From: Humidesulfovibrio sp.
Lineage (GTDB): Bacteria > Desulfobacterota > Desulfovibrionia > Desulfovibrionales > Desulfovibrionaceae
DNA length: 49,806 bases
Reading direction: 5' to 3'
Assembly: GCF_031082295.1 (NCBI RefSeq)
Contig: NZ_JAVHLD010000023.1
Location: 1 to 49,806, forward strand
Under the pieces are notes generated by a model. The model was given only the letters and a program-made list of their open reading frames with translations, searched no databases and was not told the DNA's origin. Shown piece after piece: positions 1 through 49,806 of the stretch. The first letter of the stretch is position 1. Every line of letters starts with the position of its first letter. The translations under genes were made by a program, and so were the position numbers.

Positions 1-899
1 TGCCCCTGGTCATCAAATATATACACGAAATCAAGGTTGCCCTTGCGAAATTGCTCAAGTTGACTCCATAGTTTTTGGGCGTCTAGGAGACCTGTGTGGT
101 GTTCGTAAACACCCCAAATCCGCCCCTGAAAGATCAGGAAGGCCACCGTGTGACTGTTGCCGATGTTTACGAGGGTAATGCCGCGGGCATCGGACCTGGC
201 TCGTACTGACGGCTCAAACAATGCGCCAAGAACCGCCGCAGCGCCCGTATCTGCCACAGGGCCGCCACCTATGGATTTTTGCAGATCAGCCAGCCGTGTG
301 AACTCTTGCGGGACCGCCTCAAAAAGCAGGCTCTCGGGCTGTCCATGCGCCTCCTTGAGCAAACGTTCCCAGAGCACAAATCTACCACGTCGGTTGCTTT
401 GGCCAGGGTGAAAACCATGGTCTTGAACGCACGCCGTAATGAGGCTTGGCCAGGGCAGTCCCAGAGACAACATGGCTCCACGCCAAAAGTCCTGGTCGAA
501 ATCTGCGCAAAGCAGTGCCACGGCTTCATCAGGGCAATCAGGGGTGATGCTGTATCCTCGGGAGCGCAAGGCTTCAAGGTCGTCCGCGAGGGAGTAAGCG
601 GCAGACTCGGTCATGGATACCTGCAGCCCTGCGGCGAGATGAGCCCGCACTGCACCTCCGAAGCCGCCCCCCATGTTGAATCCATATAAGTGCAAAGCAC
701 GGCCTTGTTTCGTCAATTCGCGGATGCGGGATGCCAACACGCGTGCCGGCGCAGGAAGAACCAGTTTAGGGCAGTTCTCAATCTCGCGATCTGCTGAGTA
801 GAGTAGTACATCCTGGGTGCCTGAACCAATGTCGAGGCAGAGGATCGGCGTGTTGGCAGAGTTGAGGTCTGAGCGATTCTCGTTCATCTTTGTGCTCAT
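1..899 (-). CDS. DUF1786 family protein (ASKHA-like fold), 3' end beyond window
   Basis: The reading frame opens with ATG at 897-899 and stays open to base 1, about 299 codons, so the C-terminus lies outside the window. Near the N-terminus is LDIGSGTQD, a phosphate-1 type loop of the actin/Hsp70/sugar-kinase (ASKHA) fold. Further on come GFNMGGGFGG and, near the window edge, ITLVNIGNSHTVAFL, which resembles a phosphate-2 motif. This pattern fits DUF1786, a family often labelled pyruvate-formate-lyase-activating-like without experimental support. The ATG overlaps the stop of the upstream csaA gene by one base, so the two are probably co-transcribed and translationally coupled. The biochemical role is unknown. 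I am fairly sure of the family and not of any substrate. Confidence 0.72.
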   Translation of the reverse strand, partial: MSTKMNENRSDLNSANTPILCLDIGSGTQDVLLYSADREIENCPKLVLPAPARVLASRIRELTKQGRALHLYGFNMGGGFGGAVRAHLAAGLQVSMTESAAYSLADDLEALRSRGYSITPDCPDEAVALLCADFDQDFWRGAMLSLGLPWPSLITACVQDHGFHPGQSNRRGRFVLWERLLKEAHGQPESLLFEAVPQEFTRLADLQKSIGGGPVADTGAAAVLGALFEPSVRARSDARGITLVNIGNSHTVAFLIFQGRIWGVYEHHTGLLDAQKLWSQLEQFRKGNLDFVYIFDDQG

Positions 900-1252
900 T
901 AATGGATGCGTTCGCCGTCAGGTGCGTAAGCGTCCGGGGCGAGCAGGGTGATTGTGCCATCCTGAGTTGCTGCGCCAAGCACAAGGACTTCGGAGCGAAA
1001 GCCTGCGATTTTGCGCGGCGGGAAGTTCACAACGGCGACGATTTGTCTGCCGACAAGTTCCTCTGGTTGATAGAGTTGTGTGATCTGCGCACTGGATTGC
1101 CGGACACCAAGATCCCCAAAGTCGATCCAGAGCTTATAGGCAGGTTTTTTGGCCTCTGGGAATGTCTCCGCGCGCAACACCGTGCCGACGCGGATGTTTA
1201 TGCGAAAGAAATCTTCGACTGAGACACAGTCCGGTGCCTGCGGAAGTTCCAT
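899..1252 (-). CDS. csaA: CsaA-type tRNA-binding-domain protein
   Basis: The 117-aa product is one EMAP-II/Trbp111-like OB-fold domain, the usual CsaA length. Visible family features are VEDFFRINIRVGTV near the N-terminus, GVRQSSAQIT in the middle, GRQIVAVVNFPPRKI, and a C-terminal APDGERIH replacing the usual PNG-x-I ending. CsaA homologues act as homodimeric cytoplasmic tRNA-binding or export-related chaperones; that role is family knowledge. The frame is open upstream to 1483, but I chose the ATG at 1250-1252: it is preceded by TGAGGAAAAT, a good Shine-Dalgarno, and gives the canonical N-terminus. The stop shares one base with the start of the DUF1786 gene. Confidence 0.85.
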   Translation of the reverse strand: MELPQAPDCVSVEDFFRINIRVGTVLRAETFPEAKKPAYKLWIDFGDLGVRQSSAQITQLYQPEELVGRQIVAVVNFPPRKIAGFRSEVLVLGAATQDGTITLLAPDAYAPDGERIH

Positions 1253-1332
1253 ATTTTCCTCATAATGACAGGTCGTTTTGAGCATGCTACACGCTTCCAT
1301 ACACTGTACGCAAGCTTTGGACGGAGCGACCA

Positions 1333-2211
1333 ATGTCGATAGTGCTGATACTCTTCGCTGTTGTTGTGGGCGTACCGCTACTCTCCTACGCGATATACCT
1401 TGTCGAGAACGCACGCGCTGGACTATTGCCTCGCGTCCGCGAACTTTGCGGTGGCCATCTCGCACGTGCAGTCTTTTGGGCAATATGGAATTCCATGTGG
1501 AGCATCGGCCTCGTCATATTGGCATACCCACTTGGCTGGTTGCCAAGGGCGAAACATTGTACGTCCATGCCAAGTAAACTTCCCCCTGTGATTCTGACCC
1601 ACGGCTTGTACCATAATTCCTCAGCCTGGTTCCTTTACAAGCGTAGATTGCGCTACGCCGGGTTCTACCATGTGATGACCTACTCCTATGCAAGCTTCTT
1701 TCGCTCCTTTGAGGCCATAGTGGAGGGGCTTGTGCAGGAAGCTTTGAAGGCAGCTCAGCGGGCACCAGAGGGCAGGGTGCTGCTTGTAGGGCACAGCCTC
1801 GGCGGAATGGTCACCCGAGCCGCCTTGGCGGATGAACGTTTAAGGGGAAGGGTAGGCGGTGTCTTGACCATTTGCGCTCCGCATGGGGGGAGCGTTCTCG
1901 CAAGCCGTTTAGCCATCGGCCGGTTGGCGCGGGGGCTGGCTTTGGATGGTCACATTGTTCGCACTGTGAATGGGCCAGAGTATGCCGATTGCCTTGGCCC
2001 TTCAATTCTTCGGCAAAGCTTGTTCACACCGCTAGACAACATGGTGCTTCCGCTCTCCGGCTGCTGGTTAGGCCCTGAGCTGAAAGACAAAGACTGGGAG
2101 GAGCTCTGCGCTCCCCCCGTCAGCCACGTCGGAGTGCTTTATGATCGAAGGGTGTGGAACATGAGCGTAGAATACTTGCTGCGCGCTGCTAACCGCCCAG
2201 CATCTCGATGA
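1333..2211 (+). CDS. Membrane-anchored alpha/beta hydrolase (lipase/PGAP1-like)
   Basis: The 292-aa protein starts with a hydrophobic segment (residues 1-24) and has a second around 48-70, so the catalytic domain is probably membrane-tethered. Residues 86-91 (VILTHG) form the oxyanion-side strand and loop. GHSLGG at 153-158 is the nucleophile elbow, with Ser155 as the predicted nucleophile. Late Asp and His residues (the VSHVGVLYD region) could complete the triad. This is the lipase class 2/PGAP1-like hydrolase pattern; the substrate cannot be told. ATG 1333 is preceded by a GGAG box about 7 bp away. The 3' end overlaps the convergent HEAT-receiver gene by 23 bp, so the two transcripts may interfere. 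Confidence 0.75.
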   Translation: MSIVLILFAVVVGVPLLSYAIYLVENARAGLLPRVRELCGGHLARAVFWAIWNSMWSIGLVILAYPLGWLPRAKHCTSMPSKLPPVILTHGLYHNSSAWFLYKRRLRYAGFYHVMTYSYASFFRSFEAIVEGLVQEALKAAQRAPEGRVLLVGHSLGGMVTRAALADERLRGRVGGVLTICAPHGGSVLASRLAIGRLARGLALDGHIVRTVNGPEYADCLGPSILRQSLFTPLDNMVLPLSGCWLGPELKDKDWEELCAPPVSHVGVLYDRRVWNMSVEYLLRAANRPASR

Positions 2212-3775
2212 GCTTGGCCTTGAGGTCAGCCGGTTTGAAAGGCTTTGTCAAGAACGCGGTAACACCGGTCTTGCTGGCCATCTCGCGTTGTGAACCCTCA
2301 GATTCGGTGGTGACCATGAGGATGGGCACGTCTTCGTATCCCAGGGAGCCGCGCAATTTCCCCACAAGCTCCATACCGTCCATCACGGGCATGTTCATGT
2401 CCGTGATGACAACGTCTGCAAATTCGCCTGCCTCCACATAAGCATAGGCTTCCTGGCCGTTGACGGCCATGAGGGGCTCGATGCCCATGTCGGTAAGGAT
2501 GCTGCGGTAAAGCGCAAGCATCGACTTTGAGTCATCCGCTGCCAAGGCCTTGCGCGTGGCGGTCTTGGGTTTTGGCAGACTTGCTGCGTCAGCCTTGGAG
2601 CGATCCGTGCCGATTTCTTCCAGGCGTGTCGCGAAATCAGACAGAATCTCGGGATCCTGTGATTTTTTCAGCTCCACAAGCAGCGCCGTTCCGACGGTTT
2701 CGTCCTTGTAGAGCTCCTGGAACAGGCGCAGCGCACGCGAGGCAATGACAGCGTGAGCGATGCGCGAAGAGCGCTCTCCACCTTCCGCGATGCGGTCGGA
2801 AATGGTCTTGAGGATACCTGGCGCAGCGTGGCGCTCAAGCCCAGTGACTACTGCCATCAGGATGAGTTCGTCAGTCTCCATGAGGCCATCCACAAGGCAA
2901 ACCAAGCCCTTCAAGGTGCCGATTCGTCCCAGTGCCTCAAAGGCGGCATAACGCACGTTGGGCTCAGTGAAGTAGCCTTTGTCAAACCCCTGCACGAGTC
3001 CGTCTGCGCCTTTGCGCGACCCGATAAAGCCGATGATGTTGCAGGCAAGAATGCGCTGATCGACATCACCCTGGCCGTAGTGCGACTCAAGGTGTGCAAT
3101 AGCCGGTTCGCCAACCCGTACCAGGGCGTCCGTGATGATTCGTCTGGCAGTGGGGTTTTTGTGGTGAACGTTGGCGGCAAGAAAGGCGATCGCTTCCGGA
3201 GTCGCCATGGTGGCAAGGGCGTCGATGGCCTTCCATGTTGTGATGTCGCACTGATCGTAGGAGTGAGTGGCGTCAGTGGCTTCCACAGCGGCTTTCAGGA
3301 AGATAACAGCCTGGCTGTCTGCATAGGCTCCAGCCATTTCCATGGCCAAGGAGGCGATCATGGGATCATCATGTCCAAGAAAAGCTCTGAAAATGCTCGC
3401 ACCGTTTGCCGGGTGAATCTTTGCCAGCGCAGCTAGGATCTCGGCCAGTCTATCTGTATCTGTTTCATCTTCAGCCATTTCCGCAAGCGGTTCGGCGGCA
3501 TCAGGAAAAGTGTATTCTCCTGCGGTCCTTATGCAAAGGGTACGAAAAGCGAGATTTTGGCTGTGCAAGCCTTGAATGACCGCGTCTTCGTTCGCACCGA
3601 GCACGGCATTCAGTGTGTTCACCACCATGTAGTCTACGCCAGTGTCGCCTGTGGGGTTTTCAAAAAGGTCCATCAGGCCGTTCAGGGTGGACGAGTCCCT
3701 GGAGCTGGCGATTTCGTTTAGAATGGTGACCTGCTCAAGAAAATCCTTATCGTGGAATCCGTCAAGCTTGCTCAT
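2189..3775 (-). CDS. HEAT-repeat protein with C-terminal response-regulator receiver domain
   Basis: The 528-aa protein has two parts. Residues 1 to about 380 are helical HEAT/PBS-lyase-like repeats (recurring segments such as AIAHLESHYGQGDVDQRIL and FEALGRIGTLKGLVCL), a protein-protein scaffold. Residues about 409-528 form a CheY-like receiver with the acidic pair at 414-415, phospho-acceptor Asp459 in ITDMNMPVMDG, and Lys511 in TKPF. There is no DNA-binding or enzymatic output domain, so phosphorylation probably changes partner binding through the HEAT array. The cheX gene lies 50 bp upstream on the same strand. CheX proteins dephosphorylate receivers, so this protein is a natural candidate substrate (inference). 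Confidence 0.85.
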   Translation of the reverse strand: MSKLDGFHDKDFLEQVTILNEIASSRDSSTLNGLMDLFENPTGDTGVDYMVVNTLNAVLGANEDAVIQGLHSQNLAFRTLCIRTAGEYTFPDAAEPLAEMAEDETDTDRLAEILAALAKIHPANGASIFRAFLGHDDPMIASLAMEMAGAYADSQAVIFLKAAVEATDATHSYDQCDITTWKAIDALATMATPEAIAFLAANVHHKNPTARRIITDALVRVGEPAIAHLESHYGQGDVDQRILACNIIGFIGSRKGADGLVQGFDKGYFTEPNVRYAAFEALGRIGTLKGLVCLVDGLMETDELILMAVVTGLERHAAPGILKTISDRIAEGGERSSRIAHAVIASRALRLFQELYKDETVGTALLVELKKSQDPEILSDFATRLEEIGTDRSKADAASLPKPKTATRKALAADDSKSMLALYRSILTDMGIEPLMAVNGQEAYAYVEAGEFADVVITDMNMPVMDGMELVGKLRGSLGYEDVPILMVTTESEGSQREMASKTGVTAFLTKPFKPADLKAKLIEMLGG

Positions 3776-3824
3776 ACCCCCCCCAAGGGACGTGGTTCAT
3801 GCTTCTGTAGAAATGTTTCCTTGA

Positions 3825-4286
3825 TTATTCGAAGCAGAACTCGATTGTGAATCCGCCCTCGTCTGTTTCAAAGGGTATGGCCATGATTGGGGATTTCGCC
3901 ATGTGCGAAATGCTGTGGTTGTCGCCCATGATGACCGTGGGCGTTGAGCCCTGGAAAACAAGGCCTTTTTCGGAAAGGCCGGCGCGCGCTTGACCGGAGA
4001 TCATGTTTGTGATCTCGCCGACGGCGTCCTTAACGTCAGAGACGATGTCCTGGATGTCATCACCCAGCATGTTCTTGACCATGGCCACCGCGCATTGCTT
4101 GCTGAAAGAGATTGAAACGCTTCCGCGCTTGCCATCGCCCGTGAGACCGACAAGCCCTGTCACATCTCCTGTCGCAATGGAATTTTTCTTAACGAAAGGC
4201 TTGCTCGGCCTTGGAGTGATGAAAGCCATGGTGCCAATGACATCCATTGCGGCCTTGACAAAAGGTTTTGCCAGTTCAACGTCCAT
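3825..4286 (-). CDS. cheX: CheX-family chemotaxis phosphatase
   Basis: Starting at ATG 4284-4286, which follows TAAGGAG by 9 bp, the product is 153 aa, the normal CheX length. The upstream extension of the frame to 4361 does not look coding. The motif DAVGEITNMISGQAR puts Glu91 and Asn94 in the E-x2-N arrangement that CheX/CheC phosphatases use to attack a receiver aspartyl phosphate. The C-terminus (MAIPFETDEGGFTIEFCFE) fits the CheX beta strands. Its co-directional neighbour carries a CheY-like receiver, so the pair could form a kinase-independent reset module. Function in motility or another signalling path is not decided by the sequence. Confidence 0.85.
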   Translation of the reverse strand: MDVELAKPFVKAAMDVIGTMAFITPRPSKPFVKKNSIATGDVTGLVGLTGDGKRGSVSISFSKQCAVAMVKNMLGDDIQDIVSDVKDAVGEITNMISGQARAGLSEKGLVFQGSTPTVIMGDNHSISHMAKSPIMAIPFETDEGGFTIEFCFE

Positions 4287-4494
4287 GAGCGGGGTCTCCT
4301 TAGTCGGGATCGTGGTCAGATTGTGATACCTATCAAGAAATCTGAAGCACGTCGGGTTCAAATCTTTAGGATATTTAAGTCAGGCAATATGTAAAAAGTA
4401 TGAATTATTTAGTACGTTCTTCCAGGTCTTCGGTCAAGAACTTTGAAAATAATGACCAGGCCATTGCGGTAATTCTCCACCATGTTTCAAGAAA

Positions 4495-5181
4495 TTATCC
4501 GAAGATCAAGGTCAGCGCAACAGCCATGACAAGTGAGGGAAGAAGGTTGGAAAGGTTGATGCGTTTGATGTCCAACAGTGTCAGGCCGATGCCCATGATA
4601 AGCAGACCTCCTGTCGCCGTTAGCTGGCTGATGACAAGCGGTGAAAACTGTTCCTGGAACAAGCCTGCGAACATTGTCAGAGAGGCTTGGTAAACGAGTA
4701 CAGGGATGAAGGAAAAGAGCACGCCAGATCCATATGTTGCTGCCAACGCAATAGAGGCGAAGCCATCCAGTATGCTCTTGGTGTAGAGTACCGTCGTGTC
4801 ACCGCGGATGCCCTCGTCAAAGGAACCAACGATAGCCATGGCGCCGACGCAAAAGATGAGCGAGCTGGTTATCAAGCCTTCAGTGAAATCGGGATTCCTT
4901 GAGCGAAGCTTTGCCTTGGTGAGATTGCCAACATGCTCGAACATGTTGTCGAGCCGCATGGCCTCACCAAGCAGACCACCCAGAAGGATGCTGAAGATAA
5001 GGATGAGTGGGTTCTTGCCTGTCAGTGCCATCTGAAGGCCGATGAGCAGAACGCAAAGGCCAAGCCCTTGAAAGACGATACGCCTGAAGCGCTCGGCAAA
5101 GCGACTATGCAGAGCCATGCCTATCCCACTGCCGAGAATAATGGCGCCTGCGTTCACCAACGCCCCCATAGGCACGACCAT
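4495..5181 (-). CDS. DUF554 integral membrane protein
   Basis: This 228-aa protein is almost entirely hydrophobic, with about six or seven predicted membrane segments. It opens with GALVNAGAIILGSGIGM, a signature of DUF554 (YdfK/YqgA-type) proteins, and continues with LGLCVLLIGLQMAL, SSLIFCVGAMAIVGSFDEGI, a loop with GDTTVLYTKSILDGFASI, and GGLLIMGIGLTLLDIK. Length and motif order match the family. The transported substrate or role is not established for the family. It is transcribed away from the tRNA and is separated from cheX by about 130 bp in which I see no gene. Confidence 0.85.
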   Translation of the reverse strand: MVVPMGALVNAGAIILGSGIGMALHSRFAERFRRIVFQGLGLCVLLIGLQMALTGKNPLILIFSILLGGLLGEAMRLDNMFEHVGNLTKAKLRSRNPDFTEGLITSSLIFCVGAMAIVGSFDEGIRGDTTVLYTKSILDGFASIALAATYGSGVLFSFIPVLVYQASLTMFAGLFQEQFSPLVISQLTATGGLLIMGIGLTLLDIKRINLSNLLPSLVMAVALTLIFG

Positions 5182-5256
5182 TGCTGACCTCGTTGTTAAG
5201 TATATTTTGGAAGCGATCTGCTAGCATGATGGGACATGACTGACAAGGGGAGCATA

Positions 5257-5285
5257 TTGACACAAGCCTCAGGTTCTCTTAAGAA
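5257..5285 (+). promoter_or_regulatory. Sigma70-type promoter of tRNA-Leu
   Basis: TTGACA at 5257-5262 is a consensus -35 box. After exactly 17 bp comes TAAGAA at 5280-5285, a good -10. The tRNA begins 11 bp downstream, so transcription would start just before the mature 5' end. This supports an intact, expressed tRNA gene. Confidence 0.7.
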
Positions 5286-5295
5286 TGCACCTCTT

Positions 5296-5382
5296 GCCGG
5301 GATGGCGGAATTGGTAGACGCAGTGGACTCAAAATCCACCGACCGCAAGGTTGTGGGGGTTCAATTCCCCCTCCCGGTACCA
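5296..5382 (+). tRNA. tRNA-Leu (anticodon CAA)
   Basis: This is an 87-nt class II tRNA with CCA encoded in the DNA. The acceptor arms are GCCGGGA and TCCCGGT. The anticodon stem GTGGA/TCCAC encloses the loop CTCAAAA, giving anticodon CAA, which reads UUG. There is a long variable arm and a T-arm with GGTTCAATTCC. The gene has its own promoter upstream and a hairpin terminator downstream. Phage genes start about 115 bp beyond it, so its 3' half is the obvious candidate attachment site, although no second copy is visible in this window. Confidence 0.96.
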
Positions 5383-5392
5383 CAGTAATACC

Positions 5393-5440
5393 AAGGCTTC
5401 GCAGGCGTACAGAGGGTACGGTAGCGAAGCCTTTATCTTT
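5393..5440 (+). terminator. Hairpin terminator after tRNA-Leu
   Basis: AAGGCTTCGC (5393-5402) and GCGAAGCCTT (5424-5433) are perfect 10-bp inverted arms with a 21-nt loop. They are followed by a T-rich run (TATCTTT), as expected of a rho-independent terminator. The remaining 5441-5496 stretch holds C-rich tracts and no recognisable promoter. Confidence 0.65.
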
Positions 5441-5496
5441 GCACTTTTTCAATTCTGCCCCCCATCTGCCCCCTGTTTATTGCGAACCTTGGCATT

Positions 5497-6849
5497 ATGC
5501 CGGGGGTCGGCATGAAAGCCCCCCACCCCAATCGCGTCATGCCCCACGACCTGGACGCCGAGCAGGCTGTGCTGGGTGGGTGTCTGATGCGCCCAGCCGC
5601 AGCCGTCGACATCCTTGAAGGCGTTTCGCCCGACATCTTTTATTCCCCTGCGCACCGAGCCATTGCTCAGGCCATGCTGGCGATGTTCTCTGACGGGACG
5701 CCGCTTGACTTGGTGACGCTGTCTGACAGGCTCGCGGCCCTGGGCAGTTTGGTGCGAGCCGGTGGGCCGGTGTATCTGGCCGAGTTGGCCAGCTCTCCCA
5801 TAAGCGTGGCCAACGCCCGCCACCATGTGGGCATCGTGCGCGGAGCTGCCCAGCGTCGGGCCATGATCGAGCTAGGCATGGGGCTTTGCGATGCGGCCTT
5901 TGACCCAACCGCCAGTCCGACTGAGTTTGCGGCACATGCCCAGAAGACCATAGACGCAGTCCTGGAGGATCGCGTCAACGTGCCCAGCCAGCGCCCCAGC
6001 CAAGTGGCTTTTGACGCCCTGGCCTACGTGGAACGCCTTAAGGGCGGTCATGGCGATCTGATCAAGTCCTCCATCTACGACCTGAACGCCCTCATCGGTG
6101 GCTACGCTCCGGGAGAAACATGCGTACTGGCCGGACGGCCTGGGGCCGGGAAGACCGCCTTTGCTCTGTGTGAGGCGGCACACGCCTTGGACAAGGGCGT
6201 GCCTGGCGGCATCTTCTCCTTGGAGATGAGATCCGTGCAGTTGGCCCTACGTTTATTTGCCAGGCAGGGCGGGGTTGACGCGCAGCGTTTCCGTGATGGT
6301 GATTTCACGGACGCAGACATGACCAAGGTAATGGGCGGGGTTCACTGGCTTGGGCAATTGGACCCGCGCCTGCGTCTTTGGGACAGGCCAGGCCTCACCA
6401 TTCAGGAGTTTCGCTCCCAGGTCCGCAAGTGGAAGCGCGAGATCGGCATCCGCTGGGTCATCATCGACTACCTTCAGCTCATGCGCGCGGACCAACGGTG
6501 CAGTTCGCGCGAGCAGGAGGTGGCCGAGGTCTCGCGCGCCATCAAGAACACCGCCCTGGAATACGACGTGGCTGTGATCTGCCTGGCCCAGCTCAACCGC
6601 GATGCCGACAAGACCAAGCGCCCCCTTCTCTCGCAGCTCCGCGAATCCGGCGCGGTCGAAGCTGATGCGGACATCATACTCTTTCTTGTTCCCTGGGACA
6701 CGCGAGGCAAGGGCGTGGTCAGGGAGATCGAAATTGACGTGGCCAAGGGTCGTAGCAACCGCACGGGCACGGTCAAGGTCGACTTCCAGCGATCGTTCCT
6801 GCGGTTCGTGAACCAGGACTATCTGCGGAAAAACGAGAGAGGGCTCTGA
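5497..6849 (+). CDS. dnaB: Replicative DNA helicase, DnaB family
   Basis: The 450-aa protein has the DnaB layout. An N-terminal domain begins PHDLDAEQAVLGG (about residues 17-29), followed by a linker. The RecA-like motor has Walker A GRPGAGKT at 213-220, FSLEM at 240-244, Walker B WVIIDYLQLM at 320-329, and AQLNRDADK followed by LRESGAVEADADIILFL near the end. These are hallmark hexameric 5'-3' helicase motifs. It would unwind phage DNA after loading by the initiator encoded just downstream. The start is uncertain: ATG 5512 follows a GGGGGT box and may be preferred to 5497. The stop overlaps the next small ORF as TGATG. Confidence 0.92.
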   Translation: MPGVGMKAPHPNRVMPHDLDAEQAVLGGCLMRPAAAVDILEGVSPDIFYSPAHRAIAQAMLAMFSDGTPLDLVTLSDRLAALGSLVRAGGPVYLAELASSPISVANARHHVGIVRGAAQRRAMIELGMGLCDAAFDPTASPTEFAAHAQKTIDAVLEDRVNVPSQRPSQVAFDALAYVERLKGGHGDLIKSSIYDLNALIGGYAPGETCVLAGRPGAGKTAFALCEAAHALDKGVPGGIFSLEMRSVQLALRLFARQGGVDAQRFRDGDFTDADMTKVMGGVHWLGQLDPRLRLWDRPGLTIQEFRSQVRKWKREIGIRWVIIDYLQLMRADQRCSSREQEVAEVSRAIKNTALEYDVAVICLAQLNRDADKTKRPLLSQLRESGAVEADADIILFLVPWDTRGKGVVREIEIDVAKGRSNRTGTVKVDFQRSFLRFVNQDYLRKNERGL

Positions 6850-7001
6850 TGCCGATGGCATCAAGAACTTCAAGCCATGCACAAGCGGCATGCACCTGCC
6901 ACCGGTGCGCGATGCACAGCACATCTGAAATGCTGGACGTGTGCCCTTGGCGCAAGGAGTGCCGGGAGTGGTGGCGGACATCCAGGAGGACAAGGGGGTG
7001 A
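6849..7001 (+). CDS. Small Cys-rich ORF overlapping the dnaB stop
   Basis: A 50-codon frame starts at the ATG that shares the A of the dnaB stop (TGATG), a typical coupled start. The product has cysteines in the pattern CTCHRC near residue 15, then VCPWRKEC, so a small zinc-binding knuckle is possible, with a basic tail (RTSRRTRG). No family is recognised. It fills the otherwise empty stretch between dnaB and the next small gene. It could be a chance frame; the overlap and Cys spacing are the only support. Confidence 0.4.
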   Translation: MPMASRTSSHAQAACTCHRCAMHSTSEMLDVCPWRKECREWWRTSRRTRG

Positions 7002-7003
7002 GC

Positions 7004-7213
7004 ATGGACACGCGCCTCAAGTGCCGGGCCGAGCTGTGTTCCCAGGCCGCCACGTGCCTGCTGTGGCTTGAGCCAATTGAGCCTGGCCAGGTGGAGATCA
7101 ACCCGGACCCATGGCTGCGCGAAACAGACAGGTGCGCGAGGTACGCGCCTGTTGCATCGCCCACGGGAAGTTCTGTGGAGACAGAAGGTTTGGTGTTCCG
7201 CATTCATAGGTAA
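7004..7213 (+). CDS. Small phage protein with N-terminal cysteines, function unknown
   Basis: This is a 69-aa product starting at ATG 7004, preceded by AGGGGGTGAGC as ribosome-binding site. The frame is open further upstream to 6941 but without a good start. It has three cysteines in its first quarter (KCRAELCSQAATC) and an acidic-aromatic middle (WLEPIEPGQVEINPDPW). I do not recognise a family. It lies between dnaB and the initiator and its stop codon touches the first upstream iteron, so it probably belongs to the replication module. Confidence 0.5.
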   Translation: MDTRLKCRAELCSQAATCLLWLEPIEPGQVEINPDPWLRETDRCARYAPVASPTGSSVETEGLVFRIHR

Positions 7214-7255
7214 TGGGTAGGCAATGGGTCCGCATTAGTTGCGCATTGGGTAAGT
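7211..7255 (+). repeat. Four 11-bp iterons upstream of the initiator gene
   Basis: AATGGGTAGGC starts at 7212, AATGGGTCCGC at 7223, a degenerate ATTAGTTGCGC at 7234 and ATTGGGTAAGT at 7245, a strict 11-bp period. The same core recurs inside the initiator gene at 7781-7826. Such phased repeats normally bind a replication initiator or autorepressor on one face of the helix. Confidence 0.6.
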
Positions 7256-7360
7256 GGTGGCGTCGTTCAGGAGGGCATGCGCCGCCGCCGCGCTGACAAA
7301 AGTTTAGGGATGTGGCTCGCGATAAATTCAATTGTGGCCGTGGCAAGAGCTGGGGGCAAT

Positions 7361-8287
7361 GTGGCTAAGAAGCTGGGAAATTATGTTCAGGACCTGCGCC
7401 TGCCGAAGGGGTTCCATCGTGAGCTTCGTTTCATGCGCATGGTAAGGCGGTTTGGCGGTGACGGAGCTTACGCCGTATTCCTGCTTTGGAGCTGGGCTGC
7501 CGAAAATTGCCCGACCACGGGCCGCTTGGAGAGAATGGGCGTCGAGGATCTGCATGAGGTGTGCTGCGTAAGAAAGGACGCCGATGGATTCATTGAACTT
7601 TTGATTGAAGAGGAGTTCCTGGCGAGGGGCGAGGATGGGATATTCTACCTGCCCAATTGGCGCGAAGAACAACCCCATGTTGCTCAGGCCGAGGAACGCC
7701 AAGAGGCTAGCCGCGCCGCCGCAAATAAACGATGGGGCACAAGGGATTCCGTGGAACGTCCAGGGAAGCAAAGAGTGCCTAATGCGGGTGGTAATGGGTC
7801 GGCATTGGGTAAGCAATGCCCCAATACCAATTCCAAAACTCTAAAATCCCCCCCACCCCCCCCAAGGGGGGGAGAGAGCGAGCATGTGCCCGTGAGTGAA
7901 ATCGTCGCCAGGTACCGCGAAGTGTTGCCCGAGCTGCCTGAGCCCCGCGAAGATGCCGAGAAGTTGGGCAAGGACATCGCCGCGAGGTGGAAGTCCAAGC
8001 CGGAGAGGCAGAGCCTGGAGTGGTGGGGCTGGTTCTTCGCCCTGGTGCGGGAGCACCCGTACCTGATGGGCGAGGTGGAGCAGTGGCGCGCCGGTTTGGC
8101 TTGGCTGGTCTGCCGGGCGAACATGGACAAGGTTCTGGGCGGGCACTACCTGACGCGCGACCAAATGGGAGACCCGAAGCGGGCGCAAGGTGAGGTGGTC
8201 CGGGAGACGAAGAGCTGGAGCCTGGAAGAGTACGAGCAGATGCGGGCGGAACGGGCCAGAGAGCAGGCCCAGGACAAGTCCGGTTAA
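7361..8287 (+). CDS. Phage replication initiator (O-like / Lin1244-type N-terminal domain)
   Basis: The N-terminal 110 residues (LPKGFHRELRFMRMVRRFGGDGAYAVF and following) look like the winged-helix domain of phage replisome organisers, ending in FYLPNWREEQPHV. A low-complexity linker (SPPPPPRGG) follows. The C-terminal part (YREVLPELPEPRED onward) has WWGWFFALVREHPYLMGE and RAGLAWLVCRANMDKVLGGHY, a region typical of helicase-loading or primase-contacting tails. I prefer GTG 7361, which follows GGGGGCAAT, over the frame's first start at 7277. The linker DNA contains iterons, an AT-rich patch and a C/G homopolymer tract, recalling the lambda O gene with its internal origin. The pairing with dnaB supports an initiator/loader role. 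Confidence 0.65.
   Translation: MAKKLGNYVQDLRLPKGFHRELRFMRMVRRFGGDGAYAVFLLWSWAAENCPTTGRLERMGVEDLHEVCCVRKDADGFIELLIEEEFLARGEDGIFYLPNWREEQPHVAQAEERQEASRAAANKRWGTRDSVERPGKQRVPNAGGNGSALGKQCPNTNSKTLKSPPPPPRGGESEHVPVSEIVARYREVLPELPEPREDAEKLGKDIAARWKSKPERQSLEWWGWFFALVREHPYLMGEVEQWRAGLAWLVCRANMDKVLGGHYLTRDQMGDPKRAQGEVVRETKSWSLEEYEQMRAERAREQAQDKSG
7781..7826 (+). repeat. Iteron cluster inside the initiator gene, candidate origin
   Basis: AATGCGGGT starts at 7781, AATGGGTCGGC at 7793, ATTGGGTAAGC at 7804 and AATGCCCCAAT at 7815, spaced 12, 11 and 11 bp. GCATTGGGTAAG is shared exactly with the upstream array at 7243-7254. An AT-rich patch (about 7823-7847) follows at once, the layout of a lambda-type origin located within the initiator's own coding sequence. 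Confidence 0.55.
7848..7872 (+). repeat. Homopolymer tract C7-A-C8-AA-G7
   Basis: Seven C, one A, eight C, two A and seven G lie within the initiator reading frame, where they encode the proline-rich linker. The C8/G7 arms can fold back with a 2-nt loop. Such tracts slip during replication and sequencing, so length variation would shift the C-terminal half of the gene out of frame. Confidence 0.8.
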
Positions 8288-8387
8288 GGTCTTGACCGTC
8301 AAAGCCGGGGAAAAAGTTAAGGTTGGGTTAAGAACCTGGGGCAAGAGTAAAGACAGGGGTAAATGAGAGTTAAGCCGGACTGTTAAG
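8283..8387 (+). repeat. Cluster of five GTTAAG motifs
   Basis: GTTAAG occurs at 8283, 8316, 8327, 8369 and 8382 in the 120-bp gap between the initiator and the next gene. Two of the copies are extended as GTTAAGCCGG (8369, 8382), and the 8316/8327 pair is 11 bp apart. No ORF explains the segment. It may be an operator or terminase recognition region. Confidence 0.4.
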
Positions 8388-8407
8388 CCGGTCAAGCGGG
8401 GGGCAAG

Positions 8408-9058
8408 ATGAACGAGCGGGAGAGGTTAATCGCGGAATTGCTGCCGCCCGAGTTGGCGCTCCATCCTTCGCGGGGCTCTGGTTTCATCGACCGCGAGGTC
8501 ATGGTGGAACTGGTGGTCAACCGTGGCTGGACAAAGGCCGCTGCGGCAGAATTTTTCGAAGTCAGCGGCGCGGCGGTGACGAGGGCCTTCCAGCGCATGG
8601 AGATCGCCGTTGCCAAGAATATTCCTGCGCAGCAGGCCGGGCAGGCGCTTATGACGGCCCAACTTTCGGACAGCGGCGCGCGCCTGGCGTCCTTGGCCGA
8701 GCAGGCCCAGTACATCCTGGACCTGGTCAGCGTGGTCATCAAGACCGACGAGAACGCCGAGGCTGGCCGCGAGGCGCGCTACAAGCTGCGGCGGCTGGCC
8801 GGTCCCAAGGGCAGCCTGGGCGACCTAGCCGTGAAGCTCCTGGGCGAGTCCAGGAAACAGCTTGAGTTCATTTTCGCCATGCAGCGGGAGGCCTTCAACA
8901 TGAAGCGCGTGGAGGAGTTCCAGGGGGTGGTCATGGACGAGATCAAGGCCGCAGCGCCCGAGGTGCAGCAGCGGATCATGGCGCGCCTTGTCCAGGTGCA
9001 GGCCTTTCGGTCCAGCCTGGACATTCCCGGCGGCAATGTGAATTTCGCGCAGGATTAG
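8408..9058 (+). CDS. Putative terminase small subunit / HTH DNA-binding protein
   Basis: The 216-aa product starts at ATG 8408. Around residues 35-65 the segment VVNRGWTKAAAAEFFEVSGAAVTRAFQRM reads as a helix-turn-helix, in the position expected for DNA recognition by a small terminase. The middle and C-terminal parts are helical (ARYKLRRLAGPKGSLGDLAVKLLGESRKQLEFIFAMQREAF) and could oligomerise. It lies upstream of the large terminase, separated only by the recombinase gene, which supports this call. No conserved catalytic residue is visible. An alternative is a transcription regulator for the GTTAAG cluster directly upstream. Confidence 0.5.
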   Translation: MNERERLIAELLPPELALHPSRGSGFIDREVMVELVVNRGWTKAAAAEFFEVSGAAVTRAFQRMEIAVAKNIPAQQAGQALMTAQLSDSGARLASLAEQAQYILDLVSVVIKTDENAEAGREARYKLRRLAGPKGSLGDLAVKLLGESRKQLEFIFAMQREAFNMKRVEEFQGVVMDEIKAAAPEVQQRIMARLVQVQAFRSSLDIPGGNVNFAQD

Positions 9059-9188
9059 GCAAACTTAAAACGACCGTAAAGAGGCAGCATAATAATGCTT
9101 AAAAACGTTTGCTTTCGCGCCGTGAATCAGGCACAAAAAAGCCGTGGGAACGGTTTTGACGCAGCGGACCTGAAAAACGGGGGCGAAC

Positions 9189-9797
9189 ATGGCGACCATA
9201 GCCTATTTGCGGGTGAGCACGGACAAGCAGGACATTTCGAACCAGCGACTGGAAATTCTCTCCTGGGCCAACCGGGAAGGCGTGCAGATCACGGACTGGA
9301 TGGAGCGCGAGATGTCCTCGCGGCGCTCGGCCAAGGAACGCGGCCTGGAGGAGCTTGCCGGTCAGCTTGCGGCTGGGGACACGCTTGTGGTGGCAGAGCT
9401 GTCGCGCCTGGGGCGCAGCTTGGGCGAAGTGGTGCAGACCGTGGACAAGCTGGCCGCCGCCGGGGTGGGGTTGGTGACGCTCAAGGAGAACATCCGCGTC
9501 AACGGCGGCAAGCGGGATGTGCAGGGCAAGATTCTGGTGGGGCTCTTTGGGCTTCTGGCCGAGATAGAGCGCGACCTCATAAGCGAACGGACCAAGGCGG
9601 GCTTGGCGCGGGCGCGGGCCGAGGGCAAGACCCTAGGGCGGCCCAAGGGCAGCACCGGCAAGTCGGTCCTGGACGGTCGGGAGTCGGAGATCAAGGATTT
9701 TCGCGCCAAGCGTGTGAGCAAGGCCAGCCTGGCGCGCATCCTCGACGTTTCGGACACCACGCTGATCCGCTTCATGCGCTCGCGCAAGCTGGAGTAG
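9189..9797 (+). CDS. Small serine recombinase (resolvase/invertase family)
   Basis: The 202-aa protein has the full small serine recombinase layout. MATIAYLRVSTDKQD places the nucleophile at Ser10. RLGRSLGEV, IRVNGGKRDVQGKILVGLFGLLAEIERDLI and SERTKAGLARARAEGKTLGRPKG complete the catalytic domain and long helix E. A C-terminal HTH (KASLARILDVSDTTLIRFMRSRKLE) binds DNA. Start ATG 9189 follows GGGGGCGAAC. It is not a large phage serine integrase. It could resolve dimers, invert a segment or act on the chromosome junction. No paired inverted sites are obvious nearby. Its place between the two terminase subunits is unusual. Confidence 0.88.
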   Translation: MATIAYLRVSTDKQDISNQRLEILSWANREGVQITDWMEREMSSRRSAKERGLEELAGQLAAGDTLVVAELSRLGRSLGEVVQTVDKLAAAGVGLVTLKENIRVNGGKRDVQGKILVGLFGLLAEIERDLISERTKAGLARARAEGKTLGRPKGSTGKSVLDGRESEIKDFRAKRVSKASLARILDVSDTTLIRFMRSRKLE

Positions 9798-9831
9798 CCA
9801 GGCCCCGCCAGGCCACGGCCTGGGGGTGCGC

Positions 9832-11322
9832 ATGAAGCGGCGGACCCTCGGGCCTGGCGGCGGGGGCAGCCTGCTGCAAAACTTCGTCCTGAACCTGCAA
9901 ACCAGCCTGCCTGCCGCCAACGCCGAGCAGCTCGTCTTCAAGCCGGAGATGAGCTACCACGACTTCATCCTCCAGTCTTGGCACATCATCGAGCCTGCCC
10001 GGCCCTTTGTCGATGGTTGGCACATCGGGGCCATCTGCGAGCACATGGAGGCCGTGGCCACGTTCGAGATTCGTGAGCTGCTGGTCAACATGCCCCCGCG
10101 CCACATGAAGAGCATCGGCATCAGCGTGTGCTTTGTGCCCTGGGTGTGGACCTGGGCTCCGGGCAGGCGCTCTTTCAACTCCTCCTACGAATTGACCCTG
10201 GCCCGGCGCGACAACCAGAAGGCCCGCACCATCATCGAAAGCCCGTGGTACCAGGAACGCTGGGGCTCTAAGGTCAGCATCAAGAGCGACCAGAACGAAA
10301 AGAGCAAGTTCGAGAACACCCACGGCGGCTCGCGCTTCGTCTCCTCCTCCGGCGGCAAGGCGACCGGCGAGGGCGGCGACTACGTGTTCTGCGACGATCC
10401 GCACAACGTCAAGGACGTGAGCCAGGACCGGGAGACAAAGCGCCTGTCTGTGCTCGATTGGTGGGACAACTCCATGTCCAACCGCCTCGATGACCCGGAG
10501 CGGGGCGCGTTCGTGGTCGTGGGGCAGCGCGTCCACGAGAACGACCTGTCTGGGCACCTGCTCGAACAGGGCGGCTGGGTGCACCTGTGCCTGCCTGCCG
10601 AGTACGAGGGCAGGCGCTACGTCAAGACTCCGCTCGGCTTTGAGGACCCTCGCACCAAGGAAGGCGAGCTGCTCTGGCCGGAGCGGTTCACCGGCGAGGC
10701 CCTGGAGAAGATCAAGCGCAAGATGCACGAGGCGGAGTACGCCGGGCAGTTCCAGCAGGAGCCCACCCCGCCGGGCGGCGGAATCTTCAAGTGGGAGTGG
10801 TTCCAGTCCTACACTGAGCTTCCCCGGTTCGAGCGCATTGTGGACTTTTGGGACACCGCGCAGTCGGTCAAGGATGGGGCGGCTTATTCGGTGCGCGAGC
10901 GCTGGGGCGAGGCCCAAAACGGCTACTATCTGCTGCACGTGCTGCGCGAGCGCATGGACTACCCGACCCTCAAACAGCGCATCGTCGATGACTACGACGC
11001 CGGGGGCGTGGATGAGGTTGTGGTGGAGGACAAGAGCAGCGGCACCAGCGTGATCCAGGACCTGCAAAAGGACACCAAGGTGCCGGTGATCCCCTACGTG
11101 CTGGGCAAGGACGGCAAGGAGACCCGTGCCCGCGCCCAGGCGTCCACGGTCAAGGGCGGCAACGTGTGGGTGCCGGAGAGCGCCCCGTGGCTTCCCGCGT
11201 TCAAGAACGAGGTGATCATGTTCCCCAACGGCAAATTCAAGGACCAGGTCGACGTGATGGCCGAGGCCCTGGACTATCTCAAGAACGGTTCCGGGCTCAC
11301 GCAAGACCGGGACATGAGCTAG
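9832..11322 (+). CDS. terL: Terminase large subunit (packaging ATPase-nuclease)
   Basis: Taking ATG 9832 (GGGGGTGCGC upstream; a GTG at 9826 is also possible) gives 496 aa. The ATPase motor shows a Walker A-like PPRHMKS at 88-94 and a Walker B YVFCDDP near 184-190, preceded by the coupling region SGGKATGEGGD. The C-terminal RNase H-like nuclease shows RIVDFWDTAQSVKDGA (first catalytic Asp), VDEVVVEDKSSG, and DQVDVMAEAL near the end. This is the standard two-domain TerL that translocates and cuts concatemeric DNA at the portal. The Gly before the Walker Lys is replaced by Met. Confidence 0.9.
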   Translation: MKRRTLGPGGGGSLLQNFVLNLQTSLPAANAEQLVFKPEMSYHDFILQSWHIIEPARPFVDGWHIGAICEHMEAVATFEIRELLVNMPPRHMKSIGISVCFVPWVWTWAPGRRSFNSSYELTLARRDNQKARTIIESPWYQERWGSKVSIKSDQNEKSKFENTHGGSRFVSSSGGKATGEGGDYVFCDDPHNVKDVSQDRETKRLSVLDWWDNSMSNRLDDPERGAFVVVGQRVHENDLSGHLLEQGGWVHLCLPAEYEGRRYVKTPLGFEDPRTKEGELLWPERFTGEALEKIKRKMHEAEYAGQFQQEPTPPGGGIFKWEWFQSYTELPRFERIVDFWDTAQSVKDGAAYSVRERWGEAQNGYYLLHVLRERMDYPTLKQRIVDDYDAGGVDEVVVEDKSSGTSVIQDLQKDTKVPVIPYVLGKDGKETRARAQASTVKGGNVWVPESAPWLPAFKNEVIMFPNGKFKDQVDVMAEALDYLKNGSGLTQDRDMS

Positions 11323-11332
11323 GAGACCAAAC

Positions 11333-12007
11333 GTGGAGACGCAAAGCATCGCAGACATCGGCATCAAGCAGAACCCTTTCAGCCCCGGCCTGATGCAGTA
11401 CCAGAACAAGGCAACCAAGGCCTTGTACCGCCGCGTGGTGGGCGCTCTGGCCTGGCCGCGCGACATCCGGCCCGGAGCGCTCGTTGTGCTGGTGGAACAC
11501 CAGGAGCCCATGAGCGGCCTGGACATGCGCAAGGTCGAGATCGCCGCCGAGTACACCCATGATGACCCGGACCAGCTGCTGCGCCGCGCCAGCCTGTGGA
11601 GCGAGGTGCTTTCCTGCCGAGCCTGGATGACCCCTGTCTCCGCGCCGGAGATGCGCCTGGTCACGGACTACAACGACGGGCGTCGCCGTCTGCGCCTGCA
11701 CCAGCTTGACCTGGCCCTGCCCCCCAGCGTGAACGGCAGCCGTGACTGGGCGGCCTATGACCGCTTGTTCGAGCGGCGCACCCGTGGCGTCAAGACGCTG
11801 TTCTTTGGCGAGGGCTCCATGGTGGCCAGGGAATACAAGAGCAGGCAGCGTGCGGAACTCTCCCGCAGCCTGGAATTGTACCCGCTCTTGGCTGCGTTCC
11901 TCTGGGCGCTGGCCTCTATCGACCTGGACAGCCCCGTGACGGCTATGGGGCAGGGCATAACTCGCCAGACCTCAAACGGTCCGGCAGACGACATCGGGGG
12001 GTACTAG
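11333..12007 (+). CDS. Conserved phage protein of unknown function
   Basis: The 224-aa product starts at GTG 11333 behind TAGGAGACCAAAC, 10 bp after terL. It has no recognisable motif. The middle part contains HDDPDQLLRRASLWSEVL and VTDYNDGRRRLRLHQLDLALPPSVNGSRDW, and the C-terminus SIDLDSPVTAMGQGITR. It is probably soluble, with mixed charge and no membrane segment. Position suggests a packaging or head accessory, but nothing in the sequence proves it. Confidence 0.7.
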   Translation: METQSIADIGIKQNPFSPGLMQYQNKATKALYRRVVGALAWPRDIRPGALVVLVEHQEPMSGLDMRKVEIAAEYTHDDPDQLLRRASLWSEVLSCRAWMTPVSAPEMRLVTDYNDGRRRLRLHQLDLALPPSVNGSRDWAAYDRLFERRTRGVKTLFFGEGSMVAREYKSRQRAELSRSLELYPLLAAFLWALASIDLDSPVTAMGQGITRQTSNGPADDIGGY

Positions 12008-12008
12008 C

Positions 12009-12239
12009 ATGGCCAATGAGACACAGAACGGCATGCTGCGCGGGCACAGGGCCATCCGGGAGTTCCTGGGAGTGCGTATGGGGGTTGTCTCCGTTTTGGT
12101 TGACTACGATGCCGAGCGGGGTGGCCGGGTGTTCACCCAGCATGGTCAGGCCAAGCGCAAAACCGTGCGGGCGGACAAAGTTGGTGTGCTCGGCCTGTAC
12201 CGCGAATGGTGCGCCGAGTGCCACGGGGCCGAACCCTAG
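12009..12239 (+). CDS. Small HTH-like phage protein
   Basis: The 76-aa product starts at ATG 12009, one base after the previous stop. The segment GHRAIREFLGVRMGVVSVLV (residues about 12-31) resembles a helix-turn-helix of the excisionase/MerR-like small binders, and the C-terminal part is basic with CAEC. It sits just before a terminator and a 10-bp repeat array, so it is a candidate regulator of the late operon. Family membership is uncertain. Confidence 0.55.
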   Translation: MANETQNGMLRGHRAIREFLGVRMGVVSVLVDYDAERGGRVFTQHGQAKRKTVRADKVGVLGLYREWCAECHGAEP

Positions 12240-12320
12240 GTGTGATGCCGCTCCCGCCCATGCACGGGAAAACATACGCGAAGATACAACGCGCGTTTCC
12301 CGTCCAAGAACAGGAAGAGG

Positions 12321-12345
12321 CCCCGCCCAGGCGGGGTTTTTCTTT
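12321..12345 (+). terminator. Rho-independent terminator ending the packaging operon
   Basis: CCCCGCC (12321-12327) pairs with GGCGGGG (12330-12336) over a 2-nt loop and is followed by TTTTTCTTT. It closes the early/packaging transcript in the 320-bp gap (12240-12559) between the small HTH gene and the lysis cassette. Confidence 0.85.
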
Positions 12346-12373
12346 GTTCAAAATGTTGTCAATGGTTTTTTTT

Positions 12374-12423
12374 GTTACCCGACGTTACCCCATGTTACCC
12401 GACGTTACCCCACGTTACCGCCC
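12374..12423 (+). repeat. Five tandem 10-bp GTTACCC repeats
   Basis: Copies start at 12374, 12384, 12394, 12404 and 12414. They alternate between the forms GTTACCCGAC and GTTACCCCAT/C, so the array is also two and a half 20-bp units. The period is close to one helical turn. It lies between the terminator and the lysis/late genes, the place of a late-promoter operator. The core read on the other strand (GGGTAAC) resembles the GGGTAAG of the origin iterons. Confidence 0.8.
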
Positions 12424-12498
12424 CCGTCTGACTCAAAATCCCATGATACGACTTTGGCTGCGAGCCCCTTGCCACGGTTGAGCGATGCCCCGCCCAAC

Positions 12499-12528
12499 GT
12501 CGGCCCCTGGTGCATGCCGGGGGCCGAC
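12499..12528 (+). repeat. 9-bp perfect inverted repeat in lysis-operon leader
   Basis: GTCGGCCCC (12499-12507) and GGGGCCGAC (12520-12528) flank a 12-nt loop containing GCATGC, 31 bp before the first lysis gene. There is no U-tract, so it is more likely a leader stem-loop or operator than a terminator. Confidence 0.5.
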
Positions 12529-12559
12529 ACAGCGGGGGAAAGACAGGAGAGGACGGCGG

Positions 12560-12856
12560 ATGGAATTCAACGCACTCACAGCCTCGCTGCTCGCCGCCCT
12601 GGTCGGGCTTATCAGCATCGTGGTCACTGTCTTTGCCATGAAGGGCAACAGCGACACGCGCTACGTGACCAAGGATGAATGCGACACGCAGCGCAAACTG
12701 CAATGCCAGGAGCGCGCCGTCTTGCGGGATCAGTTGGACAGCGTGAAGCGGACCCTGCGGGTGAATCTCAACATGAGCCGCGCGCTTGTCGTGCACTCGG
12801 ACATCCCGGACGAGACAAAGGCGGCCATCCTCAATAACGACGGAGGTGTCCAATGA
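12560..12856 (+). CDS. Single-pass membrane protein of the lysis cassette
   Basis: The 98-aa product starts at ATG 12560 after AGGAGAGGACGGCGG. Residues about 7-27 (TASLLAALVGLISIVVTVFAM) form one transmembrane helix, followed by a charged region with KDECDTQRKLQCQERAVLRDQLDSVKRTL that may form a coiled coil and carries a C-x7-C pair. Its stop overlaps the holin start by 4 bp. It could be a holin partner or antiholin. I cannot assign it more closely. Confidence 0.65.
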   Translation: MEFNALTASLLAALVGLISIVVTVFAMKGNSDTRYVTKDECDTQRKLQCQERAVLRDQLDSVKRTLRVNLNMSRALVVHSDIPDETKAAILNNDGGVQ

Positions 12857-13194
12857 GCCTGATCTCCAAACTCAAGCTGCCCCGGCCCGGCCAGTTGCTG
12901 GCCATGCTGCTCGGCGCGCTGATCATCGGTCTTGTCGAAGCCCTGTTCGCCCCGGCTCCCGCCATCTACCCCGGCGGCGTGGTGGTTATCGACCCATGGG
13001 CGCTGTTGCTGCACAAGGCCTTCGTCATGTGGCTCGGCGCGACTCTGGGCCTGATCGTGGACATGATCGTGTTCCACTATGCGCGGCCTGGCAAGTTCAA
13101 GGACTTGGCCGACCGAACCATGCACCTGAACAGCATGCACCGCCGGGCGCTCTTTATGGCCGTGTTCGCCTTCGGCTTCGGGCTTGCGCTGTGA
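12853..13194 (+). CDS. Putative holin
   Basis: The 113-aa protein has three hydrophobic segments: GQLLAMLLGALIIGLVEALF, WLGATLGLIVDMIVFHY and RALFMAVFAFGFGLAL. The size, topology and position directly before a signal-bearing transglycosylase match phage holins of the putative-holin (Phage_holin_8-like) type. It would open the inner membrane and time lysis. It starts at ATG 12853, overlapping the previous stop, and its own stop overlaps the next GTG start (GTGA), so the cassette is translationally coupled. Confidence 0.72.
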   Translation: MSLISKLKLPRPGQLLAMLLGALIIGLVEALFAPAPAIYPGGVVVIDPWALLLHKAFVMWLGATLGLIVDMIVFHYARPGKFKDLADRTMHLNSMHRRALFMAVFAFGFGLAL

Positions 13195-13856
13195 GCGCGC
13201 GGCGGCTCCCGACTGCCGCCGTTTCGACGCTCCTGGCCATTCTGATGGTCGGGGCCGTGCTGGCTGCTTTTGCGTCCATGGCCCATGCCGCGTCCACCCC
13301 GCCCCAGGCCGAGCGCTACCGCAGAGACCTCATCCGTTCCGCTCGCTACGTGTTCGGCATGACTGCGCCTGTGGCCCTGCTGGCTGGCCAGGTACACCAA
13401 GAGAGCGCCTGGAACCCCATGGCCAAGAGCGCCTACGCCTCGGGCCTGGCGCAGTTCACGCCGGGGACCGCGCGGGACATGGCCCGCCTGCATCCACAGG
13501 ATCTGGGCAGGTCATCCCCGAGTGGTGCGCCAACGGACCCGCGTTGGGCGCTCCTGGCGCTTTGCATCTACGACAAGTCGCTCTACGACGCTGCGGCCTT
13601 CGCGGCCACGGACGGGGATCGTTGGCGCTTTGCCCTCTGGGGCTACAACGGCGGTTGGGGCTGGGTGCAAAAGGACCGCGCCAAGGCCAAGGCCCTGGGC
13701 CTGAACCCGAACAGCGCTGCCGATGTGGCGCAGGTCAATAATGGCCGGGCCGCAGAGTTCTTCAGGGAAAACCGGAACTACGACAAGGCCATTGACCGGC
13801 ACCAGTGGCTCTACCTGCCCTGGGGTCCGGGCGTGGCCATGAGAGGGGTGCCGTGA
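13191..13856 (+). CDS. Phage lytic transglycosylase endolysin with signal segment
   Basis: From GTG 13191 the product is 221 aa. The first 33 residues (basic start, then LLAILMVGAVLAAFASMAHA) form a signal or signal-anchor sequence, so export may use the host Sec system. The catalytic SLT-like fold shows VALLAGQVHQESAWNP with the predicted catalytic Glu71, then ASGLAQFTPGTARDMA, WALLALCIYDKSLY and FALWGYNGGWGWV, all typical lytic transglycosylase motifs. It would cleave the MurNAc-GlcNAc bond. The frame is open much further upstream, but that part is a shadow of the holin. Its stop overlaps the Rz start as TGATG. Confidence 0.88.
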   Translation: MSARRLPTAAVSTLLAILMVGAVLAAFASMAHAASTPPQAERYRRDLIRSARYVFGMTAPVALLAGQVHQESAWNPMAKSAYASGLAQFTPGTARDMARLHPQDLGRSSPSGAPTDPRWALLALCIYDKSLYDAAAFAATDGDRWRFALWGYNGGWGWVQKDRAKAKALGLNPNSAADVAQVNNGRAAEFFRENRNYDKAIDRHQWLYLPWGPGVAMRGVP

Positions 13857-14470
13857 TGTTGCCCGGACTGTCCTTTCTCGACCCCTCCTCCGGCTACCGC
13901 AAGCTGGCCCTGATCCTGGGCCTGCTTTTGCTCGTTGTTGTGGTCGGTCTCGGGGCCTGCTGGTGGGGCTACGGCCAAGGCTACGACAAGGCCGAGGCCA
14001 TGGGCAAGGCCGAGATCAAGACGCTTGAGGCTGGCTACGCCAAGGCCGGAGCCAACGCCACCGCAGAAGCCATGCAGGAGACCGTGCGCCTGGCCAAGCG
14101 CGGCAACGAGCTGGCCGGAGAACTCATCGCCGCGCGTAGCGAGTTGGCAACGGCTCGCGCGGACATCACCCGGAGGATCAACGATGTTGCGGAGACTGTT
14201 TCTCCTGACTGCGTGTTTGGGCCTGCTTTCGTGCGCTGGTGGAACGACACAGCCGGTATTCGTGCCGACGCCGACGCCAACACGACTGATCCCGGCGGAG
14301 TTGCGGCTCGACCCGGTGAAGCCCAAACCCCTGGTGCAAGACTACGACAAGACGCACCCGTAAGCCGCCAGGCCCTGATGGCCCACTTCCGCGATCTGGA
14401 GATGTACTCCCGTGAGCTGGAGCGCGTAAGCGCCGACCGGCTCAAGCTGCTGGAGGCGTGGGCACAATGA
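13856..14470 (+). CDS. Inner-membrane spanin subunit (Rz-like)
   Basis: The 204-aa product starts at ATG 13856. It has one N-terminal transmembrane helix (LALILGLLLLVVVVGLGACWWGY), then a long periplasmic helical region rich in Ala, Glu and Lys (about residues 45-115) typical of i-spanins. A second helical stretch lies near the C-terminus (RDLEMYSRELERVSADRLKLLEAW). A separate lipoprotein gene lies inside it in another frame, the classical Rz/Rz1 arrangement. Together they would fuse inner and outer membranes at the last step of lysis. The stop overlaps the portal start. Confidence 0.8.
   Translation: MLPGLSFLDPSSGYRKLALILGLLLLVVVVGLGACWWGYGQGYDKAEAMGKAEIKTLEAGYAKAGANATAEAMQETVRLAKRGNELAGELIAARSELATARADITRRINDVAETVSPDCVFGPAFVRWWNDTAGIRADADANTTDPGGVAARPGEAQTPGARLRQDAPVSRQALMAHFRDLEMYSRELERVSADRLKLLEAWAQ
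14184..14363 (+). CDS. Outer-membrane spanin lipoprotein (Rz1-like), nested in Rz
   Basis: A 59-aa frame lies wholly within the Rz-like gene in another frame. ATG 14184 follows GGAGGATCAACG, an excellent Shine-Dalgarno. The product begins MLRRLFLLTACLGLLSC, a lipoprotein signal with the modified Cys at residue 17, and the mature part is short and proline-rich (FVPTPTPTRLIP, VKPKPL), just like Rz1 proteins. The size, lipobox, proline content and embedded position together make the call strong. Confidence 0.85.
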   Translation: MLRRLFLLTACLGLLSCAGGTTQPVFVPTPTPTRLIPAELRLDPVKPKPLVQDYDKTHP

Positions 14471-16431
14471 GTGAAGTTGCGGTCCAGGCGCTTGGGACAA
14501 AGCTGCGCGGCGAGTTCACGAACAACGCCGCGTTGCGCCGTCCCTATGAGGAGCGCTGGGCCATGGACCTGCGCCAGTACCTGGGCATCTATGAGCCCAA
14601 GGTGCTCAAGCGGATCAAGAAGAACCGCAGCAAGATATACCTGCGCAAGACCAAGACCAAGGTTGATGCCCTCACCGCGCGCCTGATTGATTTGCAATTT
14701 CCAGCCAAGGGCGAGAAGAATTGGACCCTTGAGCCTTCAACCACGCCCGAGGTTCACCCCGACCTGCTGCGCGAGGTTGTGCTCATGGAGGAGTACCGGC
14801 GGGCGGCCAAGCTCGGCTTCGAGCTTGGCCGCCCGCTGCGGCCAGGCGAAGTGCCCCATTTGAGCGAGCGGGAGCTGCGCGATCTGACGCTGTCCCTGGC
14901 CAATGACGCTGCCGAGAAGATGAGCACGGAGATGGAGGGGCAACTGGCCGAGGGGCCGGGCCGGGCCTCCTACCGCTCCATCTGCGAGCGCATGGTCTTC
15001 CAAGGCGTCCTCTATGGCTGTGGCGTCTTGAAAGGCCCCCTGGTCGAGCGCCGCAAGCGCGAGAAGTTCATGTACTCCGGCGAAGCCGGGTGGATTCTGG
15101 GCCAGGAGGAAGGCGAATACTGGCCCTTCCGCGAGTTCGTCAGCATCTGGGACATCTTCCCCGACATGACGGCCATGGAGCCCTCGGGCCTGCGTTTCGT
15201 CTGGCAAAGCCACCTCAAGACCCTGAAGGACTTAAAGGAGCTGGGAGCCTGGCCGGGTTTCGACACTGCCGCCATCAGCGAGCACATCAAGGATCATCCC
15301 GACGGAGACGCGGAGCTGGAAGAGTACGAGTCCAATCTGCGCGGCATGTCCCTTGAGGACTACAAGGCTAGCGCGACGGGCGTTCCGGGGCGCTACAGGC
15401 TGCTGGAGCGCTGGGGCTATCTTTCCGGCAAGGAGCTGGCCGACGCCGGGGTCAAGGTGGCCGATGAGACCGGGGCCTACGCGGCCAATGTCTGGCTCCT
15501 GGGCGAGCGCGTGGTCAAGGCCGTGCTGGCGCCCATAGAGGGCATCGACATCCCCTACTGTTTCTTCATGTTCGGACGCGACGAAACCGGGTTCTTCCCG
15601 GAGGGCGTGGCCAGCGTCATGCGCCATCCGCAAAGCGCGTTCAACACCGCCGTGCGCATGATCCTGGACAATGCGGCCGCCTGCGCCGGGCCGCAGGTCG
15701 CGGTGAACATGAGCGCCCTGCACGAGGGTACGGACCCAGACGACCACTACCCGTTCAAAACGTGGAAGTTCAAGAACGTCGAGGACATGAAAACGGCGCT
15801 CAACTTCTTCACTGTGCCCTCGAACGTCCAGGACCTTTTGATGGTGGCCAAGCTCATGGCCGACTGGAGCGACGAGCTGACCACGCCCCGGTTCATGGGC
15901 GGGGACAATGCCGTCGGCGGCGCTGCGGAGACGGCAAGCGGCCTGTCCATGCTTATGGGCGCGGCCAACATCGTCATCAAGGGCCTGGTGGCCCAGTTCG
16001 ATATCTCCGTCACCCGCCCGCACATCACCTGGTCCTACTACTGGAACATGCGCTTCAACCCGCGCGAGGACATCAAGGGTGATTTCGTTATCAAGGCCAT
16101 CGGCAGTAGCGCGCTCATCGCCCGCGAACTCCAGGCCGAGCAGATGCTGAAGGCTATTCAGATGACCGACAGCCCGCGCTTCCACCGCTACGTGAAGGAC
16201 CGCGAGCTGCTGGTGGAAGGCCTGAAGCTCATGGACCTGAACATCCCCGTGCGCACCGAGGAAGAGGCCCAGCAGTATGAGCAGGAGCAGCTGGCCAAGG
16301 AGGCCCAGGCCCAGGCCATGGCCAACGTGCAGGCCTTGCTTGGCGCAGCGGATAAGCAAGGCGTGGCCCTGCCGGACGCCATCATGGGCATGTTGAACGG
16401 TGAAATGCAGAAGCTGGGCCTGGCGGCCTAG
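14467..16431 (+). CDS. Portal protein
   Basis: The 654-aa protein starts at ATG 14467, overlapping the Rz stop (ATGA). The length, the N-terminal helical region (RRPYEERWAMDLRQYLGIYEPK), the central IPYCFFMFGRDETGFFPEGVASVMRHPQ and the helical NTAVRMILDNAAACAGPQVAV match podoviral portals that form the dodecameric DNA gate. The C-terminal tail is Gln/Ala-rich and helical (QQYEQEQLAKEAQAQAMANV), like the portal barrel. It is followed by staple-like, scaffold and capsid genes, the standard head module order, although the terminase lies 3 kb upstream across the lysis cassette. Confidence 0.85.
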   Translation: MSEVAVQALGTKLRGEFTNNAALRRPYEERWAMDLRQYLGIYEPKVLKRIKKNRSKIYLRKTKTKVDALTARLIDLQFPAKGEKNWTLEPSTTPEVHPDLLREVVLMEEYRRAAKLGFELGRPLRPGEVPHLSERELRDLTLSLANDAAEKMSTEMEGQLAEGPGRASYRSICERMVFQGVLYGCGVLKGPLVERRKREKFMYSGEAGWILGQEEGEYWPFREFVSIWDIFPDMTAMEPSGLRFVWQSHLKTLKDLKELGAWPGFDTAAISEHIKDHPDGDAELEEYESNLRGMSLEDYKASATGVPGRYRLLERWGYLSGKELADAGVKVADETGAYAANVWLLGERVVKAVLAPIEGIDIPYCFFMFGRDETGFFPEGVASVMRHPQSAFNTAVRMILDNAAACAGPQVAVNMSALHEGTDPDDHYPFKTWKFKNVEDMKTALNFFTVPSNVQDLLMVAKLMADWSDELTTPRFMGGDNAVGGAAETASGLSMLMGAANIVIKGLVAQFDISVTRPHITWSYYWNMRFNPREDIKGDFVIKAIGSSALIARELQAEQMLKAIQMTDSPRFHRYVKDRELLVEGLKLMDLNIPVRTEEEAQQYEQEQLAKEAQAQAMANVQALLGAADKQGVALPDAIMGMLNGEMQKLGLAA

Positions 16432-16445
16432 AGAAGGGGGCGAAA

Positions 16446-16844
16446 GTGGCGAAGCTGGTGAACATGGCTCTCCCCAAGCCGAAGAAAGGGGACAAGAGCA
16501 CGGCGGGCAGTTGCGTGCCGACATGCTGCGGCAAGGAAGATGACGGCCCCAAGTATCCCTACGGGCTTGAGATTAGCCTCGACAGCGATGCGATCAAGGC
16601 GCTCGGCCTGAACATCAAGGACTTCGATGCGGGCGCGGTGGTGCAGATCCAGGCCAAGGCCCAGACCACCCGCGTGAGCGACGAGGACACGCAGCACGGC
16701 GGCAAGCGCCTGGGCCTCGGGTTCCAGATCACGGACATCGCCATCACCCGCGAGGGCGAGGACGGATTCCAGAAGGGCTGGGACGACGCCACCAAGGGCA
16801 AGGCAGCGGACAAGGATGCGAGCAAGGACAAGGGCAATGGCTAG
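16446..16844 (+). CDS. Capsid staple/decoration-like protein
   Basis: The 132-aa product starts at GTG 16446 after AGAAGGGGGCGAAA. It opens KLVNMALPKPKKGDKS and continues KYPYGLEISLDSDAIKALGL, then VVQIQAKAQTTRVSDEDTQ and a beta-rich LGLGFQITDIAI. This pattern resembles small head proteins annotated as capsid staple proteins that bridge capsomers. The C-terminal tail is strongly charged (KGKAADKDASKDKGNG). Assignment is by pattern memory only. Confidence 0.55.
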   Translation: MAKLVNMALPKPKKGDKSTAGSCVPTCCGKEDDGPKYPYGLEISLDSDAIKALGLNIKDFDAGAVVQIQAKAQTTRVSDEDTQHGGKRLGLGFQITDIAITREGEDGFQKGWDDATKGKAADKDASKDKGNG

Positions 16845-17079
16845 CCTTGAGGCGCGCAAAGCGCAGGCCCTGCGGGTCTGCCGCGACAGCTACGGCACGC
16901 ATAGCATTTTGGGCGTGCGTGAGTTGTGCGACTGCCTCATCGAGGAGAAACGCGACGAGCTTGAGAAGGTCAAGCCGGAGCGCTTCCAGGCGCTGCAAGG
17001 CAAGATTTTAGGTCTGCGTGAGCTGTTGGAGGAAATGACCCCCCGGCAAAACGCGCAGGCCGAAAGCGACGAGAACTAA
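16837..17079 (+). CDS. Small helical head-module protein
   Basis: The 80-aa product starts at ATG 16837, overlapping the previous gene by 8 bp. It is predicted helical with a charged core (LCDCLIEEKRDELEKVKPERFQALQGKILGLRELLEEM) and a possible coiled coil. No family is recognised. Located between the staple-like protein and the scaffold, it is probably a head-assembly accessory. Confidence 0.6.
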   Translation: MASLEARKAQALRVCRDSYGTHSILGVRELCDCLIEEKRDELEKVKPERFQALQGKILGLRELLEEMTPRQNAQAESDEN

Positions 17080-17127
17080 CCAAACGACCGTCGGCTACCG
17101 CGCAAGCGGCCCGAGGGGGAGGACACA

Positions 17128-18156
17128 ATGAGCGAGCTTAACAAAGACCAGGGCCAAGAGGCACAGGGACCCGTCGACGCCGAGGCGTTGGCTGAAGCCG
17201 AGTTTGCCGCCGCCTTTTCCGAGGCTGCGGGTGCTGCCGATTCCGATGCGGAGCCGGGCACCGGCGATGGGGAAGACAAGGCCGGCACGGGCGACGAGGG
17301 GCAGGGCGCAAAACCCGTTTCCACAGGCAATGAGGCCTCTGGCGAAAACGGCGCGGGCGCAGGCGCAGAGCCCTCGGCTGAAGATGACGCGGAAGCCATG
17401 CGCCGCAAGGCGCAGCTCTATGACGCCGAACAGGGGCGCTTGCGCCAGACCCAGGACCGCCTGCGCCAGGCCCAGGAAGAACTGAAGAACCTGCGCGCCT
17501 CTGGCGCTGGTCAGGCCGACGCCGTGGGCAAACCCCTGGCCGAGGTGCCCGAGGACATCCGCGAGGATGTGGAGGCCTTTGCCAAGGCCAAGCCCAAGTA
17601 CGCGGCCTTCATGGCCGAGGACTCCGGTGACGGCGAACGCCTGCGCAAGGCCCTGGCCGAGTACGGCCCGGACCATGTGATTGTGGAGGAAATGGCCGAC
17701 CGCATCGCCGACAAGCGCGGGCGGTTGAACGGAACGGTGGCCGCAGTTGAGCAGGCCGCAGCCGACCTGCATGAGGCCCACTTCGCGGTCATTCACACCG
17801 CGCACCCGGACTACGGCGCGCTTCAAAGCGCCGACATGTCTGTGCCTGAGAACAAGGCCAAGCTGGATGCGTACAAGGCCCGCGTGGATGCCTGGGCCGA
17901 GGCCAAGCCCGGCAAGGACTACGTGGAGATCCAGCGCATCCGCACCGAGGGCACCGCGCAGGAAGTCTGTGCGCTGCTCTCGCGCTTCAAGGAAGAAATC
18001 GGCCCCAAGGCGCGCCAGGAAAAGACGCGCCAGGCCGCAGAGGCCGCACTGGCCCCTCCCTCGCGACCCAGCCCCACGCCTGTCGTCGGCGGTGGTCCTG
18101 ACAAGGACGACTTCGAGGCCGGGTGGAAGGCGGGGGTCAAAATAACCAAGAAATAG
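17128..18156 (+). CDS. Scaffolding protein
   Basis: The 342-aa product starts at ATG 17128 behind GGGGGAGGACACA. The first 90 residues are acidic low complexity, rich in Ala, Glu, Gly and Asp. A coiled coil follows (RRKAQLYDAEQGRLRQTQDRLRQAQEEL in shorter heptads), then a helical body. The C-terminus ends basic (WKAGVKITKK), as in scaffolds that contact the capsid protein. Its position directly before the major capsid gene, with the acidic and coiled-coil composition, is the evidence. It would be lost or ejected during maturation. Confidence 0.75.
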   Translation: MSELNKDQGQEAQGPVDAEALAEAEFAAAFSEAAGAADSDAEPGTGDGEDKAGTGDEGQGAKPVSTGNEASGENGAGAGAEPSAEDDAEAMRRKAQLYDAEQGRLRQTQDRLRQAQEELKNLRASGAGQADAVGKPLAEVPEDIREDVEAFAKAKPKYAAFMAEDSGDGERLRKALAEYGPDHVIVEEMADRIADKRGRLNGTVAAVEQAAADLHEAHFAVIHTAHPDYGALQSADMSVPENKAKLDAYKARVDAWAEAKPGKDYVEIQRIRTEGTAQEVCALLSRFKEEIGPKARQEKTRQAAEAALAPPSRPSPTPVVGGGPDKDDFEAGWKAGVKITKK

Positions 18157-18165
18157 GAGTTCGTC

Positions 18166-19152
18166 ATGGACCCGACCACCTACGGAAATATCAGCCCGAA
18201 CACCGCTGGATACCTGTGCCCGGTGCTTTTGGAGCACGCCACCCCCTTCCTGGTCTCCGAGCAGTTTGTGGACGGCAAGCCCCTGGAAAAGAACAAGACC
18301 GACACCATCAACTTCGGTCGCTACAACCCGCTCGACTTCACCCCCAACTACGTGGTCGAGGGCGTGACCCCGGCGGGCAAGAAGCCCACCCGCGAAACCA
18401 TCACCGCCCAGTTGCGCCAGGTGGGCGACTGGCTCGGCCTCACCGACGTGGTCAAGGATCTGCACACCGACAACGTGCTCCAGGAGATGATCACCCTTTG
18501 CGGCGAGCAGTCTGGGGCCATGCTGGAAACCATTCGCCTGGGGACCATGAAGGGCGGCACCAGCGCGTTCTTCGCCAACGGCGTTGAGCGCGCCGCCGTG
18601 AATACCGTCATCTCGCGCGACCACGTGACGCGCGTTGTGCGCTTCTTGAGCCGCCAGCACGCGCGCCGCATCACCAAGCGCGTCAAGTCCGGCGCTGAGT
18701 TCAACTCAGAGTCCGTGGAGCCCGCCTATGTTTGCCTGTGCCACACCGACTGCGTGGGCGACGTGCGCAAGCTGGACGGCTTCGTGTCCGTGAAGGACTA
18801 CGGCGGCGGCTTCATCTACCCGACCGAGATCGGTGCCTGCGATGATGTGCGCTTCGTGGCCTCGCCGCTGCTCTCCCCCTGGCCCGATGCTGGCGGGGAC
18901 GCTGGCCTGATGCTCAGTACCACCGGCGTCAAGGCCGATGTGTACCCCTACATCTTCCTGGGCCAGCACGCCTTTGGCTCCGTGGTGTTCAAGGGGCCGA
19001 ACGCCGTTACCCCCAAGGTGCTGAACCCCGGCGTTCCGCGCGAGGGCGACCCCATGGGTCAGCGCGGCAGCGTGGCCTGGATCACCTACGTGGCCAACGT
19101 GTTCCTGAACCAGTCTTGGGCGGCGCGGCTTGAGGCTGGCGTCAAGGCCTAG
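18166..19152 (+). CDS. Major capsid protein, N4-gp56 family
   Basis: The 328-aa product starts at ATG 18166 behind ATAGGAGTTCGTC. Characteristic segments include LEKNKTDTINFGRYNPLDF, GVTPAGKKPTRETITAQLRQVGDW (the E-loop-like region), and VYPYIFLGQHAFGSVVFKG with SVAWITYVANVFLNQSWAARLE at the end, which are hallmarks of the N4-gp56-type HK97-fold capsid family. The length is slightly short for the family but within range. It forms the icosahedral shell. Codon bias is strong, as expected for the most abundant virion protein. Confidence 0.9.
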   Translation: MDPTTYGNISPNTAGYLCPVLLEHATPFLVSEQFVDGKPLEKNKTDTINFGRYNPLDFTPNYVVEGVTPAGKKPTRETITAQLRQVGDWLGLTDVVKDLHTDNVLQEMITLCGEQSGAMLETIRLGTMKGGTSAFFANGVERAAVNTVISRDHVTRVVRFLSRQHARRITKRVKSGAEFNSESVEPAYVCLCHTDCVGDVRKLDGFVSVKDYGGGFIYPTEIGACDDVRFVASPLLSPWPDAGGDAGLMLSTTGVKADVYPYIFLGQHAFGSVVFKGPNAVTPKVLNPGVPREGDPMGQRGSVAWITYVANVFLNQSWAARLEAGVKA

Positions 19153-19188
19153 CCTGTAACCGGAAAGGTAAAAGAGAGGATACTCGCC

Positions 19189-19677
19189 ATGGCTGAGACC
19201 AAACAAAACGATCAAAACTCCCCCCCCGCTGCGCCTGCGCCGGACGATGCCAAGCGCATCAAGGACCTGGAGACCCAGTTGGCCAAGGCCAACGCCAAGG
19301 CCGATGAAGTGGCAGACCTGAAAACCCAGTTGGCCGAGGCCAGCGCCAAGGCGGAGCAGGCCGATGCTCTGGCCGCGAAGCTGGAAGAGGTCCAGGGACA
19401 GGTTGCGGCTGCTGCGAAAAAGACCTCGAAGGCCGAAGCCACGGCCTTTCACGAGGTGCGCAACGACGCCAAGGTCAAGATCAAGATCATGAACGGCGAG
19501 GGGACCAGCGGGCGCAAGCCCGTGTTTACCTGCGTCAACGGCCTGGAGTTCATGGTCCCCCGCGACATTGAAGTCGAGGTGCCCAGGTGCGTCTACAAGA
19601 ACCTGCTGAACTCTGTGGCCCCTGATCCGGGTGACGGCCACGACGTTCAGAGCCTCAACATCCAGGTCATCATCTAG
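19189..19677 (+). CDS. Coiled-coil head protein with beta C-terminal domain
   Basis: The 162-aa product has a Pro/Ala-rich start and then a clear heptad coiled coil (residues about 22-80; repeats of KDLETQLAKANAKADEV and AEQADALAAKLEEV). A compact beta-rich domain follows with VKIKIMNGEG, PVFTCVNGLEFMVPRDIEVEVP and a C-terminal VQSLNIQVII. The trimeric-coil plus beta-domain layout, right after the capsid gene, suggests a head fibre or decoration protein. This is inference; the family is not recognised. Confidence 0.7.
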   Translation: MAETKQNDQNSPPAAPAPDDAKRIKDLETQLAKANAKADEVADLKTQLAEASAKAEQADALAAKLEEVQGQVAAAAKKTSKAEATAFHEVRNDAKVKIKIMNGEGTSGRKPVFTCVNGLEFMVPRDIEVEVPRCVYKNLLNSVAPDPGDGHDVQSLNIQVII

Positions 19678-19686
19678 GGGGCGCTC

Positions 19687-20355
19687 ATGCAGGCTGCGGA
19701 GCTGGTGATCAAGGTCGCACGGGACCTGAACGACTACGAGGAAGGCCACGAGCATACCCGCTGGAAGGCGGATGCGCTTCTGGGGTACTTAAGCGACGCC
19801 ATGTGCGCCGTGGTGCTCCTGCGGCCCGATGCGTACTCAGTGACGGCCCCGGTGCTCCTGACCACCGGCTCCACCAAGCAGAACCTGCCCCCCGGCGGTG
19901 CCCGGTTCTTAAGCATCGTGCGCAATATGGGGAGTGACGGCCAGACCCCCGGCCTGCCCGTCACTCCCGTTTCGCGTGACGATCTGGACGCCGCGAACCA
20001 GGAATGGCACATTGAGGGCTTTTCCAGCGTCATTGACCACTTCGTCTACGACGATACCGTGCCCACGGTCTTCTACGTCTCGCCCCCGCCAGCCGCAGGC
20101 GTGTACGTGGACGTGTCCTACGCCCGCATCCCCCCCGCAATTTCCAGCATGGAGGCGGAGCTGCCCGTCAACGCCATCTGGGCCGAACCCCTGCGCGAGT
20201 ACATGATGTACCGGGCATACTCCCGCAACGACGCCAGCGGCGAGGACATGGCCAAGGGCGAGCGCCACCTCTCGCGCTACTACCTGGTGCTGGGTGAAGA
20301 GGCCAAGGCCAAGCTCGTGTTCTCGCCCAACTTCCAGCAGGAGCAAGGCCGATGA
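19687..20355 (+). CDS. Head-tail adaptor-like protein (DUF6682-type)
   Basis: The 222-aa product begins with the helical start AAELVIKVARDLNDYEE and WKADALLGYLSDAMCAVVLLRPDA, then a beta region with VLLTTGSTKQNLPPGGARFLSI. The C-terminal half has VFYVSPPP and YVDVSYARIPPAI, then the helical AIWAEPLREYMMYRAYSRNDA. This order matches phage adaptor proteins of the DUF6682 kind that sit below the portal. It overlaps the next gene by 4 bp (ATGA). Confidence 0.65.
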   Translation: MQAAELVIKVARDLNDYEEGHEHTRWKADALLGYLSDAMCAVVLLRPDAYSVTAPVLLTTGSTKQNLPPGGARFLSIVRNMGSDGQTPGLPVTPVSRDDLDAANQEWHIEGFSSVIDHFVYDDTVPTVFYVSPPPAAGVYVDVSYARIPPAISSMEAELPVNAIWAEPLREYMMYRAYSRNDASGEDMAKGERHLSRYYLVLGEEAKAKLVFSPNFQQEQGR

Positions 20356-20987
20356 TCTTCACCTCCTGGCGCAATTTCGTGCCGCTGGTGCGGCAGTCCA
20401 CGGCCAAATGCCCGGTCTCGGGCATGGCGGCCCAGGTGCGCGAGGCCGCGCGTGAGTTCTGCGCCCGCGCCCGCATCTGGACAGACAAGTCCCTGGTTTC
20501 CGATGTGCTGGCCGGAGAAGGGGCCTACGGCCTGCGTCCGCCCGACCAGGCCGACATTCGCTGCGTTTTGTCCGTGCGCTTCCAGGGGGCACGCCTCACG
20601 CCGCTCACGCCTGATCAGTGGCGCAGCCTGCCGGAGCAAACGGCGTGCGCACTCACGCATTTCATCTTCACCGAGCCGAACGTGGTGCGCCTGTACCCGA
20701 CCCCGCAGGAAGACGTGCCCGGCGCGCTCCTGGTCGAGGTGGTCCTCATCCCCGCAGTAAATAGCGCCCAAGGCCCGGAGTTCCTGCTTTCCAAGCACGG
20801 CACAACCATCGCCCACGGGGCCATATCCAAGCTCATGCTCATGCCCGACCGGCCCTGGAGTGATCCGGGCGGCGGAGCCTTTTACGAGAAGAAGTTTGAG
20901 GATGGCGTGGCCGGAGCCACCATCAATGTTGAGCAGGGCGGCGCGGGCGCGCCCGCAAGCTCGCAGTACAGACCATTTTTTGACTGA
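20352..20987 (+). CDS. Second neck/tail adaptor-like protein
   Basis: The 211-aa product begins at ATG 20352, overlapping the preceding stop. It has the same general plan as its neighbour: N-terminal helices (VREAAREFCARARIW), a beta segment (YGLRPPDQADIRCVLSVRFQG), VVRLYPTPQE, and a C-terminal helix-rich part ending in a flexible tail. Two consecutive adaptor-like genes are common in podoviruses. Exact assignment between head-completion and tail adaptor is not possible from sequence alone. Confidence 0.6.
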   Translation: MIFTSWRNFVPLVRQSTAKCPVSGMAAQVREAAREFCARARIWTDKSLVSDVLAGEGAYGLRPPDQADIRCVLSVRFQGARLTPLTPDQWRSLPEQTACALTHFIFTEPNVVRLYPTPQEDVPGALLVEVVLIPAVNSAQGPEFLLSKHGTTIAHGAISKLMLMPDRPWSDPGGGAFYEKKFEDGVAGATINVEQGGAGAPASSQYRPFFD

Positions 20988-21007
20988 CCTTTTGAGGAGG
21001 AACACTC

Positions 21008-21424
21008 ATGGCCAAGAGCAAGTATCTCGCCAGGAAGCTGCTGGACCACTCCCTGGGCGTGGCCGCGTTCGCCAAGCCTACGGTTTATCTGGCGCTGTTC
21101 ACCAGTGTCACAGGCCTGGAAAACGGCACGCTGACAAATGAGGTTTCCGGCGGCGGATACGCGCGGGAAGCCTTCACCATGCCTGCCGCCGTGGCCTTCG
21201 GCTCTGGCGGGAAATCGACCAGTGATGCTTCCGTGGACTTTGACGTTGCTACGGAAGACTGGGGCCAGATGCAGGCCTGGGCCGTCATGGACGCGGCCAC
21301 GGGCGGCAATGTGCTGCATTACGGCGCGTTGCCTCAGTACGGCGACCCTGCTGAATACAAGAGGGTTTGGGCGGGCGACAGCTTCCGCGTCCGCGCCGGG
21401 GACATGAATTTGACTGAGGAGTAA
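21008..21424 (+). CDS. Gp80-like phage tail protein
   Basis: The 138-aa product starts at ATG 21008 behind a strong AGGAGGAACACTC. Its start (AKSKYLARKLLDHSLG) and body (TVYLALFTSVTG, EVSGGGYAREAF, WGQMQAWAVMDAATGGNVLHYGAL, FRVRAGDMNLTEE) match the small beta-rich phage tail proteins of the Gp80 family. They form part of a base or fibre attachment structure; function is by family only. Confidence 0.7.
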   Translation: MAKSKYLARKLLDHSLGVAAFAKPTVYLALFTSVTGLENGTLTNEVSGGGYAREAFTMPAAVAFGSGGKSTSDASVDFDVATEDWGQMQAWAVMDAATGGNVLHYGALPQYGDPAEYKRVWAGDSFRVRAGDMNLTEE

Positions 21425-21430
21425 GCACCT

Positions 21431-22093
21431 GTGCCGACCCTTGGAACATACCGCGTGGGCACCGTGCCCTTTGCCGGGGAGCATCTGGTGGAGGGTGAGA
21501 TTGCCTCTACCGGGCAGACACAGGTCTCGGTTCTTCCATTGGTGCTGCGAACAGTTCCCTGCGTTGCTTCTGGCCAGGCGGAAGCCGCATTCGATCCCGC
21601 CCTGCTGGTGGGCGCGGGCGTCTTCGGCGTTGGGGCCGGGGGGAGCCAGGTCATTGGGGCAGTGCCGGTTTCGTTCTCGATTTCCGGTGTTGGCTGTGCC
21701 GAGTCTGAACTGTCGTCCGGAGTTGTTCTCGCAGCCCAAATGCAGGGTCAGGGTGATTCCTTGGGGCGGGTGTTGCCAGTTCTTGTGGCTTCCAGCCCCG
21801 TGGAAGGCGAAGGGCGGTCCCCGGATGCTGTCCTGCCTGGCGTTTCGCATGTGGCCGTGACGGAGACGGAGGGCCGAGCCAGTGGGGTTGTTTTGCCATC
21901 CGTCGAGTCGTGGACGGAGGTTTTCGCCAACGGCGCTGCGGACGTTGATGTGGCCGGGGCGATGCAGGTGGCGGGCGAGGTCTTTTCTGATGGGAAATCC
22001 ACGGCCATGGCCAGAGGCTACCCACTGTTCAAGGGCGTTGGCGTACGGGTGGACTTTATCGCTGGGGGCGAGCTTCCCCAGATTCTATTCTAG
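21431..22093 (+). CDS. Beta-repeat tail structural protein, unknown family
   Basis: The 220-aa product starts at GTG 21431 after GAGGAGTAAGCACCT. It is rich in Val, Gly, Ala and Ser, with short repeated beta-strand units (GAVPVSFSISGVG, SSGVVLAAQMQGQGD, VLPVLVASSPVEGEG, ASGVVLPSVESW). There are few lysines and no membrane segment. It lies between two tail genes and may form a beta-helical or beta-sandwich fibre part. No known domain is recognised. Confidence 0.65.
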   Translation: MPTLGTYRVGTVPFAGEHLVEGEIASTGQTQVSVLPLVLRTVPCVASGQAEAAFDPALLVGAGVFGVGAGGSQVIGAVPVSFSISGVGCAESELSSGVVLAAQMQGQGDSLGRVLPVLVASSPVEGEGRSPDAVLPGVSHVAVTETEGRASGVVLPSVESWTEVFANGAADVDVAGAMQVAGEVFSDGKSTAMARGYPLFKGVGVRVDFIAGGELPQILF

Positions 22094-22104
22094 GAGAGGT
22101 GCGC

Positions 22105-23556
22105 ATGATCAGGTTGACAAACAACGCCGGTTCTTCGCTTGTGGTGGCAATTGCCGCCGCCGACACCGAGGTGCAGATCCAGACCGCCGATACGTCGAAG
22201 TTTCCGGTGCTGGAATACCCCGGAGACGTGTTTCCGGTGCGCATCAGGGATAATGCGGGCAACTACGAGTACGTCCTGGCCACGGCCAGGGAAGGCAATC
22301 GCATCACCATCCTGCGCGGGCGGGAGGGCACCACGGCCAAGGACTTCCCGGCTGGCGCGGGCTTTGAGCTGGTTGTCACCGGCGAGGCCTGGGCGCGCTT
22401 GGCAGAAGGGCGCTGGGTGCGCCCGATGGACGACTCCAGGAACCTGCTTTTGCCTACCCGTGTGGACGCCAGCACTTTCACCATCGCAGGCGACGTGACG
22501 GATATTTTCCGTCCGAACCGTGCGCTGCACCTCATCCAGACCACGGACGCCTTCGGCTATGTGGCGACCTCGTCCTATGCCGGGGGCGCAACCACGATAA
22601 CCGTGCAGAGCTGCACCGTGGACGCGGGGCTGGCCTTGGTGGAACTGGGCCTGGAGGTGGAGTCCGCGCCAAAGTATGGCAACGCAGCCAACTCCGATAC
22701 CCTGGGTGGAAAAACCAAGGCTGAGGTTATCGCCGAGGCGCAGGGCATTGTATCAACCTTCGGCAGGACCCTTATGGACGATGCCGATGCAGCGACGGCG
22801 AGGGCGACGTTGGGCCTGGGAAGTGCTGCACAACTCAACACTGGCACGGATGCCGAGAAGGTGCCCACAAACGCGAACCTTGGCTCAGCCGCATACGCCA
22901 ACACCGGAACGGGGAGCGGAAATATCCCCGTGCTCGACTCCAACAGCAAAATCCCCCCCGCGCTGCTCCCGGCCATGGCGACCGATCGCACATGGGGCGT
23001 TTACAAGGCTGGCACTTACACCTTCACGGTTCCCGCTGGCGTCACGTCCATTGAGGTGTGGCTGGCTGGTGGAGGCGGTGGCGGTGGAAGAACCTGGACG
23101 TGCAACCAAGGAGGTGTGCGTGGCGGCGGTGGCGGCGGCTGTATTAAGACCCTCACGGTCACGCCGGGGGCCAAGTACACAATTGTCCTTGGTCTTGGTG
23201 GCTTGCAGAACACGGGACTTCAGAACGGCGGCACATCTGGCTACGCAGGATACCCCTCGACTTTCGCCGTTGAGGGGCAGGCCGCGATGATGACCGCCAA
23301 TGGAGGTTCCGCTGGAACGGGCGGCACGGCCACCGGAGGAGACTACAACATGTCCGGGGGTGCTCCGTACGCCAGCACCGAGAGCGCTGCCGTTCAGTAT
23401 GGAGGTAAGTCTGGGCTTGGTGATGAACAGCGCCATCCGCCGAATCCTAACTACCAGCCGAAGGACATTCGCGGCGTAGGCGGCGGCGGTGCCTCTGGAA
23501 ACCACTACGTCCAGGCTGCTCATGGCGCTGACGGCTACTGCGAAATCTACTGGTGA
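22105..23556 (+). CDS. Tail fibre protein with glycine-rich receptor-binding C-terminus
   Basis: The 483-aa product is counted from ATG 22105, which follows AGGAGAGGTGCGC (a GTG at 22099 is possible). The N-terminal 130 residues are a beta-rich attachment domain (DTEVQIQTADTSKFPVLEYPGD, ITILRGREGTTAKDFPAGAG). The middle has fibre-type repeats (ATARATLGLGSAAQLNTG, NLGSAAYANTG). The C-terminal domain begins TFTVPAGVTSIEVWLAGGG and holds two runs of six or seven Gly, then many GG-containing loops and a final DGYCEIYW. This resembles polyglycine-II type adhesins that read surface sugars. A chaperone-like gene follows. Confidence 0.78.
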   Translation: MIRLTNNAGSSLVVAIAAADTEVQIQTADTSKFPVLEYPGDVFPVRIRDNAGNYEYVLATAREGNRITILRGREGTTAKDFPAGAGFELVVTGEAWARLAEGRWVRPMDDSRNLLLPTRVDASTFTIAGDVTDIFRPNRALHLIQTTDAFGYVATSSYAGGATTITVQSCTVDAGLALVELGLEVESAPKYGNAANSDTLGGKTKAEVIAEAQGIVSTFGRTLMDDADAATARATLGLGSAAQLNTGTDAEKVPTNANLGSAAYANTGTGSGNIPVLDSNSKIPPALLPAMATDRTWGVYKAGTYTFTVPAGVTSIEVWLAGGGGGGGRTWTCNQGGVRGGGGGGCIKTLTVTPGAKYTIVLGLGGLQNTGLQNGGTSGYAGYPSTFAVEGQAAMMTANGGSAGTGGTATGGDYNMSGGAPYASTESAAVQYGGKSGLGDEQRHPPNPNYQPKDIRGVGGGGASGNHYVQAAHGADGYCEIYW

Positions 23557-23574
23557 TTCAAGGAGGATGCCTCA

Positions 23575-23934
23575 ATGAAATATGCCTACGTCATCCAAGG
23601 GGTAGTGCAGGGGACCATTGACCTCCCGGCACTGGAAGCCCTGCATGAAGGCTCGTGGACACTCTACGTTCCCTGCGGGGATGAAGTAACGCCCGGCTGG
23701 ACATACGCCAACGGGGTTTTTAGCCCACCCCCCACCACGCCCCTCACCCCGTCGCTCCGCGACATCCTGAGCCAACTTGAGGTACTGGACGCCGCCCTTC
23801 CGCGCCACGTTGAGGACGTGATGGATGTTCTCAACACGAAGGGGCTTGTCGCTATGAGCGCGTGGCCTGAAATCATGTTGACCCGCAAAGCCATGAAGGA
23901 TGGCCTGCGGCTCAAGCTCAAGGAGGTGCTGTAG
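23575..23934 (+). CDS. Tail fibre chaperone/assembly-like protein
   Basis: The 119-aa product starts at ATG 23575 behind AAGGAGGATGCCTCA, right after the fibre gene. The N-terminal half is a small beta domain (YAYVIQGVVQGTID, WTLYVPCGDEVTPGWTYANGVFSPPP) of the kind seen in fibre-assembly proteins, where it mimics or caps the fibre tip. The C-terminal half is helical. The WxYxNGxFxxP pattern is typical of such chaperones. Its stop overlaps the sulfotransferase-like GTG start. Confidence 0.6.
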   Translation: MKYAYVIQGVVQGTIDLPALEALHEGSWTLYVPCGDEVTPGWTYANGVFSPPPTTPLTPSLRDILSQLEVLDAALPRHVEDVMDVLNTKGLVAMSAWPEIMLTRKAMKDGLRLKLKEVL

Positions 23935-24608
23935 TGTTCGTCTACCAACACAACCACCGAACTGCGGGAGGATCGTTCAACTCGGCCCTGCTCAAACAGT
24001 TCCCTGGCCAAGAGGTGTTCTTTGACCCGAACGAGCGTGCTGAGGACTTCATGCCCACCGACATCCCTGTTGGTACCAAGGCAGCCACGACCTTCCGCAG
24101 CATCGCCAAGCTGACCAAGGAGCCGGGTGATGTATGGATTACCTCCCTGCGTGACCCAGTGGTGCGGGTGGTGGATATGTTCAACTTCTTCTTGCTGCCC
24201 GACCCGGTGCGTGGTGGCGGGCATTCCACCCTGGAGTACGCTACGCCGTCGGAGGTTTACAGCAAGGCCCATTCCGTGGACATGCGGGAATACGACAATG
24301 GCATCGTCCGGCGTCTGGCTGGGGTCTATGTTCCCTTCGGCATGGTCACAGCCGAGCACCTGGAGCTTGCCAAGGCGAACCTTGCCAAGTTCGACGAGGT
24401 GTTGTTCCAGGAGTCCTTCGACATTGACTACGCCCGTGTTGCGTCCAAGTACGGCTGGAGTGTGGCCCCGGACCTCTGGAACGCCCCGTCAGCCGACATC
24501 CGCCCCGTGAGCTTCTACGCCAAGCACATCCCGCTTCTCGCGGAGGCGAACAAGTGGGATATTGCGCTGGTTGAACACGCACAAGCCCTATGGGGGCGGG
24601 GGGCGTAG
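23934..24608 (+). CDS. Phage-encoded sulfotransferase-like enzyme
   Basis: The 224-aa product starts at GTG 23934, overlapping the preceding stop. HNHRTAGGSF at residues 6-15 matches the 5'-phosphosulfate-binding loop of PAPS-dependent sulfotransferases (usual form PKTAGTS, with Arg9 in place of the loop Lys). WITSLRDPVVRVVDMFNFF around 68-86 matches the 3'-phosphate motif (LRDP-x2-R), including Arg73, Asp74 and Arg78. The order and spacing fit the family-2-like fold, but the protein is short. In the tail module between fibre chaperone and nozzle, it could modify a fibre or a host glycan. The lysine-to-arginine change leaves activity open. Confidence 0.6.
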   Translation: MFVYQHNHRTAGGSFNSALLKQFPGQEVFFDPNERAEDFMPTDIPVGTKAATTFRSIAKLTKEPGDVWITSLRDPVVRVVDMFNFFLLPDPVRGGGHSTLEYATPSEVYSKAHSVDMREYDNGIVRRLAGVYVPFGMVTAEHLELAKANLAKFDEVLFQESFDIDYARVASKYGWSVAPDLWNAPSADIRPVSFYAKHIPLLAEANKWDIALVEHAQALWGRGA

Positions 24609-24610
24609 CC

Positions 24611-24799
24611 GTGGCGGGTGAACCCCATACGCTGGAGCTTTCGCTCTGCACGCAGGCTCTGGACGCGGCCAAAGTTCGCCAGGAATCTGCTCCGCTATAC
24701 GTCTGTAGGATCAAGGTCTGCCCGGTGTGCGAGAGACCCATTGTCGCAGTGGCGCTACGTGCTGGAGATCCCGACGCCTGCCAGTGTGAGCGGGGGTAG
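24611..24799 (+). CDS. Small zinc-ribbon-like protein
   Basis: The 62-aa product begins at GTG 24611, just after the sulfotransferase stop (ATG 24590 is an alternative start overlapping it). The second half has YVCRIKVCPVCERPIV and CQCERG, two paired-cysteine clusters that could hold one zinc ion. No known family is recognised. It is packed 3 bp from the nozzle gene, so it is likely genuine. Confidence 0.55.
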   Translation: MAGEPHTLELSLCTQALDAAKVRQESAPLYVCRIKVCPVCERPIVAVALRAGDPDACQCERG

Positions 24800-24802
24800 G
24801 CC

Positions 24803-26581
24803 ATGCGCTTTGACATCCCCGTATTCTCCGGCATGCGGCCCTTGATTGACCCGCGTTTGCTTGAGCCCCACCAGGCGCAAGTCGCGGCAGACTGTGTCTT
24901 GTCTTCGGGCGCGCTCAAGGCCCTGCGCCGCATGCGCGTGGAGGCGCGGCTGGCCGTGCGCGGCGTTCAGGACATCCTGCGTTATGGTGGACAGTGGATG
25001 ACCTTTTTCGAGCCGGTGAGCGTGTGCCAGTCCCTGGTGGCCTCGGACGAGCTGGACCGGGTATACTACACCGGGCTGGGCTCCGGGGCCATGATGTTCC
25101 GCCGGGCCGAGGGCGGCTGGGCGGGCGCACCCGTGCGCCTGGGCATCCCGGCCCCAACGGCCACGCCCACTTGTGTGGTCCAGGGCGAGGGCGATCCGAA
25201 CGCCATCTACAGCACGTACTACCTCTTCACCCTCGTGAGTGATCTGGGCGAAGAAAGCGCTCCCAGTCCGGCCAGCGCGCTGATGGATGTGCAGACCGGT
25301 CAGCCTGTGCAGGTTTCGGGGCTTGTCTTGCCGGATATGACCAGGCGCAACACTGTGGCGCACAAGCGCCTGTACCGTGGCGTGAGCGGCACTCAGGCCA
25401 CCCTGGAACAGCTCGTGGCCGAGATCGACGCGGACGAGGATTCGTATCTTGACAGCATCCCATCCTCGCATCTTGGCGAGGCACTGCCAACCGAGGGCTG
25501 GTTGCCCCCGCCTGATGGGCTCCAGGGTCTCACCGCCGTGCATGGCGGGTCGCTCGCCGGGTTTGTGGGGCACCGCCTTTATTTCTGTCAGCCCTTTGCC
25601 CCCTATGCCTGGCCGCGCGCCTTCTCGCACAGCCTGGAACACCCCATCGTGGCCTTGGCGGCCACGGGCGGCAATCTCGTGATCTTGACCGAGGCCTCAG
25701 CCTACGTGGTGAGCTGCGACGACGTGACAGCCACGGTGCCGAGAAAGCTGGAGGGCATTACGCCCTGTGTTGGGCCTCGCGGCGTGGTGTCCATGCGCCA
25801 GGGCGTGCTCTTTCCCGGCGTGGACGGCCTGTACCTGGTTGGCGGCGGCTCCAGTAGCCCGGAGAACCTGACGGCAGGCGTCATCTCCGAAGAGTTCTGG
25901 CAGGCCATGCGACCGGACACTTTCCGCGCCTGGGGCTTGGGCGAGCGCTACATCTGCTTCCACGAGGACGAGAGCGGCATGCGTCGCGGGTTCATCTTTG
26001 ACCTGGCCGCACCTGGCATGCTTCTGGGCCTGTGGGCTTACTCCACATGCGGCTACTTGGAGCCTGAGGGCCGCAGGCTGCATCTGGGGTTTGAATCCGG
26101 CGGGCGCACCAGCGTGGCCCTTTGGGAGGGCGATGAGATCAAATGCAGCGCGCAGTGGATGAGCAAGGTCTTTCGCTTCCCGGCCCCGGTGAACATGGCC
26201 GCTGCGCGTGTGGAGGCCGAATTTCCGCCCATGCTGACAAAGGCGGAGTTTGAGGCGCGCCGGGCAGCGCTGGCCGAGAGCTACGCGGACGAGATCGCCG
26301 CAGGGGACCTGGGCGGCAGGCTGGGCACGGCCCTGTGCGGCAGCGTGATCTTCGGCGGAGACATCCTGGACAGCGTGAGCGCGGCCTACAGCGAGGAGCC
26401 GGTGCTGGCCTTCCAGCTCTATGTTGATGGTCGCGAGGTATACCGGCGCAACGTGACGAGCCCCGCCCCCTTCCCCTTGCCTGCCGCCTCTGGGCGTGAG
26501 GCCTGGGTGTGTATTTCTGGTGCCGTGGATGTGCGGCGCGTGAGCGTGGCCGGGAGCATGGCCGAGCTGAGGGCAAGCTGA
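24803..26581 (+). CDS. Tail nozzle/tubular-type structural protein
   Basis: The 592-aa product starts at ATG 24803 behind GGGGGTAGGCC. It opens with a long helical-beta start (FSGMRPLIDPRLLEPHQAQVAADCVLSSGALKAL), then a beta-propeller-like body with YSTYYLFTLVSDLGEESAPSP (a fibronectin-like insertion), GLQGLTAVHGGSLAGFVGHRLYF, VVALAATGGNLVILTE-type strands and GVLFPGVDGLYLVGGG. This matches the large tail-tip proteins of podoviruses carrying N4-gp56-type capsids. It would form the distal tube through which DNA leaves. Confidence 0.7.
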   Translation: MRFDIPVFSGMRPLIDPRLLEPHQAQVAADCVLSSGALKALRRMRVEARLAVRGVQDILRYGGQWMTFFEPVSVCQSLVASDELDRVYYTGLGSGAMMFRRAEGGWAGAPVRLGIPAPTATPTCVVQGEGDPNAIYSTYYLFTLVSDLGEESAPSPASALMDVQTGQPVQVSGLVLPDMTRRNTVAHKRLYRGVSGTQATLEQLVAEIDADEDSYLDSIPSSHLGEALPTEGWLPPPDGLQGLTAVHGGSLAGFVGHRLYFCQPFAPYAWPRAFSHSLEHPIVALAATGGNLVILTEASAYVVSCDDVTATVPRKLEGITPCVGPRGVVSMRQGVLFPGVDGLYLVGGGSSSPENLTAGVISEEFWQAMRPDTFRAWGLGERYICFHEDESGMRRGFIFDLAAPGMLLGLWAYSTCGYLEPEGRRLHLGFESGGRTSVALWEGDEIKCSAQWMSKVFRFPAPVNMAAARVEAEFPPMLTKAEFEARRAALAESYADEIAAGDLGGRLGTALCGSVIFGGDILDSVSAAYSEEPVLAFQLYVDGREVYRRNVTSPAPFPLPAASGREAWVCISGAVDVRRVSVAGSMAELRAS

Positions 26582-26784
26582 TGCGCACGCCGCTCTTGCC
26601 CGATGTGCGCGACGGCGTGCCCTCCTGGGTGCAAGCCTTTCTCCGGGCCGTACGTCAGGCGCTCATGGCCCTGGTGCATGGCGTGCCCGACCGCATGGGC
26701 CGGGCCGTGACGTTCAAGGATCTGGTGGAGATGGGGCTTGCTACCCAGGAAGCTGCGGAGCGTCAGGCGCAGGAGGGACGATGA
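26581..26784 (+). CDS. Small tail-module protein
   Basis: The 67-aa product starts at the ATG sharing a base with the nozzle stop (TGATG) and its stop overlaps the next start by 4 bp. It is amphipathic and helical (SWVQAFLRAVRQALMALVHG, FKDLVEMGLATQEAAERQ). No family is recognised. The two overlaps make it a credible gene. Confidence 0.6.
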   Translation: MRTPLLPDVRDGVPSWVQAFLRAVRQALMALVHGVPDRMGRAVTFKDLVEMGLATQEAAERQAQEGR

Positions 26785-27311
26785 ACGAATTTCGCATGAG
26801 CCCTTATGTCGAGGTGGACGGTGTGCCCAGCTACAAGGACTCGGAGATACTGGAGCTGTATCGGCGCGTGGTGGCTGAGGGCTGCGCGCATGTGTTCCGA
26901 GACCGGAGCATTACAGGCGAGGGCGCATTCCTGCGCATGGCCAAGGCCCCGCACACGGCCTTTTACGTGGCCTACGTGCGCGGAGAAACGGCTGGCTGCG
27001 TTTGGCTGAACCGTTTCCAGGCGCGCTTTGCCCAGGCCAATTTCTTCACTTTTCGCCAGTTTTGGGGCCAGGACGCCCTTGATCTTGGCAGGCACTGCTT
27101 GCGCGAGCTGATCACAATGCGCGGAGACGACGGGGCATTTATCCTCGACATGCTGGTGGGCATCACTCCCGCAGACAACCCTTTGGCTGTGGCCTTCGCC
27201 CTGAAATGCGGCTGGAAGCGGCGCGGGCTGCTTCCCTTTGGCGCTTATGACGCTGAGGCGGGCGCGAGCTTGCCCGCTGTGTTGACCACTGTGACGCGGG
27301 AGGACGTGTGA
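26781..27311 (+). CDS. GNAT-type acetyltransferase-like phage protein
   Basis: The 176-aa product starts at ATG 26781 behind GGAGGGACG. It has an N-terminal helix pair (YKDSEILELYRRVVAEGCAHVF), central strands AFYVAYVRGETAGCVWLNRF, and the C-terminal DNPLAVAFALKCGWKRRGLLPFGAYD. The last segment matches the acetyl-CoA-side helix and strand of GNAT proteins, where a side chain clashes with a less favoured form. Such genes recur in podoviral tail modules (DUF2824/P22 gp14-like). The classical Q/R-x-x-G-x-G/A loop is not clear, so it may be structural and not catalytic. Confidence 0.6.
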   Translation: MNEFRMSPYVEVDGVPSYKDSEILELYRRVVAEGCAHVFRDRSITGEGAFLRMAKAPHTAFYVAYVRGETAGCVWLNRFQARFAQANFFTFRQFWGQDALDLGRHCLRELITMRGDDGAFILDMLVGITPADNPLAVAFALKCGWKRRGLLPFGAYDAEAGASLPAVLTTVTREDV

Positions 27312-27886
27312 TGCGGGTCTACACCAGGATTGTCATCGACATGGCGAGCGGGGCCGTGCTGGAGGCCGAGGGCTTTGATTACGACGGCCCCGTGGCCTTG
27401 TGCAAGGGCGGCGGGGGTGGCAGCCAGACCACGAACACCCAGGACACCGAATACAACGCGCGCATGGCCACAATTGCCGAGTCCCAGCAGGGCATGGCCC
27501 AGGAGTATTTCGACTTCTGGAAGAGCGACTACAAGCCGCTTGAGCAGGAGCAGATCGCGGCCAACCGGGAAATGGTGGCTGCGGCCAAGCCCGTGCGCGA
27601 CAAGTTTATTGAGGAGAGCTTAAGCGGCGTGAACGCCGAGGCTATTGCGGGCACGGCGCGGTCCGACGCCGAGCAGGCCATGACCACCGTGGACCAGGGC
27701 GTGACCCGGAACCTCTCACGCCTGGGCCTGAACCCCGACTCCGAGGCCTTTGCCGACACCCTGGGCCGCTCCCAGGCCCTGACCCGCGCCCGCACGGTGA
27801 CGCAGTCTGCCAACACTGCCCGCGCCCTGGCCAGGAGCGAAAACTACGACCGGCTCCTGAAGGCCTCCAACCTCGGCATGGGCTAG
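27311..27886 (+). CDS. Internal virion / tail-associated protein
   Basis: The 191-aa product starts at ATG 27311, within the previous stop region. A short N-terminal beta segment is followed by a glycine-rich hinge (CKGGGGGSQTT) and a long helical part with AEQAMTTVDQGVTRNLSRLGLNPDSEAFADTLGRSQALTRA. This Gly-hinge plus helix plan recurs in small virion proteins that precede the large ejection proteins of podoviruses. Exact role is inferred from position. Confidence 0.6.
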   Translation: MRVYTRIVIDMASGAVLEAEGFDYDGPVALCKGGGGGSQTTNTQDTEYNARMATIAESQQGMAQEYFDFWKSDYKPLEQEQIAANREMVAAAKPVRDKFIEESLSGVNAEAIAGTARSDAEQAMTTVDQGVTRNLSRLGLNPDSEAFADTLGRSQALTRARTVTQSANTARALARSENYDRLLKASNLGMG

Positions 27887-27899
27887 GAGGATACCCGCC

Positions 27900-28340
27900 A
27901 TGTTCGGACTCTATAAGGTGGACAACCCGGCGAACCGCGCCAGCCAGATGATGGACGGGGCCAAAAGCTCCTTTGCGGCCATGGGGCAGAACAGAAGCTC
28001 CACGACGGAAAGGACGCTGCCCGGCCCCACGGCGGGCGGCGCGGTGAGCGCAGGCATGGGCGGCGCACTGGCCGGTGCGGAGCTGACCAAGACCATCGGG
28101 GCCATGACCGCCAAGGGGGCCGTTGCTGGCGGCGGTGCCGTGGCTGGCGGTGTTGTCGCGCCAACTGTTGCCGCTGAGACCACTGCTGCTGTGGAGGGTG
28201 CCTCTGTCGCTGCGGCCACGCAGGCAGCCACTGCAACGGGAGCCGATGTCGCTGCGACCACGGCGGCGGGTTCGTCCATGGGGCCGTGGGGCGCGGGAAT
28301 CGGTGCCCTGGTTGGCATCGGCGCATACCTGTTTTCATAA
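27900..28340 (+). CDS. Gly/Ala-rich internal virion protein with hydrophobic tail
   Basis: The 146-aa product starts at ATG 27900 behind AGGAGGATACCCGCC. It is rich in Ala, Gly, Thr and Val with a long hydrophobic stretch (AVAGGGAVAGGVVAPTVAAE) and a final hydrophobic helix (PWGAGIGALVGIGAYLFS). The composition is typical of ejection proteins that insert into the host membrane during DNA entry. No family domain is recognised. Confidence 0.6.
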   Translation: MFGLYKVDNPANRASQMMDGAKSSFAAMGQNRSSTTERTLPGPTAGGAVSAGMGGALAGAELTKTIGAMTAKGAVAGGGAVAGGVVAPTVAAETTAAVEGASVAAATQAATATGADVAATTAAGSSMGPWGAGIGALVGIGAYLFS

Positions 28341-28349
28341 GGGGGCAGC

Positions 28350-29744
28350 ATGCCGGACGAATACGGAAGACCGACGGGCGATGACTTTGTGAAGGTGGCC
28401 AGGGGCCTGCGTGATTACCGGGAGACTGCTAAGAAGGAAGACGAGGAGCGTGGCCTGGGCCTGGGCCTGGACGCTCTGGAGTCTAACCCGAACGCGGCCA
28501 GGCCCGAGGGCGTCTCTGGTGCTGTTTGGGCCAAGGCCCAGGAACAGCAGGGCAAGGCCAAGTCTGGCAGGCTGTTGGCCGACCAGGCCGGGCAGGCCTT
28601 GGAAGAGTCCAAACTGGCCAATGAGTATATGGAGCTGGCGAACAATGCCAAGACGCCGGAAGAGCGTTTGAGCGCCCTCGGTCAGGTCAACCCGAAGAGC
28701 CTGGCGGGCGCAAAGGCTCTGGCCAGCGTGCAGAAGCAGGTCCTGGGCACCCAGGAGAACCAGGTTGCCCTGCTCGGGTCGGTGCTCAAGAAGGGCACTG
28801 TCGAGTACGACAACGTGGTGCGCCCCGCGCTGGTGGCTGCAAATGACATGGCCGCCAAGGGCGACGAGGAAGGGGCTGGTCATACTCTGGCGCAGTTGAG
28901 CAAGACGCTGCCCCTGCGTGGCGAGTTCCGCTGGAACCCCGAAACAAGGACGCTCGACCACTACCATAACGAGCGCAACGCTGGGCTACAGCCGCAGGCC
29001 GAAGGCGATGCCACGCCCGGCGACGGCTACACGCCCACGGGCCGCTCCATGAGCGTGCGGGAGGCCCTTGATCTGGTGGGCAGCACGTCCAAGGAAGACT
29101 ACGCCATGCAGATGGCGTCTCACCGGGTGACGAACATGGAGTTCAACGCCAAGGCCCTGGAGACTGGCGGGCATGTGGCCACCGGACCCAAAGGCGAGAA
29201 GCTGCGCGTCGTGCCGCTCATCAATCTGGACAACTCCACCCGGCAGTTCGCGGTGTTCGATGAGGCCGGAACGCACACGGCCACCCTCGGCAACGATGAC
29301 TATCTCAAGTCCGGCATCATGGTTGTGAACAAGGAGCAGCGTGCCCTTGAGCATGAGCAGGCGAAGCTGGGCATGGAAGGGCGCAGACTTGCGCTCCAGG
29401 AGCAAGCCCTGGGCCTGCGCCAGGGCGCGGGCGAGGGTAAGACCAAGTCGCTTCTCGAAATGGCCCTGGCTGACCGCGAGAAGGCAGCGGCCCAGGCACA
29501 GAAGAACGACCCCTTCATTGATCCTGAAGAGGCCGAGCGGCAGGCCGATGCCACGGTGTTCCACAAGTACACCATCATGACGGGGAAAGAGGTTAAATCT
29601 TACGACGATCTGCGCGGGGTGATGCCGAAATCTGTGCGCCAGCCTGGCGTTGCGACTAGCCCCGATGATGGCGTGGCCCCGCCTCCCCGGTCCAGCGCGG
29701 CCAGCGCCCTGTACGACAAGATGCGTCCGCAGACCAAGAAATAG
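28350..29744 (+). CDS. Large helical internal virion protein
   Basis: The 464-aa product starts at ATG 28350 after AAGGGGGCAGC. It is almost entirely helical, with charged coiled-coil segments (EESKLANEYMELANNAKTPEERL, MVVNKEQRALEHEQAKLGMEGRRLALQEQ, in shorter heptads) and a disordered Pro-rich C-terminus. A compact beta segment (GPKGEKLRVVPLINLDNSTRQFAVFDE) sits in the middle. It lies 9 bp before the giant polyvalent gene and is probably packaged and ejected with it. Confidence 0.6.
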   Translation: MPDEYGRPTGDDFVKVARGLRDYRETAKKEDEERGLGLGLDALESNPNAARPEGVSGAVWAKAQEQQGKAKSGRLLADQAGQALEESKLANEYMELANNAKTPEERLSALGQVNPKSLAGAKALASVQKQVLGTQENQVALLGSVLKKGTVEYDNVVRPALVAANDMAAKGDEEGAGHTLAQLSKTLPLRGEFRWNPETRTLDHYHNERNAGLQPQAEGDATPGDGYTPTGRSMSVREALDLVGSTSKEDYAMQMASHRVTNMEFNAKALETGGHVATGPKGEKLRVVPLINLDNSTRQFAVFDEAGTHTATLGNDDYLKSGIMVVNKEQRALEHEQAKLGMEGRRLALQEQALGLRQGAGEGKTKSLLEMALADREKAAAQAQKNDPFIDPEEAERQADATVFHKYTIMTGKEVKSYDDLRGVMPKSVRQPGVATSPDDGVAPPPRSSAASALYDKMRPQTKK

Positions 29745-29753
29745 GAGCCCGCG

Positions 29754-32700
29754 ATGCCCCAGACGCAGTTGGACAGCGACGTATTCGGGCTCTACGCCGA
29801 CCCGAACTTTGCAAGCGAAAGCCCGGAGTTCAAGAGTGATTTCTTGAGCCAGTACTTTGACCAGCAGGTTGCGCCACGGCTTGAGCAGGTCGGCGGGGTG
29901 AACCTGGCGGATTCGCGTCAGCGCTTCGTCAAGGCCCATACCCTGGGGCCGGACTATGACCCCGAGGTGGCCTCGCTCTATGCAGAGAGGCCGGACTTTG
30001 CGACACAGAAGCCGGAGTTCCGGGAAAAGTTCCTGGGCAAGCTGTTCGACCAGAAGATGCGGGCAAGCGGCCAGTACGTGGAGCCGGGCACGCTCAGGGA
30101 CGCGCGCGAGGCCTATGTCGCGCGCAACCTGACGGATGCCGACCGGGGCGACCTCTACGGCGTGCTCTCCTTTGCCAAGGACACGCTCAAGGCCCTGCCG
30201 CGCCAGGTGGGCACCACATTGCTCCAGGCTGGGCGCCAGGGCTGGGGCTTCCTTGATGCCCACTTGCACGAGGGGGCGCTGTCCCAGACCTTCGAGCCTT
30301 ACAACAAGATCAGCGCGGACGGCAGCGACTACACCGATAAGTCGCGCGCCATCAAGGAAGGCGCGGACAACCTGCGCGATCTGCGCTACGCCGGGCACCC
30401 GATCCTTGGCAAGGGCTCGTATTTCAGCCCCACGGACGCGGCAAGCTCCGCCGGGTATGGCCTGGCCTCAAGCGTTCCCGCGCAGGTCGGCGGCCTTGTC
30501 GCTGGCCCCCCGGGCGCTGCGATTGGTGCCGCTGCGGGTGCCCCCGTTGCTTTCCTCTCGCAGCGCGACGAGTTTTTGTCGAACGTGCTGGAGAAGGCCA
30601 ACGCGGAGCTGCAAAAGACTGAACAGCGCAGGCTCACCCAGGAGGAAGCCGACGCCCTTGTCGGCAAGTTCAGCGACGCGGCCAGCCGTTACGGTGCCTG
30701 GGAAGCCATTCCCGAAATGGCCTCTAATATGATCTTCGGTTCCGTGCTGGGCAAGGTTGTGCATGGATTTGCGGGAAAGACCATGCTCACCAGGGCCGCC
30801 AAGACCATAGGTGCCGAGGCCCTTGACTTTGCTGGAGAGCACGCGAGCGAGACGGCCTCACAGTGGGGTCAGGGCAAGGAAGAAGCTGCGGCTGGATTGC
30901 GTGAGAAGGCTCCGACGCTGCTTGAGGCCTACAAGGAACAGGCCCCCGTCACCAACGCCCTGTTCGTCGGAACCCGTGGGACGGGCCTGGCGCTTGGCAA
31001 GGCCGCAAACAAGCTCGGCATCCTTAAAACCGAGCCCGCCCTGGCCCCCGGCGAGCACAAGGACCTGCTCAACGACGCGCCCGCAGCCGAGCCGAAGCCT
31101 GCGGCCCCGGCCCAGGACTACTATGCCGAAGACGCATTGCGCAGCCGCTACCAGGAGGCGCACAGTGCCGCCTTCCCCACGGCCAGCGAACTTTTCCGGC
31201 CGGAAGACAGCGCGCGCAGCCCCTTGGCCTCCGCCGACACCCAGGCCGGCCTCGGGTTGGGGCTGGTTGAAAAGCCCGCGCAGCCCTCCGTAACCAGGGA
31301 TCTGCTGACGCAGCCGCTCGCGCCGACTGCTGGCGGTATTGGCCTCGGCCTTGACCTGGCCCCGGAGGTTGTGCAGGCACTGTCCCGGCCCTTCTCCGCG
31401 CAGGAGTTGGCGGCCACGGCCCTGGAGCGCCCCGAGCTGGCCCAACCCGCGCCGCTGGCCCAGCCTGTTGCAGTGCAACAGCCCCCGGCCCAGATGCAAC
31501 AGGATTCAGTTGCACCCCTGCAACAGGCCCCGGCAGCCGGGCCGCAGGGCACTCCCGTTGCCCAGCCTGGACCCGTGCAACAGGCCCCGGCCCAGCAGCA
31601 GGGCAGCCCAGCCTCCCAGGCCATGCGTGCAGAGCAAGACGCCATCAAGGCCAGCTTTGCGGCCCTGCCAGTACCTGAAACCATCCTGCGCGCCGACGGC
31701 AAGCCCTTCCCGACCAAATCGGCGGCAGAGTCCCAGGCTGGTGTGCTGCGCCGCAATGGCCGTTTTGCCACGGTAATGGCCAATCGGGCTGGGGGCTTTG
31801 TCATCGAGGCCCGCGAGGGACTGTTTGAGGACTCGGACACAGGCTACGCAGTTAAGCAGGCCGTGGAAAACAGGGATGCAAAGACCCTCTGGGACTACCT
31901 GCGCCTGGATACCAACAAGAACTCGCGCGAGTTGTTCTATCGCCTGACCGGCACCCAGCCGACCAAGACGCAGCGCGATCTGCGCGCGGCTATAGACGCC
32001 TGGTCCAGCGCAGGCGATCAGGCAGGGCAGGGTGAAGCGGCGGGGGAAAGCACCGCGCCTGTCGCTCCTGGCTCGCCCGTGCCCGCCGCTCCGGTCGCGC
32101 AGCACACCGGCCTGGACGCCGAAACCCAGCAGGCGAACCTGGCCGCCAACGAGGATCTGCGCGCCAGGGGAGAGAAGGTTGCGCATGTGGTCCGGCGCGA
32201 GAACCCTGGCGGACGCCCCGTGCTGGAGGCCTTCGACGATTCCGGGCAGCTTGTGGCCCACAAGGCAGGCCCCGGCGGGCGCGGCATCGACGCGATCTTG
32301 GTGGAGAAGGGCTACTACCCCGGCAACAGGCGCAGGCAGTTCGCCGTGCCCAAGGACTGGAGCCCTAGCCGCGAATATTTCGAGGGTGGCCAGCCGCAGG
32401 GCGCAGCCTCTGCCGAAGCCTCTGCGGCCGCACAGCCGCAAGGCGTGGACAACAACCCCGAAGCCGCCCAGGCCGCGCTGCCTCCCGGCCCCAAGACGGT
32501 GGCCAGCAACGTGGCCGAGGCCCTGGCCAAGGGCGAAAAGTTCACCTGGCGCGAGTTGCAGGCCTGGGCCAACGAGGGCTTTGGCGGCACACAGGCGGAA
32601 GGGCGGTGGAACATCAAGGAAGCCTACGACGCCATGGAAATGGGCGTGAACCAGTACCTGGCCACGCGCGGCCTGAATCCCGGCGAGGCGGACGCCAAGG

Positions 32701-35700
32701 CCATGAAGGCCATGGTCAAGGAGATTGAGGACCACGTGCTGGCCCTTCTGCCCACGCAGACCAAGCGCACCGAGGAGCAACTCGAGTTCCAGCAGTTCTC
32801 CACGCCGCCGCACCTGGCCGCCGTGGCCGCCTGGGTGGCCAGGCCCAGCGCAAAGGATGTGGTGTTGGAGCCAAGCGCGGGCATCGGCGGCCTGGCCATG
32901 TTCGCCAAGAACGCCGGGGCCGACGTACACGTGAACGAGCTGGACCCGCGCCGCCGGGCGCTCTTGTCCGCCCTGGGCTTTTCCTATGTCACCGGCGAGA
33001 ACGCCGAGCAGCTCCACAACATCCTGCCCGAGGATGTAAAACCCACGCTCGTCATTATGAATCCGCCGTTTTCGTCCACCGCCGGGCGCATGAAGGGTCA
33101 GCGCAAGACCAAGAACGTGACGGCGCACCTGGACCAGGCATTGGAAAGGCTGGAGCCCGGCGGGCGCTTGGTGGCTATCCTCTCCCCTGGCATGGGCGCG
33201 GACAAGGCGCACATGGCTGAGTGGTGGCGAAAGACCAGGGAAGAGAATACCCTGCGCGCCAATGTCTACCTCGATGGCGAGATATACAAGAAGTACGGCA
33301 CCAGCTTCGACAACCTCATGGTGGTCATTGACAAGGTGCCACCTCATGGTAATGACTATGTAAACATCGAATGCAAGAACCTGAACGAGGCCATAGACGC
33401 CTTGACCGAGGTGCGCGATGCCCGAGCAAATTCCGCAGAACGAGTCTCCCCTGAACCGGGCGGCCAAGAAGGCCTTGAAGCAGGCCGGACAGCAGAGCTG
33501 GCCGGAGAGCCTGTACGCACTCCAACTGGCGCACTGGGCGCTGGAGACGGGGGCAGTGAAGGCCAAGGACCCGGCGTTGGAGGAGTACGTGGAGACGCTG
33601 CTCTACCGGCGCACGCCGGAGCACGGGCAGAGGGCGATTCTCGTCCAGGTGGAGGACGCGAGCCCCGAGGTGCCCGTGGACCACAGTCCCGGAATGAGCC
33701 CGGAGCGGCTGGCGGCAGCGATCTTGGACAATCTCTCCATGAGCCTGGCGGAGCAGAACCCGGCCTACATGAGCGCGGAGCGAGTGAACATGACGCGCGC
33801 CCGGTAGAGGTCGAGGCCGTCTCGCACAAGGTCGAGTCCCAAGGCGAGATCACCGAAGCGCTTTTCGAGTCCTACCGCCCCCAGCGCGTCCGCGTGAAGG
33901 GCGCGAAGCCCCACCCCACCCCCCTGGTGCAAAGCGCGGCCATGGCCGCCGTGGAGCCGCCTGCGGCCACGTACGCTCCGCATCTGCCCCGTGCCGCTGT
34001 GGAGTCTGGCGCGCTGTCCGATGCGCAGCTCGAACAGGTGGTCTACGCTGGCCAGGCCCACGCCGACCTGCTGCCCGACGGCTCGCGCCGGGGATACTTC
34101 ATCGGCGACGGCACGGGCGTGGGCAAAGGCCGCGAAATCTCCGGCATCATCCTGGACAACTGGAACCAGGGCCGAAAAAAGGCCGTGTGGGTCACGTTCA
34201 ACGGCAGCCTGTTCGAGGATGCCGGGCGTGACATGCGCGGCATTGGCGATGATTCGGGCAAGCTGTTCCAGTTGGCCGACACCAAGCTTGGCGAGGACGT
34301 CAAGCGCGGTGATGGCGTGCTCTTTACCACCTACGCCACGCTGCCTCAGCTGCCCAAGGGCGCAGGCAAGGCCGGGAAGGAAGCCTTTTCGGGCGGTCGC
34401 CTGGACCAGATAGAGAAGTGGCTGGGCAAGGACTTTGATGGAGTTCTGGTCTTTGACGAGTCGCACAAGATGGGCAACGCCATCGAGGTCGAGGGCGCGC
34501 GCGGCAAGAAGCCGCCTGCCCAGCAGGCCCTGGCTGGCGTGGAGCTGCAAAAGCGCCTGCCAAATGCCCGCGTGGTCTACGTTTCGGCCACGGGCGCAAC
34601 CGAACCCAGCAACTTAAGCTACCTGGAACGCATGGGCCTGTGGGGCGAGGGCGCGCCGTTTGCAAACAAGCGCGACCTTGTCAACGCCATCGAGGCGGGC
34701 GGCGTGGCTGCCATGGAGCTGGTCTCCCGCGACCTCAAGGCCATGGGCGGCTACATGGCGCGCACGCTTTCTTATGATGGTGTCACCTACAGCCGCCTGG
34801 ACCACGAGCTAACGGAGTACCAGCGCAAGGCCTACGACACCTATGCCCGTTCGTGGCAGATCGTGTTGGAGAACATCAACGACGCCTTGGAGGAGACCGG
34901 CCAGGACAAGAACGGCCAGGCCAAGAGCGCGGCTATGAGCCTGTTCTGGGGCAACCACCAGCGCTTTTTCGGCCAGGTGCTCACCAGCATGACCATGCCG
35001 AGCGTCTTGGCCGACATCAAGGCCGAGCTGGCTGCCGGGCATTCCTGCGTGGTGCAGCTCACCAACACCAACGAGGCCGCCCAGGAGCGCGCGCTGACGC
35101 AAGCCAGCATCAGCGGCGAGGACCTGGCCAGCCTGGACATCACCCCCCGACAGATGCTCATGGACTATGTGCGCCGGGCCTTCCCCATTCATCAGTTCGA
35201 GCAGTACCTGGATGAGGACGGAAACGAGCGCTCGCGCATTGTGAAGGATGCGGGCGGCAGCCCGGTGGAGAACCGCCAGGCCGTGAAGCGGCGCGACGGG
35301 CTCCTTGAAAAGCTCGGCGCGCTCAAGGTGCCCGGCAACCCGCTGGACATGATCGTGGAAGAGATCGGCCCGGACATGGTGGCCGAGGTCACGGGCCGCT
35401 CGCGCCGGGTGATTTTGGGCAAGGAGGAGCGCCGGGGTACCGCCGCCGGGGCCAAAGAGGCCCAGGACTTCATGGACGGCCGCAGGCGCGTGCTGGTGTT
35501 CAGCCAGGCGGGCGGCACGGGCCGGAGCTACCACGCCGACAGAGGGGCCAAGAACCAGGAAAAGCGCATCCACTACATCCTCCAGCCCGGCTGGCGCGCC
35601 GACGCGGCCACGCAAGGTTTGGGCCGCACCCACCGCTCAAACGAGGCCCAGCCCCCGCACTACAAGCTCGTCACCACGGACCTGAAGGGGCACAAGCGCT

Positions 35701-38700
35701 TCACCAGCTCCATTGCCCGCAGGCTGGACCAGCTCGGCGCGCTCACCCAGGGCCAGCGCCAGACCGGCAGCCAGGGCCTGTTCAGCGCCGCCGACAACCT
35801 GGAGAACACCCTGGCGAACGACGCCTGGGTGTGGCTGGCCGAGAGCATCTACTCCGGCAAGGTTCCGGGCGTGGACTACAAGGAGTTCGTCAGCCAAACC
35901 GGCTTAAAGTTGGAAAAGGAGGATGATACTGGACTTCGGTTCGACCCTCCGCCCATTAAGCAATTCTTAAACCGCCTGCTGTCCATGACCGTTGATTTTC
36001 AGAACCAGGTCTTTGACGCCTTTGAGTCGCGCCTGCGCGACGTGTACGCCAATGCCGAAGCCCACGGCAACCTGGACACAGGCATGGAGACGCTCAAGGC
36101 CGAGCGCATTGACGTGGTGCGCGAGGAAGTGCTGCACACTGATACGCGCAGCGGGGCGGAGACAAAGGCCCTCGCGCTCAAGGTGCATGTGCTGCGCGAC
36201 CTCATGGACCATGCCCGGCTTTTGCGCGAGCACGGTGAGCCCTCGGAAGGCTGGTGGCGCAACAAGAACAGCGACAGGGTCTATGCCGCTTACTCTGGCG
36301 GAGTGAAACAGAACCTGGACGGTGAGATGGAGGAGAAGGTCCTGCTGCGCGGGGTGAACGCTAAGAGCCCCAACCGTGTCGGCATGGACATGCTCCACGA
36401 GAACTACGCGGCCATGGACCCCAAGGAAGCCGCCACGGCCTGGGACAAGGCCTTTGCCGAAACCGAAAAGACCAAGGAACAGGAACGCTGGCTTTTGACT
36501 GGCATGCTCCTGCCCGTGTGGAAGCAGATCAGCGGCAAGGCCAACGTCTACCGACTCCAGGACAGCCAGGGGCAAAGGCACCTGGGCCGCCTGCTCTCGC
36601 GTGATGAATACAACCAGACCCGCAAGAACATGGGCCTGGGCGTGGACCTGCCGAACTACAGCCCCAAAGAGGCGCTGGCCGCGATTCTTAAGGGCCGCAA
36701 GCTGTCGCTGCGCGGGGGGTACGAACTTGAGGCCCGGCGCGTTTCCGGCGAGATGCGCATCGAAGTTACCGGCGAGGCCGTGGCCTGGCAGATGGATCAG
36801 TTGAAGAAGTTCGGGGCCTTCTCCGAGATCATCCAGTACCGCACACGGCTCTTTGTGCCCACGGGTGAGAAGGGCGTGGCCTTCATGGAGCGCATGCTGC
36901 CCACGCATCCGCTGGTGGGCGATGAGCAGTCATACTCCCGCGCTTCGGCAGACGTGCATTTCTCTGTTCGCCCCGAGGACGGCGCGCCTGGCCAGGGCAT
37001 GAGCGCGAACAAGGTTCGCGGGGCCTTGCAGGACATCCAGGCCAAGGCCAAGAACGCCAGGCCTCTCACTGTTGTGCAGACTTTCGAGGACCTTCCCCAG
37101 CGCATCAAGCGCGAGGCGCGCGCCCAAAAGGTTTCCGTGGTGGAGGGTTCGTACGACGCCCATGACGGCACCGTGTACATGGTGGCCGACGCCCTCACGA
37201 GCCGCAAACGGGCCGTAGAGGTGTGGATGCACGAGCAGTGCGCCCACCGTGGCCTGCGCGGCCTGTTTGGCGACGACCGGCGCTTTGGCCAGTTCCTGCG
37301 CGGCGTGTTTGAATCCGCCGGGGGCAAGGCCGCCTTCCGCGAGATTTCCGATACCTACGGCTTCACCCTCACCAACCAGGCGGATCAGCTCCGCGCGGCT
37401 GAGGAATACCTGGCCCGGCTCACGGAAAAGGTGCGATTGGAGGAGGCTCTCACCGCTCCAGAGGCGCGCGTGTGGCGGAAGCTGGTGCGTTTCGTGAAAG
37501 AAATGCTCAGGACGCTGGGCGTGCGGGTGAACTTCTCGGATGCGGAGATCGAGGGTGTGGTGCGCGAGGCCGTGCTGTGGACCTTCGAGGGTGGCCAGGC
37601 AGCAACGGCAGAAGGGGTGCGCTTTTCCATCCCCTCGCGGGGGCAGAGCAAGGCCCTGGATTCGGCCCTGGATAAGATCGGCGCGCCGCGCACCGGCATG
37701 CGCGAGCGAGTGGCGGCCTTGCGCGACCGTTTGCGCGCGGAGTCCGAGCAGGGCGTGTTCGACCGCTTCGCCAGCTTGCGCACAGTGGATGAGGCCGCAG
37801 GCGTTCAGAGAGCGGAGGACTCGGCCTACATCGCGGCACGCATGACCACGAGCTTGGGCGACGTAATGACCGCCATTGTGCAGCACGGCGCGCCCATCTG
37901 GCGTGATGGTGCTGTGGACGTGGACGGCATGCACAAGGGCTTTGCCAGCGTGTTCAAGCCCGTTGAGGGCGAGATTGACCGCTGGTGCGCCTGGATGGTG
38001 GCCAAACGAGCGGAGAAGCTGGCCGCCGAGGGCCGCGAGAATCTGTTCACGCCGGAGGAGATCAAGGCGCTTAAGGGCCTGAACGCCGGGCGCGAGCGCG
38101 ACTATGACCAGGCCTGGCGCGACTACGTGCGCTTCAAGACGAAGGTTCTGGATTTCGCCGAGGCTGCTGGCGTCATCGATCCTGCTGGCCGAGTGCTGTG
38201 GGAGCACGACGAGTACATTCCCTTCTACCGTGTGACGGAACAAGGCGAGATCACCGGCCCCAAGGACAAGAAGGGCCTGGCCAACCAGACCTCCGGCATC
38301 AAGACCCTCAAGGGCGGAACCAGCAACATCGGTGATCCCTTTGAAAACATTGTCCGAAACTTCACACACCTGGTGGACGCGGCCATAAAGAACCATGCCA
38401 TGGACCTGGCCATGCAGAACGCCGTGGCGGCGGGCGCGGCCTTTGAAACGGGGCTCAAGTGGGAGGCTGTGCGCCTACCTGCCGGGGCCATGCAGGCCGC
38501 CCTGCGCAAGGTCTTTGGCGACAAGGAATCTGTCTGGTCCATGAACGATGCCCAGCGCGCCAGTCTCCAGAACGTGTTCCACCTGGCAAGGCCCACGGGG
38601 AGTGACATCGTGCACGTGCTGCGCGGGGGCAGGCCGGTATACTACCAGGTGGGCGACCCGCTTCTGCTGCGTGCGCTGACGGCCATGAATCAGGCAGCCT

Positions 38701-40283
38701 GGAACAACTGGGGCATGCGTGGCATGCGCTTCTTCAAACGTCTGCTGACGCGCGGCGTGACGGCCACGCCGGACTTCATGCTGCGCAACCTGACGCGCGA
38801 CACGTTGAGCGCCTGGGCGGTGGATGGCTCGGGCTCCTTCAAGCCCGTGCTGGGCTCTCTGCGGGGGCTGGTGAAGACGCTCAGGCAGGACGAGGACACC
38901 GTACACATGCTGGCCGCCGGAGCCTCATTCCAGGGTGGCCACGCCCTGGGGCACGATCCTGCGGCGGCCAAGATCATGGTGGACCGGCTCATGAAGAGGC
39001 ATGGCATAGCCAAGGACTCGGTGCTCGACACCCCGAAGAAGCTGGCCAGCTTCATGGGCAAGGCCTGGGCCTGGTGGGAGGAGAAGGGCGGGGCCGTGGA
39101 GAACTCCACGCGCGCGGACATCTACGCCCAGATGCGCAGGAAGGGTGCCACGCACCTGGAGGCGGCCTATGAGGCCAAGAACATCATGGACTACTCCATG
39201 CGCGGCGACTGGCCCGCTATCCGCTTCCTGTGCGAGGTCGTGCCGTTCTTCGGCGCGCGCCTGACCGGTCTGCACCGCCTGGGCCGGGGCTACATGGAGA
39301 ACCCGCGCGCGTTCCTGATGAAGGGCGGTCTGGTGGCCCTGGCATCAACGCTGCTCTACCTGGCCAACCGCGATGATGAGGAGTTCCAGGCCCTGGAGGA
39401 CTTCGATCGGGACAACTACTACCACTTCTTTGTGGACGGCGGGCACTATCGCCTGCCCAAGCCCTTTGAGGTGGGCGCGATCTTCGGCACCTTGCCCGAG
39501 CGCATCGTGGAGCAGTTTGTGGATGACAAGGCCACGGGCGCGCTGTTTGCGGAGCGCATGGCCTACATGCTCACCCAGACCTTCAATGTGGGTCTGCCCC
39601 AGGTTGCTGCCCCGTTCATGGAAGAATGGGCGAACAAGGTCGCCTTCACTGGTCGGCCCATCGTGAGCCAACGCCTGGCGCGGCTGCGCCCCAGCGCGCA
39701 GCGCGATCCCTGGACCAGCGCCACGGCCAGCGAACTGGCCAAGGGCTTGGATGACTCCGGCCTGCCCCTGCCCGAGGCCCTGCGCAGCCCCAAGCGCCTG
39801 GAGCACCTGGTGAACGCCTTCTTTGGGACGCTCGGCTCGTATGTGCTTTCCGCCGCCGACATGGTGACGGAATCCTTGTATGACTATCCCGACCGCCCGA
39901 CTGCGCGTGCCTCGGACATGCCCCTGGTGCGCAGCTTTTACCGCGAAAGCCCGGCCCGGCACAGCAAGCAGGACACGGAAATCTACGAGATGATCCGCGA
40001 GGTGCAGACCCTGTACGCCACGGTGAAGGATCTACGCCGAACAGGGGATAAGGAGCGGGCGCAGGAGATCATTGAGGGCAACCGGGAGAAGCTGGGGTTG
40101 CGCCGGGCGGCAAGCCAGGTGGAGCTGCGCCTGGCCGAGTTCAACAAGCAGGCGCGGCTGATCCACGCCGACCGGGGCATGAGCCCGGAGCAGAAGCGCG
40201 AGCGCCTGGACACGCTGACGCAGAAGCGCAATGAGTTTGTGAACCGGGCGTACGACAAGATGCGGGAGCGTATGGACAGATAG
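29754..40283 (+). CDS. Giant 3509-aa polyvalent ejection protein (methylase-helicase-zincin-LPD38)
   Basis: ATG 29754 follows TAGGAGCCCGCG. In order: a helical/membrane-active N-terminus (VPAQVGGLVAGPPGAAIGAA near residue 240); a Pro/Gln linker; a class I adenine-type methylase with EPSAGIGG at 1039-1046 and NPPF at 1103-1106; a disordered span (1222-1352) overprinted by another gene; a strawberry-notch/SNF2-like SF2 helicase with GDGTGVGKGR around 1450, DESH at 1568 and the arginine-finger motif QGLGRTHRSN from 1954; a zincin motif HEQCAH at 2493-2498; and a C-terminal LPD38-like region (about 3000-3200) with helical tail. This is the plan of phage polyvalent proteins, injected with DNA to counter host defences. 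Confidence 0.88.
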   Translation: MPQTQLDSDVFGLYADPNFASESPEFKSDFLSQYFDQQVAPRLEQVGGVNLADSRQRFVKAHTLGPDYDPEVASLYAERPDFATQKPEFREKFLGKLFDQKMRASGQYVEPGTLRDAREAYVARNLTDADRGDLYGVLSFAKDTLKALPRQVGTTLLQAGRQGWGFLDAHLHEGALSQTFEPYNKISADGSDYTDKSRAIKEGADNLRDLRYAGHPILGKGSYFSPTDAASSAGYGLASSVPAQVGGLVAGPPGAAIGAAAGAPVAFLSQRDEFLSNVLEKANAELQKTEQRRLTQEEADALVGKFSDAASRYGAWEAIPEMASNMIFGSVLGKVVHGFAGKTMLTRAAKTIGAEALDFAGEHASETASQWGQGKEEAAAGLREKAPTLLEAYKEQAPVTNALFVGTRGTGLALGKAANKLGILKTEPALAPGEHKDLLNDAPAAEPKPAAPAQDYYAEDALRSRYQEAHSAAFPTASELFRPEDSARSPLASADTQAGLGLGLVEKPAQPSVTRDLLTQPLAPTAGGIGLGLDLAPEVVQALSRPFSAQELAATALERPELAQPAPLAQPVAVQQPPAQMQQDSVAPLQQAPAAGPQGTPVAQPGPVQQAPAQQQGSPASQAMRAEQDAIKASFAALPVPETILRADGKPFPTKSAAESQAGVLRRNGRFATVMANRAGGFVIEAREGLFEDSDTGYAVKQAVENRDAKTLWDYLRLDTNKNSRELFYRLTGTQPTKTQRDLRAAIDAWSSAGDQAGQGEAAGESTAPVAPGSPVPAAPVAQHTGLDAETQQANLAANEDLRARGEKVAHVVRRENPGGRPVLEAFDDSGQLVAHKAGPGGRGIDAILVEKGYYPGNRRRQFAVPKDWSPSREYFEGGQPQGAASAEASAAAQPQGVDNNPEAAQAALPPGPKTVASNVAEALAKGEKFTWRELQAWANEGFGGTQAEGRWNIKEAYDAMEMGVNQYLATRGLNPGEADAKAMKAMVKEIEDHVLALLPTQTKRTEEQLEFQQFSTPPHLAAVAAWVARPSAKDVVLEPSAGIGGLAMFAKNAGADVHVNELDPRRRALLSALGFSYVTGENAEQLHNILPEDVKPTLVIMNPPFSSTAGRMKGQRKTKNVTAHLDQALERLEPGGRLVAILSPGMGADKAHMAEWWRKTREENTLRANVYLDGEIYKKYGTSFDNLMVVIDKVPPHGNDYVNIECKNLNEAIDALTEVRDARANSAERVSPEPGGQEGLEAGRTAELAGEPVRTPTGALGAGDGGSEGQGPGVGGVRGDAALPAHAGARAEGDSRPGGGREPRGARGPQSRNEPGAAGGSDLGQSLHEPGGAEPGLHERGASEHDARPVEVEAVSHKVESQGEITEALFESYRPQRVRVKGAKPHPTPLVQSAAMAAVEPPAATYAPHLPRAAVESGALSDAQLEQVVYAGQAHADLLPDGSRRGYFIGDGTGVGKGREISGIILDNWNQGRKKAVWVTFNGSLFEDAGRDMRGIGDDSGKLFQLADTKLGEDVKRGDGVLFTTYATLPQLPKGAGKAGKEAFSGGRLDQIEKWLGKDFDGVLVFDESHKMGNAIEVEGARGKKPPAQQALAGVELQKRLPNARVVYVSATGATEPSNLSYLERMGLWGEGAPFANKRDLVNAIEAGGVAAMELVSRDLKAMGGYMARTLSYDGVTYSRLDHELTEYQRKAYDTYARSWQIVLENINDALEETGQDKNGQAKSAAMSLFWGNHQRFFGQVLTSMTMPSVLADIKAELAAGHSCVVQLTNTNEAAQERALTQASISGEDLASLDITPRQMLMDYVRRAFPIHQFEQYLDEDGNERSRIVKDAGGSPVENRQAVKRRDGLLEKLGALKVPGNPLDMIVEEIGPDMVAEVTGRSRRVILGKEERRGTAAGAKEAQDFMDGRRRVLVFSQAGGTGRSYHADRGAKNQEKRIHYILQPGWRADAATQGLGRTHRSNEAQPPHYKLVTTDLKGHKRFTSSIARRLDQLGALTQGQRQTGSQGLFSAADNLENTLANDAWVWLAESIYSGKVPGVDYKEFVSQTGLKLEKEDDTGLRFDPPPIKQFLNRLLSMTVDFQNQVFDAFESRLRDVYANAEAHGNLDTGMETLKAERIDVVREEVLHTDTRSGAETKALALKVHVLRDLMDHARLLREHGEPSEGWWRNKNSDRVYAAYSGGVKQNLDGEMEEKVLLRGVNAKSPNRVGMDMLHENYAAMDPKEAATAWDKAFAETEKTKEQERWLLTGMLLPVWKQISGKANVYRLQDSQGQRHLGRLLSRDEYNQTRKNMGLGVDLPNYSPKEALAAILKGRKLSLRGGYELEARRVSGEMRIEVTGEAVAWQMDQLKKFGAFSEIIQYRTRLFVPTGEKGVAFMERMLPTHPLVGDEQSYSRASADVHFSVRPEDGAPGQGMSANKVRGALQDIQAKAKNARPLTVVQTFEDLPQRIKREARAQKVSVVEGSYDAHDGTVYMVADALTSRKRAVEVWMHEQCAHRGLRGLFGDDRRFGQFLRGVFESAGGKAAFREISDTYGFTLTNQADQLRAAEEYLARLTEKVRLEEALTAPEARVWRKLVRFVKEMLRTLGVRVNFSDAEIEGVVREAVLWTFEGGQAATAEGVRFSIPSRGQSKALDSALDKIGAPRTGMRERVAALRDRLRAESEQGVFDRFASLRTVDEAAGVQRAEDSAYIAARMTTSLGDVMTAIVQHGAPIWRDGAVDVDGMHKGFASVFKPVEGEIDRWCAWMVAKRAEKLAAEGRENLFTPEEIKALKGLNAGRERDYDQAWRDYVRFKTKVLDFAEAAGVIDPAGRVLWEHDEYIPFYRVTEQGEITGPKDKKGLANQTSGIKTLKGGTSNIGDPFENIVRNFTHLVDAAIKNHAMDLAMQNAVAAGAAFETGLKWEAVRLPAGAMQAALRKVFGDKESVWSMNDAQRASLQNVFHLARPTGSDIVHVLRGGRPVYYQVGDPLLLRALTAMNQAAWNNWGMRGMRFFKRLLTRGVTATPDFMLRNLTRDTLSAWAVDGSGSFKPVLGSLRGLVKTLRQDEDTVHMLAAGASFQGGHALGHDPAAAKIMVDRLMKRHGIAKDSVLDTPKKLASFMGKAWAWWEEKGGAVENSTRADIYAQMRRKGATHLEAAYEAKNIMDYSMRGDWPAIRFLCEVVPFFGARLTGLHRLGRGYMENPRAFLMKGGLVALASTLLYLANRDDEEFQALEDFDRDNYYHFFVDGGHYRLPKPFEVGAIFGTLPERIVEQFVDDKATGALFAERMAYMLTQTFNVGLPQVAAPFMEEWANKVAFTGRPIVSQRLARLRPSAQRDPWTSATASELAKGLDDSGLPLPEALRSPKRLEHLVNAFFGTLGSYVLSAADMVTESLYDYPDRPTARASDMPLVRSFYRESPARHSKQDTEIYEMIREVQTLYATVKDLRRTGDKERAQEIIEGNREKLGLRRAASQVELRLAEFNKQARLIHADRGMSPEQKRERLDTLTQKRNEFVNRAYDKMRERMDR
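33418..33807 (+). CDS. Overprinted 129-aa gene inside the giant ORF
   Basis: This frame lies wholly within the giant gene, shifted by one base. ATG 33418 is preceded by GAGGTGCGCG, a good Shine-Dalgarno. The product reads as a normal folded protein: helical SPLNRAAKKALKQAG, SWPESLYALQLAHWALETG, DPALEEYVETLLYR, then AILVQVEDASPEVP and a C-terminal helix. By hand count about 90% of its codons end in G or C, against about 45% in the giant's frame over the same bases, where the peptide is Gly/Ala/Arg/Glu low complexity. The nested frame is therefore the selected one. No family is recognised. It may be a virion accessory placed between methylase and helicase. Confidence 0.75.
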   Translation: MPEQIPQNESPLNRAAKKALKQAGQQSWPESLYALQLAHWALETGAVKAKDPALEEYVETLLYRRTPEHGQRAILVQVEDASPEVPVDHSPGMSPERLAAAILDNLSMSLAEQNPAYMSAERVNMTRAR

Positions 40284-40294
40284 GGGGAGTGGGC

Positions 40295-40516
40295 GTGCAG
40301 TGTGCGCTGGTGTTCGATGATTCCAAGCTGCCGCGCCGTGCGCGGGTCAAACTCTGGCTGCGCCGGGCAGGTTACGCCAGCCTGGCCGCCCTGGCCCGTG
40401 ACATGGGTGTACACCACACCTATCCAGGCAAGATGCTGGTGTCCGGGAAGGAGACGGTGACGCCGGAGTGGCGGGAGTGGCTGCTGGAGCGGGGGTGTCC
40501 GGAGGGGCTGCTGTGA
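40295..40516 (+). CDS. Small HTH-like protein at the right prophage end
   Basis: The 73-aa product is counted from GTG 40295, which follows GGGGGAGTGGGC (a GTG at 40289 is possible). The middle part ARVKLWLRRAGYASLAALAR and DMGVHHTYPGKMLVSGKETV looks like a helix-turn-helix of the Cro/transposon-regulator type, and the C-terminus is acidic-basic (WREWLLERGCPEGLL). It is the last rightward gene of the prophage. It could be a regulator, but no promoter or operator is visible. Confidence 0.5.
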   Translation: MQCALVFDDSKLPRRARVKLWLRRAGYASLAALARDMGVHHTYPGKMLVSGKETVTPEWREWLLERGCPEGLL

Positions 40517-40553
40517 AGGGTATGCCGTCAAGCGGACGTAGCTATAGTCGAAC

Positions 40554-40817
40554 CTACTTCCCTTTCTCCAGCTTCTCGATGAGCGCCTGCACATTGCGCA
40601 TGTTTTCTTCAACCAACTCGCGATAATATGGCGCTTCCGACGTGCTGTATACATCGAATGCGGACGTGTAATGCTTCAGGGCCTCGCGCGCCTTGGCCGC
40701 GTCTTGAGCTTTCTCGGCGAGCGCTTTCAGCGCAGCGCCCAGATTGTTCTGGGTCGCGGCCCAGTTCAGGGGGCCAATAGAACCGCCCCCATGCGCCGCC
40801 AATTCTAGGCGGCGCAT
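40554..40817 (-). pseudogene. Truncated TPR-repeat gene fragment
   Basis: The 87-aa frame contains one recognisable tetratricopeptide unit (PLNWAATQNNLGAALKALAEKA), typical of long multi-TPR proteins where this unit repeats many times. Only the last repeat and a C-terminal helix (YRELVEENMRNVQALIEKLE) remain, so it is the 3' stump of a larger gene. Its 5' side ends in an 18-bp inverted repeat shared with the restriction gene, which marks the break. It is probably not functional. Confidence 0.6.
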
Positions 40818-40825
40818 GGGGGCGG
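40783..40825. repeat. Perfect 18-bp inverted repeat at the prophage-side edge of the RM gene
   Basis: CCGCCCCCATGCGCCGCC (40783-40800) and its exact complement (40808-40825) flank a 7-nt loop that contains the stop codon of the restriction gene. One arm codes the C-terminus of that gene and the other extends past it. There is no U-tract on either side. It could be a bidirectional stem-loop terminator or a junction scar. Confidence 0.9.
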
Positions 40826-43800
40826 GACAGGATGAAGGGGTTCAGGAGGGGCAGGAAGGGCTAGTCCCCCCACGGCACAATAGCTCACGTACTTTTCCTT
40901 GAGCGACTGTCCGTATTCCGGCCGTTTGGAGTGCATGACCTTGAAGCTCTTGAGCAGATAGGCCAGTTCCTCAGGCGTGACGTGGTAGAGCCCGGCCACA
41001 AGGCAGTCGTTGCGGATGCGGAGCATATCCACCTTTTTCGGGGTATCTGGGATGTCCTTCTCCTCGATGCCGAACCGGGCACCAAGCTCGGCGAAGCCGT
41101 CCCGGTTATAGTGCAGGGTCAGGCGCAGGGAGTTGCGGACAAGCTCCTTGTAGACCGCCGTGTCCGTCAACTCGGAATCGGTGGGCTGGGGGAGCGGCAG
41201 GCGCATCAGGTAAGTCTTGTTGACATGGATGCTCACGGAGAAACGCAGAATCCAGTCCACCACGAGGCTATTGAACACGGCTTGAGCAAAAAGCAGGCGT
41301 TCAACTGACACTTCTGAGACGGAGACCTTCTGCTTCCCCTCAAAGCGGTAATATTTGGGGATGGAAACCCATAGGGTATTCTGCGCGCCAACGGCTTGCG
41401 GCACCAGCGCCGTGATGAGCGTCCGCTCGTCGGTGTCGCGGGCGATGTCGCGGAAGCCAAGGCGGAAATAGCCCCGGTCCGGCTTCACGAACTGGCCGAG
41501 GTCTTCCCGGTCTGCCACCCCAACGGCATCCAGGATAGCCAGCTTTTGGTTGGCCAATTTGGGCAGGGGCAAGGCCGGGTAGATGTCGGCAATGAGGCGG
41601 CTTATCTCCTTGCCGCGCAGGTAGTCGTCAAAGACCTCGGGGTTCAGCCAATACTCGGGCTCGGCATAGAGGCTGTCATACTGCCAGACGGAAGCCCCTT
41701 TGTAGAGGGGCAGGTCCTCGGGCCGCCTGCGCTCCCGGAATATTTTCTTGTCGTTGGTGGCATGAAGCTCGGTGCGGAAGTCCAGCCAATCCGGCGAGAG
41801 GGGCTTGAACAGGCCATAGAAACGCCGGAGCAGGTCCAGGTCCGCCCTGCCGCCGCCAACCTCCATAAAGGCCATGTGCCCCGGCGAGGTGGCGCGCACA
41901 TCCTGCACGGAATAGTCGAAGCGGCCTTCCTCCGTGTCCAGCACGCGTGGGTCCGTCAGCATGAAGCGCATTTTGCTTGCGTGGTCCGCGTCGGGGTGGG
42001 TGCGCTCGATTTGGAGCAGGCCGAACTTGTAGCGGACGTCAACATCCGGGAAGAGCAGCTCCCGGTTTTCGAATCCGTCGAAGCTATTGATGCGGTAGCG
42101 CTCCAGGATGTGCTTGCGCAGGGTGTCGGAGCCTTCATCCGTAAGCAGGCCCGTGGGCAGAATGTAGTTGAGCGTGCCGCCGGGCAGGAGCAGGCCGAGG
42201 TTGCGCTCCACAAAGAAGCGGAACAGATTGCCGTCGCCGGAACCGGCGTTCAGTACGTAGGCCGCCTTGTAGTACTCATTCACGGCCTGCACCCAGTCCT
42301 TGTCCTCATCATACTGCTTGCGGATGTGCGGCTTGTCCAACAGGTCGGCCTGCACCTGCGCCTTCTGGCTGTTGGTCATGCTCCGGTAGTTGGAGCGGTA
42401 CTGGCTGAAGAAGTCCGGGTCGAGGAACTTGGTTTTGTCCCACGGCGGATTGCCAACGATGACGTGGAAGCCCTGGCCTTCGCCCGAGGCGAAGACCTCG
42501 GGGAACTCCAGCTCCCAGTTGAAGAAGTGGTACGTGTCCTTGTAGGTCTGAATCCTGAGGGCGAGGGCGGTGTCCTTCTGGTCGAAGAGCTTGCGGGCCA
42601 GCTCGCCGGTCTTGGACAGGAGCTCGGCCTCCCTGGTCTTGCCTTCGTGATGGAGCATCTTGCGCAGGTTCACCAGGTTCAGGGCGTCATCGAGCCGCTG
42701 GAGCATGGGGACGATTTCGTTCTTGTAGAGGGCCTTGGAGCGGTTCACCTCTTCCGGGGTGGTATCCCGGATGGCGCTCAGCTTGGCGAAGACATCGCGG
42801 AGCTTGGTGAACTCCTCCTTGAGGGCGTACTTGAAGAGCTGGTCCTTGTAGCCGCTGATGTAAAAATCGAAATCCGCGATGGTTGCGCCGATGAGCGCGT
42901 TGCCCACCTTTACGTGGTGCTCAATGAAGGACAAGGGCGTGCCGAATACGAAGGTGTCTATCCACAGGGAGAGGTGGGCAAGCTCGATGGCGAAGGGTTG
43001 CATGTCCACGCCGTAGATGACCTGCTTGAGCAAGAGCCGCTTCAGGACAGCGAACTCGTCGATTTCCACGGTGATGCGAAGCGCCGCGAGAGCGGTCTCA
43101 ATTTTCGCCTTCTCGGTCGCGAGCTGGGCCGCCAGGGCCTCGTCCTCGCCCATGTGGTCGAGCGCCTTGCGGGTGATGTAGCTCAAGGCCTCAATAAGCA
43201 GGTGCCCGGAGCCGCAGGCGTTGTCCAGGATGCGCAACTTGAGGATGGAGTCCAGCTTGCCCAACTGGTGGTCGATGGCTTGCCGGACGAGGGGGAAGGA
43301 AAGTTCCGAGGGCGTGTAGTAGCTGCCAGCGGCCTTGCGGGAGTTCTGCGAACTCACAAGATAGAGCTCTCCCTGGGGCAGTCTGCGTTCGTCGTGGATT
43401 TCGCAGAACTTATCCGCGCGCAGGTTCGCCGCGTCGTAAGTGTCGAAGAAGCCCTCCTGGGACTTCCAAACCCCCTTCTCCTTGATGCGGTAGATGATGT
43501 AGCTCAGCTCCTCCTCGGCAACGCGGAACTCGAACTCCAGAAGCCCTTCGTAGATTGCCCCGAGATGTGTCACAGACAGCGTGCGGAAGTCGCGACGGAG
43601 CAGGCCCCCCTGCCAGCAGAACAGGTCTCGCAGGATGGCTTTGAGCAGAGCGTCATCCATGACCTGCGGCTTGGTCAGCAAGGTTGCCCTGCGATTGTCG
43701 AACAGGCCGCCATTCAAGAGTGGGATGCCCAAGTCTGCGTTGCCATCGTTCAAGGTCGCAAATAGCGTTTTCAGGTTGTTCCAGCCCCTATGAGGGGCGG

Positions 43801-44764
43801 CAGGATTCGTCCCAAGACCGTTGTAGAGCTTGCGCAAAGAGAGGTCGGGATATGACGGGTGGGAGTCCAGTTGCTTGGCGAACTTATCCTCGAAAAAAGC
43901 GATGAAGAGCAGACGGAACACGAGGTAGAGGCTGTTCTCGAAGACGAGCCTCAGATTGCTCGGACTGGCGGTCTTGCCCGTGGCCGCGAACAATGCACGT
44001 CCTATGCGTTCGAACAGGGAGTCTTCGCCGTCAAGGCCATAGATGACCTTGCGCAGGTCTTCTTCAACGGCGCGGCGAGCCTGGGCTTCCTGCCAAGCCA
44101 TGACCTTGATGGGGGCGGGCTTCTCGGCTTCGTCCGCCACAAAGTTCGCACGCCGGAAGAAGTGCAGAAAGTACCGGAAGGCTTCAACGTCATCCGCCTT
44201 GATGATGGCCGCGAGGTCGATGCGCAGGTACCGCTTTTCGCTGGTTACTTTGGTGTTGTCGACAAGCCACCACTCCACCGCGTTGCTCAGCATGCCGTAC
44301 TCAAGGCGCGTGTAGCTCAGGTATTCCAGGAGCTGGAGGTAAGGGTTGTTGTCCTTGTCGGCCTTCTTGGTGTCCAGCGCCTTCTTCGCATCCTTCGACT
44401 CGCAAAAAGCGATGATGTCGCCGAGGGCGGTTTTCCGCTCTTCTTTGCCAAGCTCAATGTAGGCTCCAAGGGCCGATGAACTGGGGAACAGGGTCCAGTC
44501 CGGCTTCATCTGCTTCCCATGAACCACCTTGATTTCCTGGTACAGCGGGAACCAGCCGAGGAGCTGAAGGGTCGGCTTGATGACGAAGTCTTCAAGCTGG
44601 GATTCGTTGAGTGCCATGATGTTCTGCGCCGCATAGATCGCCTTCACTTGCGCGAAAACTGGCGAGGAGTCCTCAAGCGCCGGGAGCAGCTTGGGGACAT
44701 CATTCTCGAAGTAGTTCTGCTCGAAAATCTGGTTGGTCACAAACGCATCAAGGGGGTGCGACAT
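40805..44764 (-). CDS. Single-chain restriction-modification enzyme (type IIG/Eco57I-like)
   Basis: The 1319-aa protein starts at ATG 44762-44764 behind GGAGGACTGTAGCC. N-terminal nuclease: an HsdR-like PD-(D/E)xK fold with PD at 88-89 (KPDWTLF) and ESK at 122-124, followed by LLEYLSYTRLEYGMLSN. Helical connector: residues about 200-470. Methylase: RKAAGSYYTPSE at 476-487, motif I DNACGSGHLLIEAL from 514, VIYGVDMQPFAIELAHLSLW, and motif IV NPPW at 772-775, the gamma-class adenine type. The remaining C-terminus would carry target recognition. One polypeptide thus cuts and methylates. It is flanked by direct repeats and adjoins an ABC-three-component operon. It could also belong to a larger multi-gene system whose partners are not here. 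Confidence 0.85.
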   Translation of the reverse strand: MSHPLDAFVTNQIFEQNYFENDVPKLLPALEDSSPVFAQVKAIYAAQNIMALNESQLEDFVIKPTLQLLGWFPLYQEIKVVHGKQMKPDWTLFPSSSALGAYIELGKEERKTALGDIIAFCESKDAKKALDTKKADKDNNPYLQLLEYLSYTRLEYGMLSNAVEWWLVDNTKVTSEKRYLRIDLAAIIKADDVEAFRYFLHFFRRANFVADEAEKPAPIKVMAWQEAQARRAVEEDLRKVIYGLDGEDSLFERIGRALFAATGKTASPSNLRLVFENSLYLVFRLLFIAFFEDKFAKQLDSHPSYPDLSLRKLYNGLGTNPAAPHRGWNNLKTLFATLNDGNADLGIPLLNGGLFDNRRATLLTKPQVMDDALLKAILRDLFCWQGGLLRRDFRTLSVTHLGAIYEGLLEFEFRVAEEELSYIIYRIKEKGVWKSQEGFFDTYDAANLRADKFCEIHDERRLPQGELYLVSSQNSRKAAGSYYTPSELSFPLVRQAIDHQLGKLDSILKLRILDNACGSGHLLIEALSYITRKALDHMGEDEALAAQLATEKAKIETALAALRITVEIDEFAVLKRLLLKQVIYGVDMQPFAIELAHLSLWIDTFVFGTPLSFIEHHVKVGNALIGATIADFDFYISGYKDQLFKYALKEEFTKLRDVFAKLSAIRDTTPEEVNRSKALYKNEIVPMLQRLDDALNLVNLRKMLHHEGKTREAELLSKTGELARKLFDQKDTALALRIQTYKDTYHFFNWELEFPEVFASGEGQGFHVIVGNPPWDKTKFLDPDFFSQYRSNYRSMTNSQKAQVQADLLDKPHIRKQYDEDKDWVQAVNEYYKAAYVLNAGSGDGNLFRFFVERNLGLLLPGGTLNYILPTGLLTDEGSDTLRKHILERYRINSFDGFENRELLFPDVDVRYKFGLLQIERTHPDADHASKMRFMLTDPRVLDTEEGRFDYSVQDVRATSPGHMAFMEVGGGRADLDLLRRFYGLFKPLSPDWLDFRTELHATNDKKIFRERRRPEDLPLYKGASVWQYDSLYAEPEYWLNPEVFDDYLRGKEISRLIADIYPALPLPKLANQKLAILDAVGVADREDLGQFVKPDRGYFRLGFRDIARDTDERTLITALVPQAVGAQNTLWVSIPKYYRFEGKQKVSVSEVSVERLLFAQAVFNSLVVDWILRFSVSIHVNKTYLMRLPLPQPTDSELTDTAVYKELVRNSLRLTLHYNRDGFAELGARFGIEEKDIPDTPKKVDMLRIRNDCLVAGLYHVTPEELAYLLKSFKVMHSKRPEYGQSLKEKYVSYCAVGGLALPAPPEPLHPVPPPCAA
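40808..40848 (+). repeat. Direct repeat copy 1, at the RM gene 3' end
   Basis: This 41-bp segment matches 45092-45132 at 37 positions. The best part, from GGGGGCGGGACAGGA to TTCAGGAG, differs by one base in 31. It lies in the C-terminal codons of the restriction gene, so the two copies bracket that gene. Confidence 0.85.
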
Positions 44765-44800
44765 GGCTACAGTCCTCCGCGCAAGGCCCCGTACCAGGGT

Positions 44801-44820
44801 TTGCGCAAGGTACTGTACAG
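44801..44820. promoter_or_regulatory. Two 8-bp palindromes upstream of the RM gene
   Basis: TTGCGCAA (44801-44808) and CTGTACAG (44813-44820) lie 36 and 48 bp upstream of the RM start, 12 bp apart centre to centre. Paired palindromes in this place are possible operator half-sites for a control or repressor protein. No such gene is visible beside the enzyme. Confidence 0.35.
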
Positions 44821-44914
44821 AAAGATGTAATGAACTGCTAGGGGCTGGACTGTGCCGTTTCGCTTTCTCCCAGCGCCCCCCTTCACCCCAGCAGCTTCAG
44901 CTGCACCGCTCCGC

Positions 44915-45132
44915 CTACGTTGACCGTGTGGTCATGGGCGTGCGCTTGAGGATGTCGAACACGCGGCGGTCGGACAGGCGGTGGGTGCGGGCCAGCCGCT
45001 GCACAGCCTCATTGCCGCTCATGGCCTGAATTAGCCGCTCGTTCGCGCGGCAGAAGACCACATCCCACTCCCGGTTCAGGGAATATGTGTCGGCGGCAAA
45101 CGGGGGCGGGACAGGACGAAGGGGTTCAGGAG
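44915..45132 (-). pseudogene. 3' remnant of a gene sharing the RM C-terminal repeat
   Basis: In the 380-bp gap between the restriction gene and the ABC ATPase gene, one frame runs from the second direct repeat to a TAG at 44915. It reads PEPLRPVPPPFAADTYSLN, then a helical VVFCRANERLIQAM and an HTH-like NEAVQRLARTHRLSDRRVFD. The first part is in the same frame as the end of the restriction gene (PEPLHPVPPPCAA), showing homology at the repeat. An in-frame TAG stands upstream and there is no good start, so it is a fragment. Its origin is unknown. Confidence 0.45.
45092..45132 (+). repeat. Direct repeat copy 2, upstream side of the RM gene
   Basis: This is the partner of 40808-40848, 37 of 41 positions identical. 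It lies 12 bp from the stop of the ABC ATPase gene. The pair brackets the restriction gene plus the remnant, about 4.3 kb. Confidence 0.85.
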
Positions 45133-45143
45133 AGCGCTAAGAA

Positions 45144-46883
45144 TCAACGCTCGAAGCGAATCCCAAGCAAACTGCCCGCGTCTGTGTCGTCAGTCAAACG
45201 CAAAACGACGTGATCTTCAACGCTAAAGTCTTCAGAAAAGTCGCACGTGGGAATGTTGTCAGAATTATAAGTGCAGATGTACTGAAATCCTAGCCTGTTT
45301 GATTCTTGCTTTGCTAATTCTAACGCTTTTGCTCTTTGCCGCTCGTCAACATCAGCAAAGATAATACTGTCGTGGGCAATGAACCCAGGGGACTTATCCC
45401 TAGAAGACCAAAGCTGGGCTACGGCAATGTCAAAGCAGAAGATTTGCATGTTGCCAACGCCGTGGCTGTCTCTTGCAGGGATGTGAACATCGAAATAGAG
45501 GCCATTCGGCTTTGCTTCAATCTTCAACATCCCCGACCTGTTATACAGGAACCTTGAATTCGCATCAAAAAATGCAATGGCAGCATCTTTTTGCTCAGAA
45601 CGATCTTGTAAATCTTGTACTGTGCGCGTGAACAAAAGCTCTTTCTCTACCCTGACGGCACTACTTTTCTGACCCAGCGCGCGTAGGCTTTCAATCCGCT
45701 GTTCAATCGATTTAAGAGACTCAACTTGCTTTAAGTGTGCCTCTTGCAGCTTTGTATATTCATCGAGGGCCCCACTAGTCCGAAGAATTTCCATCAACTT
45801 TGCGCGTGTTTCGATAAGGGCAGCTAGTTTATTGGTGCGGTCTTTGATTACGGCGCGTAAGTTTTGGGCCTCAGCCTGGAGGAACTCGCGACGATTTTTG
45901 ACAACTGTGCGATGGAACTCTCGAACATCCCGAAGGCGAGCAGTGACAATGCCGGGCAGTTCAATGCGAGCTGAGCGATACAAAGAAATTAGCTTGTCTT
46001 CGCCAAGGTAGTTTTCGCTTGTGATGCTTTGTTCATACCCCTTGAGTGTGTTTGCATCGAGCGCATTATCATTGTGCGCCTTTTGGATTTCCCTAGTTAG
46101 GTCGTTTGCCTGTTGTTCCAGGTCACGATAGTTTGGTGTAACCCTGAAAGATTTTAAGCCTTGAGAGTTGACGCGAACGCTTGTGGCAAGCTGAACACGT
46201 TTTGCATCCAGCGTCCCCAGTGAGCAGTCTGCACTGTCACCCCCGATCTCTTTTATCGCCTTCTCCAAAACGCTGACTTCAGCTTTTGCCTTTGCGAGGT
46301 TCCCCCATTCAGCGGCAAGCTGCCAAGACAGGTTGAGAAGAAATGATGTATGAATCCATTTTGAAATTGTACTTTGCTTTTTAAAGAACTGAAATGGCTC
46401 GTCATATGAATCTTTGTTAACTCGGAGGAAGTATCCAATTAGTGAACGGAACGACACTCCTGACGTACGCCCACCTAATCCAAACATATATAAGCCGAGC
46501 ACGATGCACCAAGATTCGACAGGAAATGTAACTTGTTCACAGTCAGAGTTTGGAGGAACAGGCCATGACGGCAGATCACTCCCATATACTCGCACTAGAT
46601 GATTTTCATCTACGGAACGAGTCACTTGAATAGTCTTTCCATCAAGGTCGAAAGTTAATGTGAACTCCCAACCAGAAAGGGCCGGGACACATGGAGTGCT
46701 TTTATTCGTAATTGACGAACCGAGGCAAAAATCTATGATTGCAAGCAAGGTCGTCTTTCCAAGAGAGTTGCGAGAGTCCCGAACCGATGCGGTCGTAGAT
46801 CGATCCGCGAGAATGATATTCAGTCCGGGTCGAAAATGAACTTCCCGAAACGAAGGCATATTTGCAGTGACAGCGTGAATCAC
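45144..46883 (-). CDS. DUF2326 ABC/SMC-like ATPase of an ABC-three-component system
   Basis: The 579-aa protein starts at GTG 46881-46883. Residues about 20-55 hold a Rad50/SMC-like head: FREVHFRPGLNIILADRST, then Walker A SRNSLGKTTLLAIIDFCLG. A central coiled coil of about 250 residues follows (EQQANDLTREIQKAHND, AEAQNLRAVIKDRTNKLAAL, LKQVESLKSIEQRIESLRAL). The C-terminal head half has FIAHDSIIFADVDERQR as the Walker B/DUF2326 signature. The GTG overlaps the preceding stop by 4 bp (GTGA). In ABC-three-component systems this ATPase senses nucleic-acid structures and licenses the effector; that is family knowledge. Base composition is clearly less GC-rich than the prophage. Confidence 0.88.
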   Translation of the reverse strand: MIHAVTANMPSFREVHFRPGLNIILADRSTTASVRDSRNSLGKTTLLAIIDFCLGSSITNKSTPCVPALSGWEFTLTFDLDGKTIQVTRSVDENHLVRVYGSDLPSWPVPPNSDCEQVTFPVESWCIVLGLYMFGLGGRTSGVSFRSLIGYFLRVNKDSYDEPFQFFKKQSTISKWIHTSFLLNLSWQLAAEWGNLAKAKAEVSVLEKAIKEIGGDSADCSLGTLDAKRVQLATSVRVNSQGLKSFRVTPNYRDLEQQANDLTREIQKAHNDNALDANTLKGYEQSITSENYLGEDKLISLYRSARIELPGIVTARLRDVREFHRTVVKNRREFLQAEAQNLRAVIKDRTNKLAALIETRAKLMEILRTSGALDEYTKLQEAHLKQVESLKSIEQRIESLRALGQKSSAVRVEKELLFTRTVQDLQDRSEQKDAAIAFFDANSRFLYNRSGMLKIEAKPNGLYFDVHIPARDSHGVGNMQIFCFDIAVAQLWSSRDKSPGFIAHDSIIFADVDERQRAKALELAKQESNRLGFQYICTYNSDNIPTCDFSEDFSVEDHVVLRLTDDTDAGSLLGIRFER

Positions 46884-47104
46884 GAGCGTCTCCTGAGAAG
46901 GCCGTGAGATATGTCAACAGCTCCAATTGCGTACAAAAAATCTAGTGCCAGAAGCAATCGCTCAAATGAACGGACGGCGGAATTGCGCCTCGCCACTTCC
47001 CAAAGGGTTGTGATCGTCATTGGTTGCTTAAGGGTCTGAAGAATGACCCCTCCCAAGCCCAGCAATGAGTCTTGTGGGAGGATATGCTTATTGGGGAGAA
47101 TCAT
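46880..47104 (-). CDS. ABC-three-component system middle component (MC6-like)
   Basis: The 74-aa protein begins MILPNKHILPQDSLLGLGG, continues ILQTLKQPMTITTLWEVAR and FERLLLALDFLYAIGAVDI, and ends in basic residues. This is a small winged-helix-like protein matching middle component 6 of ABC-three-component operons. ATG 47102-47104 overlaps the HNH stop by 4 bp (ATGA), and its own stop overlaps the ATPase start. Such couplings keep subunit levels matched. It likely bridges effector and ATPase. Confidence 0.8.
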   Translation of the reverse strand: MILPNKHILPQDSLLGLGGVILQTLKQPMTITTLWEVARRNSAVRSFERLLLALDFLYAIGAVDISHGLLRRRS

Positions 47105-47844
47105 TTTTCAAATATGTCGCAAAGTTCGAAGAAATAACTGACGATTGCAATATTTGCAGCTTTCATCTGAAGCGTTGGTCTGTCTAGCAAGCTAATCATT
47201 GCCTCAAATAGTCTGTCTCCACGGTACCCCGCATTATAGCAATCAGCGTAGCGAACTCGGAGACCGGTAACAAGTTTGCTTGAAAAGTCAGGAACTGTTT
47301 GCTCCATGGCCGCAAGGAAATCGCGCACATTTTGCCCAACCGCCATCCCCATGGTGATGTACATATGGCTTTCAGCCCCAAGCTTATTCCGCTCAAGCTT
47401 TGCCTGAGGAGGGACGATGGTCAGTTCCCTGTAATTGCCAGCGTATGTTGCAATCCCCTCACAGGCCTGATTGAGTTCCTCGAAGCTAAGATCCGGCATG
47501 CTCTGTGCCGTCACCATGGCGACCCAGTCCAAGTGGTCTTGTTTCCAACGGAGGAGAGTGTCAGGAGGATATGCGAGAGGCTGTCCGTCAACAGTATCGT
47601 GACAATTCGGGCACAGCAGCAAGAGGTTAGGCAAAGCATCAACTAGTTCTTCTGGATATAAGGGGTCAGCCCTAGGTCCCGATTTGCCATGCGCCCGAAT
47701 ATGCGCAATCTTTCCAATGGGCTTGGCTGGGTCAGTTGTAGTGGCTGGAAGTACCACGTCCCTACGGCATTTCGGATTGCAGCAGCGCGCAGCTGTCTGA
47801 CCCCAAAGAAGTTTTATTGTCTGAACGGAGTATTGTCTCGCCAT
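47101..47844 (-). CDS. HNH-nuclease effector of an ABC-three-component system
   Basis: From ATG 47842-47844 the product is 247 aa. The HNH domain shows CCNPKCRRDVVLP (zinc site), IAHIRAHGKSGPRADP with the catalytic His, and NLLLLCPNCHDTVDG closing the zinc site. The second half (LSFEELNQACEGIATYAGNY to the end) is the C-terminal domain that ties effectors to the system. The open frame extends 23 codons upstream, but into the insertion sequence, which ends 17 bp before this ATG. The protein therefore looks complete, but its native promoter has been replaced by IS sequence. First gene of the three-gene operon. Confidence 0.82.
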   Translation of the reverse strand: MARQYSVQTIKLLWGQTAARCCNPKCRRDVVLPATTTDPAKPIGKIAHIRAHGKSGPRADPLYPEELVDALPNLLLLCPNCHDTVDGQPLAYPPDTLLRWKQDHLDWVAMVTAQSMPDLSFEELNQACEGIATYAGNYRELTIVPPQAKLERNKLGAESHMYITMGMAVGQNVRDFLAAMEQTVPDFSSKLVTGLRVRYADCYNAGYRGDRLFEAMISLLDRPTLQMKAANIAIVSYFFELCDIFEK

Positions 47845-47861
47845 ACCCGCCACGCACCAAC

Positions 47862-47873
47862 TGACCTGCCCCC
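47862..47873 (+). repeat. IS left terminal inverted repeat
   Basis: TGACCTGCCCCC is the outermost 12 bp of the element. Three extra bases outside (AAC) also mirror the right side, so the symmetric stretch is 15 bp. Confidence 0.85.
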
Positions 47874-47925
47874 CTAAACCCGGTCCAGGAATTATGTTAG
47901 AGTTCCTGACCAAGGAGGAGGGGAT

Positions 47926-48204
47926 ATGGCCAGGAAAGGACGAGCGCCGGAGCAGATTATTGCCATGTTGAGAGAGGCCGAGGTGTCCTTGGCTCAGGGC
48001 AAGACGGTGGGTGAATTTTGTCGTGGGCGGGAGATTTCAGAGCAGACCTATTACCGATGGCGCAATGAGTATGGTGGGCTCAAGGTCGACCAGGCCCGGA
48101 AGCTCAAGGCGCTGGAGAAAGAGAATGGTCGGCTGAAGAAGGCTGTGGCAGAGTTGACCCTGGACAAGCTTATCCTGCAGGAGGCGGTAAGGGGAAACTT
48201 CTAA
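47926..48204 (+). CDS. IS3-family transposase OrfA
   Basis: The 92-aa product starts at ATG 47926 after AGGAGGGGAT. It holds a helix-turn-helix (PEQIIAMLREAEVSLAQG, GREISEQTYYRWRNEYGG) and a leucine-zipper helix (KLKALEKENGRLKKAVAEL), the standard IS3/IS911 OrfA pattern that recognises the terminal repeats. The frame stops just after a slippery GGGAAAC, so ribosomes can shift into orfB and make the fused transposase. Confidence 0.92.
   Translation: MARKGRAPEQIIAMLREAEVSLAQGKTVGEFCRGREISEQTYYRWRNEYGGLKVDQARKLKALEKENGRLKKAVAELTLDKLILQEAVRGNF
48192..48198 (+). promoter_or_regulatory. Programmed -1 frameshift slippery heptamer
   Basis: GGGAAAC sits in the exact X-XXY-YYZ phase of orfA (G GGA AAC). 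A -1 slip reads AAA then CTT CTA AGC, joining orfA to the LLSPSRRRK start of the orfB frame. This would give an OrfAB of about 390 aa. Confidence 0.8.
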
Positions 48205-49094
48205 GCCCTTCCAGGCGCCGGAAGTGTGTGGCCCATGTCAGCGTAGCTCTCAAGGTATCTGAGCGTCGAGCCTGCCAAGCTTTGGAACAGCCTCGCTCCA
48301 CGCATAGATACGAGAAAATCACCATGAGTGATGAAGAGCCTCTGACCTCAGCCATCATCCACTTCGCAAGTGAATTCGGTCGATTTGGCTACCGCCGTGT
48401 GCACGCTATGCTGCAGCACGCAGGATGGACCGTAAATCACAAGAGAGTGGAGCGCATCTGGCGACAGGAAGGGCTGAAGGTCCCTCAGAAGCAGCCGAAA
48501 CGGGGCAGACTCTGGCTCAATGATGGCTCATGCATCCGGTTGAGACCATGCTGGCGGAATCATGTCTGGTCCTATGACTTCGTCATGGCCAGAACGCATG
48601 ATGGCCGGGCGTTTCGAATCCTTGTGATCATTGATGAATTTACACGTGAATGCTTGGCCCTTGTTGTCGCCCGGCAACTGCGCTCAGACGATGTGATGTA
48701 TTGCTTAGCAGAGCTTTTCGTTGACCGTGGACCACCGGACCATATTCGTTCAGACAACGGCTCCGAGTTCGCCGCGCATGCTGTCCGGGACTGGTTGGGT
48801 AAGGTCGGCGTAAAAACGCTGTTCATTGAGCCTGGCTCACCTTGGGAGAACGGCTACTGCGAGAGCTTCAACGGAAAGATGCGGGACGAGAAGCTGAACG
48901 GAGAGATATTCTACACGCTGCGGGAAGCCCAGGTCGTTCTGGAAATGTGGCGTCAGGAGTACAATACAATCAGGCCGCACAGTTCGCTAGGACAACGTCC
49001 ACCAGCGCCGGTCGCCACCCTGCCCCTCGGGCCAGGGTGCTCCCCCTGGGGGCCACCTCTTGCGCCAAGAGGGGAACATGGACTAACACAATAA
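48198..49094 (+). CDS. IS3-family transposase OrfB (DDE integrase domain)
   Basis: This is the frame entered by the -1 slip; an independent GTG start at 48228 is possible. The rve-type catalytic core has the first Asp in HVWSYDFVMAR, the second in IRSDNGSEF, and the catalytic Glu in NGYCESFNGKMRDEKLNGE; the WRQEYNTIRPHSSLG signature follows. These are the complete DDE residues of IS3-family transposases. An N-terminal HTH_21 segment (FGRFGYRRVHAMLQHAGW) is present. The C-terminus is intact, so the enzyme should be functional. Confidence 0.92.
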   Translation, partial: LLSPSRRRKCVAHVSVALKVSERRACQALEQPRSTHRYEKITMSDEEPLTSAIIHFASEFGRFGYRRVHAMLQHAGWTVNHKRVERIWRQEGLKVPQKQPKRGRLWLNDGSCIRLRPCWRNHVWSYDFVMARTHDGRAFRILVIIDEFTRECLALVVARQLRSDDVMYCLAELFVDRGPPDHIRSDNGSEFAAHAVRDWLGKVGVKTLFIEPGSPWENGYCESFNGKMRDEKLNGEIFYTLREAQVVLEMWRQEYNTIRPHSSLGQRPPAPVATLPLGPGCSPWGPPLAPRGEHGLTQ

Positions 49095-49108
49095 GTGGTA
49101 CAACTTTT

Positions 49109-49120
49109 GGGGGCAGGTCA
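49109..49120 (-). repeat. IS right terminal inverted repeat
   Basis: GGGGGCAGGTCA is the exact complement of the left 12-bp end. The element ends at 49120. Confidence 0.85.
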
Positions 49121-49347
49121 GTTACGAAGCTGTCGTCCACCGCGCTACTGGTCGGCCAGTCGTCATCGCTGGGGAGGACAGGGCTTTCGTGCATCATGAG
49201 GCTGCTGCCGCAGATGGCAGCAAAGGTGGTGGTATCGTCAGGATCCTGGTGAACCGGCGCGTAAGCCAGCGTGTCCGAATCCTGACCATCTCGGCTCAGG
49301 AGCACGATGGCGATGAGCAGCGCTGTGCAGATGAGGATGCCGTCCAT
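49121..49347 (-). pseudogene. Small membrane-protein gene truncated by the IS
   Basis: ATG 49345-49347 follows AAGGAGATCTT, a strong ribosome-binding site. The product begins MDGILICTALLIAIVLLSRD, one membrane helix, followed by an acidic, soluble part with HQDPDDTTTF and a stretch ending SSAVDDSFVT exactly at the IS border. Reading then continues into the IS as a junk tail. The lost 3' end does not appear on the left side of the IS, so insertion went with loss of sequence. Function is unknown. Confidence 0.6.
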
Positions 49348-49637
49348 AAGATCTCCTTGGTTTTGTGCGTTCGGGAAGATGACATATAGCACAAAACGAC
49401 AGGCGAGCCCAGGAAAAAGTGATCATCTTCGGTGTGTTGCGCAAGATTTCCTACTAGCGGGGTAGCCGCCCGAACCACGTCGCAAGCGCCAAGGTTCTCT
49501 GCGGGTTTCCGGTGCCAAGGCCCCACGTATGCGTGGCGCGGGTCAGCGAAGCAGGCCGACACGCTGCCCATCATCTTTGACTTGAGCCCTCGCCGGCGGC
49601 GTAACATCTTCGACCGTCGCCCCGCGAACAATGCGCT

Positions 49638-49715
49638 GCACGAGCAAGCGGTGGGAGGCAAGGCGCGGCGTAGCCGCCCCCGAAGGGGTTGCCTTGCCGC
49701 ACGCCGTGCTCGTGC
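49638..49715. other. Cloverleaf-like structured segment, candidate ncRNA or recombination site
   Basis: Within the 459-bp right flank (49348-49806), which has no convincing gene, an outer stem GCACGAGCA/TGCTCGTGC (49638-49646, 49707-49715) encloses an 8-bp stem GGCAAGGC/GCCTTGCC (49657-49664, 49691-49698). That stem branches into GCGGC-GTA-GCCGC and CCCC-GAA-GGGG hairpins, a three-way junction with tiny loops. It could be a structured RNA, a repetitive palindrome or an attC-like folded site. The 102-codon + frame across it is basic low complexity and probably non-coding. Confidence 0.55.
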
Positions 49716-49742
49716 TACCGTGCGCGTAGCGATGGTCTAGCT

Positions 49743-49806
49743 GAAGGAAACGAAGGAAACGAAGGAAACGAAGGAAACGAAGGAAACGAAGGAAACGAAG
49801 GAAACG
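49743..49806 (+). repeat. 9-bp tandem repeat running off the window end
   Basis: Seven exact copies of GAAGGAAAC plus one base reach the last position. The array therefore continues beyond the window or the contig breaks there. No ORF uses it here. Confidence 0.97.

Follow-up and report, generated by a model that had tools for sequence, protein, structure and literature searches.

The window analysed here, a stretch of 49,806 nucleotides of Humidesulfovibrio sp. (contig NZ_JAVHLD010000023.1), holds a prophage-like region with replication, terminase, head-tail adaptor, major head, tail fibre and internal virion protein genes. A giant open reading frame (ORF) lies 3' of these structural genes and contains, between its methylase and helicase domains, a small ORF in another frame of the same strand. 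The relevant features are:

29754..40283 (+): giant polyvalent ORF, 3509 aa, with methylase, strawberry-notch helicase and LPD38
32859..33233 (+): methyltransferase small-domain match in the giant, residues 1036-1160 (Pfam MTS, E 7.3e-5, 22.9 bits; PHROG DNA methyltransferases)
33381..33437 (+): giant-frame helix with the conserved motif LLEGVR(N/D), here ALTEVRD, overlying the nested Shine-Dalgarno (SD) and start (AlphaFold2 helix 98-116; motif columns from 91 loci)
33408..33413 (+): SD sequence GAGGTG, 4 nt 5' of the nested ATG (read from the sequence)
33418..33807 (+): nested gene, ATG start, 129 aa, +1 frame, predicted all-helical
33462..33785 (+): giant-frame linker peptide over most of the nested gene, predicted disordered (pLDDT <50)
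33909..34841 (+): AAA_34, strawberry-notch-type NTP hydrolase, residues 1386-1696 (Pfam, E 3e-114)
35337..36089 (+): Helicase_C_4, strawberry-notch C-terminal domain, residues 1862-2112 (Pfam, E 1.4e-80)
39375..39929 (+): LPD38, large polyvalent protein associated domain (Pfam, E 4.4e-35)

The MTS score falls slightly below the Pfam cut-off of 23 bits; the methylase is thus weak in Pfam and clear in PHROGs. The giant resembles the DarB-type methylase-helicase dyad of polyvalent proteins, for which strawberry-notch versions, one of them from Methylomonas, and LPD38 as a phage-type domain are named in the part of the source consulted (Iyer et al. 2017, PMC5512222): an adenine methylase is followed by an SF2 helicase in one chain, fused in giant phage and plasmid proteins, and the window giant carries LPD38 as its additional polyvalent domain. 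In the text of that paper the word overlapping is absent and nested appears twice, both times for a hairpin structure; a gene in the linker is not described in the part consulted. Elsewhere in the window, a 789-codon open frame (41396-43765, +) runs antisense to a 1319-aa ORF (40805-44764, -).

The first-pass annotation had proposed a 129-codon frame with its own SD and ATG inside the giant, and its coordinates, length and frame proved right, as did its estimate that about 90% of the third positions are G/C in the nested frame and about 45% in the giant one. Measured GC at codon positions 1, 2 and 3 is 0.68, 0.44 and 0.90 in the nested frame and 0.90, 0.68 and 0.44 in the giant frame over the same bases, while elsewhere in the giant, in 300-base windows clear of the nested ORF, third-position GC is 0.69-0.94. 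A scan of the + strand of the window for same-strand nested ORFs (at least 60 aa, ATG or GTG start, third-position GC difference >0.15, within stop-free stretches >3000 nt) returned this ORF as its sole match.

Searches with single sequences were of little use for collecting relatives: the window's nested protein matched nothing in phage records or IMG/VR, the nested protein of locus L011 nothing in plasmids, and neither the plasmid form of the nested protein nor the helicase alone matched anything in phage records. Among 99 related genomes (own included) the nested protein query found one stand-alone relative, in genome G003, at 60% identity. There is also a weak match in G319 (E 7.4e-4), and the MAG record WSYE01000008.1 contains a near-identical phage; this record and G250 are one and the same sequence (13,001 of 13,001 compared bases identical). 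Queries with the helicase and the methylase supplied most of the relatives. They gave at least 177 IMG/VR loci, a large share of which repeat a single contig; of three IMG/VR relative lists, two comprised the best 80 of 99 and the best 80 of 200. Altogether 188 loci and the window were examined, 175 of which had both methylase and helicase, and removal of 81 exact-containment linker duplicates left 94 distinct loci, the window copy included. Three phages with methylase similarity only (L206-L208, stretches of about 6.5 kb) showed neither helicase nor nested gene.

Methylase and helicase share one frame with zero stops between them in 94/94 distinct loci, and in 92 of them an ORF starts near the methylase end, in the +1 frame every time and 87-163 codons long in the 91 loci tested. 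L103 and L175 are without it. Linkers with the nested gene mostly measure 421-628 nt and those without it 253-412 nt (253 nt in L175), or 988 nt in L103, where the gene gives way to another insert (L103:4013-5001), in frame and several hundred bases long. Two other loci carry additional sequence that could be an intein: L027 has about 1 kb of extra open frame within the conserved helicase start (4977-6001), and a similar insertion of about 1 kb is suggested for L106 by its long linker and the absence of the first helicase part.

From 71 of the 91 loci, the window and L003 (the G003 copy), leaving aside 20 near-copies or divergent loci, a family alignment was built whose profile matches 84/91 nested products, including 13 of the 20 loci absent from its building, and 0/91 giant-frame peptides. 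The nested protein evolves fast, with a mean column identity of 21% over the 73 rows. Since 7/91 linker ORFs are unmatched by the profile (L023, L058, L059, L074, L087, L150 and L157, the last without a match in a separate search of its record as well), a few linkers may house diverged members of the family or unrelated genes in the same housing.

To what extent each frame is held by selection was addressed with a shuffle in which nested codons are swapped among synonyms, so that the small protein is kept and the giant frame is freed; the reverse shuffle does the same with giant codons. The 91 loci tested are the 94 without L001 (the window copy), L103 and L175, and their nested starts were used uncorrected, six of them being corrected by eye for later tests. 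No giant-frame stop was observed in the 91 embedded genes, with a mean of 1.66 expected per gene, and the third frame of the same copies behaves as chance (mean 9.15 stops observed, 9.28 expected). Taking one gene from each of 72 clusters with less than 50% identity to each other, 0 giant-frame stops were observed against 130.1 expected, and in the reverse shuffle 0 nested-frame stops against 106.7. The suggestion that the giant ORF had merely happened to stay open does not fit, because its frame is held open beyond chance.

Pooled pN/pS is 0.49 in the nested, 1.39 in the giant and 1.12 in the third frame over 14 pairs, which were hand-picked from 33 listed and in some cases belong to a common clade. 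Identity in the nested frame never falls below that in the giant frame across the 33 pairs (it is equal in one), in an alignment made in the nested frame, and third-position GC is higher in the nested than in the giant frame in 91/91 loci, among which are nested genes of 43-55% GC. The pooled pN/pS shows purifying selection on the nested frame. Constraint differs between the two frames: in the nested one the encoded residues are conserved, in the giant one chiefly the lack of stops. A giant-frame peptide kept while the nested frame is broken, the pattern that was to speak against a real gene, is the opposite of what was found, as it is the giant peptide that drifts, with the nested one the better conserved of the two. 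Comparison across about 90 relatives points to selection maintaining both frames, and the stretch therefore very probably encodes two proteins at once.

The initiation signal of the nested gene, SD and ATG, is conserved at sequence level. The chosen start is an ATG in 89/91 loci, and an SD match of at least 4 nt precedes it in 85/91, SD itself being one criterion of the choice; at the first +1 ATG, taken without that criterion, the count is 77/91 compared with 427/1676 for control +1 ATGs from the flanking domains. The giant residues over the signal read L-L-E-G-V-R-N/D (second L in 85/91, R in 78/91), and in the AlphaFold2 model they form part of the last helix ahead of the linker. Relatives that lack the nested gene have comparable residues (VLENVRLNR in L191, TLVNVRDSR in L175), so the start signal seems to have been written over an already existing conserved helix at the methylase end of the giant.

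Structure prediction separates the two products clearly. AlphaFold2 gives the nested protein as all-helical with a mean pLDDT of 88.1 and pTM of 0.81, in line with the ordinary helical protein anticipated from its sequence, whereas for the giant peptide encoded by these bases it predicts disorder (pLDDT <50 for segment residues 125-232, blocks of 36-44) between well predicted flanks. Pfam and PHROGs searches with 73 members yielded no recurrent family, each weak match being to a single member (for PHROGs, among the 25 families listed out of 26), and NCBIfam and Pfam searches with six free copies, the window's protein and one plasmid form gave weak single matches with E of at least 0.02. Foldseek returned 0 matches at E <=0.001 in BFVD and PDB. 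A profile search of PDB produced five matches with E from 0.05 to 0.88, which were taken as noise.

The family profile was also run against 395 genomes of the phylum and matched 20 of them (own included) at 22 places. Fifteen of these are stand-alone copies whose flanks, about 1.5 kb in either direction and shorter in L216, hold no methylase or helicase; the remainder are two nested copies in G670, a nested fragment in G653 seen as two overlapping places, the weak and unassigned L226 and L227, and the window. Wider surroundings, 9.7-12.5 kb around eight stand-alone copies and a 20-kb stretch of G003, likewise held no methylase or helicase match. The expectation that relatives would carry the gene on its own was thus borne out, but its placement between a separate methylase and a separate helicase was not, as none of these nine contexts shows the three-gene arrangement.

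These copies provide a matched control. In 15 of them (14 from the phylum search, L216 being omitted for its unclear start, plus L003 of G003) the frame corresponding to the giant holds 113 stops against 118.5 expected, and avoidance of stops is therefore a property of the embedded state. The free copies L213 and L214 show a single giant-frame stop each, and L213 retains the giant motif, as LQEVRDAR, and an SD upstream; this has the look of a recent exit from the giant, but neither stop count is clearly below chance (P 0.43 and 0.06). Stand-alone homologues begin about where the nested start would match. Their surroundings, read by eye (peptide deformylase and fmt, nitrite reductase, sensor kinases), indicate no function; in G495 a chromosomal free copy (L246:2764-3132) lies directly 5' of cytochrome c nitrite reductase-like genes, also by eye. 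In G003 the free copy (L003:9682-10803) has as its neighbour a recombinase-like gene that shares about 76% DNA identity with window positions 9100-9784, in what resembles a prophage remnant.

Plasmids harbor the same arrangement. The helicase occurs in 553 of 72,556 plasmid records, and the nested protein of Methylotuvimicrobium alcaliphilum matches four: Methylotuvimicrobium alcaliphilum 20Z, two Methylomonas and Thioflavicoccus mobilis. In 20Z the nested gene occupies 105153-105497 on the minus strand of plasmid MEALZ_p (NC_016108.1). Among the 13 plasmid loci read, these four have the gene nested, with 0 giant-frame stops and a family-profile match; two of them list the giant, and there the gene table, taken from an incomplete PLSDB table, gives the giant only. 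The other nine, alphaproteobacterial, have no profile match, and their linkers of 295-412 nt retain the third-position GC of the giant (0.70-0.88), some of them with long +1 open frames without family match (L192, L201). As L103, L175 and these nine loci lack the gene, the giant does not always need it. In a helicase tree without L001, L027 and L106 the four plasmids group together inside the phage forms; the presence label needs four changes on this tree, and nesting may still have arisen once.

Computation shows a nested frame that is conserved and under selection, a giant frame that avoids stops, and a start signal, and it predicts a fold for one product and disorder for the other. The best explanation, to which we assign a probability of about 0.92, is that the stretch is dual coding, with a disordered linker of the giant in one frame and a complete small gene, expressed by internal initiation, in the +1 frame. 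The giant frame would supply the linker in a methylase-helicase polyvalent protein of giant size, possibly carried in the virion, and the +1 frame an all-helical protein of about 14 kDa. Ribosomes on the message of the giant would initiate internally at the nested SD and ATG, and the small protein would accordingly be produced in step with the giant, while the open giant frame would let ribosomes pass from methylase to helicase. Actual translation of the nested frame, as well as virion location, is what we infer.

Other explanations fit the data far less well. Programmed +1 frameshifting, in which ribosomes translating the methylase would shift and give it an alternative tail instead of a separate protein, agrees with the +1 register in every locus, with the position of the nested frame 3' of the methylase, and with its being open for more than 10 codons ahead of the start in 37/91 loci. 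In 54/91, however, the nested frame is closed by a stop at most 10 codons ahead of the start, and in 16/91 at most one codon ahead; the frequent ATG and SD and the matching start of the stand-alone homologues speak against it as well, and we consider it very improbable. Hardly any likelihood is left either for the giant not being one chain, with methylase and helicase translated separately and the open linker frame incidental: unconstrained linker residues (pN/pS above 1) with no predicted structure would suit it, but not the complete lack of giant-frame stops in the embedded genes, their ordinary number in the stand-alone copies, and the common frame of methylase and helicase in all distinct loci.

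A chance ORF, produced by codon bias in GC-rich DNA or by paired assembly frameshifts, can be practically discarded. In GC-rich members the giant frame would often be open by chance (P 0.76 for the near-identical L028), and some plasmid linkers without the gene do have long +1 frames; yet the pattern repeats in all 72 clusters, also at 43-55% GC, the nested frame is under purifying selection and has stand-alone homologues, and the nine plasmid linkers lacking the gene keep the GC profile of the giant. The claim that a real overprinted gene occupies the methylase-helicase linker finds agreement among relatives, selection, stop avoidance and fold prediction.

Concerning the history of this dual-coding arrangement, a tree of the small protein (91 rows, 132 columns) places the stand-alone rows in four places inside the nested diversity, and the small gene can therefore exist without the giant. 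The well-supported branches force four changes of state: G003 with the window, L213 with L015, L244 with L012, and 13 rows (12 genes) of family f59. The small gene either departed from the giant on several occasions or both entered it and departed. A de novo origin by overprinting of the linker, with later release, has in our view a little less than even odds against the capture of an older gene. The scattered stand-alone positions, the motif and SD kept by L213 and the compatibility of the helicase tree with a single origin of nesting argue for it; on the other side, the small-protein tree is short, its bootstrap is not settled and its midpoint root serves for drawing only, and the shorter linkers of loci without the gene would also fit capture.

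Complete genes inside other genes are known in phages, as in lambda, where Rz1 is nested in Rz. In phiX174, gene E is fully nested in D in another frame (PMC8227390, consulted in part). The present pair shares with both a complete inner gene with its own start on the same strand, and differs in that the host is a 10-kb polyvalent gene whose frame encodes a predicted disordered linker, in that the pair spans phages and plasmids, and in that free copies of the inner gene exist. Unlike those of E and Rz1, the nested N-terminus (MPEQIPQNESPLNRAAKK) appears by eye neither lipoprotein-like nor membrane-like, and the absence of a signal or lipobox does not fit a spanin of the Rz/Rz1 kind. According to the part consulted of a survey of virus reference genomes, +1 is the commonest frame of same-strand overlaps once those of 1 and 4 nt are set aside, with a median +1 overlap of 14 nt (IQR 8-26), compared with 390 nt, wholly internal, here (PMC8903798). 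A search of the open-access literature, by title and start of abstract, found no paper describing the nested gene.

As for function, stand-alone chromosomal copies persist without the giant, for which reason a giant-dependent subunit is less favored than a small adaptor that works on some common cellular partner, although the adaptor role itself is doubtful. It may be that an anti-defence protein family has a hitherto unrecognised partner.

Overlapping genes are often regarded as short, as recent in origin or as restricted to very small genomes. The present one has persisted in dsDNA phages and plasmids that are very divergent, and its two frames divide the labour cleanly, one encoding a protein predicted to fold and the other a linker predicted to be disordered; the free copies of the inner gene reveal directly the selection for openness. 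The nested gene is hidden by annotation, and more such genes are probably present in giant phage proteins. We tentatively propose, as a generalisation rather more apt to fail than to hold, that disordered linkers of giant polyvalent proteins house small +1 genes which move between phages and plasmids, where they are nested, and chromosomes, where they are free, the giant frame keeping only its openness and the inner gene its function.

Additional candidate nested +1 ORFs were noted in giants among the relatives. Among the 23 listed are five with third-position GC above that of the giant frame (L016:9785-10198, L018:3404-3856, L071:2659-2970, L063:2344-2592 and L064:2320-2592); the first four show no family match below E 0.01, and two of the nested candidates in relatives have no match in phage records. 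A second nested +1 ORF, with the strong SD sequences GAAGGAGG and AAGGAG, is located in the N-terminal part of two different giants (L049:1621-1866 and L041:1453-1602). Its two products are similar, sharing MPK.YEAMRD.F, and this family would be another case if linkers do house small genes in the way proposed.
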